A stretch of 64,000 bases of DNA from Venturia oleaginea (lineage: Eukaryota > Ascomycota > Dothideomycetes > Venturiales > Venturiaceae): contig JABMLP010000022.1 in the NCBI GenBank assembly GCA_013176395.1, positions 124,001 through 188,000 of the forward strand, given 5' to 3'. Shown piece after piece: positions 1 to 64,000 of the stretch. The position numbers and the translations under genes are program-made. Positions within the stretch are counted from its first letter, which is position 1; every line of letters begins with the position of its first letter. The notes below the pieces were generated by a model that saw only the letters and a list, made by a program, of their open reading frames with translations, ran no database searches and was not told the origin of the DNA.

Positions 1-216
1 CTTTGGTCTCACATGGTTTTATACCCCTTGTAAATACAGTGGATGTTGGCACAGGCACATCAGAGCCCTACATACAACAATAAATCCTGATTATTTAATT
101 ATTCAAGAAATACGACCAGAACGTTACCTTTACCGTCAGCGGGGCAAGTTTGAGCGCCAGTTTGACGACTACTCGCTCTTTTATTTACAGATTCCTCAAT
201 CACTCGAAAACCACAA
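1..216. mobile_element. Right end of a TA-flanked MITE, cut by the window start
   Basis: The last ~100 bases match the right arm of the complete MITE at 48602-48925, including the terminal CACTCGAAAACCACAA followed by TA. The left terminal repeat is outside the window or lost. No coding potential is seen. The TA flank suggests mobilisation by a Tc1/mariner-type transposase. Confidence 0.6.
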
Positions 217-509
217 TAAACACCCTCTGGCCAGTGAATATCCCTTGGAATCGGCGCGTTACTAAACTCCTAGATTGATATTCAAATCTATCCAGAATTC
301 TCGTACAAACCCTAAGTATATAGTCTGGAGGTGGAGGGATTGCGCTTGGTACGCAAATGCCACCTGTCTTTATTTCCTAGTAAATATGTAGAGTTCCTTT
401 CTCTATCGTAATTTGAAACTTATAGGATTCTTCCTCCTACTCAGCGACTATCTAGTCAACTCTCAGACTTCAACTGTCAGCCGTCAACTCTCAGACGAAC
501 CAACTCAAA
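217..509. other. Upstream region of the small secreted protein gene
   Basis: No gene is seen. The last 100 bases are pyrimidine- and CAACTC-rich, as in fungal 5' leaders, and contain the imperfect direct repeat AACTCTCAGAC just before the start codon at 510. Confidence 0.4.
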
Positions 510-776
510 ATGAACTTCATTACTTTCTTCCTCCTCTCGCCACTCATACTCACAACAGCACTCCCTACCAAAGAAGTGCGAGCAAATCTCATCTCTCTCG
601 ATACCCGCGATACCAATTCCAACCCGCTCCATCCTACCAACCCACTCCAGAAGCGTGAATATTCTCCATGCGTCCTTGATTGCTATAAGAAGTGGAACCC
701 CGACAAGCGGATGCCTCAATTCAACGGCTGTGTGGTAGAGTGCAGGAGACAGAATGGCTGTGTTCACAACTGTTAA
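510..776 (+). CDS. Small secreted cysteine-rich protein with a Kex2 site and three CX3C motifs
   Basis: An 88-residue protein with no intron. Residues 1-19 form a typical signal peptide (MNFITFFLLSPLILTTALP). A short propeptide ends in a dibasic KR at residues 48-49, a likely Kex2 cleavage site. That would release a 39-residue basic peptide with six cysteines at C54, C58, C74, C78, C84 and C88, spaced CX3C-X15-CX3C-X5-CX3C. Paired CX3C motifs recall the alpha-hairpinin fold, but no family is recognised. Candidate roles are an antimicrobial or effector-like peptide; this is inference from architecture only. The start is the first ATG and gives a good signal peptide. It stands alone, with no recognisable co-regulated neighbour. 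Confidence 0.7.
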   Translation: MNFITFFLLSPLILTTALPTKEVRANLISLDTRDTNSNPLHPTNPLQKREYSPCVLDCYKKWNPDKRMPQFNGCVVECRRQNGCVHNC

Positions 777-3054
777 GTGTCATTTGGGATATGTGGCTGG
801 AGCGTAGTGGAGAAGCATCTCTGTTTTCCGATGTGGATCGGGTATTTTTAATACGGGAGGTCACGAGGATTGTAAAGTCACAGTAGCTTGCTAGGGCCAA
901 ATCAACCACCTCTAGAACAGACATCTCCATGGTTACGTTTGCGCAGCTGTGCTCTAGATTTAATTCGCTGTTCCACATCTATATCTACGGCGCAACCATG
1001 CAAAATCGTAAGTACAAAGGTCGGTATATAGAACAACATCTGAGGGAGATGAAAATAAAACGGAGTTCATGTCATGTTCCAGTAACCTACCATGAAGAGA
1101 TTATTCATGGTCTACGCAACTCCTCCGCCTCCATACCCACATCGGCGGGACCCATCCAATCCACCTAATAGTAGATGTTGATGATGAATGAGGTTCTCGC
1201 ATCGCGCCTCAGAGCCGAACAAACTCGGTATCTAAACTGGTTGGACGCTCGTTCACGATGGAGAGATTATGTATGGACGTACGTTAGACCAATCATATGG
1301 ATACTAGTACTGCCAGATAAATGGACGGAGGTGAAATTTGGCCAAGACTGACGATAGTGCCAGGTGATAGAAATATATGAAAATGAAATGTAAAGGACGT
1401 GATAACAGGTACCTGATAGCTCTGGGCGTGTAGTCCTCAATCTATCAAATCCAAGGCTTTGTGGACATGTTGTGTCAAGCCAGGTTCGTGAACAAAATCA
1501 ATCGGCCATATCCCAACTGACCACGAGAAGGCAAAATCTCGGACGAATTACTGCGTAGGCACTCGTTCGGCGGTTGAGATGGATGATGCCGATAACTCAA
1601 CATGCTTTGTGATGAAGATGTGGTTGTATTGTTGATGCGGTCCCACAGTCAAGCTACCTCGATCTCGATATAAGTTAGCCGGCATGCATCTCCATTCCGA
1701 CCAACGAGCATAATACATGACGATGAATGACTGTCCGCCTTTAGAAGCTGGAGGAGGTCGGCACTGTTGGCCATCTTTGGGAGGATCTAACCGATCGACG
1801 GGTAGATTCCACAACAATTACGTGCGTGCGCGTTTTGGTACGTTTGAGAAATTTCAGGCTTTGAGCTGAGGGAAAAAAACACAAAAGGTCCTGTTGTCAG
1901 GAGGCCATCTGGATGTACCATACCAGACCTTGTGCCCTGCTTGGCTGGCTTTTGGCCTCGGTGCATCTCATTCTCCACCTCAGTGGTCCACCCTTGGTGC
2001 CAGACCAGGGCCCCAGGCTGCCAGCCAGCAGCCAGCATCATGTTTAGCGCCAGATTGTATGGAGCCCTGTCTGGCCTGCACACAGCCTGCACATGCCACA
2101 CGGCCAGCTAAAAGTCCACGGGCGTTTCTGGCCAATGAGTTGGTGACGGAGACGGCTTTGTTTCCTTAGCATGAGCCATCCAGACGGCTGCTGTTACAGA
2201 GTACAGACCAGGCAGAGTTTTGCACATAATTACGACAATCTCGACGAGACCAATCACGGAATACACGGGCGACGAGGGGGATGGGTCCGGGGTCTTGATA
2301 GATTGGTGGATAAGGAATGCAGTATCAATCGGGGGGTGCAGTGTAGTGCAGTGCAGTGTAGTGCAGTGCAGTGTAGTGCAGTGCAGTGTAGTGCAGTGCA
2401 GTGCAGTGGCATGCCAGTGCCAGTACCAATACCAGTGCCAGTACCAATGCCAGTGCCATGCCAGTGCCAGTGCAGGTGCAGGTGCAGCGTTGGACAAGTT
2501 GAAGTCCCAATGTCGAGGTCCAAATGTTCAAAGTCCAAACGTCCAAACTACTGCCTCCCAGTGCACCGCTACCGCTGTTGTTATGGAAATGTGTACTGCT
2601 ATGTCTACGCGCGTCGTTGGTGTGGACATGGTGGCTGATTGGTAGGGTGCACTCCCGGCAAGTTTAGATCATCTTTTTGCTAGCGTCCCTATCTAACTAT
2701 CCCTTCACCCCTTGTCCATTGATATACCTCCTACACCCGACCACCCACCATACCCTTTCATCACAATCCGCCTCGCCCTGTCCTCTCCAAGCAACAACAA
2801 TTGAACAACACCCACCTTCGTTTTGCACTGATCACTCCGCCCTGTGCTCCTCAACTCTCACGACACGCTACCCTTCCGAAGACAGAAGATTAATTGTTAC
2901 TCGTAATCGCCTCCTTGCTTCCTCGGTCAATCCCACTCTCTGTCCACCAGTCTATTGCTGGATCCCCCCAGGCTGCACACAAAGCACGCACGCCGCGACT
3001 CCATATACTTATCGCCAGAGTCTCATGCTGTCGTAGCCTATCGACAGCAAGATA
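777..3054. other. Intergenic region with no recognised gene
   Basis: Apart from the minisatellite at about 2337-2490, no conserved coding sequence is seen. The last ~350 bases before 3055 are C- and T-rich, as expected for the promoter and 5' leader of the downstream gene. Open frames over 2100-2650 are by-products of the tandem repeat. Confidence 0.5.
2337..2490. repeat. Compound minisatellite of CAGTG- and CCAGTG-type units
   Basis: The first part (about 2337-2406) is a near-perfect 15-bp tandem array made of GTGTAGTGCAGTGCA units. The second part (about 2407-2490) is a looser array of CCAGTGCCAGTACCAAT-like units, ending in CAGGTGCAGGTG. The period keeps both strands open in several frames, which explains the long repetitive translations here; I do not regard them as genes. 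Confidence 0.85.
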
Positions 3055-5283
3055 ATGCGAGCGGCCTTTTTCCCGCGTGTTCGAGCCATGAACCCGCTCA
3101 AGCTTCTGTCCATTCGGACAAATGTCAACTATGAACAACTTCCTGGCTACGAGAGCAATGCCAGCTCACCTTACAGCTCAATCTCCCTTAAAAAATATCG
3201 ATGGCGGTCCCCGAGTCCTGGCGGCGAACGATTCCCAATGCTGGTCAAGATGTCCTTGTCGAGAATGCTCATCTTTGCGATAACGACAGTGCTCTGCCTT
3301 GGGTTGATAGCAGTTGGGGGTTACCGAAGTCACCAGAAGATGGAAGTGAAAAAGGAGCCCCCGAAGAATGCCTATCCGTGGGAGAAGTTTACTAGGTAAT
3401 ATCTCAATCATGGGCTCGATTCCTGGGCAGTGGCTAACACCAATCGTACCAGATTTGAAGCCTTTTACAACGGCGTCGGGACGCTTGTACCAAAAGAACA
3501 ATGGATCCCCGAGCAGGAGTACATGCTACAGAACATCAGCACTCTACCAGCACTCACCACGACCCCATCTTCCACTCCGCCGATGGACCCATTCGCTTTC
3601 AACCCATACTCAGAATTCACTTCGGATGAATACAAAGAACACCACCATGAAGTTCGAGAATGCTTCCTCGATAACGATGAGAAAGTCAAGGTTCCCGAGA
3701 TCTTTGCTTACCCCGGAATACCCCAAAATATGACGAATCCTTTCTTTGGCTCATACGACGTACTCAAACTGCGCGACGATGTTTGCTGGGATCGCTTCGG
3801 TAGATTTGGACCATATGGCTACGGTTACGACCGTGAAGAAGGTGGACTCGGCTTGGCAGAACAGTCCGAGAAGGTTGGTTCAGGCAAAGTTTGGAAGCAG
3901 CAGCCCAAGGTCGATTATCGCAACGTAGATTGGGGTGCAGCCCAGCAGAAATGCTTCGAGAAGAATAAACGCCGCTTTGAGAACCAGACTGCTCCTCAAG
4001 ACGCCAAGTCCCGCGCCGACTGGAAACCAAAGAAGCGAGTGTCCCGCCAGGCTTATATTTTGCGATCCTACACGGGCTATAAGTACGACGACCACCAACT
4101 TCTGACAATGCGCGCCATGATTGCTGAATTGAGTCTCAAGACTGGTGGGGAGTACGATGTGCATCTGCTAGTCCAAGTTCGGGACGACAGCATTCCAATC
4201 TGGACCGACAAAGAAATCTACCAGAAGACCCTACGAGAGCATGTTCCACAAGAATTTTGGGGCATCACCACTCTCTGGTCCGAGGAATTGATGAGACTGT
4301 ACTACCCTGCACCATTCCCGGAGAATTTTGACAATCCTTCTGGACAGCCCATTCACGGTGTTTATCGCGGCGCTCACTTTCCACTTTTCTGGTTCTCCCA
4401 ACAGCACCCAGAATATGACTTCTACTGGAACTGGGAGATGGATCTTCGATACTCTGGCCACTACTACGAGTTCAACAAGAAGATCACCGACTGGGCCAAG
4501 GAGCAACCCCGTAAGGGCTTGTGGGAACGAAGCGCTCGCTACTACATTCCGGATTTCCACGGTAACTGGTCTGACTTTGCGAAGACTGTCGAGCAGGAGA
4601 CATTCCAAGACATAGCCGGTCCTATCTGGGGCCCTGCTGTCTTTCCCAACAACGGAATGCTACCATCGCCAAACGAAACCAAGCCACCACACCCTTACCT
4701 CGAGGACAACTACGAGTGGGGTGTCGGCGAAGAGGCGGACCTTATCACTTTCAACCCGCTTTTCGATCCGGCCAAGACAAACTGGGTTTTCAGAGACGAC
4801 GTCGACGGTTACAGCAGACAGCACCCAATTCCTCCACGCCGAGTGGCCATTATCACTGTATCTCGTCTCTCCAAGCGACTCCTGGATCTCGCTCACGCCG
4901 AGACTTACAAGATGAAGCATACCATGTTCCCAGAGATGTGGCCACCGACTATCGCTCTTCACCACGGGCTTAAGGCAGCTTATGTTCCTCATCCTGTGTA
5001 TTTTGACCGCCTTTGGCCGCTCGATTACATGGACAAGGTTTTCAACCACCCTGAAAAGCCTACCGACAGCGTATTTGGCTGGGGTGAACACAACCAGCTC
5101 GGAAGCAGCTTCTACTACAATTCTGGATTTGCTGGTGCCCTTTGGCGACGTTGGTTCGGGTACTTGGAGAACAAAGAAGGCGGCAGCTGGCACGAGCTCA
5201 CTCAGACCGGCCGGCTGTGTCTTCGATCCATTCTGTTCCATCCCATCAAGTGGGAGCGCGGCCCTACCACAGCCGATATTTGA
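3055..5283 (+). CDS. DUF3405 family type II membrane protein
   Basis: Two exons, 3055-3395 and 3453-5283, join to 723 residues. The 57-bp intron starts GTAATA, has a GGCTAAC branch site and ends CCAG. A short cytosolic N-terminus is followed by one membrane segment at about residues 70-90 and a long lumenal domain, the layout of a Golgi type II protein. The body matches the fungal DUF3405 family as I know it, with the aromatic, acidic core YDFYWNWEMDLRYSGHYYEF and the following FHGNW. These proteins are thought to be glycosyltransferase-like; the donor and substrate are unknown. A second in-frame ATG at codon 12 has a better context and could be the true start. Confidence 0.85.
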
Positions 5284-8200
5284 TCACCAAAACTTCCTCT
5301 CTGGCCGATTTTGACCGTCTTGTCATGTATATATTTCGGCCGACGCTAATAACCGGTCATGCCTTTTCGGATCGTTCCTTTTTCGCGATATCTTAGAAAG
5401 AAGCCTCTTTTGCTTCGCCTCAGCCCATCGGGCTACACCCTGCGGCATTTCATGCGTTCATTGGGTGGTGTGCAGGAGTGGGTGGCGTTTCTGATTTTGA
5501 GTTCTTCATCTCCAATTCACTGGCTGTTTGCTCTTGCATCGTCCGCCTTTTATTTTAATATTCTACATAAAAGCCGTCTACGGCTTTCTTCTGTCATTCC
5601 TTGGGCATGGTCATCCTTTCGTCTTCCACTGCGGAGCTGGCCGGCATTCTTGTATTCTACTTTGCTGCTCTGCGAGTGTGAGTTGGATAGCTGTGTGCAC
5701 AGGTACGCATTTGACATGGCAAAAACCCTTTTGGATTAATGGAATGGGATGGATGAGGAGTACGTTTGTGGTTATAGGACAAGGAGACCAAGATGATCAA
5801 CTGGGTCGCGCATGAGAGAACGAAGCGCCTGTTCTACGCCACACTAGAGCAGAGTTTGATGACATGGAGAGGGGAGGTTAATAGGTTATATACGAGACTT
5901 GGATTCGGTAGCAAAGCTTTACATGCAATGAAAAGTCTTTGCTGATGTTGACCATAGTGCTCATTCATCAAAGTTCTGATTCTCAACGCTATATTGCTTG
6001 TCAATGTGGTCGTGGTTATGGTGCAGCTCCGTCTCTAGGATCTCCACTCAAGTCCATCGGCATCGGCACACTGCATTCCCAACCACGATTTTTTTTTTCC
6101 CTCGTCGGCCATCGGCTATGCTGTGCCTGAATCTAGATCTGGATTCTTGTTTGATCTAATGCAGGTTCTAATATAATCTAACGACGGCTGCGCGGGGAGG
6201 CCGGCTGGGCTTTGAGCTTGAGAGGCACCGCGTTCTTGGCGGGATCGGTAGTGTACCGGTTTCGTGGCTGTGTCGTTAGTTCTAGCTTCGAACTACGGAG
6301 TACGGCCATGGTTTGGGGGGCTTTTTTTTTGGGGGGGGGGGGGGGGCTTGGTTGAATTTATTTTCTTTTTCTTTGGGTTAGGGTGAATGGATGGATTTAC
6401 TACCTATAGCACCTGGTACTCCTAAGGAGTCGTATATTGTGTTGTGGGTTTACCTCCGTACTATGTTGTGCGTAGGGAGTAGGGGCAATTCGAATCGATT
6501 GTGTCATTGCTATGGTTCGATTATTTTTTTATAAGTTATGAGTTAATTTTTTCAACTTTTTATTCCAATTAATTTTTTCTCTGTGCGTATTTTTGAGGAA
6601 ACGGAAAATACAGACGCGCTTGAATCCATCCATTGTTTGTAAAACGGAAAAGCGATTCCTTCGTTGAGCGATTAATCGCAAAGCTAGGGGGGGGGCTTGG
6701 AGTGATGGCGCGTTATTGAGAGGAAAAGCAGCTGTGAGGCAAAGTTTCGCTCGCCACGCCTCACTTGCTGGCGGTTTTTTCTGCAAGCGTCGCACGCACG
6801 GTGTGGATTGTGTTTGAAAACCGGGTTGCGCATATGACCACGCCCGTTGAAATGGCGCTCATGATTGTTATCGAGGATGACCTTGTTTTCTGTGAAGTGG
6901 TCGAAGTGACCGTGTTCTATTTTGATCTTGCCGTTGATGATGTCTTCGCATGCACCACCGTTGCGCGTTTGTGGCCACGCCATGATCGCGCGGTCAGCGT
7001 GAGACCACTGCTGACGTTTACTCTTACCTCGGAGGCAGGATTTGGTTGACCCAAAGGGAGAAAGTAACTCACTTCCGGCCACCAGCTCCCAACTGATGGG
7101 TCCAGTCGTATGCCCATGCCCATCCAGAGGAGAAAGCTCAGGGACGTGGTTCAATTGCTTGGTTACCGTGTGCACCGCGCATATCCTCCAGCCATTCTTG
7201 GTAAGCACGTGGTTAAAGACTGCTGAGGCCAAAACGAACTTAGTCTCGAAAAACACAACGAAGTGAATCTGAGTATAAGCTCTCATCCTGGAGCATGGGA
7301 TCACCAAGGTAGAGAGGTCGGCCACCAGACTCTAAAGTCCAAGTTTGAGCTTCAGATCGGGCGAAAGACGACGGGCAAAGCGATCCGATGTTCCGTAAAG
7401 CCACCGCAAAAGATGATAATCCTTTCTACAAGCATTTCCAGATGCTCAGTGAAATCTCGCGTTTGACTGGCAACGGCAGGGTTTCCTCCTCTTTCAATTG
7501 AAGAGTTTCAGAGCAGGTGTACTTGTAAGGAACCTCTTGCTCCAGCTATACACTGTGTGTGAGCCAGAGAAGCAGGGCCCACAAAAAACAGAAAAGGACA
7601 GAGAAGTCGGGTACAGATTGAATCGATTGCCAGATTCGGCTTCAGGGCGAATGAAGATGAGCGTGACATGATTTGTGAGAGGCGTAGGCTCGAATCTTAT
7701 TCACGAAGTCGAGGTCGTTGTCGCTATATAAAAAGGCCAACACTGAATGTACCGTACTTGATTACTTTTGTGTCGCAAATGGGTCTGGTAACGCGCCTTG
7801 AACTTGGTCTGATCCAAAAGTTCTAGCGTAATCGGGAAAGATGCAAGAATTAGGAATTGCAATTTTGGAAACTTTCTTTTGTACAGATCGAAATAGCCTT
7901 TTAATAGAAATGGAAAGTCGTGAATCCAAAATATTTAACCAGTAACTGCTATCCAATTACCTGGTTCTGGCCAGGCGAGTACGTGGCAGTTGGGTGATCA
8001 TTATCGTACAAAGCTCCAGTCAAACGAGATGATAACACATTTCGAGATAATAGTGAAGCCGCTGAAATAACAAGTCCGTACTAGGTATTGGCCGCCAATA
8101 ACGAGCGGGCGATTGTTACGCAGAGGCTATGACTCAAAGTAATCTAGCTGGATTTGGCTAATCCGTACAGTAGGGTTCAAGTGGTCCAGGGCGACAGTAT

Positions 8201-9783
8201 CGTATCAAACAAGTGATGTGAAGCTTGCAAGATATAGGAGTCGTGAATTGTGCTAAGTAACTAAAAGCAGTAGGGAAGTAACTAGAAAGTGAAGATACGA
8301 GACACTGAGGGAGCAGAGTCTCGTCCTTCATATAGAGATCCATCTCCTAAGAAATCCTAGCTCTTCAATATGTTGTCACGGTACGACCGCGGACAAGTCC
8401 TTCCCGCCGTTGGGGTGGCCCCACGGCACGTGATCAAGGCAGAACCGGAGTTCTGCCGAGGAAAGGTTTTAAAGCCTACGTGGCTTCAACCAATTCGTAG
8501 CTCTTTGAGCTACGTCCTGTCGTCAAACCTGCCTGTTGGTTTGCCTGCCAGCCCGTATATAGCCTGTTGAATGATACCTGTTCCTGCTGCTGCTCCTTCC
8601 TCCTGATACCCGAACCCGCCCCGTGACATATGTTCATTTTGTTCATTTCGCCAAGAATGAAGCAAATGAACCACACGTGATCTTACATCATCTTTGTAAC
8701 GATCAACCAATCATAAGGAGATAGAATGGCATGCATTTGAATGCACATGAATGCAATCAAATACATCCGAATACAACCGAATACATGTCCACGTGATAGT
8801 ATCCGTAGCAGCGATACTAAATTGGCCTTACGCTTAGCCTCTAAAGCAAGACAAAATTTTGTAACTTCTACAATAATAGGGGTAGCCTTGGCGGGTATAG
8901 CAGCTTAACTTCGGTTTAGATTTAGAAGATACTTGTTATGGGCATGGCCCATGGTTGGTATAGGCTAAGAGCCTAAGCCTGATTGAGCCTAGTATAGAGA
9001 CAGAACCTCATTGAGGTTCTCTGTTTGTAGATACCTTCACTCCTTAACTGAATCTAAACAATCTTTGGCTACGAGTATGCTGCGTCTTTCCAGCTACCGT
9101 TCCGTAATAGATCCAGAGCCGGATCCGGCTTGAGTTTCAGCCATGAGTGTAGATTGAGAATATGAAGACTTATTGATTGTATCGCATCGTCGCAGTCGAG
9201 GAGATTTGGCTTAAGTTTCAGCCATGGGTGCATGCCTGCTCACCGTCCTAGCGGGTCACGGAGACATGACCGAGAGATCTGGCTTAAATTTCAGCCTTGA
9301 TTGCATGCCTGCTCACCGTCCTAGCGGGTCACGGAGACATGATCGAAGACCACTTAGCTAATGCAAGGATTTGTATGAGCGATAGGAACTGTACGGGTGA
9401 TGTTTCTGACGTGTAGGGGAGCGAGAGACCTGAGAAGCGGCGTGAACAGGGCTTGTAGTAACTAGAAGCGCAATTGACGAGGTTCTGAGATTTGTCGTGT
9501 GCCTTGACGCGAGAGAGATCAGCGGGAGGGTTCGAATGGGTCATAGAAAGCCGTTGGCCGTGTGGTGATTCAACACCAATGAATCTGCTTTGCGTGGTAG
9601 GGTAAATTATATATGGGCACAGCGGTAGTGCAAGCCCGGGCTCATAACCTGCCAAAAGGTAGATGAAGCAGACTAAAGTCTGAATTGATATGTGGGCATG
9701 CCCATATATATACACGATTGAGGGGCTCGTATTCAAGCTAGTACAAATGAGGTGAATGAAATGAGTTCATTTGACAGGGCATA
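5284..9783. other. Long gene-poor region
   Basis: No confident gene in 4.5 kb. It contains long homopolymers (T then G at about 6327-6346). A minus-strand frame of about 210 codons at 6684-7325 has some protein-like stretches, such as FFETKFVLASAVFNH and NGWRICAVHTV that recall the end of NTF2/SnoaL-like folds, but no plausible exon structure could be built; it may be a gene relic. The part after about 8935 (TGTTATGGGCATGGCCCATGG-like palindromes, repeated at about 9688) may be a decayed Copia LTR and leader preceding the gag relic. Confidence 0.4.
9201..9346. repeat. Direct tandem duplication, 2 x 73 bp
   Basis: Two adjacent copies of a 73-bp unit, each with GGCTTAA and TTTCAGCC followed by the conserved CTCACCGTCCTAGCGGGTCA. 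A more diverged relative starts at about 9127. The repeat lies just upstream of the Copia gag relic and may belong to its leader. Confidence 0.7.
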
Positions 9784-10914
9784 TTGTTTCCAACTCGTAC
9801 GCAGGAGCGACCAGATGCGGTAAACCAGATAAAACAAATATTCGAAAGAATCACAGGAAGGGATGAATTTTCGGATAAGAAAGAGTCGCCAAGTACACAG
9901 GGATCCGGATCTCAACGTCCTTCAATCGCACGAAAGGAGCAAGAGCAATATCAGGATCAACGTATACAATCTCAAGATACAACAGGTCGCACGAAAGAAA
10001 GAGGTTATCTAACTTGGGAGAGTATGCAGAGGATAGAAAACCAACAGCCGTGCAAAAGGGCAATCAAACTCGCCAGAATCCCCCACCACCACTACCAGAT
10101 AATCCAGAAAATCCAGATCCATCAGATGGAGATGACTCAGGAGGTAAAGGAGGTAGAGACTATGGAGGTGGTGGAGGAGGGTGGAATGGAAATGGAAATG
10201 GGGGAGGATGGGATGATAATAGATGGGGAGGAGGTTCGTGCGAAGAAAAAGGCACACTAGAAGGATATTCCCCAGGACCTCCAGGAGACCCAGGAACAGA
10301 TTCTTACGAACTTCCACCACGAAAAAGTATCCCAAATGTCTACCTACCACCCCAAGGTATCATTGCCTTCAATAAAACCTGGAGGAAAGATCGTAATTTC
10401 ACAGGTGAACCGTACGATATTCTTTAACAAAGGTCAAATGCTTGCAAAGGTGTAAGAGAATTGGAGGATATATTCAGGCGCCCTAATCCATCGTGCGGAC
10501 ACCTATTTGCGGAACTCCGAGCTTCATTACAACTTGCACTTGAGAGAAAAGAGTCAACGCAGGTCATTACATCTGAAGAGTCGCACGACATATACCTAAA
10601 TGACAGACGGCTTCATGAAAATGGAAGGCAGAGATTTCAACCGTCATACGGAGCGCCAAGACAAACTCATTCTTCTTCTACGTCAAATTGGCAAGGCAAA
10701 AAGGAATGGCAAAGGTACAGGAAGCCATTTGATCCTACCCCATTCCTACCACCCCAGGCCAGAAGAACAAGAATGGATGTTGGATCTGTGGTAGAATGGA
10801 CTGTAGGAGCCGCAAACACTGCCCAGAAGAACAGGCCCGTGCAAAGAAGGCGTTCTTTGCGACTGCTGACAAGATGGATATGGAACAGCCAGGGGAGAGC
10901 CAGTTCAAGATATA

Positions 10915-12258
10915 CAGTACTAGGGCAAAAGTTTCCGTACAATTAAGCGAAAACGCGAAATCTACACCTCTCATTTTTTTAACACATTATCTTTGCACTA
11001 CCATTATGCCACCTCAACGAAAGCCATTGACTCCTATAAACCCGCAGAGGCTTCCTAATCATCGTCTTACTCCATATCAACGCGGAAAAATTGATGCGCA
11101 GCGTGAAGCCGGGCTCAGTTTAGGCGCAATTGCGGCGCTACAAAAACTACCGCGTTCCACCATCCAATACAGCCTTGAAAAGGCCCCATTACGCCAGAAT
11201 GGCGAATCCCTACTTTCCAGCGGCCGGCCACGCTCGTATACAGACCGAGATGAACGATCTCTGTTACGTATTATACGTACGCAGCCTAAGTTAACGTACG
11301 AGGAGGTCAAAAGACAGGCTTGCATCGATTTTTCGAAGGATACCATCAGGAGGATATTGAAAGAGTACGGAATCGCAAATTGGAGGTCTGCAAGGCGCCC
11401 TTTCATCACACAGGTACATGCTGACGCCAGGAAGCTCTGGGCAGAGCAGCACATCTCGTGGAAAGCTGAAGATTGGGCGAAGATTATATGGTCTGACGAG
11501 TGCTCAGTTGAGCGAGGGACCGGCAAGGCAAGAACATGGTGTTTTCGCACACCAGGACAAAAATGGGAGACCTCAATGATTGATACCTATAAGAAGGGTA
11601 AAGGAGTGTCTATCATGATTTGGGCATGCTTCTCTGGCCAAGCAGGGCGCTCTGAATTGTACATTCTTAAGCGTGACCTAGAGAGCAAGCGTCAAGGCTA
11701 CTCTACGAACTCGTATATCAAGTTACTCGACGAAATGCTACCTACAGTATACGAACCGGGCCTTAAATTTATGCAGGATAACGCGCCTATCCACAAAGCC
11801 AAAAAGACTACAGTCTGGTTTAAGGAAAACCTCATTCCACTACAAGATGCGCCGCCCTACAGTCCTGATATGAACCCGATTGAAAACCTCTGGCGGAGGC
11901 TCAAAGAATTGGTCTACAAAGTGGAACCTATGATTGAATACGTTACTGGCGGTGTAGACAATATACGAGAGGTTCTAGAAGAAGCACTTATTAAGGCCTG
12001 GCGGCTTATTGAACAACATTATTTTGATGCTGTACTTGAGTCAATGCCAAGGAGGGTTGGGGCATTACTGGCGGCAGATGGTTGGCACACAAAATACTAA
12101 ATAGCTCACTGAATGGCTCATTTTGTAGCCCTGGTATTACTGTACATTATACGAGAATATGAGCGAAAATGATCGCGTTGAAAGCGCGATAATGTAATTA
12201 CAAGAATCACCATTTTTTGAGCGATCTCGGCTGTACGGAAACTTGTGCGACCCTACTG
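10915..12258 (+). mobile_element. Tc1/mariner (DD34E) element, apparently intact
   Basis: The element is 1344 bp and flanked by TA duplications at 10913-10914 and 12259-12260. The 27-bp terminal inverted repeats are imperfect: both start CAGTA and share AAGTTTCCGTACA. It carries one uninterrupted transposase gene with no obvious RIP damage, unlike the other transposons in this window, so it may be a recent arrival. It sits inside a Copia gag frame, and removing the element plus one TA restores that frame exactly (ATA TAC ATC). Confidence 0.88.
11006..12100 (+). CDS. Tc1/mariner transposase, DD34E
   Basis: A 364-residue, intronless transposase that cuts and pastes its element at TA sites. The N-terminus has helix-turn-helix DNA-binding segments (LTPYQRGKIDAQREAGLSLG, then the ARKLWAEQH region). 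The catalytic DDE domain has all three acidic residues: D in WSDECSVE, D in MQDNAPIH, and E in SPDMNPIENLW, with 34 residues between the second and third. The start ATG follows a short leader after the left repeat, and the stop lies ~160 bp before the right repeat. Length and motifs are normal for the family, so the protein could be active. Confidence 0.92.
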   Translation: MPPQRKPLTPINPQRLPNHRLTPYQRGKIDAQREAGLSLGAIAALQKLPRSTIQYSLEKAPLRQNGESLLSSGRPRSYTDRDERSLLRIIRTQPKLTYEEVKRQACIDFSKDTIRRILKEYGIANWRSARRPFITQVHADARKLWAEQHISWKAEDWAKIIWSDECSVERGTGKARTWCFRTPGQKWETSMIDTYKKGKGVSIMIWACFSGQAGRSELYILKRDLESKRQGYSTNSYIKLLDEMLPTVYEPGLKFMQDNAPIHKAKKTTVWFKENLIPLQDAPPYSPDMNPIENLWRRLKELVYKVEPMIEYVTGGVDNIREVLEEALIKAWRLIEQHYFDAVLESMPRRVGALLAADGWHTKY

Positions 12259-12525
12259 TACATCACGGCGTACGAAGGTACAGAGGAGCAGTTTCTGATA
12301 TCACTGTTGGAAGACCGGCAAGGAGAAGAGGTAACCCAATTTTTAGCAAACGCTGCTTTCTACCATGCCACAACAGGTGAAGACATCTACGGCCAAGAAC
12401 AACCGTATACTTATGCGGAACAATTTATCCTACAAAGTCAATATGCAAAAGCATACCATGGTGAACTTTGGGACGCAGGTGCTGCCCGTGTTTCAACAGT
12501 TGAAATTTATCAGCATCGACATTAA

Positions 12526-12796
12526 GCTAGGTATATCTACAGGATGTGAGTCGGGGGCAAATAGATAGATATGGAGAACCCAACGTGGTGAGGAAGAGGA
12601 AGCATTGTATAACACCGGGAGAAATATGGATTGCTGCTCGCTCGACATACCACTCCGGCAACTACCTATCTGATGCACAACATCATGTAATATCGACAAA
12701 TAGCAAAATCTCACAATCGCCAATACCACCAAACCACCCTTCCTCGCCAATTGGCCAATTCCACAGAGACGATCCTTGAAAAGAACAGTAACGCCA
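12526..12796. other. Spacer between the Copia relic and the repeat precursor
   Basis: No gene is seen. This is the 3' flank of the minus-strand precursor gene and presumably carries its terminator. Confidence 0.4.
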
Positions 12797-13427
12797 TTAC
12801 TTCTTCTCCTCAGAAGCCTTGTAGAAAACCCCATCGTCTGTTTCGCCTTCGTAACCGGTGCTTGGATCGGCGCCTTCCTGGCGTTTCCTCTTCTCTTCGG
12901 AAGCCTTGTAGAAAACCCCGTCGTCTGTTTCGCCTTCGTAACCGGTGCTTGGATCGGCGCCTTCCTGGCGTTTCCTCTTCTCTTCGGAAGCCTTGTAGAA
13001 AACCCCGTTGTCTGTTTCGCCTTCGTAACCGGTGCTTGGATCGGCGCCTTCCTGGCGTTTCCTCTTCTCCTCAGAAACCTTGTAGAGAGCTCCATCGTCA
13101 TTTTCCGTAGCGTAACTAGTGCTTGGATCGGCGCCTTCCTGTCGTTTGTCCTATTTAATTTCAGTGTGGTTAGTTGATGAACGACATCATTGCGAGGGGT
13201 GGTTGAATAATGGGGTGATCAACAGGGGATTTTACGCACATAGCTGGATCCGCTGTCTCCATGGGGGACATATACCTTCTCGGCTGGTACACGCTGCTCA
13301 AGTTCGGTCAGTTCTTGATGTTGAAGCAGGAAGAGGTAACACTGACAACCAGAGCATTTTCAGCAGATCCAAGAGGGATAGCAGTGGCGAGCGCACTGAA
13401 GGCAAGGATTTGGTAAGCGAACTTCAT
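12797..13427 (-). CDS. Secreted Kex2-processed repeat precursor (KEP), candidate RiPP precursor
   Basis: Proposed exons 13427-13347, 13293-13276 and 13150-12797 give 150 residues. Both introns have consensus sites (GTCAGT...CTGAC...CAG and GTATAT...CTAAC...TAG). Skipping the 18-bp exon also keeps frame. Residues 1-22 are a signal peptide (MKFAYQILAFSALATAIPLG...). After DKR come four 25-residue peptides at residues 37-61, 66-90, 95-119 and 124-148, separated by KRKR and ending in KK-stop. Units 2-4 read QEGADPSTGYEGETD(D/N)G followed by VFYKASEE; unit 1 is diverged (STSYATENDD, ALYKVSEE). Tyr is conserved at two positions per unit. Kex2 and carboxypeptidase would release the repeats in the Golgi. 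This architecture is that of fungal KEPs, which include ustiloxin- and asperipin-type precursors as well as pheromone- and repellent-like peptides. Which kind this is cannot be told from sequence alone. Confidence 0.8.
12800..13147 (-). repeat. Four 87-bp in-frame tandem repeats in the precursor gene
   Basis: Equivalent positions recur at exactly 87 bp (for example 12814, 12901, 12988, 13075), that is 29 codons: a 25-residue peptide plus KRKR. The three units at the 3' end of the gene differ by only a few bases. The unit at the 5' end carries several amino acid changes. This suggests recent duplication or gene conversion among the last three units. Confidence 0.92.
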
Positions 13428-13792
13428 CTTGTATATGAGGATAGAATGTTGCGTAATTGAGAAGTAATAGATGGTTGTAAGTGTCTTCGATATGGTTGGG
13501 ACGCGGGCTATATCTATGATTTACTCGTCTCATGGCACGTCTGGATATGGTACGCCTGTAGCATTAGGTTCCGCGTTCTAGACTACAGTCTAAATTGCGA
13601 CTTCCTCGGGATTGATTCAATACTGAGGCTCGATATTACCTACCTAGTACGGGGATAGCAGCAAGAGGATGCCATTGATAACGGAAAAATCTACTATAGG
13701 CTAGTGAGGCCGATTCGAAGTCCATCGAAGACAAGGTTCATTTTCCCTTCTTCATCGCAATCACGTAAGTGGGGGATGAGTATTGTTCTTTT

Positions 13793-13860
13793 CGAGTGAA
13801 CGAGGACAAACACAACATGCCATCAAGTTGATTTCCGAGAGCCGAAACAGCCATGAGGTT
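13793..13860 (+). repeat. Dispersed repeat, copy 1 of 3
   Basis: Contains AACGAGGACAAAC and TTTCCGAGAGCCG in the same order and spacing as copies at about 46098-46160 (same strand) and 49143-49195 (opposite strand). Diverged; no coding potential. Family unknown. Confidence 0.5.
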
Positions 13861-14943
13861 AAGACTTACAAGATTCAAATTAAATCCCGAGATTTCATAT
13901 CACATGGCAGGAAGTCTATGGGGCGCAATTGACAGATCAACCTTATTGTCATGGCCAGAAAGACGCTCACACTTGGCAAGAATGCGCGAAGGATCCTTGG
14001 CTTTGACGTAGGCGTAGATCTTATCCATATATGCGCAGAGTACCGTCCGGTCCGGTCCATACAGAGGCTACTAAGCGAGGAACATGAACTTTTAAATTTA
14101 TTTAGGTGAGAGTGGGTTTGTGTAAGAGTTCAACCCTCAAAGGTGTTTCGCAAGTGAGAGAAGACTGCTTGTATTTCAAAGTATCTAAGTACAAAGAAGA
14201 AAGTGTAGGTACAGGAAGAACAACTTGTATATATAATCTTCCAAGTAGGAAAAGGACATGCTGTCCTGAGAAGAGAATAGAAAGGAGTAGAAGCGCATGT
14301 GAAACGGTCCCTGAATAATCCCTGCTAGGCGCACGTGAGAACTACCAGGTAGTGCTAAGAATCCATCCAGGATAAGTTGAGAAAGGATCTATCCTTTGAC
14401 AGTTTGTCTGAAACCCAAATAGATCTGTAAAGTATTCAACGTACTATACGGCTACGTATTAGCTAGCTGTACTAACCAATAACTATATTTACGTACTAAC
14501 TATCTTAACGAAATAATTTCTTTGCTTCTCTAGGTAAATTCTAAGATTTTCCCTTCATATTTTCCGTATCAGAGGTAAATTAAAAGGTAGCAGATTTAAA
14601 GAATCTATTCTAACTGTTAGAGGCGCGGATTCTCTTCCCTTAGAGATACGTAATCTAGATTCTTAGGACTTAAAATATTTACGGAGAGAAGCTGAAAATA
14701 TTTCGGCGGGGTGGTTGGTGCGTAAAGATGGTGGATGCACGACGGTATAGTACGTTGAATACGTGCCAGATCTATTTGAGTTTCAGACGGTCCCGATGAG
14801 AGTACGATGAATTCGTAGGCGGTTTCAGATCTACCAGCACAGGATTTTCTCACGCAAACACGCCAAGTTTAACGTCTTTCTGGCCAGGGCTATAAGCGAA
14901 TATCCTCATTCACTCGTTAAGCACGACATTGACATCGATTTCC

Positions 14944-15008
14944 ACCTCCACAGCATAGAGCGGCGGAGGTAGTCCCTATAAGCATCCAGTTCATCGGACC
15001 CGATGCCA
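14944..15008 (+). repeat. Dispersed direct repeat, copy 1 of 2
   Basis: About 65 bp shared with 18133-18196, including ACCTCCACAGCATAGAGCGG and CATCCAGTTCATCGGACCCG. The two copies flank the retroposon at 15468-17099 but are too far from its ends to be its target duplication. Confidence 0.75.
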
Positions 15009-15467
15009 GGACTCCATCATTATTGCCATGGATCTCCACCTCCACCAAGCCCTTCAGTCATCGAGTCAACGCGATAATAAGGACTTCGATGAAACTCGAT
15101 GGTAGCGTTATTTATCGGATGCAATGACGAATTTAGCTTCATCGGTGGATGGTATCGCGATACTGAGGATATTGGTATTAAGTTTAAGCGTCGTAGTGAG
15201 TAGCTAAGGCACTACACTACGAATTTCAGATTACATACAGCTGGGCTTAGAATTGAGTATTTTTATCCTAGATCCGATAGCTTAACTAGCTACTTAAAGT
15301 TCTCTAGTACGCTAATATGATATCACCCCTACTCTATACACGTGATCTAATAAAGCTACCGTAGTACCTTAGCTACTACGTCTGTGTTACAGATCACCTC
15401 AAGGCTGAAGAGCAGGAAGGCAGGACTCGCAAAGAATGGTTGGATGATAAGAAGTTATTGGTGCGAC

Positions 15468-17099
15468 TGATTGATTGATTGATTGATTGATTTTATCCTA
15501 CTCGGTTGCAGCCGCTTAATCACGCAGCTATGTCCGGTTAGGAGGACTTCATCAGACACCCGACACGTGATAGATTATATAATCCACCGCGCCCCACTTC
15601 GCCCCGTTCACTGAAACAAGACCAGTTGTCCCCTCCGTCCTCCCTCTTTTCCCTTAACCAGTATCTCCAAATGCCCGCTGGCTCTTGTAGATACTGGTTA
15701 CTCTGCTAGTATATCTGTGCTATGTAGACTCAAGAGGCAATGCCTCGTGTTTCGCTATCCTTCTACCTACAGTCTCCCTCTAGTGCTCAGCTTTGTCTAT
15801 CTGTTTCGCCTTATCCCTCAAGGCCAATGGGTTCCCTAAGTATGTTTCTGCTTGTGAAAGTTGCCTTGCACCAGATTCCTATGCGGCAGTGTATTTGGTT
15901 GTGTGATGCTGGAGATAATAGTAACCATCGTAGTTGTGATTTCGCTGCTTGGGTGTGATACTCCGGGTATGCCCGTAGACGAGGCCGTCTGGTAGCTGCC
16001 GTATTGTATGGCGCCGATCGTGCTATAGACTTGCCGTCTTATAGTCGGAGCCTACCTGCTGCTAGTCGCTCTCCCTGCTTGCTATATCGCGCTCCTACTC
16101 TTGCCAATGCCATAACTGGGACGCAACAGTCTGGGGAGAGGCTCAAGACCACGTCTGCTAGCTTACAGGGAGGAGATTTGCCGCCAATAGGCTCCTTCTA
16201 TGCGTCCTTACTACTTACTGTGTCGCGCACCTACTCTTGCCAATGCCATAACTGGGAGGCAACAGTTTGGGGAGAGGCTCAAGGCTCTGAACATCAGCTT
16301 GCAGCAGGACGGTTTGCGGAGACGATAGTAGATGAGGTTCTCTAGCAGCTGCCGTATCGTGTCGCACCGATTGTGTTGTAGACCTGTCGTCTTATAGTCG
16401 GAGCCTATCTGCTGCTAGTCGCTCTCCCTGCTTGCTATATCGCGCTCCTACTCTTGCCAATGCCATAACTGGGACGCAACAGTCTGGGGAGAGGCTCAAG
16501 GCTACGTCTGCTAGCTTACAGGGAGGGGATTTGCCGCCAATAAGCTCCTTCTATGCGTCCTTACTACTTACTGTGTCGCGCACCTACTCTTGCCAATGCC
16601 ATAACTGGGAGGCAACAGTTTGGGGAGAGGCTCAAGGCTCTGGGCAACAGCTTGTAGCAGAACGGTTTGCCAAGACGTTGGGAGAGGTTGTCTAGTCGTT
16701 GCAGTGGTGTGTGGTGTCGATTGTTGCACACCGGGCGTCTGGTGTTTGAGTTGTGTTGAAGGTATTGCCGTTCTAGCGGTGACTCGTCGACTCGTAGCGT
16801 TGCAGTGTCATCTGGGGTGATGGACTAGCCGGGAGATAGTGACTAGATGGTTGCTGTTGTCTTTGGTGGACGCATCGTTCGTGTAGCTTGCTCATGTATT
16901 CGTGTGCTTGCTATGCCGTGGCCGCGACGGCGACTCTAGAGGTATCTCATCGACGCTGAGGGACGCGCGATGGCCTCTAGAGCCCGGAGCGGCCACTGGC
17001 AGAGGTGTTTTGATGATCTTTAGATGATAATTCTGTAAATTCCAAAAATTGAGTTCTCGCTGTGTGTGGTGGTTTTTTTTTTTTTTTTTTTTTTTTTTC
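15468..17099 (-). mobile_element. LINE/SINE-like retroposon copy 1 with 14-bp target duplication
   Basis: A 1632-bp element flanked by identical 14-bp direct repeats GTTATTGGTGCGAC at 15454-15467 and 17100-17113. Read on the minus strand it starts with an A-run (17074-17098), then CCACCACACACAGCGAGAAC, and ends in a simple tail of about six AATC units (15468-15492). A second copy, in the opposite orientation and with its own 14-bp duplication, is at 60467-61711. No reverse transcriptase or other long coding frame is present, so it is non-autonomous and presumably mobilised by a LINE. The LINE/SINE assignment rests on the tail and the duplications, not on homology. Confidence 0.75.
15990..16697 (-). 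repeat. Two 353-bp tandem units inside retroposon copy 1
   Basis: The segment from about 15990 repeats at a period of about 353 bp (for example GCTTGCTATATCGCGCTCC at about 16077 and 16430). Each unit itself holds two copies of a shorter motif, ACTCTTGCCAATGCCATAAC. The copy at 60467-61711 has only one such unit, which explains most of the length difference. Confidence 0.8.
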
Positions 17100-17113
17100 G
17101 TTATTGGTGCGAC

Positions 17114-17891
17114 GGAGTCAGTCCTAAAGGAGAACAGTACGTGCAGGAGTCACGTGATATTCCCATAGTTCCCACAGGTCTTGGCAAGGCTTACAGTTGT
17201 GGGAAGTGTGGGAAAAGGCCAAGAGGTGTGGGAATACACCTTGGCACCCATAACCAGAACGGTATATAGGGAGGACATTGGACGGACTTTCCTTTCTCTC
17301 TTCGTGGTTACTTCATGTTATGTTTCTCACATAGGAGCTTCTTCAACCTACTACAGTAACGACCTCTTAGATACAATCAAGCACAAGTCATATGCATACG
17401 AAGCAAGCCCACCCCCAAACTTCATGCTAACCGACAAGCGTTCGGGATTGATCTGAGGATCAAATCGGTTGGACGACAATTGAATTGGGAGATACATCGA
17501 ACGGCTAGGATCTATTGAGCCTCCAAAGAACCTGAGCAAGGGAAGGTACTCAAGGTAAGTACTTCCAGACTGATATTGTCCTTACCCCAAACCCGCGGAC
17601 CAGAACAAGAGGACACAGGTGTCAGGAAGGTCTTGACATAATCAACTGTGTTGAGAAATGAGTTCCCCGTAACAGTCTGGAGGGTATGACATATTGGGCG
17701 CGGATCACTTACCAGGTGCTACAACATACTAAAAACAACAGAATCTACGAGAATTGGAAGTCCCGAGGCCCTGGTTGGTAATTCGCGCATAACATATAAT
17801 ACCTCCTAGACGTAGTATATACCTCTACGAAAAGACCACGACGGTATGTCGATAAATTAATGACATCGGATAGATGAAACATATAATACTA
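17114..17891. other. Gene-free spacer
   Basis: No conserved coding sequence, RNA gene or repeat is recognised between the retroposon duplication and the MITE. Confidence 0.4.
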
Positions 17892-18040
17892 CTATGGTGT
17901 CAGGGAATTTAAATGTTAAGTGGCATCATCCTTGTCAGCCCTACCCCGCATCCGCTTTACAACAAAAATACTGCTACGAAACCTTGCGGCAGTCAAAGCA
18001 TTGTAGGCCCGATAGTTATTTAAATCCCCTGACACCACAG
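17892..18040. mobile_element. 149-bp MITE with TA duplication
   Basis: Terminal inverted repeats CTATGGTGTCAGGGAATTT on the left and, inverted on the right, CTGTGGTGTCAGGGGATTT enclose about 100 bp. TA flanks both ends (17890-17891 and 18041-18042). The CTGTGGT terminus resembles that of the Tc1-type element at 43275-45675, suggesting Tc1/mariner mobilisation. Confidence 0.75.
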
Positions 18041-18883
18041 TAAGTCATTCTAATAAACTATATGGAATGACATTATCGGGGCATTCATCGGATGACATAG
18101 TAGACGGCGAAGCTCGATGACTGGGGGGCTTGACCTCCACAGCATAGAGCGGTGGAGGCAGTCTCTATAATCATCCAGTTCATCGGACCCGATGCCAAGG
18201 ATGGATGAGGTTATTGTCTCGATCTTCGAGCAGCCAGTCCGATGAGCCGATAAGGCTGAAATTGGCCTAGCATGTCCCTTCTAAGTTCCGTAACAGGGTC
18301 CTCTTCATCCAGATACCAACGATGGATAAACGGGATGAGTTCCGATAGACCCCTGAGAGGAAAGATACGAAGCTGAAAACACCGTACCTTCCCTCTTTCG
18401 GACGAGAGAGCGTGCAAATTTGCTCGCAGATGGTGTGCGGGCAAGCCGCTAAATGACTTTATTATTAAACGCCTGCGCCGCTGCTTGATTGAGACGTCAA
18501 CTATCGAGATTGTCTTTTGGGCGGATAGCCGAGGACAAGGACAAGGCACGCAGGAAATGTTGAATAGTACCTCGATCGAATTAAACTTCACCCGATAACT
18601 AAACCCGTGACACGAAAGATGGTAATACCTTTGAAGAGTTGGCAGACTCTGAAAACGGGTGACTGTTATCGGGATCCTTGACAATGCTGGACAGACTTTC
18701 GTCGGTTTTCTCCGATCTTCTGTTCGCTTTGACATTGCGGGTAATGAGGTGCGCTCTATGCGCAAGACTCTTAAAAAGTAATCCACATTTCGCAATGAAG
18801 CGAATTCATATTTAACCACCTGTTCATGAGGTACCGCTAGTTGCCTTGTTAATTCCGCTCGAAGATGCTGTGATTCCGTGCGC
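18041..18883. other. Spacer 3' of the subtilase gene
   Basis: Contains the dispersed repeat at 18133-18196. A minus-strand open frame of about 200 codons (18211-18819) lacks a good ATG start and shows no recognisable domain, so it is not called as a gene. Confidence 0.35.
18133..18196 (+). repeat. Dispersed direct repeat, copy 2 of 2
   Basis: Matches 14944-15008 over about 65 bp with a handful of transitions. Confidence 0.75.
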
Positions 18884-21710
18884 CTAAAGGTAACTTAAGT
18901 GGAAAGGCACCGTAGTCACACATTCCCTCACTGCCAACCATGGCTTGACCGCACAAACCCTGAAATAGTACGTGCCTGGAGAGGCCCAACTGCCGTCTTC
19001 CATCTGTCCTGTCCAAAGAAGGTACGCTGTTGCAACGCGGTTAAACCCACTGGGGCGATGTGTCAAATCCTTGGCGAATGGCGAAATATGGAGAGTGTCA
19101 TTTGAGGCGGCCGATACCAGGTCTATGTCGACAGCCTTCGCGAAGAATGCCAACCTCAGAAGCAGTGTAGGGTAGGTCGTTGAGGCGGTGTTGAGATCTT
19201 TTGAAGCACCTGAGCCAGGAAGTTTGAATGTGGAATTCGAGGGAATCGGAAATAGGGGTGTCTGTGGATCAATTACTTGTGCTTTGGTGGCGGACCCAAG
19301 AGACGTGAACCAAAAGTTGTCTCTCCAAAGAAAATTTGAGGTCTGTTCAAGCACCGTGAACTCTTGTAAATAACAAGCCACGCCGCCGTAGGGTATCTGC
19401 AAGGCGGAAGTCGTGTTGGTCTCGAGACTGATGTATCCCCCATATATTGGACATCGTTTTTGTGATTGCTGAAGCTGGGTCAAAGCTGCTGTAACCTGGA
19501 TCTGAGTGCTCTCTCCAGGTTGAAGTGTGAAGTTGCTTTTCTCGAAAGTCAAAAGTGCTGCCATGTCGCCCTTTAGAGTGCCTAGGAACTCTGCGCTCGC
19601 GAAGGCTGATGTTTCGTTCGTTCTGGTCCACGGTACGACAGTCTTGTTCTGGTCGCTAAGAGTTAAGACTGTGACTGCCGCAGCAGTCTGAAGATCGTAG
19701 TGGACTGGTTTCAACCCGACATTGCGCACTCCAATCGAGCCTCGACTCTTTCCGAACTCAGTGTGGATGAAAGGTAAGAAGGATTTCTCGGGCAAGGTCG
19801 TGCTTCTGATAGCTCGCAGGGGATCGATGTTCCCACCGCCTTGTTGCCAAACTGGTGCAAGAAAGCTAAATGATTTGCTCGTTCCATCGCTGAATGGAGT
19901 CGGATCCGCTGTAGTTATCAAGAGGGACACGATTTCCTGGGAGGATAACCAAGGTCGAGCTTGTTTTATCAAGGCCACACAACCAGCAGCATATGGTGCA
20001 GCCATAGATGAACCTGAAAGGGCACCGTACCCACCCCAAGAGCGTGGGAAGGGTGCCATCACACCGTTGCCTGGAGCCACAAGTGACGGGAAGAGGCGCA
20101 TGTCGCCGCCAGGCGGTCCCCACGAACTTCGCGGTGACACAGTGGCACCAGGTTGGCTCGAATTACTCACGAGTAAGTAGCCAGTTTGGGTGAAATCCGA
20201 GTCCAATGTCAAAGTGACTTGCTGGCCTTGTGCCAATTGCTGCAGCCAGTATTTCCCAATCGAGTCCGATACTGCACCAGCTCCCAGCATACCGGGAACG
20301 TTCAGATCAAAATCAAAGAGACCACTATTGTAATTCTGAATCACCAAGTATTTCCCCCCAGCGTCTCGAAGATTTTGCATCTTCTGCCGGAACTTGCAGC
20401 CGCCCCTGCGCACGAGTAAAGCCTTATTTGATATGTCTTCTGTTGTGGGTGGCAGCGGAGAACAGCCATCCTCAGCCTTGCTCGCGTTGGGCGTAAGAGC
20501 GAAGAGTTGGATTGTCTGCGGAAAATGACTGGGATTTGCAGGCTGCCATGGGAATTTGTAGGAGACATTCTTTGGACTGATGTTGAAGCGGGCGGCCGGT
20601 CGAGATCTGGTGACATGAGGGACGGTTGAGGATCCGACAGAAAGCACGCCTAGTCCAGCGGCAGGCGAGTCTGCTACAAAGGTACCCATCAATCCATTGT
20701 TGCCCGCTGCAACAATGCACACGGTGCGTCCTTCGTTAGTGATTCTTGTCAAGACCATAGCTGCTGGATCTAAGCGGAAATTAGATGAGGGTAGAAACAT
20801 GCTGCAAGGAGAGTCGTACCATCGATGAACGGGCCCCCAGCGAGGGATAGGGAAATCGATATCACATCAACCTTTCTCTCATGGGCTTCGAGAACAGCTT
20901 TGATGATTGTGTCTGCTTCAATGGCGACGAGCCTGCAAGCTACCACTCTGTAATGTTCAATCTTGGCCCCAGGGGCCACGCCCACCCAGTCCATGAGCGG
21001 GTCTTTGCCAGCAGCAATCCCAGTCACGTGTGTTCCATGGTATCGACATTCAGAGTATGGATCAAACTCGGAGCGTGTGCTAGGTTCACCAGAATAATCA
21101 CGCCCGTACGTAACTTTGAACTCGGGCCCAAACCCACCACCAAGCGCGCGGTGGTAGTAGTCTAGACCAGAGTCAACAATGGCGATAGTGATGCCGATGC
21201 CTGTTATGTTCGAACGATGTAACTCAGCAACGCCTGTTGATTCGTGTACACTACTCGAGCGCAGCAGTGTGTTGATTTCAGTGAGATTTCTTGTGTATTT
21301 GGTAGTGAGGTCGGTAGTAGCCGTCCAAGACTCATCGCCGAATGGATCCTCAGCCAAAGTATATTGTGGTGATCGAAAGACTCCTTTCACCCCAGATTGG
21401 CTCTTCAAGCAACTTTCGACATGTGCAAGGCTATGGAGGGGTCCTCCATCTGGAATCTCCAAAGATACTCCTGAAAAGAGTGGACTTGAGAACTCGTGGC
21501 GGAGTTTGGGACGAAAGCCGTCAAGACAAATGATGTTTTGCAATTCACGAAATCCAATGGTATCCTAATCACAATCAGTCACGTGCATGTGCAGCTCCGA
21601 AGAAAGAGTCTTACCTGATCTGTCTCGGTTTCCACAATGAAGACTTTGGCAAGGGAAGCAGTCGCCAGCAGAAAACACGATAAGAAAAGCTGCATGGTCA
21701 GTTTCTTCAT
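18884..21710 (-). CDS. Secreted subtilisin-like serine protease (S8A) with PA domain
   Basis: Exons 21710-21615, 21564-20820 and 20769-18884 give 908 residues. Both introns are 50 bp with GT-AG ends and keep frame. A signal peptide (MKKLTMQLFLSCFLLATASLA) is followed by an inhibitor-like propeptide and the peptidase S8 domain. The catalytic triad is D163 (IAIVDSGLD), H208 (YHGTHVTG) and S535 (SGSSMAAP), with oxyanion N304 (AAGNNG). A protease-associated domain is inserted at about residues 360-480. A C-terminal Fn3-like region follows, as in fungal and bacterial Vpr/C5a-peptidase-type subtilases. All key residues are present, so the enzyme should be active outside the cell. It is head-to-head with the UstYa-like gene and could share its regulation. 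A role in maturing the repeat precursor is speculation; general nutrition is the simpler role. Confidence 0.92.
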
Positions 21711-22165
21711 GATCGCTGATGCCGATTGATGAAGGAGGGTGGATGTCATACCTTCGTAATGGAATCGCGTCAAGTAATGGCGGCACTGACCAGCACAACA
21801 TACCTGCTCTCATTCCAAAGTCCGGTGGACGGGTTTGTAGAGAGGGATTGACGCGTCGATACAGGCGCTTTCACGGGTATCGTAGACATGAGATTGACAG
21901 GCCCCGGAAGTGCTTTGTGGTTTATGGTGATTGATCGGCCCTATTACCACATCGAGGGCTGTGCCTTGCTCGCCGTCTTCCATCGTTTGGGTATCACCTC
22001 AATATGCTATCCTTGGCTTGTCCGCCCCACTGCAATGCCGGTCAATTGACTTCGACCCATATTACGGAGCCAGCAAAGCTTGGTTCCTGACCTGACCCCA
22101 GACGATTGATAAAAGCGCACCTTCGTCTCACCACCAGCGGCTGGTTCTCTGTTACGTCGGAAGGC
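21711..22165. promoter_or_regulatory. Shared divergent promoter of the subtilase and the UstYa-like gene
   Basis: 455 bp separate the two start codons, so both promoters must lie here. A TATA-like GATAAAA is about 55 bp upstream of the UstYa-like start. No operator could be identified with confidence. This is called from gene arrangement only. Confidence 0.5.
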
Positions 22166-22873
22166 ATGTATACCAAGCTCGAAGATTCTCAGCTCGAAGA
22201 TTCTCAGCTCGACGATTCTCTACTAGAGGTTGAGCCGCATCGTCCTGCAAGTGCTCGACAACGTGGCACTCTCTATCCTTCCATTGGCATATTTATCTCC
22301 ATTTCTGTGGCATTGGTACTCTTCGCAGTTACAAGACTGCCACACAGAGACGGGAACGGTCAAGTAAGAGAATGCGGCCACTCCGTACTTGAAGCCAAAG
22401 CAAACGGTTGCAAGTTCGATCCGACAACATTTGCTTGGCTCCCTGGTAAGATGAAATAATTGCACCAAAGTGTATCCCATCAATTACGCGGCTGATAATG
22501 TTCAGAGAGATGTCAGGACCATGAATTGGCAGATGAATGGCGAAATGGGAACTTCAAAATATACGCAAACCGCTTCGGCAATGTAACCAAAACGGAGCAG
22601 GAATTCGGCGATGATTTAGGTCCCGCCTACATCACGAACGCGGTACACAAGGGACATAACTGCTGACATTTCCATTTCGCTGATAATAAACAGGTGCACA
22701 AGGCTCACTGTGCATTCGCTTGGAGAATGATGCATCGATATTACCGACGTGGGCAAAAACCTCATTCGGGACTTGATTACGTCCATACGAAACATTGCGC
22801 GAAAGTCATCCAGGAGAAAGGTGAAGACCTCATCATTAAAACGAGAGCTATCGTCGGATTTCCAGCATGCTAG
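22166..22873 (+). CDS. UstYa/DUF3328-like membrane protein with two HxxHC motifs
   Basis: Exons 22166-22445, 22506-22642 and 22694-22873 give 198 residues; both introns (60 and 51 bp) are GT-AG and keep frame. A cytosolic tail, with a short in-frame repeat (LEDSQ LEDSQ), precedes one membrane segment at about residues 37-58. A lumenal domain follows with ECGHSVLEAKANGCKFD and then two HxxHC motifs, HKAHC and HTKHC. The paired HxxHC motifs mark UstYa-type proteins, which oxidatively cyclise ribosomal peptides such as ustiloxin and asperipin. The CGxSxxEAxxxGC part belongs to a widespread, mostly uncharacterised subgroup, so the enzymatic role is less certain. It starts 455 bp from the divergent subtilase gene and lies 9 kb from the repeat precursor. 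Confidence 0.72.
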
Positions 22874-23609
22874 GCGCAAAACTTCAAATTGAAAGCTTTG
22901 TTCACTTACCAGGATACGATTTGGCATCAGTATGGACAGACGGCGGAGAGAGCAGGCAAGGAGGAAACGGGAAACATTTCATGAAGAGCTGGAATCCTGC
23001 TGATGACTGTCAGATCTAGAATATGTTGCGAATGAGCTTTAATCCACACGAGGCGGCATGGAGCGTGATATATGATCGATGCTGGGCGATACTCTCGATA
23101 CTACAAGTTGTGGAGAGAAACGAATGAGAACCAGACACGATGCTACAGTTGTATCCAGAGAGCACGCGTAACTGTTGGGTCAATAATTCATGCCCTCTGC
23201 ACATATGATAGAATTTCAAACTTCATTGCCAGCTCTGTACAGTGGAATATTGTCTCACGAAGTCTGCACTCTCACTCTTTCTCGTTGCACATCGTAAACG
23301 ACCTCCGAGGCTTTCATGCTTATTGTCGACAAGGGCCATGAAATCACGACTCATCTCCAAATATCATTGATGGGCGAACATTTTCTTCCGGGTTACCACG
23401 GGAACTTCATTTATGGGCGGTAGGTATACCCAGCACTACTTGTGTCGGCTCTTCCGGTCCGGCCACCTCCATCCTTCCTACTCTCACTTGTAGATCAGCT
23501 CACATGGTGCACAGTGCGGATCAACGATAAGGGCGTTATTTTACGATCTAGGCACGTCAAGGTGTATCAGGAGATGCAAGCAGATAAATTTGCTGACGTA
23601 AATAACAAC
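22874..23609. other. Spacer between the UstYa-like gene and the MULE
   Basis: No gene is recognised. The first part should carry the 3' end of the UstYa-like transcript. Confidence 0.4.
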
Positions 23610-26467
23610 CGGCTAATGACTGTACACCCACAATCATCGACTTTTCGGACTATTGCATACATGACTGCGACGATTGCAATTATTGTATGTTCAATGACTA
23701 TTACATACATACAATTCTGTAGCAATCAACACAATTAATATAGTTACAGTCAACACAGTGGAGGGCAACTTACCGTGCAAACTTCTGCTCAAAAACCCGA
23801 TTTCAGCACACCAACAACCTCAAATTACACCTATGGCGACACTATTATCAAGCCAGGCGCTGTCCCAGCGCTCTCAAAAACCTCCTGCACCTGGAGATCC
23901 CTCTCTATCCAACGCTCCAGCTTGGAATGACTTTCGAGACTCTTGAGGAAGCCAAAAAACTCATTACCGACGCGATTGCGGCCGCCAATGAGTCTTTCAA
24001 CGTTAAGAACAGCAAGCCCCAGTTCTGACAACTCGAATGCCGTGGTCGTGAGAAGCATACATGCCTATTCGCAATACGAGTAGCCCTCGTAGGCAAGCCA
24101 ATGGAGTGGAAGTTACGACAACTTAAGAAGCATACGTGTCCCTCCCAGTGTCCTATTGGCTGGCAGCGCGTTCATTCAGTCAAATATCTCGCTTGAAACC
24201 ACTTCGATATTGTCGCCAATAATCGCAAACTCCCCTCGAAATTTGTACAAGATGAAGCACGTCTCGAGCAGGGCAACAAGATCTCCAGCCGGCAAGCCCA
24301 TCGCACTGTGGTAGAGGTTAGGAACCAGATTGAAGGGGAGGAGAGTAAGCAGTTTCAGTACATCAAACCCTTGCTACTGGCGCTTCACGACGCGAAGATT
24401 CACGATCATGAGTTCATCTCTGAGGAGGAGGGAGACATTAGCGCAGATTGGGCTGAACTCTGCAACTTATATAACGGCGCTACTATCAAGTACAAGTCAG
24501 AGAGAGGTGTCTTTCAAGCCGCTGTAATTATGCCTTCGGCGTGTACTTTGGCTCTCGACAGATGTCGTAGTCTTCTCGTCGTTGACGGCACTCACTGCTC
24601 CTCCAAATATGGAGGCATCCTGCTTGTTGTCACCACCGTGGATGCCGACGAAAACAACCTCCTTATAGCCTGGGCAATCGTACCTACAGAGTCAAAAGAT
24701 TGGTGGGAATGGTTCCTCGAAGCCATCGTCGAAAACCTCACAATGTTTGGCAGAGAAAAAGGCAATGACCCTGGAGAGTTTGCGATAATCACTGACCGCG
24801 GCAAAGGCCTCGTCCCAGCTATCACTAAGTACTTTCCGGGCTCCTGGCATTACTACTGCACCTGGCATCTTGCAGAGAATGTAGATGACCACTACATAAT
24901 TACGGCCAAATTCAAGCAGATGTGCCGTGTCACCTCCCACCGCGAATTCCAAGCTCTTCTTAAAGAAATACGTGTTCTCAACCCGGAGGCGGCCAAGTAT
25001 ATTGAGGATATTGACAACGGCAAATTTGATCGCTGGGCATCCGCCTACGCGCCTTACGGCGAGTTTCCTTGTTACGGGCACACTTCATCTGGCGTTGGAG
25101 AGTCAATGAACGGCAGATATCTTGATGAGAGGCGGAAGCCGATTCTGTACATGTTGGAAGACATCTGGACCGCCACAATTCAGCTGTTCTATGACCGCGG
25201 CGAGTTCGTACAGAAGGACAATGTTTTTACGAGATTTGCCGTCAACCACATCGCAGATCGCAGAGATGTTGGCCGGAAGATGATTTGCGTTCCACAGAAT
25301 AAAGGTATGTCAGAATCGCGCCATTTTGAAGCTCCTAAACTGACATTAGATAGGCAAGGCAATTGTACGACTTCTGAACACCGCCGCTATTGGCTGGCGC
25401 GTCGATTTAGATGCGAGAACTTGTACTTGCCTTGAGTGGCAGGACATACGTCTTCCCTGCGCTCATGCTTGGTGCGCTGCCGATTTCTTCAAAGTCAATT
25501 CTAATATCCTACTCTTTGGCACTGACAACGTCGAGAATCTAGGTCTAGGCGATGTAACCACCGGCATCCAAATCTACATGGCTCAACGCTATAGAGAGAC
25601 CTACCTTCCTTCCTGTCGCACAATCCTTGTTAATGAACTGATGCCCGACAACGTTACTGAGCCTCCGGAGTTGAAAGAAAATGGCCCTGGCCGCCCTCGG
25701 AAGAAGCGCTTCCGAAAACACACTGTCCTCTCACAAATTAAGCAAAATTCGAAGCGCAAAAACCCCAAGTCACGTTCAGAGAAGAGCCAGGAAAAAGAGA
25801 AGGTCACAATTGAGGTTTCAGATGACGAGAAAAGCGACGAGGATGACACTGACCCGGAGGCAGAGGAGAGTCTGTTTGTCAAGGATAATGAGCCCTCTGA
25901 GGATGAGGTAAAACGACGTAGGCATCAAGAAGAGCGTGCTAGCATTGGGGCTAGGAACTTTGAGCTTGCAAAGAGACACCACGGCATCGAGACTAATGAG
26001 GAATATCGCGAGTTTCACGCCGCTGAAATCGCTGGATCAGAGGCTCAAGAACAGCTCGAAAAGGTACGACAGAAGGGCACTAAACTTCAGCCAAAAGCAG
26101 TACAATTGGCAGACGAGATCAGCGAGATTCAGGCGACAATTGAAACAGCACGGTTCTGAGCGAGATATTTGAGCCAAAATGATGAGTTTAATTGAGTTGA
26201 GTCGATTGCCGTGTAGTTTGAGTTTGTACATTATTCAAATGCGGTTAGCGCCATTCTATGGTGATGGTCGGGACTTCGATTACAGCAGCGACTCTATGCA
26301 ATGAATGGCTGACCCTTTTGGCCTCAAACATATAATCAGTGACTATCGCATACAATTAATGACTAAAACATACACGACTTTGTCTTCATGCCAAATGATT
26401 GTGCTGGTCATTGCGTCTATGTGCTGGTCCGAAAATTCGATGATTGTGGGTGTACTGTCATTAGCCG
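23610..26467 (+). mobile_element. Mutator-like element (MULE) with terminal inverted repeats
   Basis: Inverted repeats of about 40 bp at 23610-23655 and 26425-26467 share CGGCTAATGAC, GTACACCCACAATCATCGA and TTTTCGGAC. They enclose a MULE-family transposase gene. No clear 8-11 bp target duplication is visible, perhaps through decay. The ~120 bp just beyond (26487-26610) is purine-rich and AT-rich. Confidence 0.78.
23927..26159 (+). pseudogene. MULE transposase with in-frame stops
   Basis: The frame runs from about 23927 to 25304, through a 49-bp intron (25305-25353, GTATGT...TAG), to 26159. Order: an N-terminal zinc-finger-like region, the MULE transposase core (LLVVDGTHCSSKYGG, ITDRGKGLVPA, WHYYCTWHLAENV), a SWIM zinc finger (CTCLEWQDIRLPCAHAWC) and a charged coiled-coil tail. 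TGA codons at 24026-24028 and 24194-24196 break the N-terminal part and look like CGA-to-TGA changes, the kind RIP makes. A further frameshift probably separates the 23831 start region. After 24196 the frame is open for about 640 codons, so a truncated protein could still be made. Confidence 0.8.
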
Positions 26468-27523
26468 CTATAAAAAACTTAAAAAGGCGTAATTAGAGGA
26501 GGCTAAAAAGGAGGCTAAGAGAGTATAAGGCTATTTTAGAAGGTATATAGATGAGGAGCTAAAAAGAGTTTTAGAAGTAGCTACTAAATTTTATAGTAGG
26601 CTGGTATAAAGTTTGGGTAGGAAAAAGGAAGCAATTGAAATTGTGGTGCTGCATTTGTCCACCTCCGCCAAATGCCTGTCACTCCACAAGGGGGTAGTCT
26701 TAACGATAAGAACCAGTAACAAAACCATTATGTTGTCCATCCTTTCTCCACTGGGCATTATCACCTCGAGCACCTTTGATCAACCAACCATTTTCACGAA
26801 CAGGCCAGTTTGTGCTGTTTTCTCTAGCATGAGAGGGACAAGAGCTAAGTCTTAACCTCGGGTAAGAGAAGAGCTAGATATGTCTCTTGCTAACCCTGCT
26901 CCTCTCGAATTCGACTTTGAAGTAATCGAGCTTGCTGACACGCCATTTCCCCTTCTACACCCTTCCCGTTGTCGTTATTCTCCATTGTCATCTTCGAGCA
27001 CCATACAGACCATTTGTCTATTCCTCCCTCTCGCTTCCACATCTTGTCAAGAGACTCGCGAATTGTCCACCCTCCTTGGCCACCGCTGCTTATTCCGGAA
27101 CCCCGCCGCTTGTTTCGCGGCTTGCATAGACAAGCTTCGAATCGCACGGGAGATACAATTCACAAAACTAGGCATGGGAAGCTACGAGTAAAGAGAAGGC
27201 GTATATCCTCACGCTAGCATAGACATAAACGACAGGAGGATATGCCGAAATTTTGATTGGCAACCGCATCTTGTTACACGTCCCCCGCGAAAGAGTACAG
27301 GGACATCAACAAATTGGAAGCCATTACAATCTCTTTAGATGCTGTGTATTATTTGACGGGGACCATTGGTAGCACGTCTGGAGCGTATAGCCTGTTCGAA
27401 GTCGTATAGTTCATTGAGACTTGTTTTGCTTTGATCTAGAGTCGTTAATTGTGTGTTTCTCTCTGCTTTTGCCGAATTATTATTGCGATTGTGTCCATTG
27501 TGTTTGTCCTCTCTATCAGCAGG
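26468..27523. other. Spacer between the MULE and the SET gene
   Basis: No gene is recognised. Short open frames at 26880-27217 overlap in several frames on both strands and show no conserved motif. The last part should be the SET gene promoter. Confidence 0.4.
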
Positions 27524-28657
27524 ATGTCAAGTGGCTCAAGTCTGCCTCGGACGACTTTGTTCGAAGTCAAGGAAACACCCACTTGTGGGAGAGGAGCATT
27601 TGCTCTTCAGGATATACCGGCTGGAACACCACTGCTTCAGACCGCATCGTTACCAGCTTCTGTCATTTTGAGAAATTATAAGCGTGAGGTCTGCGCCCAG
27701 TGTTTTATGTACGAGCGTGGAAGGAATCTGAAGACTAGATTAACGGAGACTGGTCATTCGTTTTGTGGTCAGGAGTGTCTTCGATCTTGGATGAAGGATG
27801 AGGGACCAGTTGCGATTCAGGCGTGGACGGCGATAGAAGGATTCATCAAGAGCAAAAGTGCGCAGAGGAATGGGTTCATTTATGGGAATGATGATGATGA
27901 CTTCCATGATATGAACGATACACGACCGAATGAGGAAGAGATACGAACAGCTTGGGATTCAGTATCAAGTACAGCCCATTTCATCCTCGAAGCCCGAAAT
28001 GGATCAACAAGGAAACCGCACAGGAGAGCTTTAATATCTGTTCTCGCCATATCTCCAAATCCAGATTACCTCTCCTTTCTCCTCTCGGCAACAATCTCCC
28101 GTTCTAAAACTGAACTACTACCAACGGAATGGGAAACCCTTCTCCAGTTAGTCCCAGACCCAAAACCATACGCTACGTCCTCATGCCTACAAGCAGCGAT
28201 CCAATCATACCTCCACCTCCTCGCTATCCTTCCCATCCCCCTCCTCCCATACATAAACGCGGCGGCCTTCCTCGACCTCGCCGAACGCGATTCGCACAAC
28301 TCTTTCGGTATCCGCAGTCTCGATGACGGTGGTGATGAGTTTCTGGGTTATGGTGTTTGGCCTGTAGCTTCTTTCTTTAATCATTCGTGTACTCCGAATG
28401 TGGGGAAGAGAAGGGTGGGGAGGGGATGGGGTTTCTGGACGAATAGGGCGGCAGAGAGGGGAGAGGAGTTGTGTATTAGTTATATGGGAGGTGATGAGGT
28501 TGATTTGGATTTGGGGAAGAGAAGGAAGAGGTTGAACGAGACGTGGGCTTTCGAGTGTGGGTGTGAGAGATGTGTGATAGAGGATGTGCAGGTTCTGAAT
28601 GGCGTTGAGGTTTTGGTGGAGGGAGAGGGGAATAGGAAGGGCAAGGATGAGATGTGA
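27524..28657 (+). CDS. SET-domain protein (SET6/SMYD-like)
   Basis: A 377-residue intronless protein. The N-terminal SET half (TPTCGRGAFALQDIPAGTPL) is split by a cysteine-rich insert (CAQCFMYERG, then HSFCGQECLRSW) that resembles a reduced MYND finger, and a helical middle region. The C-terminal SET half has the cofactor and catalytic motifs SFFNHSCTPN and EELCISYMG, then a post-SET-like CGCERC. This layout is that of SMYD/SET6-type lysine methyltransferases; the substrate is unknown. An upstream in-frame start at 27449 would add a hydrophobic leader, but the ATG at 27524 fits the SET start better. Confidence 0.85.
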   Translation: MSSGSSLPRTTLFEVKETPTCGRGAFALQDIPAGTPLLQTASLPASVILRNYKREVCAQCFMYERGRNLKTRLTETGHSFCGQECLRSWMKDEGPVAIQAWTAIEGFIKSKSAQRNGFIYGNDDDDFHDMNDTRPNEEEIRTAWDSVSSTAHFILEARNGSTRKPHRRALISVLAISPNPDYLSFLLSATISRSKTELLPTEWETLLQLVPDPKPYATSSCLQAAIQSYLHLLAILPIPLLPYINAAAFLDLAERDSHNSFGIRSLDDGGDEFLGYGVWPVASFFNHSCTPNVGKRRVGRGWGFWTNRAAERGEELCISYMGGDEVDLDLGKRRKRLNETWAFECGCERCVIEDVQVLNGVEVLVEGEGNRKGKDEM

Positions 28658-28736
28658 TATATTGGTTCATCTACTGATTTTATTTGCGCAGGCAGTCGGG
28701 TTGGATAGATGATGATCTTGAGAACATTATGATATA

Positions 28737-29052
28737 ACGTATTCCACCACCGAGCCGGCCACTTTTCCTTGGCACGACCAACTCATATTACGCCTCTTCA
28801 ATTTTATCGCTATCAACAATAGATTCCAAGTCTGTCGTGCTGCTATCTGATTCAGAAGATATCTCAATATCCTTTTTACACCTTCGAGCATTGTGCCCAG
28901 GCTTTGAATTGGCCAGAGGTATAGGCCTGAAGAGCGAGATCAATTCTGCCTTCTTCTTGAACGGCTATCGCGTTGCGTTGTTGAGACATTGCGTGTTGAA
29001 GAGGTTAAGGGCTGTGCCAAGGAAAAGTGGCCGGCTCGGTGGTGGAATACGT
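28737..29052 (-). mobile_element. 316-bp pogo/Fot1-derived MITE
   Basis: TA duplications (28735-28736 and 29053-29054) enclose near-perfect inverted repeats of about 42 bp, starting ACGTATTCCACCACCGAGCC. On the minus strand an N-terminal transposase fragment starts at 28989 (MSQQRNAIAVQEEGRIDLAL). It runs straight into an out-of-frame C-terminal fragment (KPGHNARRCKKDIEISSESD) with a zinc-knuckle end. It is therefore an internal-deletion derivative of a full pogo/Fot1 element that lost the whole middle of the transposase. Confidence 0.85.
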
Positions 29053-29533
29053 TATATAGTACATGGGAAAGCAAATTCTGGACTCCTTCAGCCTATCTGA
29101 CTCTTCGGGCTTCTGAGTTCCTCTACATTTGTACTGTATACTTGCCGACTGCAACAGAGGCTTGATCAGCCTCGCGTGTCCACAGTTCCAACTTCGACCT
29201 TACCACAGCCTTGCCCGGGGCCCGCGTATGTACCAAAGAAGGACTGAAACTACAACAAACAACAATGACAGCGATCCAAATTCTTGCATTATCTAGACCA
29301 GCTCATACCAATTCCCCAGATCAGCTGCCAAAAGGTTTCATCATGTGGCAGCCCAAGCCTTGCATTGCTTCTTTAGCGGGAACGGCTATCGAACCTCGAT
29401 AGAGGGCGCAAAGCCCCAAGAACAACAACATACACACATTCCTTAGAGCCTCTCCTTTCTTCCTCCTCTCTCCTACGATAAACGCTCTCACATCCATCCG
29501 CAACAACTAATCCTATCGTAATCTTCCGCCATC
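29053..29533. other. Promoter and leader region of the PHO8-like gene
   Basis: No gene is seen. The last 100 bases are C- and T-rich, as in fungal 5' leaders. Confidence 0.45.
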
Positions 29534-31291
29534 ATGGCCGGTGGCGATGAGCCCCTGCTCCACCGCAGCGACTCCCCCGACTCCTCTCTGAACCCAGAAG
29601 AAGACGCCCTCCTCACAGGCGAACACGTCCGCCGCTCCTCCCAAGACAAATGGAAACTGTGGCGTGAAATCGGTCTCTTCACCTGGGCCCTCATTGCCAC
29701 AGCCGGTGTCATACTCCTCGCCGTCGTCTACCAGAAAGGACAATCAGATAATGGGACCAACAAACATACCCCCAGTGGAAAGCGTAATCTGATTATGATG
29801 GTGTCAGATGGCATGGGTCCAACGAGCCTGAGTATGACAAGGAGTTTCAAGCAACATCAATTTGGGTTGCCGTATTCGGAGCAGTTGGTTATTGATGGAC
29901 ATCTTATTGGACAATCGCGGACGAGGAGTTCTTCGAGTTTGGTCACGGATTCTGCTGCTGGGGCTACTGCTTTCTCGTGCGGTATGAAGAGTTATAATGG
30001 TGCTATCTCCGTGCTACCGGATGGAACTCCTTGCGGGACGGTATTAGAAGCGGCGAAAAAAGCTGGATACATGACTGGTCTTGTTGTGACAACAAGGATC
30101 ACGGATGCGACGCCTGCTTGCTTTGCTGCGCATGTAAATATGAGGGAAGAAGAAGACAGGATTGCCGAACAGCTTATGGGTGATTATCCTTTGGGCAGAG
30201 TTGTGGATCTCATTTTGGGTGGTGGACGATGCCATTTCTTGCCGAATACTACTGAGGGATCTTGTCGTGGAGATGGGAAGGATATCATCAAGGCTGGAGA
30301 GAAGGCAGGCTTCAACTATATCAGTAACCGTGCCGGATTTGATGGCTTGAAGCTGGGGAAAGCTGTTCAGCTGCCTCTTCTCGGACTCTTCGCCCGGACC
30401 GACATCCCATTTGAGATTGATCGTAGATATGAGAGCGATATCTATCCTTCGCTCCAAGAGATGGCAGAGACTGCAATGGCCGCACTCAGTGCAGCCACCG
30501 CCGACAGGGATAAGGGATTCTTTTTGATGATCGAGGGAAGCAGAATTGACCACGCCGGCCATGCAAATGACCCTGCGGCTCAGGTCCACGAAGTCCTGGC
30601 ATACGATGACGCTTTCGCGAGCGTCCTTGAGTTCTTGGACAAAGACAGCACACCAGGTATCATGGTCAGTACCTCTGACCACGAAACGGGCGGTCTAGCT
30701 GCTGCTCGCCAATTACATGCGACCTATCCAGAATATCTTTGGCATCCACAAGTCCTCGGAGCTGTTACCACTTCTGCAGAACGCCTCGGAGTAGAGTACT
30801 TCCACTATCGGCAGGACAATCCAGATCTCAACACCACGAAATGGATCAAACACACTCTGATAAACAAGCTTGGAATTTCCGACGCCAGCGAAGAAGAAAT
30901 AGCCCTCCTAGTCGACCACCCTGAACTCGCCCCCTACACCTTCGCAGATATTGTTTCTCGCCGCGCCCAGACAGGCTGGAGCACCCACGGTCACTCCGCC
31001 GCAGACGTTAATATCTACGCCTCCAGTGCCAAAGGTGCTGAAGCTCTCGTTGGAAACCACGAGAATACGGAAGTGGGACAGTTTTTGGCTGATTACTTGA
31101 AGCTGGATGTGAATGCCATTACCGAGGAATTGAAGGAGAAGGGGACAAAGTTGGATGTGTTTAGTGAGGAGGGCAGCAGTTGGATGGGGCGGAAACCGAA
31201 GAGTGGGGAGAGGTTGGATGGGCAGGATCATACGGATCATTATGTTGGGGATTTCAAGAAGCATAAGAGACGTGAGATTTGTGAGCGTTGA
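29534..31291 (+). CDS. PHO8: Repressible vacuolar alkaline phosphatase
   Basis: A 585-residue intronless type II membrane protein with one membrane segment at residues 46-66 and a lumenal alkaline phosphatase domain that releases phosphate from many monoesters. The catalytic serine is S140 in VTDSAAGATAFSCG. Metal ligands include D92 (VSDGMGP), the EGSRIDHAGHANDP segment, STSDHETGG and WSTHGHS. All family motifs are present and length is normal. In yeast the orthologue sits in the vacuole membrane and is matured by vacuolar proteases. The start ATG has a good context (CCATCATGGCC). Confidence 0.95.
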   Translation: MAGGDEPLLHRSDSPDSSLNPEEDALLTGEHVRRSSQDKWKLWREIGLFTWALIATAGVILLAVVYQKGQSDNGTNKHTPSGKRNLIMMVSDGMGPTSLSMTRSFKQHQFGLPYSEQLVIDGHLIGQSRTRSSSSLVTDSAAGATAFSCGMKSYNGAISVLPDGTPCGTVLEAAKKAGYMTGLVVTTRITDATPACFAAHVNMREEEDRIAEQLMGDYPLGRVVDLILGGGRCHFLPNTTEGSCRGDGKDIIKAGEKAGFNYISNRAGFDGLKLGKAVQLPLLGLFARTDIPFEIDRRYESDIYPSLQEMAETAMAALSAATADRDKGFFLMIEGSRIDHAGHANDPAAQVHEVLAYDDAFASVLEFLDKDSTPGIMVSTSDHETGGLAAARQLHATYPEYLWHPQVLGAVTTSAERLGVEYFHYRQDNPDLNTTKWIKHTLINKLGISDASEEEIALLVDHPELAPYTFADIVSRRAQTGWSTHGHSAADVNIYASSAKGAEALVGNHENTEVGQFLADYLKLDVNAITEELKEKGTKLDVFSEEGSSWMGRKPKSGERLDGQDHTDHYVGDFKKHKRREICER

Positions 31292-31856
31292 GCGGTCTCT
31301 GAGGGATTCTGAATACTGTGCAACTGTCTAGGACGTGAGCTTTCAGCGAGCGAGCGTGCAGAATTTCCCTGGCGTTGGGTGGAGTTCACGGTTGCTGCGG
31401 GTTCTCTCCTGTTATATACCTCTGTTCATCTATATCTTTTTGTTCTTGCTTGTGCATCGACTCTTCGTGGCGATCCATCTCTGCTGTGCCAAGTCTCAAG
31501 TGAATGATGAAAAGAATATTCCTACCCTAAACTTCGTGCCACTACACTCCTTCAACAATATCATCGACAACGCACGTCTACCCATCTCATCGCAGCGCTT
31601 CTCCCTCCAAAGATGCAGAGCGAGAGAGAGAGAGTAGTAGGCGCCACCTCCCCCTAGAACCAAAACAATCTTACATCAATTCGAGGATACGCATTTCCGG
31701 ATAAGAAACTCATTGATGATCTAGAGTGGAGAAGAGATATCAAATATATGCATTATGTATATTAGCCAATTTCGCACCTAGTTAAATTGTGTACCACATG
31801 CTTGATAACATGGAAACATGTCATTTCGTTATCCATCAACAGTCTCTTCTTGCTCA
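31292..31856. other. Converging 3' regions
   Basis: The PHO8-like gene ends at 31291 and the transcription factor gene ends at 31857 on the other strand, so both terminators lie here. No gene is seen; a short GAGA run is at about 31620. Confidence 0.45.
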
Positions 31857-34625
31857 TCAAGACCAACCTGGGAACAAGTGCTGCTGTCCCTGTGCTTGTG
31901 CATCATTGTAATTCCACAAGCCATCGGCCATGAACAATCCGCTGATCGCTCCATCCATACCCATCCCCAAACTCCCGATGCCATAATCGAAGCCATCATA
32001 GCCAGGTAGTCCAGGGCCACCTTGGTATGTATATGCTGCCGGATCCATGGGAAGATTGTTCATGTGTTGCTGCTGTTGCTGCTGGTGAGGGTACCAGCCT
32101 TGTTGGCCTTGCTGTGGTTGAGCTTGTTGTGCGCCTTGCGAACGTGGGTCACCATTCTGTTCTTCGTTGTTGGACGTTGCGACCTGGCTGAGCATCTGCA
32201 AACCAGGAGCTTGATCGGCTGTTGGAGCTGGCTTAGGAGGAGGACCCTTCAAGTCGCTGTAGGTCAGGAGGGGTGTGTTGATACCAGTGGACTTTGAGGT
32301 TCGTCCCTTGATACCCTGATAGCGTTCCCCTAGTCTCTGAATCACCCAAAGAAATTTTGAGTGAGGACTCAATCTGTCCTTGTCCATGATCGTCTGGAAG
32401 AGTTGCTGCAGTCTCTCCAGGTATTGCTCGATGTGAAGCTCGTCACGTTTGATGATCGCGCCAATCTCTCCAGGTCCAGTTGCGGCAATATAGAGCTTGA
32501 TAATGACGACAACAGCATAGATAACGCGCACAGCTGCAAACAGTGATTAGCAATAATTCGGAGACTGGCAGGAAAGACCTTCACTTACAGAATATTACAG
32601 GTAGTGCGTAGATTATATCAAACTCATAAGACAAAAATGTCTCCAAAATATCTCGACATGATTTTTGGCAGGCCGTCAAAGCGTCAACGTGCTGTGGTCC
32701 AAGGACGTGATCGCTGGTCGCTGTCTTGAAACTCTCTTCGGTGAACGGGGCCTTGAAATCCTCGACATTATTCTGCGAGTGAAGTGCGATCTCGTGCAAG
32801 TATAGATTGGTTACGTGCTCGGCCAATTGCAGGGCATGATCGGTTATCTTGTTCGACCTCACATCGGCCAGGGCCTGTTCAAAATGGTGGATACCATAGG
32901 AGACCTTTCCATCTGAGATGGAAAGGTTGACCGCAGGATCATCCATGGCAAATTGCACAGCAATCTGCTCGGAGATGTGAGCAATTCTGACATGCTGGCA
33001 GAGAATCTTATCGGAAGGCAGTGCGTCCTCGGCCGTCTCAAGATATTCGAGGCATTCACGCATGTAGTCATTGAAACGCACAAGTATTGGCCGCCTCAGT
33101 ACCATGGTGATGCTAATGCAAAGAAAGTAGCAAACGATCCAAGCTCGTCTGGCTTCGGCCGATTCGGGATTGGGCAGCACACGTCTGAACAGGGGCTCTT
33201 GTCCAAACCACTTCCGCTTCCAGGGACTCTGTCGCTTGCCGATTCCAATGTCAATGGCCATAATTGCAGACATGTGCACCATCTGGTAGAACATGTGTTG
33301 CTCGAAATTGGCGGGTGGCCGGTACCATAACGTAGCAACGTGTAGAGCTTGGATCAGTTCGAGGCTCTTCTCTCCTTGTTTCCACATGCTACACGCGAAA
33401 ATTTCTCGCATTTCCCGTTCCAATGCAACTTGTGTATCTTCAGAGACTCCCGTGCCGTAACAGGTACTACTCAGAATGGCTATGAACAGAATGGGCTTTT
33501 CCGCTCGAATCGTCTTGGCTTTGGTTCCAGCAGCGAATGGCACAGCAGGAAATCGATGTGAGCCATGGTTGACGTATTGATCGAAGATATGCTCCGCAGT
33601 GACGGAATCGATAATGGTACTGATTTTACGATCAATATCTGAGTGGTCGAAGATGGGCGGTTTCGTTTGGTTGTATATGCTTGTGTGTCTGTCTCCTGGC
33701 TCGTTGGGCGTTGGTGTGATCTGGATAGTATGTCCTTCATGTATGGAGGCCAACTTTATTGCATCCACTGGTTCAAGTCGCCTTCTCTTGTCAGGACCGT
33801 CATTCGGCCTGCCTCCTCGCGTCATCTTCGGTGAAGAGGTCGGCTCGTGGTTGCCTAACGGTCTCTGGTCGGCCTGATATTGCTGCGGCGAGCTTTGAGT
33901 ATAGGGTGACGCCGATTCAGGTTGTCTTTTGATATCGGCATAGCCATTGTTCTCGTATTGCGCCACGCCCTCCCTCGCAGCCAGGGTGGCAGTGAGAGCG
34001 TCAATCTTGCGTTCCAGTTCAGCAACCCGACTATCTGCCTTCTTCTGTCGCTTGCGCGTTGGTGGAGTGACAATGCATTGTCGGCCGGCCTTTGCGCATC
34101 TCTTGCATGGTTCACCAGAAGAGGGGTCAATGATGCATTTGACCTTTAGACCACGACAAGAGTCGCAGGCTCGAGGTCGCTTTTCTGGTTGCTTTCCAGA
34201 GCTGTAAGTAATGGTTAGCCATCCAATTGATCGATTCGTCTGAATGCGGCTGCAAGAATACATGCAGAGGAGTGGAGTATAGCTCACCCCAGCTGTCCGT
34301 CCATGGGGGAGGCATGTTCAGAGCCCGAGTCGTCGGCGGCCGAGTCTTGCTCGTCGGTCTGCAATGCAGGATCCACATGCTGCGGGTGGTGTTGCTGGGG
34401 GAGCTGTGGCAGATGGGAGTGGGTGTGCGAGTGCGAGGGAGGATGGGTCGGGGGCAGTCCGGGGTGGTTGTGGTGGTTCAAAGGAGGTAGGTTGTAGTAG
34501 GGTTGCGGTGGCGATGGATGAGCATGTTGCTGAGGCGGATGGCCATGGCGAAGAGCATCTACGTGTTGGTATGGAGGAGGAGCGTACTGTCGATGGAGGC
34601 GAGGGTCGATGGGCTGTTGGGCCAT
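31857..34625 (-). CDS. Zn2Cys6 transcription factor (War1/Leu3-like)
   Basis: Exons 34625-34288, 34201-32589 and 32533-31857 give 875 residues; both introns are GT-AG and keep frame. The N-terminus is a His-, Pro- and Gln-rich low-complexity region. The Zn2Cys6 finger follows at about residues 122-158 (ACDSCRGLKVKC, then EPCKRCAKAGRQC). Next are a basic linker (RKRQKK) and a dimerising coiled coil (RVAELERKIDALTATLAARE). The middle is a fungal-specific regulatory region, and the tail is Gln-rich, probably activating. The finger and linker look like the War1/Leu3 group, though the target genes cannot be told. Intron 1 falls just before the finger. Confidence 0.9.
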
Positions 34626-35423
34626 GGTATTGTGAGGCAGCAGGCAGCAGTTGTGGATATCCGAATCGGTGGTTAAGAACAGCGAAATGCCGTCCAGAGA
34701 AGGCCTTCAGAGATGCCGACTCGCCGAATTGGAACGTCAGGTCGGTTGACTCGCGCCTCTAGCAGAGCAACGCAATGGTTATGGGATGCAACGCGACTGG
34801 CAGCTCGTCGAGGAAGTCCTGTTGATGGGGTGGAAGGGACAGAATACGGGCGACTCAGAAATGATGGCATGCGGACGAGTCCAAGGATGAGCCAGGCGCA
34901 TCGAAACCGAAGGCTTCAGGTGGAAGTCAACACCACGGCTACACTGCCGAATGGATCGCATTCGTCAGTCTTTCATTTGGACATAGACTTCACATATCAG
35001 ACACGCTCCCAGCCATCGCTGGCACCGACGCTGATCCGACACGAGACCGAATAAGATATAAATAACAGCCGCTCCGAGTATTTCCCCTGCCTCTGGCCTC
35101 TCTACCACACGTCCATTAATCAGCTTAATCAATCACTTCCACATCTTTCACATCCGAGGATCATGTCGCCTGTGTCAAGGTACCTACTCTGTCCTGTTTG
35201 TATGGGGCTCTCGGAACGGGAAGTCAATATCCGGCTTCTAGCTGATCGACATCGGTTTCTGATTTATTCCAGCACCGATTGCAGAATTGAGCTGCTTCTG
35301 CTACTCAATAATTTACCTGAGAAAAAGCAAAAACTTCATATCGTTGAATTACATGCAACGAGTAATCATGCAGAAGACACGAAACAGCGTGCGCCATGTT
35401 CGCCAAACACGGAAACACAAACT
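34626..35423. other. Spacer between the transcription factor and the aldo-keto reductase
   Basis: Upstream region of the minus-strand transcription factor and 3' flank of the reductase. No separate gene is recognised. Confidence 0.4.
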
Positions 35424-36374
35424 CTAACTCTTGACAGCCATAACAATCGCCCCTTCCGCCCCCTCGTCCAACCCATCCAAAACTTCTACATCACGCCCCT
35501 CCAACTCAAAATCAAAAACCTCAGCATTCTGCCTAATCCTCTCAGCCCTATCACTCTTCGGCAACGGCACCCACCCTTTCTGCAAACAATACCTAATAAG
35601 CACCTGCGTAGTACTCTTCCCATACTTCTCCGCCAACTTTATAACCGTCGCGTCATTTGCTTTTTGATTCCTCACGAGTGGGGAGTAAGCTTCAACAATG
35701 ATGCCCTTCCGTTGGCAGTAACTGACAATCTCGCGTTGTTGGCACCAGGGGTGGAGCTACCCTCCCGCATTAGCTATCATCCAACACTTCCTTCTCACCA
35801 CTCCCCTTCTCTTATAATCCGGGACAAGAAATCAACATACCTCAATCTGATTCACCTCAACCTTTTCCTTCGCGTACCCCTCAACCTCCTCAATCTGCCC
35901 CCTCCCAAAATTACTAACCCCAATCGCCCTCGTCCCGCCCTCCCCCTTCAACCTCTCAAGCGCCTCCCACATCTCCCTCGTCTTCTCACTTCCAAAATTA
36001 GGACTATGAATCAAAAAGAGATCAACATATCCCTTCCTCCCTCTCTCCCCCGGATCAATCTTCCCAACACTCTCCCTCACCCCCTCCAAAGAACTCTCCA
36101 CACTCCCCTTTGCAAAGAGAATCTTCGTCGTGACAAATATCTCCCCTCTAGGGATACCTGATTCTCGGATCGCTTTCCCAACTTCCGCTTCGTTTTCGTA
36201 ATATTGTGCGGTATCGATATGGCGGTATCCTGCTTTTAGTGCTTCGAGACAAGAGTTCGTGCACACATCAGGGGCGGACAGGTACACCCCAAAGCCCAAT
36301 CGCGGGATCTTGATGGAAGAGTGTGGAAGCGTGAGCGCTGAGTTGATGGAGAGTTTGGGATCTGCCGTCGACAT
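35424..36374 (-). CDS. Aldo-keto reductase
   Basis: Exons 36374-35841 and 35756-35424 give 288 residues; the 84-bp intron (GTATGT...GGTAG) splits NQIE|LHPW in phase 0. The catalytic tetrad of the TIM-barrel AKR family is visible: D and Y in HIDTAQYYENEAEVG, K in FVTTKI, and H in FLIHSPN. The NADPH-binding C-terminal signature is PLPKSDRAERIRQN. Such enzymes reduce aldehydes and ketones in the cytosol; the substrate is unknown. The protein starts MSTADPKLSINSALTLPHSS, and its length is slightly short of the usual 310-320. Confidence 0.92.
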
Positions 36375-36877
36375 GGTGTGGAGGTCCCTTGGTATAACCT
36401 GATGGAAATGATTTTCAGATGTTTAGTTGGAGAAGTATGGTCGTGAGGATGGTGAACCGTGCTTTCAATTGTTAGTTTATAGTTGCTGCGGTGAAGTTTG
36501 AAGAAATCCCGAGTATTTCAGCAAGGGTCGACGTTTTGAAGCTCAACTCATGATGCAATGCACTCATTCACCTGCATCGTCGGCCGATTTCGCTCAATAT
36601 TAAACGTCCTATGCACGTTGGCGAGATCATTGGCGAGTCCAATCAGAACAACGCGACCAAAGATAAATCAGGCAAGCAATAGTACAGATTGGGAAGTTGC
36701 GTTGGGTAATCAATGAGCAACGTCATGACATTAATATTCAAGACTGCGAGTATCCAAAGAACTGAGCGGTGTTGGCACCAGTGCAACCTATCTATATGTA
36801 AACCAACAGCAGTCCGAAAAATGTATGTGGGTATCTTCGTCAATCATCAAAGACCGCTATCCAAAATTCAAGAATTA
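36375..36877. other. Spacer between the reductase and the acyltransferase
   Basis: The reductase promoter and the 3' flank of the acyltransferase. No gene is seen. Confidence 0.4.
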
Positions 36878-38401
36878 TCAGAAGTTCCGCCAGGTGGAAT
36901 CGATTTTGCGAACCGCCAATGTGACCATGAGCCAGTTCCAGAACCTCCAAATCAAGTGCAGAAGCAATGCACCGGTCAAGGTAGGCATGTATATCTGCAC
37001 AACCTCCAGATAGGAACCAGGTTGTACGGTTGTTTGAACAAAATTTGTCCAAGTCACCGGCTTGCTGATTCCAGCGCCGTTTGGGACTGGTTCGTACTCG
37101 GTGATGACTTCTTCGTCATAAGGGAAGGCGCCATGCTTTTCGTAGTACGCAAGAAGCTCATCTTTCTCGGCCCACCGGTCTTCGAGCCATTTGTCGAACT
37201 TGGCTTCATCTTCTGGAATATCTGCGACAGCGAATCGTCGCCAGTGCATGCTCACTGATTTCGGACCGTTTCCATCGATATAAATGGACTTTATCGTCCA
37301 GACGTCTTGAGCGTACTGACCTGATCTGTCTCAAGTCAGCTCGCGCAATTCAACGACTTTCTTAGAGGCACTCACGGCAAACCTTCATATGCCATTGTAC
37401 AGTCATACACCCAGTCCACAGTTCCTTTGACCTGTTCAAGACAGAAGTGTAGTCCTGTGCTTCTAGGTAGCAGAACATGTTCCAGATCAGGCTTGCCAGA
37501 TTTCTTTGCCCACGCTTGACTCTTTGCCCGTCCGTTCTTAGACATGTTGGTTCCTTCCGGAAATATGAGCATCCACATGGGCACCAGCTCGCTCTGTCCT
37601 GTCATGGGATTTTGTTGCTTCCTCTTGAGTTTGTCCAATCGATGCTTAAATCGTGGTTTATCTTGTGCCCATTTGCGCGCGAGAAATACGAAGCTGAAGA
37701 AAAGCATACCGGGCCCGAGGAGTGGGATATATTTGAGTTCGTCTTTGAGGATGATAAAGAAGTGGCCCGCCATATCGTTTGCGTAGGCATGCCACCAGAG
37801 GTACAGCCAGTCGGTGTAGATCTTGGATTCGCGTTAGTGAAGAACAACAAGGGAAAAGTCTTAGGACGAACCTGGTGATTTGCGAGGATCAATATTCTTT
37901 CGGGGAAGTGAGCCTCGAGTCTTCCATCAGATGTCCTACGGAGCTGTCCACGCACGCTGAAGTGAGCCTCGAGTCTTCCATCAGATGTCCTACGGAGCTG
38001 TCCACGCACGCTCTTGTCACCGGTGACTATGACTGTTGTAGGACTCCACCACTGCTGTATTATGACCATCAGAACGCCAAAGTGCTTCTTTAATAGAGCC
38101 TGCCATGCATAGTACCAATCTTTATCCCAGAGATATAGGGGAAGAGCTGCCCATTGTGTCATGTGTATACTGAGTGGTGTGAGCATGATAACCAGTGAAA
38201 GGGAGGGTTTCTAGCCTACCTCAAAGCACTGCCGAGAAAGTATAATGCAATCAGTATGACTCTCCAGCCTTGTACTGCTGGATGGCTCGGTGTTGGTTTG
38301 GCCTTTTCGACTCCGGCTGCAGGCCCGAGGGCCGGGGCAATGATTTCGTCGCCAGCATCCCCATTTCGCTGCCGGATGCCGTCGAACTCGATGTTCGACA
38401 T
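36878..38401 (-). CDS. Lysophospholipid acyltransferase (CST26/PSI1-like) with internal duplication
   Basis: Exons 38401-38220, 38169-37872, 37821-37376 and 37325-36878 give 457 residues; all three introns keep frame. An N-terminal membrane segment (WRVILIALYFLGSAL) precedes the acyltransferase domain. Its motif I is NHQIYTDWLYLWW, split by intron 2, and its acceptor-binding motif is LIFPEGTNMS. C-terminal membrane helices follow (YMPTLTGALLLHLIWRFW). The family moves acyl groups onto lysophospholipids in the ER. Exon 2 carries a perfect 54-bp tandem duplication adding 18 residues (SVRGQLRRTSDGRLEAHF) just before motif I; frame is kept. Confidence 0.88.
37905..38012 (-). repeat. Perfect 54-bp tandem duplication in a coding exon
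   Basis: 37905-37958 and 37959-38012 are identical and repeat 18 codons of the acyltransferase gene. Perfect identity suggests a very recent event or an assembly artefact. Confidence 0.92.
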
Positions 38402-40170
38402 TCTTGTGTACCAGGATTCTCTTTGGGACGTGTAACTAGGGAGTTGTGAATGATAGTGTGACGATGTTTGGGCAGTTGACGAGCTAGGATGGAGGCGAGT
38501 GTAGAAGGATAAGCAGGATGTCAGGCCTTTGTCACAGACTCTGAGCTGCCATTATTCTGGACTGTTGAAGTCTGTCGGAAGAAGGTGGAAAGTGAGGCTG
38601 TCTCGACTTGAGGAATGTCCGGATCGAGGACGTGATCGAGGAATGGCCGGATCGAGGACGTGATCATGACCGCCTGCTGGGCTTTTGCGACTGACAATCT
38701 GACACCCCTCCCGCGAAACTCAGCACATGCCAGGGTACAGCTTCGAACTAAGTTAGTATAATATCCCAGCGCATCTCTATCGTTCCGTACCAATGGCATC
38801 CTCACTGGAAAGGCAGATACCCGACCTGATCTCGACAAAGCAAACGAAAGGGCCCGGATATGCTTCGGATATGAAGTACCTCAGGTGGACTTGGTCCAGC
38901 AAAAGCTGAACCTTATCGAAAAGGTGTCTAAGGCTTCAACATCGATTCAGTACTATCAAATCTCCCATCGATATTCAAAATCATATTCAGGCATTCTTCG
39001 CCCTCTTTCTACTTCACAATATGCCGAACTTTATGGAACCATTATCTTCCTCGCACAACTTCTTCCCAACTTCCAGTCACAATAAATGTGATGCAGCGAG
39101 GTAGGTCCATTGCCTGTTCCCAAAGCTTTTCTTGTAAATCACCAATGCTCCCCACCAGACATAGACACTCTTCTATCCCGACCAAATTATACAAGAAATC
39201 AGCCAAGAGTCGCTTTCTTTCATCGAATGGGAAACGCCATGACTCTATGCCATTACTATAACCATATTCTGTCGTCCGTTGGCGGTATCTTGCGAGAGGC
39301 AAGTCAATGTGCCAAGCACAGCCACCAACCCACGGTCTGAACGGAAGAAGCGATTGAGAAGGCCGGATAGCGCCGATAAGTTCGACATAGGAGATGATAA
39401 AGCGGAGCTTGAAATGAGCTTGGGCACAGAGAATCTTGTGACTGATATACAAAGCATCGTGAGACCATATGTAAAAGAGACCGGAGTGCAGGTCGCTGGG
39501 GCGAGGCAATGTACAGAGAGCCAGATTCAGTGAAGTGCTTCACGGCTAGTTCCTTTCCACATGCAGAAGTTAGACCATCTTTATCTGAAGTGGCGATGCC
39601 TAATTGCTCCTATGGATCATTGTGGTATGACATTTCTGAGCTGAAGGATTCGAAAATTCTCGACCAACGAAGGAGCCACCAATAGACGCCCAGCAAAAGG
39701 CGTTAAAATCTTGTAATCCTGACATGAATGGATCGAATCGTTATGATCGGGGCTGATTGCCAGCAAATGTTGAAGTCGCCCAATTTTCTCGAGCTATCAA
39801 ATGCGATTAGCAGTACTTACAAAGCTCTTATAATGCCATCGATCATGGGAGAATCTTGATCCCGACAATTGATGCAGTGGTATGTTTCGGATTGGTCAGA
39901 ATATCGCTCCATGAGCATTTGTACTGTAACAAGACGATGTGGTAAAACTGGAAGGGACGATGGAATTCGATGCCATGCAACTTACTCAACCTGCGGAGAT
40001 CTGAATCCGGGTGAAACAATTGAAGCCAAAATTGGCCAGTGCAGCCAGATAATGTTTTCTTCAGTCAAACCCTAATTCTTATGACCACAAAGCGACTTCA
40101 CCATTTTTTCTCAGCCTATACATTCCAGAGTCACGCCTAAATCATTCTTCGTTCTTCAATCATAGACGCG
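38402..40170. other. Gene-free region
   Basis: Starts with the acyltransferase promoter. A short direct repeat (CGGATCGAGGACGTGATC twice) lies at about 38622-38665. Open frames at 39042-39543 lack ATG starts and recognisable domains. Confidence 0.4.
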
Positions 40171-40659
40171 ATGGGACTTCGCACTCGCGTCAAATCTCTG
40201 GCCAAAAAAATCCAGGATGTCCCGCCACCGATAGAACTGCCACCTGAGGAGCCTGTTAACATGCGCAGGAGGCTGTCCGAATCAGATCGTCTAATACTGG
40301 TGCATCCGGATCCCCAAATCGACGAGTTCCTTGTCCACGATCACCCCTGTCAAGCAACGCCACCACGCAGACACCCAGTTCCGTCTCAAACTGCACCAGC
40401 CGTCCTTCAAGATCCAGAGCATGATATCGCCTGGGTTGTATGTGGGTTTCGATTTGGCTTTGGAATACTGGAAATTCTTGCTCTAGGATTGTTCGGGTCT
40501 CTATGGTTGATGATATTCCCACTGAATGCTAGGTCAATCGTGAGCATGGCTGGGCTTCTGGCATGCTTTTCGATCGTCTTGTGCTCCAAGAGGTCAGACA
40601 GTGAGCCTGTAGAGGAGAACGAAGAAAGGTGCCCAAAAGAACTTGGATGGACACGATAA
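40171..40659 (+). CDS. Hypothetical small membrane protein
   Basis: A 162-residue frame with an ATG in reasonable context after a T-rich leader. The first 80 residues are basic and proline-rich (PPPIELPPEEP). Two hydrophobic segments follow at about residues 87-117 (WVVCGFRFGFGILEILALGL) and 121-140, and the C-terminus is charged. The family is not recognised. It could be a lineage-specific gene. Codon use looks coding-like, but there is no homology support. Confidence 0.5.
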   Translation: MGLRTRVKSLAKKIQDVPPPIELPPEEPVNMRRRLSESDRLILVHPDPQIDEFLVHDHPCQATPPRRHPVPSQTAPAVLQDPEHDIAWVVCGFRFGFGILEILALGLFGSLWLMIFPLNARSIVSMAGLLACFSIVLCSKRSDSEPVEENEERCPKELGWTR

Positions 40660-41051
40660 CGAGGAAATGCAAATGGCAGACGGGGTATGGGTGGGTTGAT
40701 CTGCGTCTTGCTATGGGCGCTGTTCTGGCGGCACTACCCGTTTTTCCTTTTCGACTTCGTCAGCCGGTCTCAACGAGGAGGCTGAAGATGGTATAAAAGT
40801 GAAAATGGGTCGGAATCAAGTTGAATCAACGTTGTTGAGAGATGGAGGGAAGAAGAAGAAGAAGTCGAGGGTCCAGATACCCCACCCACCTTTGGCCAAA
40901 AATAGATGGATTCAGGAACCCGCGATCAGACAACCTAGAATAACAACCACCATAACAAGATTACTACCTCAACCAACTCTATTATCACTCAAACTTAACT
41001 AACCTACTCGATCATATCATACCCGACCCAATTACTTCACCACCAGTGACC

Positions 41052-41721
41052 ATGGCATCAACAACGACGTCCGACCCACCCCTCTTCTCCCCCCACCTCA
41101 TCTCGCCTACTGTCCTTGCTGCTCTCCCAGAAGGTTACACATGCAGACCTCTAAAAAAATCAGATTACCTCTCCGGTTTCCTAGACGTCCTCCGAGTCCT
41201 CACCACTGTCGGCGACATATCAGAAGAAGCATGGAATGAGAGATACGAGTGGATGAGCATGAGGAATGACGAATACTTTCTGTTGGTGATCGTGGACACG
41301 GCGAAGGAGACGCAAGATGGAAAGGGAAAGGGAGGAATTGTAGGCACGGGGTGCTTAGTAGTCGAGCGGAAGTTGTGAGTGAAGCAACTTTCAAGAGAGC
41401 AGGATTGCGATTGTGAATAGGGGCTAATAATATGACAGCATACACAGCCTTGGTCTCGTCGGTCACATCGAGGATATTGCCGTAGCTAAAGACCAGCAAG
41501 GCAAGAAGCTCGGTTTACGGATTATTCAGGCATTAGACCACGTCGCTGAGCAGGTTGGATGCTACAAGGTATGTTCAGCCTCAAACCCATGTTCAAACAT
41601 TAAGGCTGATTGGTATGCGCAGACAATTCTTGATTGCTCAGAAGCCAACGAAGGATTTTACGTCAAGTGTGGATTCAGAAGAGCAGGCTTGGAGATGGCA
41701 CATTACTACGAACCCAAATAA
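41052..41721 (+). CDS. GNA1: Glucosamine-6-phosphate N-acetyltransferase
   Basis: Exons 41052-41374, 41439-41568 and 41623-41721 give 183 residues; the introns (64 and 54 bp) are GT-AG with CTAAT/CTGAT branch sites. It is a GNAT-fold enzyme that transfers acetyl from acetyl-CoA to glucosamine-6-phosphate in the UDP-GlcNAc pathway, which feeds chitin, N-glycan and GPI synthesis. Family motifs are present in order: LPEGYTCRPLKKSDY, the strand GTGCLVVERKFIHSLGLVGH, the acetyl-CoA loop IEDIAVAKDQQGKKLGLRII, and the C-terminal EGFYVKCGFRRAGLEMAHYY. Length is normal. The ATG at 41052 (GACCATGGC) is the best start. Confidence 0.94.
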
Positions 41722-43274
41722 GCCATGTTTAGAGGAACGATTACTTGATGTTTTGGTTTCGGCGAAGAGGACTCTCGAAAATGGATGCATGAATCTTATG
41801 ATTGCAAGGGATTTGGGAATGCGGAATACCCATCTAGACACAATGGGAAGTACATCTATCCCTTTTACCTCTTCAAGTGTAGAAGAGAGAATAGACTCTT
41901 TTGCTAAGTCAATTCTCTGCTTGACATTCCTTTCCCTTCCTAACAAACAGCTTCTACTAGTGAATCCTACCGAAAGCCTACCGAAAGCGGGGCTGCAACG
42001 AAGACGAAACGGATATTCCGTCGTAGCCTCTTCGACCATCTTATCCTCGCCTCCAATGCGTGAGAACGATAGCCAGAGGTCTTCCCACTCCGCCTTCTTA
42101 ACGGCGAAATTCAATTCTGGAGGAGTCCGAATTCATGATGTATGACTTTTCTGCTGCAGCCGCCCTTGTGGCCCCTGTAGCAGCTTGTCCGGCACTGTGA
42201 ATACATATTTATTATCCACCATGATGGCCATGTGAGGTGGATACATCGAAATGGTTACAGTAACCTCGGTGTTATAAAAATCGTGAACATACGAAGGGGG
42301 AGATCGCCGATGGACATCATTGTTAGGGATGAGCAGATGGCTTCTTCGTGCCTATGGGTCTCGTGTTAGTTTGCTATATTCTTATTGCGTAGATGGATGG
42401 AGCCTTCTTACACGCGCTGACTACTCAACAATAGGGAGAGGAGAGGCGCTTTACCTCAAAACTCTTTTCTTGCCTCCGAAACAACCTCAAAGACTTGACG
42501 CTTTTCTCCCAGTGGTTTTGCACCAACAATGTCTGGACTAACTTCTGAATGATAGATCCAAGGTATGTTCGCGCACAAATTGCAGTAAAGGCGGCATGGA
42601 CACCAAAATCCAGTAGCCCAATTCGGTTGAGAGATTATCAAGAACTTAGGGACAGTGAGATGGGAAGGTATGATTCATGGCGTATGATACAGGGCGGAAG
42701 AAGAAAGGCCATTCTCTGACCCCCCATCAGTTCAGTGCCATATCAATTGATAGATGATGATACCAATTCAGGGATGCCTCGACGAATAATAAATTGATGA
42801 AGTCGCTGTCACCAGGGATGCTAATCTTATTAACCCAGCCACATGGGCGCCGATGGGGCCTGGATTAAAACGAGGTTCGAGACGAACGACCATCTTAGTT
42901 TCTCGCTCATCCTCAAGCCATCTCCTTCTTCCCGTCATCGCCTCTTTTAACCACCTCAGCAGGCCCTTATCGTCTCCGAACCTAAGGAGGGCCTTAGGTA
43001 TGTGGAGGTCCTTCGCACCCTCTCCAATCAGGTGTTTTAAGCTGATTTCCTTCGTCAGTGCAATAATGACTGAAGTCGTTCGAAGTGTGATTGTCAATCG
43101 GTATACTTACACTACAGATGTAGCGAAGAGTAAGGTAGAGAGATGCATTGTAGCTGTAGAGATGAAAGGCTCGTAGATGTTCTCTTCAACTTGCGGGTAC
43201 TTGAGATATATACTCTAAATGTTGAGCTACCCACGGAGGCTATCGATAGCTATTATCAATTGATGAAGCCATTA
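41722..43274. other. Gene-free region
   Basis: Only overlapping open frames without recognisable domains or convincing starts. A minus-strand frame near 42768-43050 reads protein-like (FGDDKGLLRWLKEAMTGRRR) but matches no family I know. Confidence 0.4.
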
Positions 43275-43365
43275 CTGTGGTAGCCGGCCGATGTATTGTT
43301 AGTATGGTGGCTTAAGCCATCGGCCAAGGGTCTTGTATATAACATGTAATGATGTATTACTTAAG

Positions 43366-44397
43366 CTACCACTTCGTATGCCCACCCTGGGCATTGATTA
43401 CATCTTGACATCGTGTACTCATACTAGCTACAAAATCTTGGAGTTGCAGTTCTGTTGTTGCCTCCCATGCCTCCTTCTCTGCTATCCGAAGCTGGTTATA
43501 AGAAAGCTGTTTATCACCCCACTTATTTTCAATATAGTCCTTCATTAGATTCCATACTGCCTCAATTGGGTTCAAATCTGGAGACTATGCAGGCCAGAAG
43601 ATTGGTGTAATCCCTCGCTCTCTAAGCTCCTGAAAAGTCTCGCCAGCAGCATGCCCAGGAGCACCATCCTGCATAAGCTGGAGACCTGGATTTATCCGTA
43701 GCCATCCATCAATAACAGGTACCGTACGATCACAGTATGAGCGCTGGTTAATTGAACCCCAATCTTTCTCCCAGAAGAGACAAGGCCCCTTTTGGGTACC
43801 GCTAAAACAGCCCCAGAACATCCAACCACGCCGCTTCCGGATCTTATCAACTACACAAGTATTATCTAGCTCTTCACCAGATTGCCGAGTAACCCATTAC
43901 TTGCGATGCCTCCCTCCTGTCACCCAAGTCTCATCAGTCCATAAGATAGTATTCCATTGCTCTTGAGTCCAATTGACGTGTGCGAGAGCCCATTCAAGGC
44001 GTATTGCTTTATTTCGTTCTGAGAGAGGAGGTTTTGCTCAAGCAACGTATCGTTTAAAGCCATGCTTTCGGAGGGCATTTCGTATAGCATACTCTCCTAC
44101 TTCCCAAGATGCAAAGGGACCAGTAGCGAGGTGGAGGTAGGACATCAACCGATTTGTTCGTGAGTAGCGAATAAAGGTGATAAGCTCCTCAATCTGCTCC
44201 TCTGAGAGAGAAGGATCTCGGCCTTTCCGTTTCTTTGGCGTAGTTTGTTCGGCTTGGCACGTATTCTGGACCTGCCTCTGCGTGACTTTGAGGTGGTTGG
44301 CGATGTGCTCGTAAGTCCAGCCAATATCTCGGAGGGTTCTGACTTGTAAACGCTCATCGCGTGAAAAATCTGGTTGTTTTCGGCGTACAGGGGGCAT
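43366..44397 (-). pseudogene. Tc1/mariner transposase with three in-frame stops
   Basis: The frame starts at 44397 (MPPVRRKQPDFSRDERLQVR) and is continuous to 43366 apart from TGA at 44038-44040, TAA at 43897-43899 and TAG at 43585-43587. Helix-turn-helix segments are followed by the catalytic motifs LWTDETWV, LMQDGAPGH and SPDLNPIEAVW, a DD34E spacing. Two of the stops (TGA for CGA, TAA for CAA) fit C-to-T mutation as in RIP. The protein cannot be made. Confidence 0.85.
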
Positions 44398-44461
44398 TTT
44401 GGTGGTATACACAAGCCAGGTATGCCTTAAGGAACACTTAGGTAGAGTATAAAATAACTTA

Positions 44462-45552
44462 ACGTATTTCACCACTCACTTGGCCACCCCAACCACTAAA
44501 TCTCAAGTCATCGTGCGATAAACCTCCCACCGATACAGCTTTTATTAAAATAATTCTAACAATACATGCTTTACGTATTTGGGCATCGATTAATCTTATG
44601 ACCTTGAATACCGCAGCCACTACATGTTGGTAATGCTCGCTGTCGTACGACGACTTCCTGATCTTGAACACTATCTCTAGAGCTATTTTCGCATCCCTCG
44701 ACCAAGAACTGACCCTGTTGAGCTTGTAAAACGCCTCCATATGCAATATATCGTCTACGATACTGTTGCTTCTGTTTTCGTCGTTGGTTCTCTGTACGAA
44801 GCTTCCTATTCTCTTCTGCAAGTATTACTGCTGAATTCATTGCGACTTGACATCCTTTGATGAGTTGACCAATTGCTTGACTACTTGGGCTCTGAGATTG
44901 GCGATGAAGAAGATTTCGGACGAGCTGAGCCTGCTGCTCAAGCTGAGCTATCGTACGAGGAGTTTCTGACGTCCACTGTGGCGCTACTCCATGGGGTGTA
45001 CCTGGTGGTGAGGGCGTCTCTTCAACACGCTGAAACCACGCGTTGATTGTCGCTGGATCTTCGCATTTTGCACGCTGTGAATGGAATTTACGATTCCACT
45101 TCGTACAAAGCTCCGGCTGAGCGTTGATGAAGCGGGATACCCAGTTCTTCCCGACTAATGACGGTGGAGGATTCGTACCGCGTTTTTCGAGTAAAGCGTT
45201 TGCCATTCGTCGTACGTCGATAATTTGGGGCGGAAATCCTCGTCGATCAAGGTCTAGGATCCACTGAACCAGAGCCTGCTCTTCATGTATTTGTAACTTT
45301 CTCTTTTGGTGGTTAGATTCGCTTCGTGGTTTACCACCTTGAAGACGAGACTGAAGTGTAGATCGAGGAATATCGTACGACGCTGAGATTTGACGTTGAC
45401 TTAAATTTGGATTCGTTTGAAAGCTCTGCTTCGCAAGAAGTAATCTAGCCTCTTTGCAAGCCGATCCGGGGGTTGGTGTTGACATTATCGCGATAATTGT
45501 ACGAAGGGATTAGACTTTTTGCTTGGGTGGCCAAGTGAATGGTGAAACACGT
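44462..45552 (-). mobile_element. Pogo/Fot1-type element lacking the DDE domain, inserted in the Tc1 element
   Basis: TA duplications (44460-44461 and 45553-45554) enclose inverted repeats of about 27 bp, starting ACGTATTTCACCACTCACTTGG on the left (ACGTGTTTCACCATTCACTT when the right is inverted). The termini resemble those of the MITE at 28737-29052. It carries one uninterrupted gene. The element is 1091 bp, about 0.8 kb shorter than a full Fot1-type element. Confidence 0.87.
44571..45485 (-). CDS. Pogo/Fot1 transposase derivative without catalytic domain
   Basis: A 304-residue uninterrupted frame. The N-terminal half has the psq-type helix-turn-helix (QRQISASYDIPRSTLQSRLQ) and a CENP-B/Tc5-type DNA-binding domain (ALLEKRGTNPPPSLVGKNWV). 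At INAWFQR, where the DDE catalytic core normally begins, it jumps in frame to the usual C-terminal part (VEETPSPPGTPHG, then AQLVRNLLHRQSQ and QLIKGCQVAMNSAVILAEEN). It ends in a zinc knuckle (CSGCGIQGHKINRC). The product would bind DNA but not cut, so it could act as a transposition repressor or be on the way to domestication; that is inference. The lack of stop codons is notable because the surrounding Tc1 gene is dead. Confidence 0.82.
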   Translation of the reverse strand: MSTPTPGSACKEARLLLAKQSFQTNPNLSQRQISASYDIPRSTLQSRLQGGKPRSESNHQKRKLQIHEEQALVQWILDLDRRGFPPQIIDVRRMANALLEKRGTNPPPSLVGKNWVSRFINAQPELCTKWNRKFHSQRAKCEDPATINAWFQRVEETPSPPGTPHGVAPQWTSETPRTIAQLEQQAQLVRNLLHRQSQSPSSQAIGQLIKGCQVAMNSAVILAEENRKLRTENQRRKQKQQYRRRYIAYGGVLQAQQGQFLVEGCENSSRDSVQDQEVVVRQRALPTCSGCGIQGHKINRCPNT

Positions 45553-46097
45553 TACAGTAACAACATATTATTAAGTATACAGGCGAGGGGGCTCATTGGC
45601 AGCTTGATATGCGCTAAAATTGTAAGCCCCTGGCTGGTGGCGGCGTACTAACAATATATCGGCCGGCTACCACAGTAAACTGATGCCAGGCCAGGCTGAC
45701 AAGGTTGGGGCTACTTGACATTTGAAATTCATGAGACCACAGTACGCCGTATTGACATACTAAGACCCGGCTCTAGAACCAGATTCTGCCTATGCTTAAA
45801 GTGTAGGAGCCAGATACTGCCTGTGCTTGACATGTGTTGTCGTTTGTGCATCAACGTGTTGGCGTTCTAAGTCGGCGACGCCCGCAATTCTGATCTACGC
45901 TACGATGATGTGCTAAAGATAGGACCAGTTCCGACGCTTCTGAGATATACCATGCATATTTGGAGGAGTTCTGATTACTTACAAAGGTCGGAATTAATTG
46001 ATCAACATTTTTCGGCTAGCTTCGCTATATGGTAGAACTGCTGGAAAAGAAGATCTGACCAGTCAAAAAATGTTAGAATATTTATTGTGCTTTCGAA

Positions 46098-46160
46098 GTT
46101 AACGAGGACAAACTGCAAGTCGACTTGACCTGTTTTTCCGAGAGCCGGGATAGCTGATGT
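46098..46160 (+). repeat. Dispersed repeat, copy 2 of 3
   Basis: Shares GTTAACGAGGACAAACTGC, AAGTCGACTT and CGAGAGCCG with the inverted copy at 49143-49195 and, more loosely, with 13793-13860. Confidence 0.6.
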
Positions 46161-47329
46161 TGAAAATCTTGCTGATTAAATACGTCGTTCAACGTCGTTC
46201 CGTCGATCTATCTGAAGTGGAACAACACAAAGTATGAATTCAATGAGTGACTGCATAACCCTCGAACTGAGTGGAAAATGAGGGCTATCTATACAAAGAG
46301 AGTGTACTGACGTAGGTTCTGAGACCGCAGAGATACCGAGCAAACAAGAGTGAGAACAAACAGATTTGAAACGACTTTGAAACCGTTGGTGTTACCACCA
46401 TATTGCAACACGATCAGGCACCATAAACTTCCTGTTCTGTGATATGAAATATCTACTATAGTCTATAGGGTATTTACATGTAAGGCGCGAATCATCTACT
46501 ACACCGAGCCTTTTTTAAGGAGTTTTTATTGCTAAAGCGGTGGGAATTAACTAATCTCTCTGTTTCAGCTAGGATTTGCTCTAGGGTAGAGCTTTTAGAA
46601 CTAACTACTCAGTTAGTCAGTCAAAACTTGAAGATTGTCCCAGTTGATATACAAACCACAATATGTAATTAATAATAATAATTAGATTTTACGTGGTATG
46701 TGATGGCTGCTGTGCCGTGTGCCCACAATCTCTATCTACAATCGCAAAAACCCAACTCTCTGGGATGAAAAGGCCTCTCGGATCTATCCTGAGCGGAATG
46801 CATACGGTGCGCAAGGGGGCTATCAACGGTCCGGTCCCTTCGCTATCTTAACGTCTCTCGACTTGGCCGTACACCTACTCTTACTATGCCCCCTACTTTA
46901 CTACCCGGGTCATCTATCCTACTCCCGCCAGTACAGCTCCTCTACGGCTCCTGAGCCGTGTCCTCTGCCTAAAATTTGCTGTCATTTCACATGAGAACCG
47001 TCATGTACGGATATTTCCTATCCCCCGTATATACCATGCCTTAACCTGCCGTGGTCCGTCGTCCCCCCAACTCACATCACCAGAATACCCTCCTACCCTT
47101 AACCTGCCCTTTTTCTCCCTATCACCCCTGCCCTTTGTCCCTGTACCGGAGGTGGTCCTCCTCCTCCCCGCTCAGTTTTCGATGTTAACTTGCCCTTTTT
47201 CCTTCTTCTCCTGCCCTTTACCTTCTCTATTCCGCTCACTTTTCGATGTTGCCCTGCCATTTATCCTCCAGCTCTTGTTGCGGCCCCTTTGGACTCTCGC
47301 GCCATCGTTGGTGGTAGGTGAGGTGATGT

Positions 47330-47470
47330 CTCTTCAGACTATTGCGTAGTAGGTAAGGTAGGTGAGCTAGGTAAGGTAGGTGAGGTGGAGTCTCTTCAGA
47401 CTGTTGCGGAGGAGGTATCGGTACACGCCCGGTACGGGGTAGGTGAGGTGGTGTAGGAAGTAGGTAAGGT
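47330..47470. repeat. Short tandem repeats of GTAGGTGAG/GTAAG type
   Basis: Repeated GTAGGTGAG and TAGGTAAG units, plus two copies of a longer segment with TCTCTTCAGACT (about 47325-47345 and 47390-47405). No function suggested. Confidence 0.65.
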
Positions 47471-48601
47471 AGTAGTCGTAGTTAAGAATTTTGGACTCTT
47501 TGTGCGGCGTTGGCGGGACTTGAACTCCTCCAATTCGGTGCCAGCGTAGTATTTCCAGTATACGTTGCTCTTCGTGTAATCGCTGTATTGCCATCTCTTA
47601 CTACGTACTGAGTTTTCCCTGTGTCCAGGAGCATCGCTCGTGGTGTGGTAGAGTCCGCTCTACCAGGCAAACCACCACGACGTGCCGTCCGATGCCCGTG
47701 GAGGTGAGTCCACGGATAGCAATTTCCATCGGCTCTCCCATCATCGTCGAGACTATATGGAAGGTTCGTAGCCTCCGCCTCGTACAGGCTGAAAATTCGA
47801 CTTTGGAGGCCAATATGTAATTATATATCTCTTGGAGTATTAACTCCTCCATCATCCTTAGTAGCCACGCCCTTCCTGCGTACTTCGAACATATTAAACT
47901 CGATATTCGTATTCAGCGCGACAAACGTCCCTGTTCCATTTTCATCTCTTCCCGCTTCATCGAATACTATGTCGCACTTTTGACGCTCAGAAAATCATCG
48001 ATTATTCCTATACTATCCTCCATCCACAGGAAGTCCGCAAGTACCAAACGCAACCATCTCTCTTTATAAGAACTATACCGATCCTTAGAAATGTATAAGC
48101 CTGCAAGCCCACCAATCTTAAGTACCCAAACTCCCTCCCTCCCCTTTGCAACAAGCCCCATACTCAAATAGATGTGATGAGTCTATAGTACACCAAATGT
48201 AAACAACAACGGTTATTAGGAGATTCATGACAGCAGCGAGGTTTAAGTAAAAATGATCGCGATAGTGTATAAGCTTAGGCTTACCGATGTTCTTCTCTAA
48301 CCTGCCGGTGTTATCGTTTCTGCGTATTTACCGCCGGTGTTTTTACACCATTTGTACGTAGCATCGTGTATCCACGCCCCCTGATTATGGGGGTTGCAGC
48401 AGCCGCGCTCAGGTGTGTCTGCATGCGAGGGCGTTGTGAGGCTTTGAGTTTTTTTTGAGTTGAAGAGATAAACGATAGAATATATAAGATACAAGTAAGG
48501 CCGATGGAACGCACACTTCAGTTTAGTATAGGCAAAATGATTATGGAAGTCGCTAAAGGCACCGTCTTGTTGAGGTCAAGCGCTCAATTTGTACTTTCGT
48601 A

Positions 48602-48925
48602 TTGTGGTTTTCGAGTGATTGAGGAATCCGAAAAAAAAAGAGCAGTCGTTGAACTGGCCGCCAAGACGAGAAGCACTGGCTAGTTTCCTCCATTACTCGA
48701 AAAGCAGACGTACGGTACGCCCAGGTCTATAAGCTCTGATTGGTGCTTGTTATAATCACGGGGCGAGGTGTAATAAAACTGCTTACCTGATCAAGTGATT
48801 ATTTGAGGAATATGACCAGTGCCGTTACCTCTACTAGAATACCGTTAGCGGGAGGCGAGTCCGAGCGCCATTTTGACGACTACTCACTTTTTTTTTGAGA
48901 TTCCTCAATCACTCGAGAACCACAA
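48602..48925. mobile_element. 324-bp MITE with TA duplication
   Basis: Inverted repeats of about 50 bp starting TTGTGGTTTTCGAGTGATTG, with TA at 48600-48601 and 48926-48927. The right arm matches 110-216 of this window. There is no coding capacity. The TA target suggests Tc1/mariner mobilisation. Confidence 0.85.
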
Positions 48926-48927
48926 TA

Positions 48928-50079
48928 ATCTATCTTCTCCGGACGTTAAGCCACACTCAATGCACGCGTAGCTCTAATGATACATGTGTAATCTACACAA
49001 GGTACTTGGAACTTCCATTTCTCGTAGATTCTGTTAATTTTAGTATGTTTTAGGACCTGGCAAATGATCCGCGCCTAATATGTAAAACCATCCAGACCAT
49101 AGTAGATTCAGTCGAAATCCTATGAAAATGTCCTAATCTACGGCTGTCTCGGCTCTCGCAAAATAAGTAAAGTCGACTTGCAGTTTGTCCTTGTTAAGGC
49201 CAGCACCATTTCTACTGCACATTTGGATTAGTCTACAACACGCAGGATCAAAATACTACTCAATCCTATAGGCCGAGATCAGACTGCAACCGCGACGAAA
49301 AAAGGAGGATAACAGATTAATAGATAGAGGAGCTTACGACGGTACTTCTTCCTCGCAAACCAACTTACATTTCCTAATCTAAGGTTCTCGAATCGAGCTC
49401 GAAAAGAGATTCCTGGAGTATCTTGCCCAAAATCTCGTGTCCGGACGTAGAATCCTAAGCTCGGCCCTCGCTCGGCTTTGTATGAGGACGTGTAGTAGGC
49501 CAATCCAAATTTGTAGTAGGAATAGTGCTGGCCCTCGTTAACTTCGAAAGCACAATACTCTTCACTTTGACCTGTGATCCGTCTGCGTTAACATGAAAAC
49601 CAAAATATAGGCCCCGATCGGCCCTGCCACCTTCACACGCTTCGCCGCGCTTTCCTGTTCGGGCATCCCACAACGAGCTTTCCACTCAATGTTCCGAGAT
49701 GACTCGAATGGATATGGGATGCTATCGAGAGGTTTCTGGAGATTCAGAGTACTGACATTGCCAGGAATTTATCGAGACTTACCCACGTTGCTATTTCCGT
49801 GATTGCACCAAACTGACCATCGAAGGCATCGCAGAAAGAATCTTGGATGGAAAAGAAACATCCGTGTTGCTGGAAGTAAATGCACAGAGAGTTCCTGTGT
49901 AACACAAAGGTGGTGGAAAAGTGTTCTGACATCCAGCTCTCATCTGATGCTTCACTCCACCTCCCTCCAGTTGCTCGATTTCCTTGTCGACGTGTCGAAG
50001 ACTCTAGCGGTGAGGAGAAGACCGAATGATATTGTGCTGGCGGAAATGACCTTTCACTGTTAGCACTGCTTCTCCCTGC
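48928..50079. other. Gene-free region with repeat fragments
   Basis: Contains the inverted copy of the dispersed repeat (49143-49195) and a further fragment of it near 49540 (GTTAACTTCGAAAGCACAAT). Open frames on the minus strand are short and unrecognised. Confidence 0.4.
49143..49195 (-). repeat. Dispersed repeat, copy 3 of 3 (inverted)
   Basis: Reverse complement of 46098-46160, including AAGTCGACTTGCAGTTTGTC. Confidence 0.6.
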
Positions 50080-50202
50080 GCGAACATCACTTTCGAAAAG
50101 GCGCTATACGCGAAATCTCTATCACTATATCGTGAATTTTGGAATAGGTAGAAAAATGTCTGTGCTCACCCATGCACAGCTTTTTGAAAGTGATGTTCAC
50201 GC
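50080..50202. mobile_element. Short MITE-like inverted repeat element
   Basis: About 24-bp inverted repeats (GCGAACATCACTTTCGAAAA, and GCGTGAACATCACTTTCAAA when the right is inverted) around about 75 bp. No clear target duplication was identified. Confidence 0.55.
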
Positions 50203-50367
50203 TTGGGAGGCCTGACGCCAAAAGTGAAAGATCATCTCCACCAGCACGATATCCGAGTCCACCTATATGATGCCTTTTGGATCACAGCATGGCCATTTTC
50301 GACCCTTCTCATTACCACCTCCGCAGTGCTCGGCTGTCTTAGAAGCCAAGAAAGTGGGCAGTACTAA

Positions 50368-50550
50368 TACCGTATACCACGGCTAAAGTTGTACACAACC
50401 CTGTCCTTGTAATAGTCAGTGCATCGCTCGAAGAAGTAACGGCTATACTACAGAAAGTTTAGCCGTTACTACTTCGAGACTTGCTCTCACGGGAGGTAAG
50501 GATAGAGCAAGGATGGGGGGTTCACAACTTTAACCGTGGTATACGATACT
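50368..50550. mobile_element. Foldback element with nested palindrome
   Basis: Outer inverted repeats (CGTATACCACGG, AAAGTTGT) at about 50371-50395 and 50521-50547 enclose a second palindrome at about 50428-50477 (AGTAACGGCTAT, then TAGCCGTTACT). The whole 183 bp could fold into one long hairpin. Confidence 0.65.
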
Positions 50551-50657
50551 CTGTGCTAATATATTCGTAGTACGTTGACTGCCGTGAACCTTAGCAGATA
50601 GTTGGATAATGAGTATTGGCGGAAGTAAGATGATAGTGAGGGTAGGAGCAGTTCGCA

Positions 50658-51002
50658 TCAGAGGGCTGGAGATCCGAAGATTTTAAGTATTCTTTCAGCT
50701 CCCAAGATATTATTGTCGACTATTTTATGGTTCCGGATTCTGATACCGCCCAGCCATGTGGAGATTCCGATGCTTCTGATCAAGTCAATGTTCTTACCAA
50801 TTTGCTGCAGTAATGGGAGGAGATCGGTCTTGAATTCGAATTTGAAACGCAACGCCCTGTTGACACATTGTTTGATCACAACCGTGTCCGATGTCATCAA
50901 AAGGGTGGCATTGATGTGTATACTCCTTACGAACGAGTTCAGCCTGAGCAACCGTGGCGCGTCAAAAGTGACCAAAGTGCGGGAGTATATTTGACCTTCC
51001 AA
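50658..51002 (-). other. Unassigned minus-strand open frame
   Basis: About 114 codons without a convincing ATG at the upstream end. The sequence (ATLLMTSDTVVIKQCVNRAL, then IRSIGISTWLGGIRIRNHKI) is protein-like but I do not recognise it. It follows the broken BTB gene and may be part of another relic. Confidence 0.25.
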
Positions 51003-51074
51003 AGTTGGGAGTCTCCGAAAATCATCGTTCGGGGATCAGATATGCGGCGCGTCTCCTGCATTGCATACAGGTCA

Positions 51075-52172
51075 TTACTCCCGTAATATTTTGGTATTGT
51101 GGTCGACTTTCACCCCATCTGTTAGAACAGCTTCGTCGCCGCATTGTATTTGACGGAAGTCTTTCCAAGTTGTTGCAGCTTCCACGGCATTTGGCAAAGA
51201 CTTGACCACAATGTCTCTGCCGAGCTCAGCGTATTTAATCATCAGTATCGGAGGACTGATATCGTCACTGTCACGACTTGAGTCGAAATAGGTCGTGTAA
51301 TTGCCCCGCTCCACAATAATGTCGACGGCGAGGTCTCGTAATTCTCGCGACTACTCGCCAGCAATAGCTTCGTTTTCGTAGAGGTATTCAACAGCATGCA
51401 GAAATTGGTCCGAGTCCCATGTTTCGTGGGCCCGGATCGCGGCGTTGAACTTATGAGCCGATGCCTGCTTCAGGGTTGGTACAAGGTAAAAGTCCGCTGC
51501 GTGGTACAATTTCGAGTGGTATATGAGGTCTTTGATGAATGGCTTCTCAATACTTGTAGTGACATCAGGAGGATTCGCGTTATCCGCAGCTGTCTCGGAA
51601 GAATTTCCGACGTCTGCAGTCTCTTTTGAAGAATTCTTGCTGTTTGCAGTCTCTTCCGGGGAATTGTCGCCCCTCGCAGTTCCGTTCGAAGAAACGTAAT
51701 CTACTGTGTAGTTTACTGTGTAGAGAAACTCTAGAAGACCACGGATTGTTTCTTCGTCTCCAACAACGAGATTGATGAGATTCTCTTTGCTTTCCTGAGC
51801 ATACTGTTAGCCTCTGCTGCAAACATGTGACGAGCTCGTTGGATCTGGAGACATAATAGGTATCTCAAATACTTGAGGCCTAGATGTGGACAATCATCAA
51901 CCTACCTTAAACCCTTCAGGTTTACAAGCATTCGCAAAGAACTCAGATTGAGCGCATACAACAGCTTTGCGAACTTTGAAGTCCTTGCCACCACAGCGTA
52001 ACGTAAGATCAGAGTATAATCCAGTATCAAGCATCCTAATCCCGTCATTCAGTACGCCAAATATCTCTCTTTGATATCAAGTGACGTACTGTCGCAAAGC
52101 AGAAACATACGCATCAACGGCTTCTGCATCATCGCGCTTTACACGATTAGCTTTAGGTTCATCATCTGCCAT
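51075..52172 (-). pseudogene. BTB/POZ-domain protein gene with a premature stop
   Basis: Exons 52172-52090, 52035-51906 and 51794-51075, joined by introns of 54 and 111 bp, encode a fungal BTB protein. The BTB core is LYSDLTLRCGGKDFKVRKAV, CAQSEFFANACKPEGFKE and VVGDEETIRGLLEFLYTVNY, followed by a Ser/Thr-rich insert of short repeats (NSSKETAD-like) and a helical tail. TAG at 51351-51353 interrupts the tail at YENEAIAGE, and the same frame goes on for 91 codons (SRELRDLAVDIIVERGNY) to a normal-looking end. A 218-residue truncated protein that keeps the BTB domain could still be made. Such proteins mostly act in protein-protein contacts, often with ubiquitin ligases. Confidence 0.65.
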
Positions 52173-52853
52173 TATGAATCAGGAGAGGTAGATATCCAGA
52201 ATTGATAATGGATAGAGTTTTGCATAAGAACAATAAGTCCTGAAGTCGGAAGTTCAGTGGTGCTCGGTCGTGAAATTTGAATCACGTGAGCCTGCCCTCG
52301 GAATCGCAAGGCTCTGGACATTTCGCTCTGCGGGCGAGGATTGATAATTGAACCACAACAGTACAACATCTATTCTACCACACACCAAAACAATATTCCC
52401 CAAGGATCTTCGCTACCTCTCAACTCTTTCTGAGGCAACTCTAGCAAGCTCTCCAATATTTCCCAGGTCCCCCGCAGCCACGAAAACCCCAGCGAATCGC
52501 ACACCGCAACCTCATACATTGAGAACCAGTACGCACCGCGAATCACGAGAGCCATACAAAGCAAGAGAAGGATCAAAGAGATAAGAGCATGGAGGACAAG
52601 ATGATGTACAAGTATGGGGTATCTCATCGCTATGGTTTACTTCAACCAACATCCTTCAGTCACACTGACTGACCAAAATCCTCCGAACCCAGGACGACCA
52701 CTCCATCCGTCCTACAGTTATAAAACACAAACGACAAAGCCTCTTGGCCAAAGAAAGAAGAAATCTTTCCATAAAACGAACGCTATCAAACAATCCTCCC
52801 AACCTTCCTACACCGAATACATGCCCAAATGTTTCGAGCCCGAGCAGCAACAA
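52173..52853. other. Spacer between the BTB gene and EPL1
   Basis: The BTB promoter and the EPL1 3' flank. No gene is recognised. Confidence 0.4.
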
Positions 52854-54773
52854 TCACCCCGCAACTGCATTGAGCGCTTGCCTAGCACCATTTGCGGCGG
52901 CTAGCGCAGCAGCTTGCTGATGTTTCTGCTGCTGCGATAGCATGTGTTGTTGCTGAGCCACACGTTGTGCGTCTGTAACTTGCCTATTCGGACTATATCC
53001 TACAGCGACCCGATAATTTATATTCCAGTCATCGTATGGATCGGTATAATAGACTTGGGTGTCTTCGTCGGAGTCGATATCGTATAGAGAGCGATCTTCT
53101 TCGCGCTCGTGGCGAGCTGAGAACGGAGGGGAGAGAATTTTGGATCGATCTTCGTCATCAGAGTCTTCTGAGCGTGACCTTTTCATTCCGCGGCGGTCTA
53201 TGAAGAGGCGACCTCCACGACCTTGACGACGGCGGAAGGAAGAGCGAAGGGCCATGCCATATCCAGTTTGTGGATCAGCAGGCGGGGAGGCATATCGGAT
53301 CGGCAGTTTGGTAACAGTTTTGTCTTCGTGTGGATTTGGCGTGCGGCCTCCATCCATCATGAAATGATTATCCTCTCCTTCCGAAACACTCGAAGGAGGC
53401 GTTGGCAAAGGTTGGGTAAATGCCGCACGAAACGAATTGCGGCCACCGTTGGCGCTTTCCAACGGCGGCGTAATAGGTCTCCACGTCTGGTCTACCCAAT
53501 CCATGTTCCAGGTTTTGTGCTTCTGGATATTGTCTTGGATCATGTTGTTGATTGCTGCCTCTCTGCTCGCCTTTTCGTCAGCAAGCTGCAGCAGATCCGA
53601 ATCTGGTGGACGTCCATCCGCGCGTACAGTGAGAGGAGCCTTTGGAATCATGCCCGAGTTGCCGCTGCGCTGGATGATAGCCGGGTCCAATCTCGGACGT
53701 GGTTTCGGTATCGGCTTTTGATTGATCAGGTCTTCGTCGTCTCCCTTGAGACCAAGGTTCCTCTTCGACTCTTTGAGCAATGCGCGCTGGTCGAAAATTT
53801 GCCTCTCCAGAGCTAATTGCGCCAGGCGAGCATTTTCTCGTTGTTTCACATATTGCATAAGCTGACGAGCTTGTTCCAGTTCGATTCGAAGTCTCTTCAA
53901 CTTTTCCTGAACCATAACATCACGACCACGAGTCTTGCGAATCTGTCGAACTTCTCGCCTGCGGAAGCACACGAAGGGATCGGCATCGTCAGTCTCCACA
54001 TTGCGTTCGAATTTCAGTGAAGGCATGAGAGGATGGTTTAGGCTTTCTAGCCGCCGCGACTTCCAATGAGGGTAGATATCTCTCGCAAAGCGTTGGGCGG
54101 CAGGACTGACTTGTTCCTCGTCAAAGGCAGCTTCCATCTCTTCGTACGTAGGGACAGGAGCATTGTCGACGGCAGCGAAAGGCTGTTTTGCAGCCGAAGT
54201 CTTCTCGAAAAAATGCATGACCTCCTCGAACAGATCTTCGCTGCAGTGCAGGTTCTTCCTCTGTTTGGAATTGTACTGCTTGAGGAAAATTGTATCTTCG
54301 TGGGTCATACAATAGGGGCAACCGACACAATCCTCCACTGTTGAGGAGAATCGAATGTAGGTTGAGGGCTGCTGAAACTGGCGTGGGTATAATCGTTCAT
54401 ATTGTGCATCGTTGGTGATGGCCTCGGGAGTAGGGGATGAACAGATTGGCAGCACTAACACCTCCAGCTTGAGCAGCAGATATGACGGCTTGCAAATGGT
54501 GTTCCTGCAAGGCTGTAAGCCGGCATTCAGTGTAGGTCATGTGATGTGACGACGATAATTATGGTGACGATGATTCGGAAACAAATCTTGGGAAGAGGAC
54601 TGACTTACAATTTCTTCGCCCTTTTCGACCCCGGTTTCGACCTTGGGAATGTTGCGTTGGGCCTCATCGTCAAGGATGCTGGCCTCGATCTCGTGCTCGC
54701 GAACAATGGCGAGGTTTTGCTTGACGGAGAGCTTGCGCTGCCTAAAGCGCGCACCAGACTGTCGAGCCGTCAT
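52854..54773 (-). CDS. EPL1: Enhancer of polycomb-like protein, NuA4 subunit; apparent 1-base frameshift
   Basis: Exon 1 is 54773-54609 (55 codons, starting MTARQSGARFRQRKLSVKQN) and exon 2 ends at 52854. The EPL1 domain holds VETGVEKGEEIEHHLQAVIS, QFQQPSTYIRFSSTVEDCVG and the FVCFRRREVRQIRKTRGRD stretch; then come a coiled coil and a Gln/Ala-rich tail. EPL1 scaffolds the NuA4 histone H4/H2A acetyltransferase in the nucleus. With the conserved acceptor (exon 2 from 54504, EHHLQAVIS...) the frame breaks at a run of four Gs (54433-54436, plus strand); three would restore the conserved FIPTPEA. A nearby acceptor (exon 2 from 54512) avoids the break but replaces about 23 conserved residues by unrelated ones. 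I take it as a homopolymer error or very recent mutation. Confidence 0.88.
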
Positions 54774-55946
54774 TTTGGCGATATTCGTGATGTTGTTGGC
54801 TTCGAATTATGCAGTGACAGGTTGCACAGAATTGTTAGTCGTGCCTAGAGCAGATAATTGCTTGGCGTCGGTGTTGTCCACAAAGTTGGGGCGGTTTGGT
54901 GGATGTGGCCCTGTTGTTGGCGGGGGTCAGTTCAAAGTTGTCGCAAGGTTTGAAATGGCCAGAACAGCGCGACGCGAGGTCCAAAATTCGAAAAGTTCGA
55001 GAATCGTGATCGGATAGGACAAATGAAGCATATTATCTTGCAAGCTTGATGGCCATGATGAGTTGTTGATGGAATTTTTCGTTGTCGACGAGCTGGAGTT
55101 CTGAGATGTTGCGACGTGCAGCTGCGTCGGAAGAAGCCACCTTAGCGGGCCGGGCTTCGTGATCTCAAGTTTCCCTCCTCCGAGTATATTCTATCACCGT
55201 GACACAAACTGCAGCGGAAGTCGAAAAGTACTGGCACTTTATGTCCACGCATATCTCCGTAGCCTTTGGTAACAATCCACTTACGGCAGGCGAAAAGAGC
55301 ACCTGATGTATCACTCGCAATTGGCGGGAGAAAGTCACGTGCTGTTGCTATCTTGACTCCACTGAGGGCTAATAATTATCAATACCTCGTTCATCAAAGC
55401 TCCTCTCGTTGAACCTCTACCAAAACGCCGTCATCAATCCTGGTCCCATTCCATTCTAGATTCAGGTATCAACGCGGCCCCGCGATGCCATTCTCGAACG
55501 TCTCCCATCCAGCTGCTGATGTGGGCTCCACGTTTCTGACAACGATCTCCAGTCGATCGGAGGGTCGAACACAGCAATCTTTCCTTCTAACCTACCAAAT
55601 GCCGAGTCAGCTATTGAATGCGCCAAAGGATGAGCCGCTTTGGCCTTGTTTAGCCTGCATCTCCTTTGCATTCAAGCATCTTTCCGAAGGCTGGGGCTTT
55701 CAACATCATATTCCCAGCATTATTCCTATCCTGGCCAAGATGTGGCTGCATGGACGTATTGATGGCGCTGATCAAAGAATAATCTCCTCAGCTCCTGATT
55801 ATCATGGTATCCTTCACCACGACTCCTACTCCTTGCGTCTTTTGCTATTCTTCCCAAACATCTGACCTCTCGTCTCATTCGTTCATGGCTCGATATCATC
55901 TCTCTTGACAATTTCACAGTGTTTACCAGTACCTACCCTAATTCCA
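54774..55946. other. Spacer upstream of EPL1 and of the single-pass membrane protein
   Basis: The EPL1 promoter lies at the left. A plus-strand frame of 126 codons from an ATG at 55485 has no recognisable domain. It could be an upstream exon of the gene at 55947, but no in-frame join was found. Confidence 0.4.
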
Positions 55947-56804
55947 ATGGCTCCGCCGGTATTCGCACCGTCAAATTCTACTGACACTGGGCCCAGCCTT
56001 GCAACAAAAGTCGGCTTCGGAGCTGGTGCTGGCTTACTTCTTGTACTTATCTTCATCGGCACATACATGATACTGCGGCATCGAAAGAGGGAGCCATCAT
56101 CACCAACACAAAATGACGCTGCCAAAGTGAGAGCAGATGTTCTACGTCCGCAAGATTCAAATCTTGATTCGAAGCATCCGTTCACATGGTCGGAGGATGC
56201 GGCAGCCTTGGAGTTAACGCAAAAGAAGGAGGCAAGACGGTCGTTGGAGGGGAGAACGAACAGCCACTTGGCGCAAATCTCGGAGGAATCAGGTTCAGGG
56301 CCTTCATCTCAATTTCATGAGGGTGGTGATCGGGGTCGTACTATGTCACCGCTAGCATCTGGCCCACCAAGTGGGCATCTGTCAACCGGACACAGTTCAT
56401 TGGTTCAACCGGACGATCGCATTTCTTCAACTGGACAGTCCAGAATGCACTGGTCCAAGATACCTCCTAGCGACGACCGTCTTTCTCTCATACTCCCTAG
56501 CAGTCGAAATTCAGTCTCGGACATATATGCCTCGAGACAAGCCGCCCTGGATAGATTGAACGGGCCCATCTCACTGAATGACTTGGGATCATCCCTATAT
56601 TCCATGGATTCCCGATCTAGCTACACGCCGTCCATGCCCCAGAGGAGTCTCAGAAGATACAGTGCTCTCAGCCGTGAGCTGAATGTACGTTCGATCGACT
56701 CAAGGTATTCCAGAGAATCTACTCGCAGGCAAAGGACATCAGTTACGCTAGAAACACCACCCCGAAGTGCTTCTCGATCTCACATTGTTGATCTACATAT
56801 TTGA
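55947..56804 (+). CDS. Single-pass membrane protein with a long Ser-rich cytosolic tail
   Basis: 285 residues from the ATG at 55947. A short N-terminus (MAPPVFAPSNSTDTGPSLAT) with one glycosylation sequon is followed by a membrane segment at residues 21-43 (VGFGAGAGLLLVLIFIGTYM), a basic stop-transfer RHRKR, and about 240 Ser/Arg-rich, probably disordered residues. The open frame extends upstream of this ATG to a possible acceptor (TTTCACAG at 55903-55910), so an upstream exon with an extracellular domain may be missing from this model. The layout resembles fungal cell-surface sensor-like or Mid2-like proteins. The family is not identified. Confidence 0.6.
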   Translation: MAPPVFAPSNSTDTGPSLATKVGFGAGAGLLLVLIFIGTYMILRHRKREPSSPTQNDAAKVRADVLRPQDSNLDSKHPFTWSEDAAALELTQKKEARRSLEGRTNSHLAQISEESGSGPSSQFHEGGDRGRTMSPLASGPPSGHLSTGHSSLVQPDDRISSTGQSRMHWSKIPPSDDRLSLILPSSRNSVSDIYASRQAALDRLNGPISLNDLGSSLYSMDSRSSYTPSMPQRSLRRYSALSRELNVRSIDSRYSRESTRRQRTSVTLETPPRSASRSHIVDLHI

Positions 56805-57430
56805 AGCTCGAAGTACGCGCCATGATAAAGAATGGCATATTCGATACGTCTCCTCACAAATGTTCCTATCGAGTGAACGAGCCGGTCGCTTCATCATAAC
56901 TCAGTCTCAGTATCGCATCCACCCGCCAACGAAATTTCAAGGCTCTCGACCCTAGCACGCCGGGAATACTCTGGAGAGAATGAGGATAGTGCCTCGGCAG
57001 GCGGTGGACGGGACGGGGAGGGAAAAGTAGATTAGAGGGCAACGGCTTGCGAGAGAAGCAAGCTGCAGGACAGCTACCCAAAGAGAGCCGATGATTGATA
57101 TCGCTTCTTCAGGACGGGAAAAGGGAAACACTACCAGATACCCATCGACGCCATTAATGACACTTGTATAGAACTCAGTAGCACTACATCATCACGTAAT
57201 ATAATCCTTTTACCAATTCACATGTTGATGTTCCCAGATCATTTCACTGCTTTTGTCTTCTTGTATGGTTTTGAACATCACACTTCATACTAGCTGTTCG
57301 CACTCATTTGGTCCCATACTGACTTTTGGCTTTGCGATGGGAAAGCAAGCATCTACGAAGTCCCATTGCGTCTTCAGCTCTGGCAATAATTCGAGACAAG
57401 GCCTAAGTGTATCAGATCTGTTAGTCATCA
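56805..57430. other. Spacer before tRNA-Asn
   Basis: 3' flank of the membrane protein gene; no other gene is seen. Confidence 0.4.
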
Positions 57431-57535
57431 TCCCCCGTGGCGCAATTGGCTAGCGCGTTCGACTGTTACTAGATTTCAACATTCAAAGTTGACCAGCACA
57501 TCGAGAGGTTGGTGGTTCAAGCCCACCCGGAGGAG
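57431..57535 (+). tRNA. tRNA-Asn (GTT) with a 31-nt intron
   Basis: Acceptor stem TCCCCCG / CGGAGGA, D arm with GCGCAATTGGCTAGCGC, anticodon stem TTCGA / TCGAG with loop CTGTTAA (anticodon GTT at 57465-57467), and T arm GGTGGTTCAAGCCCACC. An intron of 31 nt (57469-57499) follows the base 3' of the anticodon, the standard eukaryotic position. The fourth acceptor pair is C-A instead of the expected T-A, a single mismatch. A and B box promoter sequences are present. Confidence 0.88.
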
Positions 57536-58355
57536 TCATTCTTTTTAACCAAACCCTTTTTCCCAGCCTGCTCTCAACGTCACCAACGTTTTTACTCTCA
57601 CAGCCTTCCTTCCCACTTTTCCTAGTAACCTACCTCTTTGATATCGTACCAGTAGAAACCGAGGCTTTGAAACATGCACCATTGCGTTTTCAAAAAGAGA
57701 AAACGCATCTCGAAAGGAATGCCTGCCTGCTTGCATTCTCAGCCACGCCACAAAATCCCCTATCGCTGGGAAATTCCAGTTACGGCTGGTTCCCCGATTC
57801 GTGCAACCTGTCATGCAATGCAATGCACTGCACTGCACCTGCGCTGACGATTTTCGTTGCCCTGCCCGATGTAAATCCGATGGGAGAGTCCTTCTTAGCA
57901 TTCTACCCGTCGCGAGAGTCCGAAGCGAGACGTGAGAAGTAGGATCCATCTTAAGATGCAATGAAGCATCATGGTGTGGAAGGAGATCTTTGGGGCCAAT
58001 TTTTGTAAGGCTGTATTTCAAGGTGATGCAAGTACCGTGAACATATCATGTTTCATTGGTTAATACAAGATAGGTTATCCCACAATTTCTTTAGAACGTT
58101 CACCCGCGCTGGAATCCAAATGCATAGCAAGTACAGTTTACGTCATTAGGATTACGTGTGATCAGGGTATCTATTGTAGGTCGTGACTTCTAGTAACATT
58201 CTTCTCCGTAGTAAAACCAGGCAAAATTGACTGGCCTCTGGTATGAATCCTGTCTGCAAGAAGGTGGATGCCAGGATTTGTGTTGCATTCCTCCTGACTT
58301 CCTCCGGTATGGTACAATTCAAAACGCTGATGCCCGATGATCATCTGAATCCTGT
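57536..58355. other. Spacer after tRNA-Asn
   Basis: No gene is recognised. A short TGCAATGCAATGCACTGCACTGC run (about 57813-57835) resembles the minisatellite at 2337. A run of Ts (57541-57546) shortly after the tRNA can serve as its pol III terminator. Confidence 0.4.
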
Positions 58356-59803
58356 TTACCGCTGCTCCAATCTGCCTTTACTTCTGAAGTCCCTGAAGTC
58401 TTTGGAGTTAGCAGACGATTTCGTAGGCCTTCTTTTCTTCCGCCGCGGCCCTAACAGAAATATGTAGATTTGCGTTGCCAATTGCACCGGCCACAACATC
58501 AGTGCCCGCAGTGCATCCAACGGAGCCATTGCTAGCATACTCACCCAGCTCATAATATAATCAGCCAGTCCTCCTTTCTGGTGATGTCGGGAAGCGGCAG
58601 CAGCAAGCGACAGCGCATCCTTCAGTCTCGCCTCCAAGTCTTGTAATCGCGCTTCTGTGACAATAGCTTGTGTCATGGCGCGCTTTTCATATCTCCGGAC
58701 GGCACGGTTGAGTGCGTCCAGCTGAGGCTGCAGACTCTGTCGAACGTTGCGCTCGATCATGGGTTCACTCACTGAACTTTTCTCATTTCCAACTACGAGT
58801 TGTGATGTGTCTTTTGTTTCTAGCTCTTCCAGACGTTTTGCGAGTGCTTCGATTTTGTCCATTCGCTGGTTCTCTTCTGACGCAGGAAGGGATTGGACGA
58901 TACGTTGGAGATGTAAAGTTCGCTCTTCCACCAGGTGGAAGAAGTGTAAAACAGGGCGCACTTCGGCGGCAAGGACAAACAGAGTGAGGTTTGAGTTTGA
59001 CACGAGGCCTCCAGAGGGTCGTGAAAGATATGGTCGGATATTGTGTAGCATGAAGGCGACCAGCATCGGACTGATAAAACACGATAATAATGCCGTGAGT
59101 TCCAAGGACTCAAGGGACTTCCTGGCCTCAGCACGTCGAGTTGTGACATGGCCTGGGTAACTGCCAGGTGCTTTGTCCTCATCAAGAGGATGAACTTCTC
59201 CTTCTGCCTTTTCCTGATCATCTTCTTCGCTGTCCTCTTCCACGACAGCGTATTCGGCATCGGGATCAACGTCGGCGAGCTTGAGTTCCTGGGTGGAGTA
59301 GTACCATTGCCTGTGAGCATGTTAACATTTCGCTCTCTAGCAGAATGATTGACGAAATGCAACTTACCATGGCCATTTGACAGACCAGTATAGAAATAAA
59401 CAGCCCAGTCCTAGCATGAGAACATCCGTCATTAGAGCGCTACCATTCTCGAAGAACAGTCCGGCGAAAGCGGGCAATGCGACAAAGGCCAGGGCCAGAG
59501 AGTGCCATTGTTGTGTAGGTTCGTCAGGGTCGTAAAGAGGGTCTTCGTTGATGCGAGGGAGAAATATGCTGTCGGTCGAGGTACGCGAGAACTACAAAGA
59601 ACATCAGCGGTTTTGTTCAGCCGACACATTAAACGACGACGCACCTGTCGCGAACGCACTCGTCGCAGCGGAGGCTCGGTCTGAGACTTCTTCAAGCCAG
59701 AAGCCGTACGGCCGAACTGGAGGCCAGGTCGAGCTTGTCCAGTGCTCGTCGCGACCGAGTCGTTGTCCGACTGGCGCAGCGGCGTAACGTCGCCTTCGTC
59801 CAT
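58356..59803 (-). CDS. Conserved fungal multi-pass membrane protein with coiled coil, unknown function
   Basis: Exons 59803-59645, 59591-59368 and 59310-58356 give 445 residues; both introns keep frame. A disordered, basic N-terminus is followed by two hydrophobic segments (WHSLALAFVALPAFAGLFF and TDVLMLGLGCLFLYWSVKW). Next is an acidic loop (VVEEDSEEDDQEKAEGE), then a third segment (LTALLSCFISPMLVAFMLH), a long heptad-rich coiled coil and a C-terminal hydrophobic part (YIMSWVSMLAMAPLDALRAL) ending in a basic tail (GPRRKKRRPTK). The sequence looks like a protein found across Pezizomycotina without known function. ER or nuclear envelope is a guess from topology. Confidence 0.82.
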
Positions 59804-59923
59804 TCGGTCGCGTGTCCTGATGTTATGGATTAGGTATGGAAGTAAGTAAGCAAGTATATATCAGACACGACTGAGGCAATACATGGACGTCAACAAGCTG
59901 GCAGTGGATTGCGACTGCCTCAG

Positions 59924-59965
<42 letters not shown>

Positions 59966-60466
59966 ATGAGCCTGTACAGTGTACTCGTACACAATGACGG
60001 TCGCGCATTACCAAAAGCTCTGGAACACACGCAGGACCGGAATCAGAAGCAGCCCTGCACCGAGCTACTTAGCCATTGTCCCTGATGAGCACCATCCGAG
60101 CCCGGATTCCGGATCAGGGACTAGTCATATCGTCACCATTCGTCCACGACATTGCCCTCGTTGTCGCTCCTACTGCAAGTTGGTGAGAACTGATGGCTTC
60201 CAGGAACGACATTGGAGAATGCTGATGTTTCTTATCCATCCCTTCACATGTGACCACCATCCCATCCTGCAGGCCGCTATCCGCCTCCGCCTGCATCTCA
60301 CCGGAATCACTTGGCAATCACTCTTCGCATGAGAATCTGCATAGCGTTTCGCTTTTCGGAATGCTTATCAAAAGTCACGTGATGATATCAAAAAGGTCAC
60401 GTTACAATTCTTATTGAGCCCTAAATCGAGCAACTGCCTCTGCAACTTCACTTCCTCAATAGCAAA
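59804..60466. other. Promoter side of the membrane protein gene and flank of retroposon copy 2
   Basis: No gene is seen. It includes the CTGAGC microsatellite and ends with the first target duplication of the retroposon (60453-60466). Confidence 0.4.
59924..59976. repeat. Hexanucleotide microsatellite, about 9 CTGAGC units
   Basis: Nearly perfect CTGAGC tandem units, with one ATGAGC variant near the end. It lies about 120 bp upstream of a start codon (59803, minus strand). Confidence 0.9.
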
Positions 60467-61711
60467 GAAAAAGCACACACAGCGAGAACTCAATTTTTGG
60501 AATTTACAAAAGTATCATCTAAAGATCATCAAAACACCTCTGCCAGTGGCCGCTCCAGCCTCTAGAGACCATCGCGCGTCCCTCAGCGTCGATGAGATAC
60601 CTCTAGAGTCGCCGTCGCGGCCACGGCAGAGCAAGCAGACGAATACATGAGCAAGCTACACGAACGATGCGTCCACCAAAGACAATAGCAACCATCTAGT
60701 CACTATCTCCCGGCTAGTCCATCATCCCAGATGACACTGCAACGCTCCGAGTCGACGAGTCACCGCTAGAACGGCAATACCTTCAACACAACTCAAACAC
60801 CAGACGCCCGCGGTGTGCAACAATCGGCACCACACACCACTGCAACGACTAGACAACCTCTCCCAACGTCTTGGCAAACCGTCCTGCTACAAGCTGTTGC
60901 CAAGAGCCTTGAGCCTCTCCCCAAACTGTTGCCTCCCAGTTATGGCATTGGCAAGAGTAGGTGCGCGACACAGTAAGCAGTAAGGACGTATAGAAGGAGC
61001 TTATTGGCGGCAAATCCCCTCTCTACAAGCCAGCAGACGTAGCCTTGAGCCTCTCCCCAGACTGTTGCGTCCCAGTTATGGCATTGGCAAGAGTAGGAGC
61101 GCGATATAGCAAGTAGGGAGAGCGACTAGCAGCAGGTAGGCTCCGACTATAAGACGGCGGGTCTATAGGACGATCGGCGCCATACAATACGGCAGCTACC
61201 AGACAGCCTCGTCTACGGGCATACCCGGAGTATCACACTCAAGCAGCGAAATCACGACTACGCTGGTTACTATTGTCTTCAGCATCACACAACCAAATAC
61301 ACTGCCGCATAGGAATCTGGTGTAAGACAACTTTCACAAGCAGAAACATACTTAGGGAACCCATTGGCCTTGAGGGATAAGGCGAGACAAAGCTGAGCAT
61401 TAGAGGGAGACTGTAGGTAGAAGGATAGCGAAACACGAGGATTGCCTCTTGAGCCTCCATAGCACAGATATACTAGCAGAGTAACCAGTGTCTACAAGAG
61501 CCCGCGGGCATTTGGAGATACTGGTTAAGGGAAAAGGAGGAGGACCGAGGGGACAGCTGGTCTTGTTTCAGTGAACGGGGCGAAGTGGGGCGCGGTGGAT
61601 TATATAATATATCACGTGTCGGCTGTCTGATGAAGTCCTCCTAACCGGACATAGCTGCGTGATTAAGCGGCTGCAACCGAGTAGGATAAAATCAATCAAT
61701 CAATCAATCAA
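60467..61711 (+). mobile_element. LINE/SINE-like retroposon copy 2 with 14-bp target duplication
   Basis: A 1245-bp copy of the element at 15468-17099, in the opposite orientation. It starts with AAAAAGCACACACAGCGAGA and ends in about six AATC units. Direct 14-bp repeats TCCTCAATAGCAAA flank it at 60453-60466 and 61712-61725. It has one copy of the 353-bp internal unit where copy 1 has two. No protein-coding frame of length is present. Similarity to copy 1 is high, with scattered transitions. Confidence 0.78.
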
Positions 61712-61725
61712 TCCTCAATAGCAAA

Positions 61726-62042
61726 CAAAAAGCCAATTATCAGTCATCTCCAACATTCTTGTTTACAATGAATAAACGCTATTGCAGAAGTTCCACCTCC
61801 CTTTCTTATTCAATCTATTCCCTTATTGACGAGATGCTTATTGACTCTGTCTTACTTCCATTCTTCTCTGCCAATTGCTTCTCTCGCTATAGACATCCGG
61901 CCTTCATTACTTCACCTGCCCTTCAGGACGACAGAAGGATACTTTCCTCTGAGACAACAGCAACGCAGCAACTACACAAGATCAACTCCATCAACTTCAA
62001 TCCCATCCTCTATACAAACCTGCCTTCAACCATCTCTCCAAA
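61726..62042. other. Upstream region of the STE3-like gene
   Basis: C- and T-rich with CAACTACACAAGATCAACTC before the start codon, as in fungal leaders. No gene is seen. Confidence 0.45.
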
Positions 62043-63467
62043 ATGGACACAACAGCAGATCCCTCCACTCTTCCCCTGGCCTCAATTTTCCTCCCAATCT
62101 TCTCCTTCATCTCCATCCTCCTCTCCCTCCCACCTCTAATCTGGCACGCTCGCAACCGCAATATCGCCGCCACAAGTCTAATCACCTGGCTAATCCTCCT
62201 AAACACAAACAACTTCCTCAACCCCCTCATCTGGCCCTCCGGAAAGTACTACTGCGATGTCCAAGTCCGAATCATGGTTGGAGCAACCATTGGTGCCATC
62301 CCTGCCTGCATTTCGGCCATTTCGAGAAGTCTTGCGAGAGCTTTGGATACGTCCAAAGATACGCGACAGGATGGGAGGGGAAGATGAAGCAAATGGGTTT
62401 CGAGGGTGTGCTTTGTGTGGGTGTTCTGGTATTCTTTATGGTGGCTATCATGTTGTTCAGGGAGTGAGGTATTTCCTTGTTCCAGTGTATGGATGCGATG
62501 GACGGCACGATGCGAGTTGGTTCAGTGTGGTGATGTTTTTCGTGCCTTCGATCATCAATCATCATGTGTCTGGGTTCGACGTACTATACTGATAAGTATT
62601 CCCTCCTCCCACTTCCATCAACGAACATCTTACTAATCTCCTCTCAACAGCCCTAGTAATCTACCGCATGTACACCCATCGCTGCTCAATAAGCATCCTC
62701 CTCGCCTCCTCCAAGACAACCAAAACCCACTTCCTCCGCCTCTTCGCCCTAAGTCTCCTCATCCTTCTCCCAGCCCTCCCAAGCTACATCTTCACCCTCA
62801 TCAACTTCCTCAAACCGGATCCAACAACCGGCCTCACACTCCACCCTTACTCCTGGTCCGCCGTCCGCAGCGGCTGGAACCAAGTCATGCTCATCCCTAC
62901 CGGCTGGGGCGCCCCTCAATGGGACCGTTGGTTCTGGGTCGCCTATGGATATATCGTTTTCTTTTGTTTTGGGGTTGGTGAGGATGCGAGGAGGGAATAT
63001 AGGGCTTGTGCTGCTGCTGTCAGATTCGCACGATGTTTCCCGAGTTTGAAAAGGGAAATCATGGAGTCGAAAAAATTGTTCCGACAAGCAGCAGCACGAG
63101 TCTTGGGAGCGTGGCCAGTTATCTCGCGCGGAAAATTGAGTGGTTCTCTGGCAAGAGTGGTCACGATATGAGCGTGGATGTGGAGTCGAGGAAGGTGTCT
63201 TGGATGAGTGGATCGACTGCGTACGAGTTACCGCTCGTTGAACCCCCGCACCAACCGAAGGCGAGCGAAGCAGGCGACAAGATCAAAGGGAGCAAGACAA
63301 GCAAATGGTCTTCCTTCGTCAACATGCCGGGATCCTTCGCCCAAGCCGTCGCTGGAGCTCAAACCCTAACACAACGACCTCTTACATCAGCAACTTCCTT
63401 GTCCAGCTCGAGCTCTATTGGTTCGGACTTTGCTGGAGATGTTATCAAGGGAATTGAATATGTTTGA
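62043..63467 (+). pseudogene. STE3: STE3-like a-factor pheromone receptor with four apparent frameshifts
   Basis: The seven-helix STE3 pattern is clear. TM1-2: LASIFLPIFSFISILLSLPP and IWHARNRNIAATSLITWLIL. TM3: CDVQVRIMVGATIGAIPACI. TM4: GFEGVLCVGVLVFFMVA, then VVQGVRYFLVPVYGC. TM5: DASWFSVVMFFVPSII. An intron follows (62596-62650), then LVIYRMYTHRCSISILL, TM6-7 and a Ser-rich tail to 63467. Successive parts lie in different frames: 0 to 2 near 62385, 2 to 1 near 62445, 1 to 0 near 62570, and again at an A6 run at 63070-63075. Each shift equals one missing base. The loop after TM2 (IWPSGKYYCD) is also short. Either the gene is decaying or the assembly has undercalled homopolymers here. STE3 binds the lipopeptide mating pheromone. 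Confidence 0.75.
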
Positions 63468-64000
63468 TTTCATGGGTTGGAATGTATGAGATAGCGTTGA
63501 GGTTCGTTCATGATGGGTGTATGGTTATCTCTGGCGTTCAAAGATTATCCCGAGAATTCTTCTGATGTCCGTATAGCTTAATCGAGTTGATAATGGAGAG
63601 GGAGCAGGAACTTATATTATCAGTCAGTGGATTCTCTAGAAGTCGGTACCCAGTTTTTAATTCATGACAATCGTGCAAGGAAAACAAACATGAAGAAGTG
63701 AAAAGTCTCGCGCTGCATACATACTCCCACGGACTCACAGTCTCATGTCATAATTCCCGATCTCAAGCAAGACTAAACATCCACTACCCGCGCCTAAACT
63801 CGAAAATCAATGCCTCTCCCACTTCCCGCCAACCCCTGCTACCTACTCTAAAACCACGCAAAACCCACCATACTAGCAACTCCCCCTCTCCCCAACAATC
63901 ACTCCCATCCCCTTGCCCAACTCAAAGCCATGCGCCCTCGGCAATCTCGTCCCCCTCGGCGCCAATCAAAGTCGCGTCTTACCATCATCCCATGATTCCC
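63468..64000. other. 3' flank of the STE3-like gene; possible gene end at the window edge
   Basis: A short minus-strand frame at about 63877-63950 (LPRAHGFELGKGMGVIVGER, then GSC and stop) could be the last exon of a gene that starts beyond the window. It is too short to assign. Confidence 0.3.

Follow-up and report, generated by a model that had tools for sequence, protein, structure and literature searches.

The window, i.e., the whole stretch of 64,000 nucleotides analysed here (C15:124001-188000 of a Venturia oleaginea genome of 46 Mb in 61 contigs), raises the question whether a secreted repeat protein and a membrane protein encoded 8.7 kb away from it represent the precursor and the oxidase of a dikaritin-like RiPP pathway. 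The DUF3328/UstYa protein (PF11807) has been named class-defining for dikaritin-type RiPPs (PMC12048977), and a DUF3328 screen reported for V. inaequalis yielded nine dikaritin clusters, including that of the former effector candidate Cin3 (PMC9632046). The reading preferred here is a predicted small dikaritin-like (UstYa-type) RiPP locus, to which we assign a probability of roughly 0.52; it has to compete with the assumption of an ordinary Kex2-processed repeat protein (KEP).

The putative precursor is defined by the following features:

12797..13427, minus strand: KEP-type precursor gene, preferred model of 162 aa in three exons
13427-13347, 13293-13240 and 13150-12797, minus strand: exons of the preferred model, exon 2 being a prediction
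12802..13147, minus strand: array of four 87-bp units coding for QEGADPST-[GS]Y-core-[FL]YK-[AV]SEEK

Two introns are assumed in the preferred model, and models with just one are open as well. It comprises (i) a signal-peptide exon with a hydrophobic stretch in MKFAYQILAFSALATAIPLGSA, recognized by our own hydropathy script rather than a dedicated predictor, (ii) a pro-part ending in DKR directly in front of the first unit, and (iii) four 29-residue units (25 residues plus KRKR) in tandem, which are separated by the dibasic KRKR sites and of which the last ends in EEKK and the stop codon. The array was recovered by TRF with a period of 87 bp, 4.0 copies and 91 % matches. Other reading frames across it are open as well; evidence for the coding frame comes from the signal peptide, the dibasic sites and a relative, P0001, with the same start and C-terminus. 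The original prediction of a secreted, Kex2-type repeat precursor is thereby borne out, since signal peptide, pro-part and four units with dibasic boundaries are all present, and we regard the precursor gene as real and its predicted product as a KEP. The accompanying description of four 25-residue KRKR repeats with GYEGE and VFYK holds for the number of units and for the two Tyr in each of them (Tyr in the repeated core being a dikaritin trait), but GYEGE/VFYK occurs in units 2-4 only (QEGADPSTGYEGETD(D/N)GVFYKASEE, followed by KRKR, the last unit ending in EEKK), while unit 1 (QEGADPSTSYATENDDGALYKVSEEKRKR) carries SYATE/ALYK. The ends QEGADPST and SEEK are invariant across all four units, and the core deviates in unit 1; variation is confined to positions 9-22, within which Tyr-10, Glu-13, Asp-15, Gly-17, Tyr-20 and Lys-21 are kept.

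The candidate oxidase is encoded as follows:

22166..22873, plus strand: probable divergent UstYa-superfamily membrane protein of 198 aa with a CGxSxxEAxxxGCxFD block and two HxxHC motifs
22166-22445, 22506-22642 and 22694-22873, plus strand: exons of the gene model

The gene model aligns over its whole length with P0002 of V. inaequalis. The protein carries HKAHC at residue 141, HTKHC at residue 170 and one hydrophobic, TM-like helix, just as the predicted membrane protein with two HxxHC motifs at this position required, and such a double-HxxHC membrane protein close to a precursor is a suggested trait of dikaritin loci (PMC12048977). Its closest relatives are P0002, P0004 of V. nashicola and P0003 of V. 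effusa; the last is a short record that lacks the HxxHC region, and the full-length P0002 and P0004 both keep the two motifs. The literal designation as a DUF3328 protein had to be replaced by that of a divergent relative, since a Pfam scan of the window protein yielded no match, UstYa/PF11807 included, even at E<=10. The same negative result was obtained for P0002 at E<=10, and a DUF3328 screen would therefore not detect P0002 by itself. What stood of the designation is a probable membership in the wider UstYa superfamily, which is traced via paralogues.

Relatives of the membrane protein are present on contigs C4, C5, C9 and C60 of the same genome. Most members of this family (hereafter CGxS family) share the block CGxSxxEAxxxGCxFD...W.P..C and the double HxxHC. 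One member on C5 has degenerate motifs, and one on C4 without the CG was found by the HxxHC scan only. Profile alignment (hhalign) of the window protein together with P0002 and P0003 against the paralogues gave E 1.6e-28 (score 180.7), firmly placing the window protein in the CGxS family on sequence grounds. PF11807 was matched at E<=10 by five of the nine members of the family alignment (best 1.1e-4) and, upon scanning them singly, by 4 of 8 (E<=10), all below the 25-bit cut-off. Against a canonical UstYa profile built from seven UstYa frames of the same genome, the paralogues scored 39.0 (E 6e-5) and the whole family 35.8, compared to 17.2 for the best of 100 column-shuffled controls (0 of 100 as good), with the family profile aligning over the HxxHC region. 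The window protein plus P0002 and P0003 alone scored 19.6 against UstYa (E 0.042; 2 of 100 shuffles higher), the alignment lying off the HxxHC region. Thus, the predicted link between the CGxS family and UstYa clearly exceeds what the shuffled controls give and is, for the window protein, indirect through its paralogues.

An AlphaFold model of P0002, based on seven sequences (mean pLDDT 65.8), has a helix at 26-51 and predicts both HxxHC motifs to be helical behind this TM-like helix. CctR, described as a copper-dependent DUF3328 hydroxylase acting on a non-ribosomal cyclic peptide, possesses a helix pair with one HxxHC per helix and two copper ions per monomer (PMC12435403). One TM helix and two helical HxxHC motifs, the latter taken from the P0002 model, would be common to CctR and the window protein, whereas the Cys-containing CGxSxxEAxxxGCxFD block and the position outside the Pfam UstYa model set the window protein apart. 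A Foldseek search of the P0002 model against the PDB provided no match at E<=0.001 (four at E<=10, best 3.3). At the sequence level, the window protein produced 15 weak PDB matches (E 0.098-0.49; one unrelated bacterial protein), which were taken as chance, one canonical UstYa query a single match (E 0.13), and the CGxS-family and UstYa profiles none at E<=0.1.

A third gene lies between precursor and candidate oxidase:

18884..21710, minus strand: secreted subtilase with S8, PA and fn3_5 domains (Pfam; open three-exon model)
~21710-21615, 21564-20820 and 20769-18884, minus strand: subtilase exons, other acceptor choices being open too
21711..22165, no strand: divergent intergenic region, 455 bp between the start codons of the subtilase gene and the UstYa-like gene

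The predicted secreted subtilase in head-to-head orientation to the membrane-protein gene was thus found, as an S8 protease. One may guess that the 455 bp serve as a shared promoter or otherwise in shared regulation of the two genes, and a role of the subtilase in the precursor pathway is conceivable. The 8.7-kb gap between precursor and membrane-protein gene holds the subtilase gene and repeat DNA.

Whether precursor and membrane protein belong together can be judged from the scarcity of such genes and from the other loci of the genome. The 46-Mb genome has 17 UstYa-superfamily loci, namely the 15 with PF11807 matches as well as C15 and C60, and the chance of a random spot to lie within 8.7 kb of any of them is 0.6 % (post hoc estimate); given this scarcity, the proximity to the precursor is unlikely to be accidental. 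The PF11807 search of the genome returned 23 matches at 15 loci, none of them on C15; since the class-defining DUF3328/PF11807 protein was sought and not found, the locus is not filed as a member of the dikaritins. Tyrosinase, an original dikaritin criterion that has since been relaxed (PMC12048977), is represented by 25 genome matches, none of which falls on C15, C4, C5, C9 or C12. This agrees with the earlier statement that no tyrosinase gene is visible in the window, and it makes C4, C5 and C9 three KEP/UstYa loci that likewise have no tyrosinase nearby. A Pfam scan of the ten long ORFs of the window revealed no tailoring methyltransferase family, one of these ORFs coding for a SET-domain protein.

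Besides C15, the CGxS family is found at four loci, three of which (C4, C5 and C9) combine it with PF11807 genes and with a KEP-type array. The arrays consist of two units of DDTKYAWYNFKRD on C4, of PLFAK units between KR sites with EAEA spacers in some of them on C5, and of six copies of KRYEDIIRDVSDRETGGV(I/V)A(N/H)K on C9. A signal-peptide-like start is located upstream of each; on C5 it shares the frame of the array, and on C4 and C9 it lies in another frame, so that splicing would be needed. The distance from array to nearest family gene is ~0.7-4.5 kb at these loci versus 8.7 kb in the window. At C60, 20 kb contained neither a KEP-type array nor a PF11807 match, and 20 kb at C12 contained two PF11807 genes, but neither an array nor a CGxS-family gene. 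The array inspection covered four of the 15 PF11807 loci (C4, C5, C9 and C12), and the proportion of three in four refers to CGxS-family loci rather than to all UstYa loci. Dibasic sites and a repeat identity of no less than 60 % were prerequisites for detection, so that degenerate precursors would have escaped notice. Moreover, the canonical UstYa proteins could act on the arrays of C4, C5 and C9, and the association therefore does not show the CGxS family acting alone.

The homology of the family to UstYa, together with three of four loci combining a KEP array with a PF11807 gene, renders plausible the proposed cooperation of the two window genes. The claim that they work together is supported in part: the recurrence beside KEP arrays and the proximity speak for it, the missing first Tyr of P0001 against it, and a functional pair of precursor and membrane protein appears, from the genomic context, to have a marginally better than even chance. 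As a whole, the locus would probably function in the manner of dikaritin-type RiPP loci, a divergent relative of UstYa being its candidate oxidase, and its membership in the class is putative. It has in common with dikaritins (ustiloxin, phomopsin, asperipin-2a, victorin and the clusters of V. inaequalis) the signal peptide, tandem repeats and kexin sites, Tyr in the repeat and a nearby membrane protein of the type HxxHC...HxxHC. It differs in that the enzyme escapes detection by PF11807, in the missing tyrosinase match on C15, and in a unit of 25 residues whose two Tyr are spaced ten residues apart, dikaritin cores being short.

The strongest competing explanation, possible although on the unlikely side, is an ordinary KEP from which Kex2 and Kex1 release linear 25-mers with the N-terminal Gln converted to pyroglutamate, the UstYa-like gene 8.7 kb away being unrelated; such peptides would be secreted for signalling, antimicrobial or plant-interaction roles. 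Repeat units bounded by KR or KRKR behind a signal peptide are common to the window precursor and to KEPs in general (PMC7329392, PMC6339444), and of 7878 surveyed KEPs only 22 % had DUF3328 represented in their 15 closest genes, 78 % being without such a neighbour (PMC7329392). Linear and pyroglutamated KEP peptides have been documented in mushrooms (PMC9769878), and each window unit begins with Gln directly after KR. The relative P0001 also favours linear peptides. No other relative of the window precursor reached E<=0.001 in the searched protein collection (8000 candidates scored). P0001 is a protein of 110 aa known from a 5399-base contig (E 9.9e-13), which shares start and C-terminus with the window precursor, looks in its middle part like an intron that has been read through, and possesses a single unit, QEGAVPSTGAGETDDGAFYKASEEKK, in which the second Tyr is kept and the first is absent. 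For the three species in which the membrane protein does have relatives, V. inaequalis, V. nashicola and V. effusa, the same search with its 8000 scored candidates yielded no precursor; in the case of V. effusa, the membrane-protein record is short.

Set against the assumption of linear products are the scarcity of UstYa-superfamily loci with its low post hoc probability of chance proximity, the occurrence of the CGxS family beside KEP-type arrays at three of its four other loci, and the constancy of both Tyr in 4 of 4 units although adjacent core residues vary. Tyr is in addition more frequent in the repeats of KEPs with a DUF3328 neighbour (65.6 %) than in those of other KEPs (38.2 %) according to the same survey (PMC7329392).

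Decidedly less probable is that the locus is the relict of a once larger cluster of the dikaritin type which repeats have disrupted, so that canonical UstYa and tailoring genes have been lost and the precursor, though still expressed, gives rise to no modified product. The repeat DNA between and around the window genes would be in accordance with such a history, as would the lack of a PF11807 match on C15, whereas C4, C5 and C9 each have one or more. However, precursor, subtilase and membrane protein all retain open models and complete motifs, and both HxxHC motifs are preserved in the full-length proteins from V. inaequalis and V. nashicola. Furthermore, the asperipin-2a pathway runs with just one DUF3328 protein (PMC7329392), and a locus with one oxidase is therefore not without precedent.

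A plain secreted repeat effector, active uncut and with merely incidental dibasic sites, is highly improbable, for even though repeat-bearing small secreted proteins of V. inaequalis including Cin3 were once classed in this way, Cin3 has since been assigned to the dikaritin precursors (PMC9632046), and the window precursor has a dibasic site at every unit boundary as well as after the pro-part.

According to the preferred reading of a small dikaritin-like locus, the precursor would enter the secretory pathway by means of the signal peptide seen in its sequence. The divergent UstYa-superfamily protein, presumably a copper-type oxidase held in the membrane by its single TM helix, would act on the repeated cores through its two HxxHC helices, the [FL]YK motif providing the probable target with its conserved Tyr and the upstream Tyr being a possible second one. 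Kexin, for which the sites are present, and a Kex1-type carboxypeptidase would then release four ~25-residue peptides starting with Gln, i.e., one variant (unit 1) and near-identical ones (units 2-4), and the subtilase next door might conceivably trim the product. Joint action of the pair and cross-link formation are thus candidate steps. It is doubtful that a UstYa-superfamily branch missed by Pfam is the sole oxidase here and that it uses one or both Tyr, with their spacing of ten residues, for a cross-link in the 25-residue secreted peptide. If it were so, Venturia would possess a class of large-ring or stapled peptides that is missed by DUF3328-based genome mining. Dikaritin-type clusters have so far been sought via DUF3328 (PF11807) genes; should the CGxS branch suffice with a KEP precursor, clusters would have been overlooked in scab fungi and perhaps beyond.

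The DNA around these genes is characterized by the following features:

~15472..17078, no strand: 1.6-kb dispersed repeat located in the interval from precursor to subtilase, with further copies elsewhere on C15 (~94-98 % identical)
1..48897, no strand: part of the window within an inverted segmental duplication, aligned blocks ~99.9 % identical
13580..14120, no strand: 541-bp segment differing between the two arms, replaced in the other arm by ~5.3 kb (C15:35041-40326)

The original prediction further held that the interval between precursor and subtilase had been filled by transposon insertions. The dispersed repeat is in line with this view, but accounts for 1.6 kb only, and the recognized DNA transposons (Tc1/mariner-type, 10733-12097; MULE, 24197-26159) are both located outside the interval; filling by transposons was thus dismissed as a full account.

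The inverted duplication extends over at least 57 kb (C15:115424-172897 versus C15:1-62481) and begins at the contig end. Its 5.3-kb insertion in the other arm falls inside the precursor-subtilase interval and contains an ORF which, recognized by eye, we take to be a retroelement-like protease/reverse transcriptase. The aligned blocks of the two arms display 28 differences, of which 16 are substitutions and 12 are gaps, each gap being scored once irrespective of its length. Outside the blocks, the other arm has ~310 extra bases near window position 15160. The insertion and the scattered differences between the arms suggest that the duplication is genuine and of very recent origin, an assembly artefact being less likely. 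Since the boundary of the insertion lies 152 bp upstream of the start codon of the precursor, the two precursor copies differ in their upstream DNA, and such near-identical copies offer a natural comparison for a changed promoter in front of a gene encoding a secreted peptide. The 354-bp repeat exon contains two of the 16 substitutions, one causing a D/N exchange in unit 2 and one being synonymous in unit 4; the chance of two substitutions in this exon is ~0.5 % (computed with 17 substitutions instead of 16).

Beyond the window, KEP-type (Kex2-processed repeat protein) sequences occur together with UstYa-type genes on contigs C4, C5 and C9 of the same assembly (L numbers denote stretches of this genome):
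C5:721904-722068 and 722296-722538, KEP-type array with PLFAK units (L028; the first part begins in L027)
C9:679135-679674, KEP array with six-fold KRYEDIIRDVSDRETGGV(I/V)A(N/H)K (L030)
C4:642679-649300, C4 locus (L025, L026)

Some PLFAK units of the C5 array read KREAEAAPLFAK, which resembles the EAEA processing sites of yeast alpha-factor. This array lies near a UstYa-type sequence and two genes of the CGxS family (block CGxSxxEAxxxGCxFD), one of the two with degenerate motifs. Next to the C9 array are one gene of the CGxS family and two genes for canonical UstYa proteins. The C4 locus combines, within 7 kb, a two-unit KEP (DDTKYAWYNFKRD), one canonical UstYa gene and three CGxS-family-like genes.

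In the window, the precursor and the UstYa-like gene are flanked by transposon-derived sequences:
10733-12097, Tc1/mariner-type transposase frame (one flank)
24197-26159, MULE-type transposase with SWIM domain (other flank)

The locus belongs to an inverted segmental duplication (window 1-48897, i.e., C15:124001-172897, versus C15:1-62481), which comprises at least 57 kb per arm, shares ~99.9 % identity in aligned blocks and extends to the contig end. Genes for a SET-domain protein, an alkaline phosphatase and a Zn2Cys6 transcription factor (window 27449-34317), past the UstYa-like gene, are likewise contained in the duplicated segment. In the region that precedes the precursor gene, from 152 bp before its start, the arms carry different DNA:
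window 13580-14120, 541 bp specific to the window's arm
C15:35041-40326, 5.3 kb specific to the other arm, carrying a retroelement-like ORF

A further 5.9-kb inverted repeat and a 10.7-kb direct repeat lie inside or overlap the ~53-kb spacer between the arms.

Elsewhere in the genome (G000), tyrosinase matches with identical scores were found at C19:36152-36864 and C41:36963-37675, ~36-37 kb along each contig, and perhaps represent another duplication.
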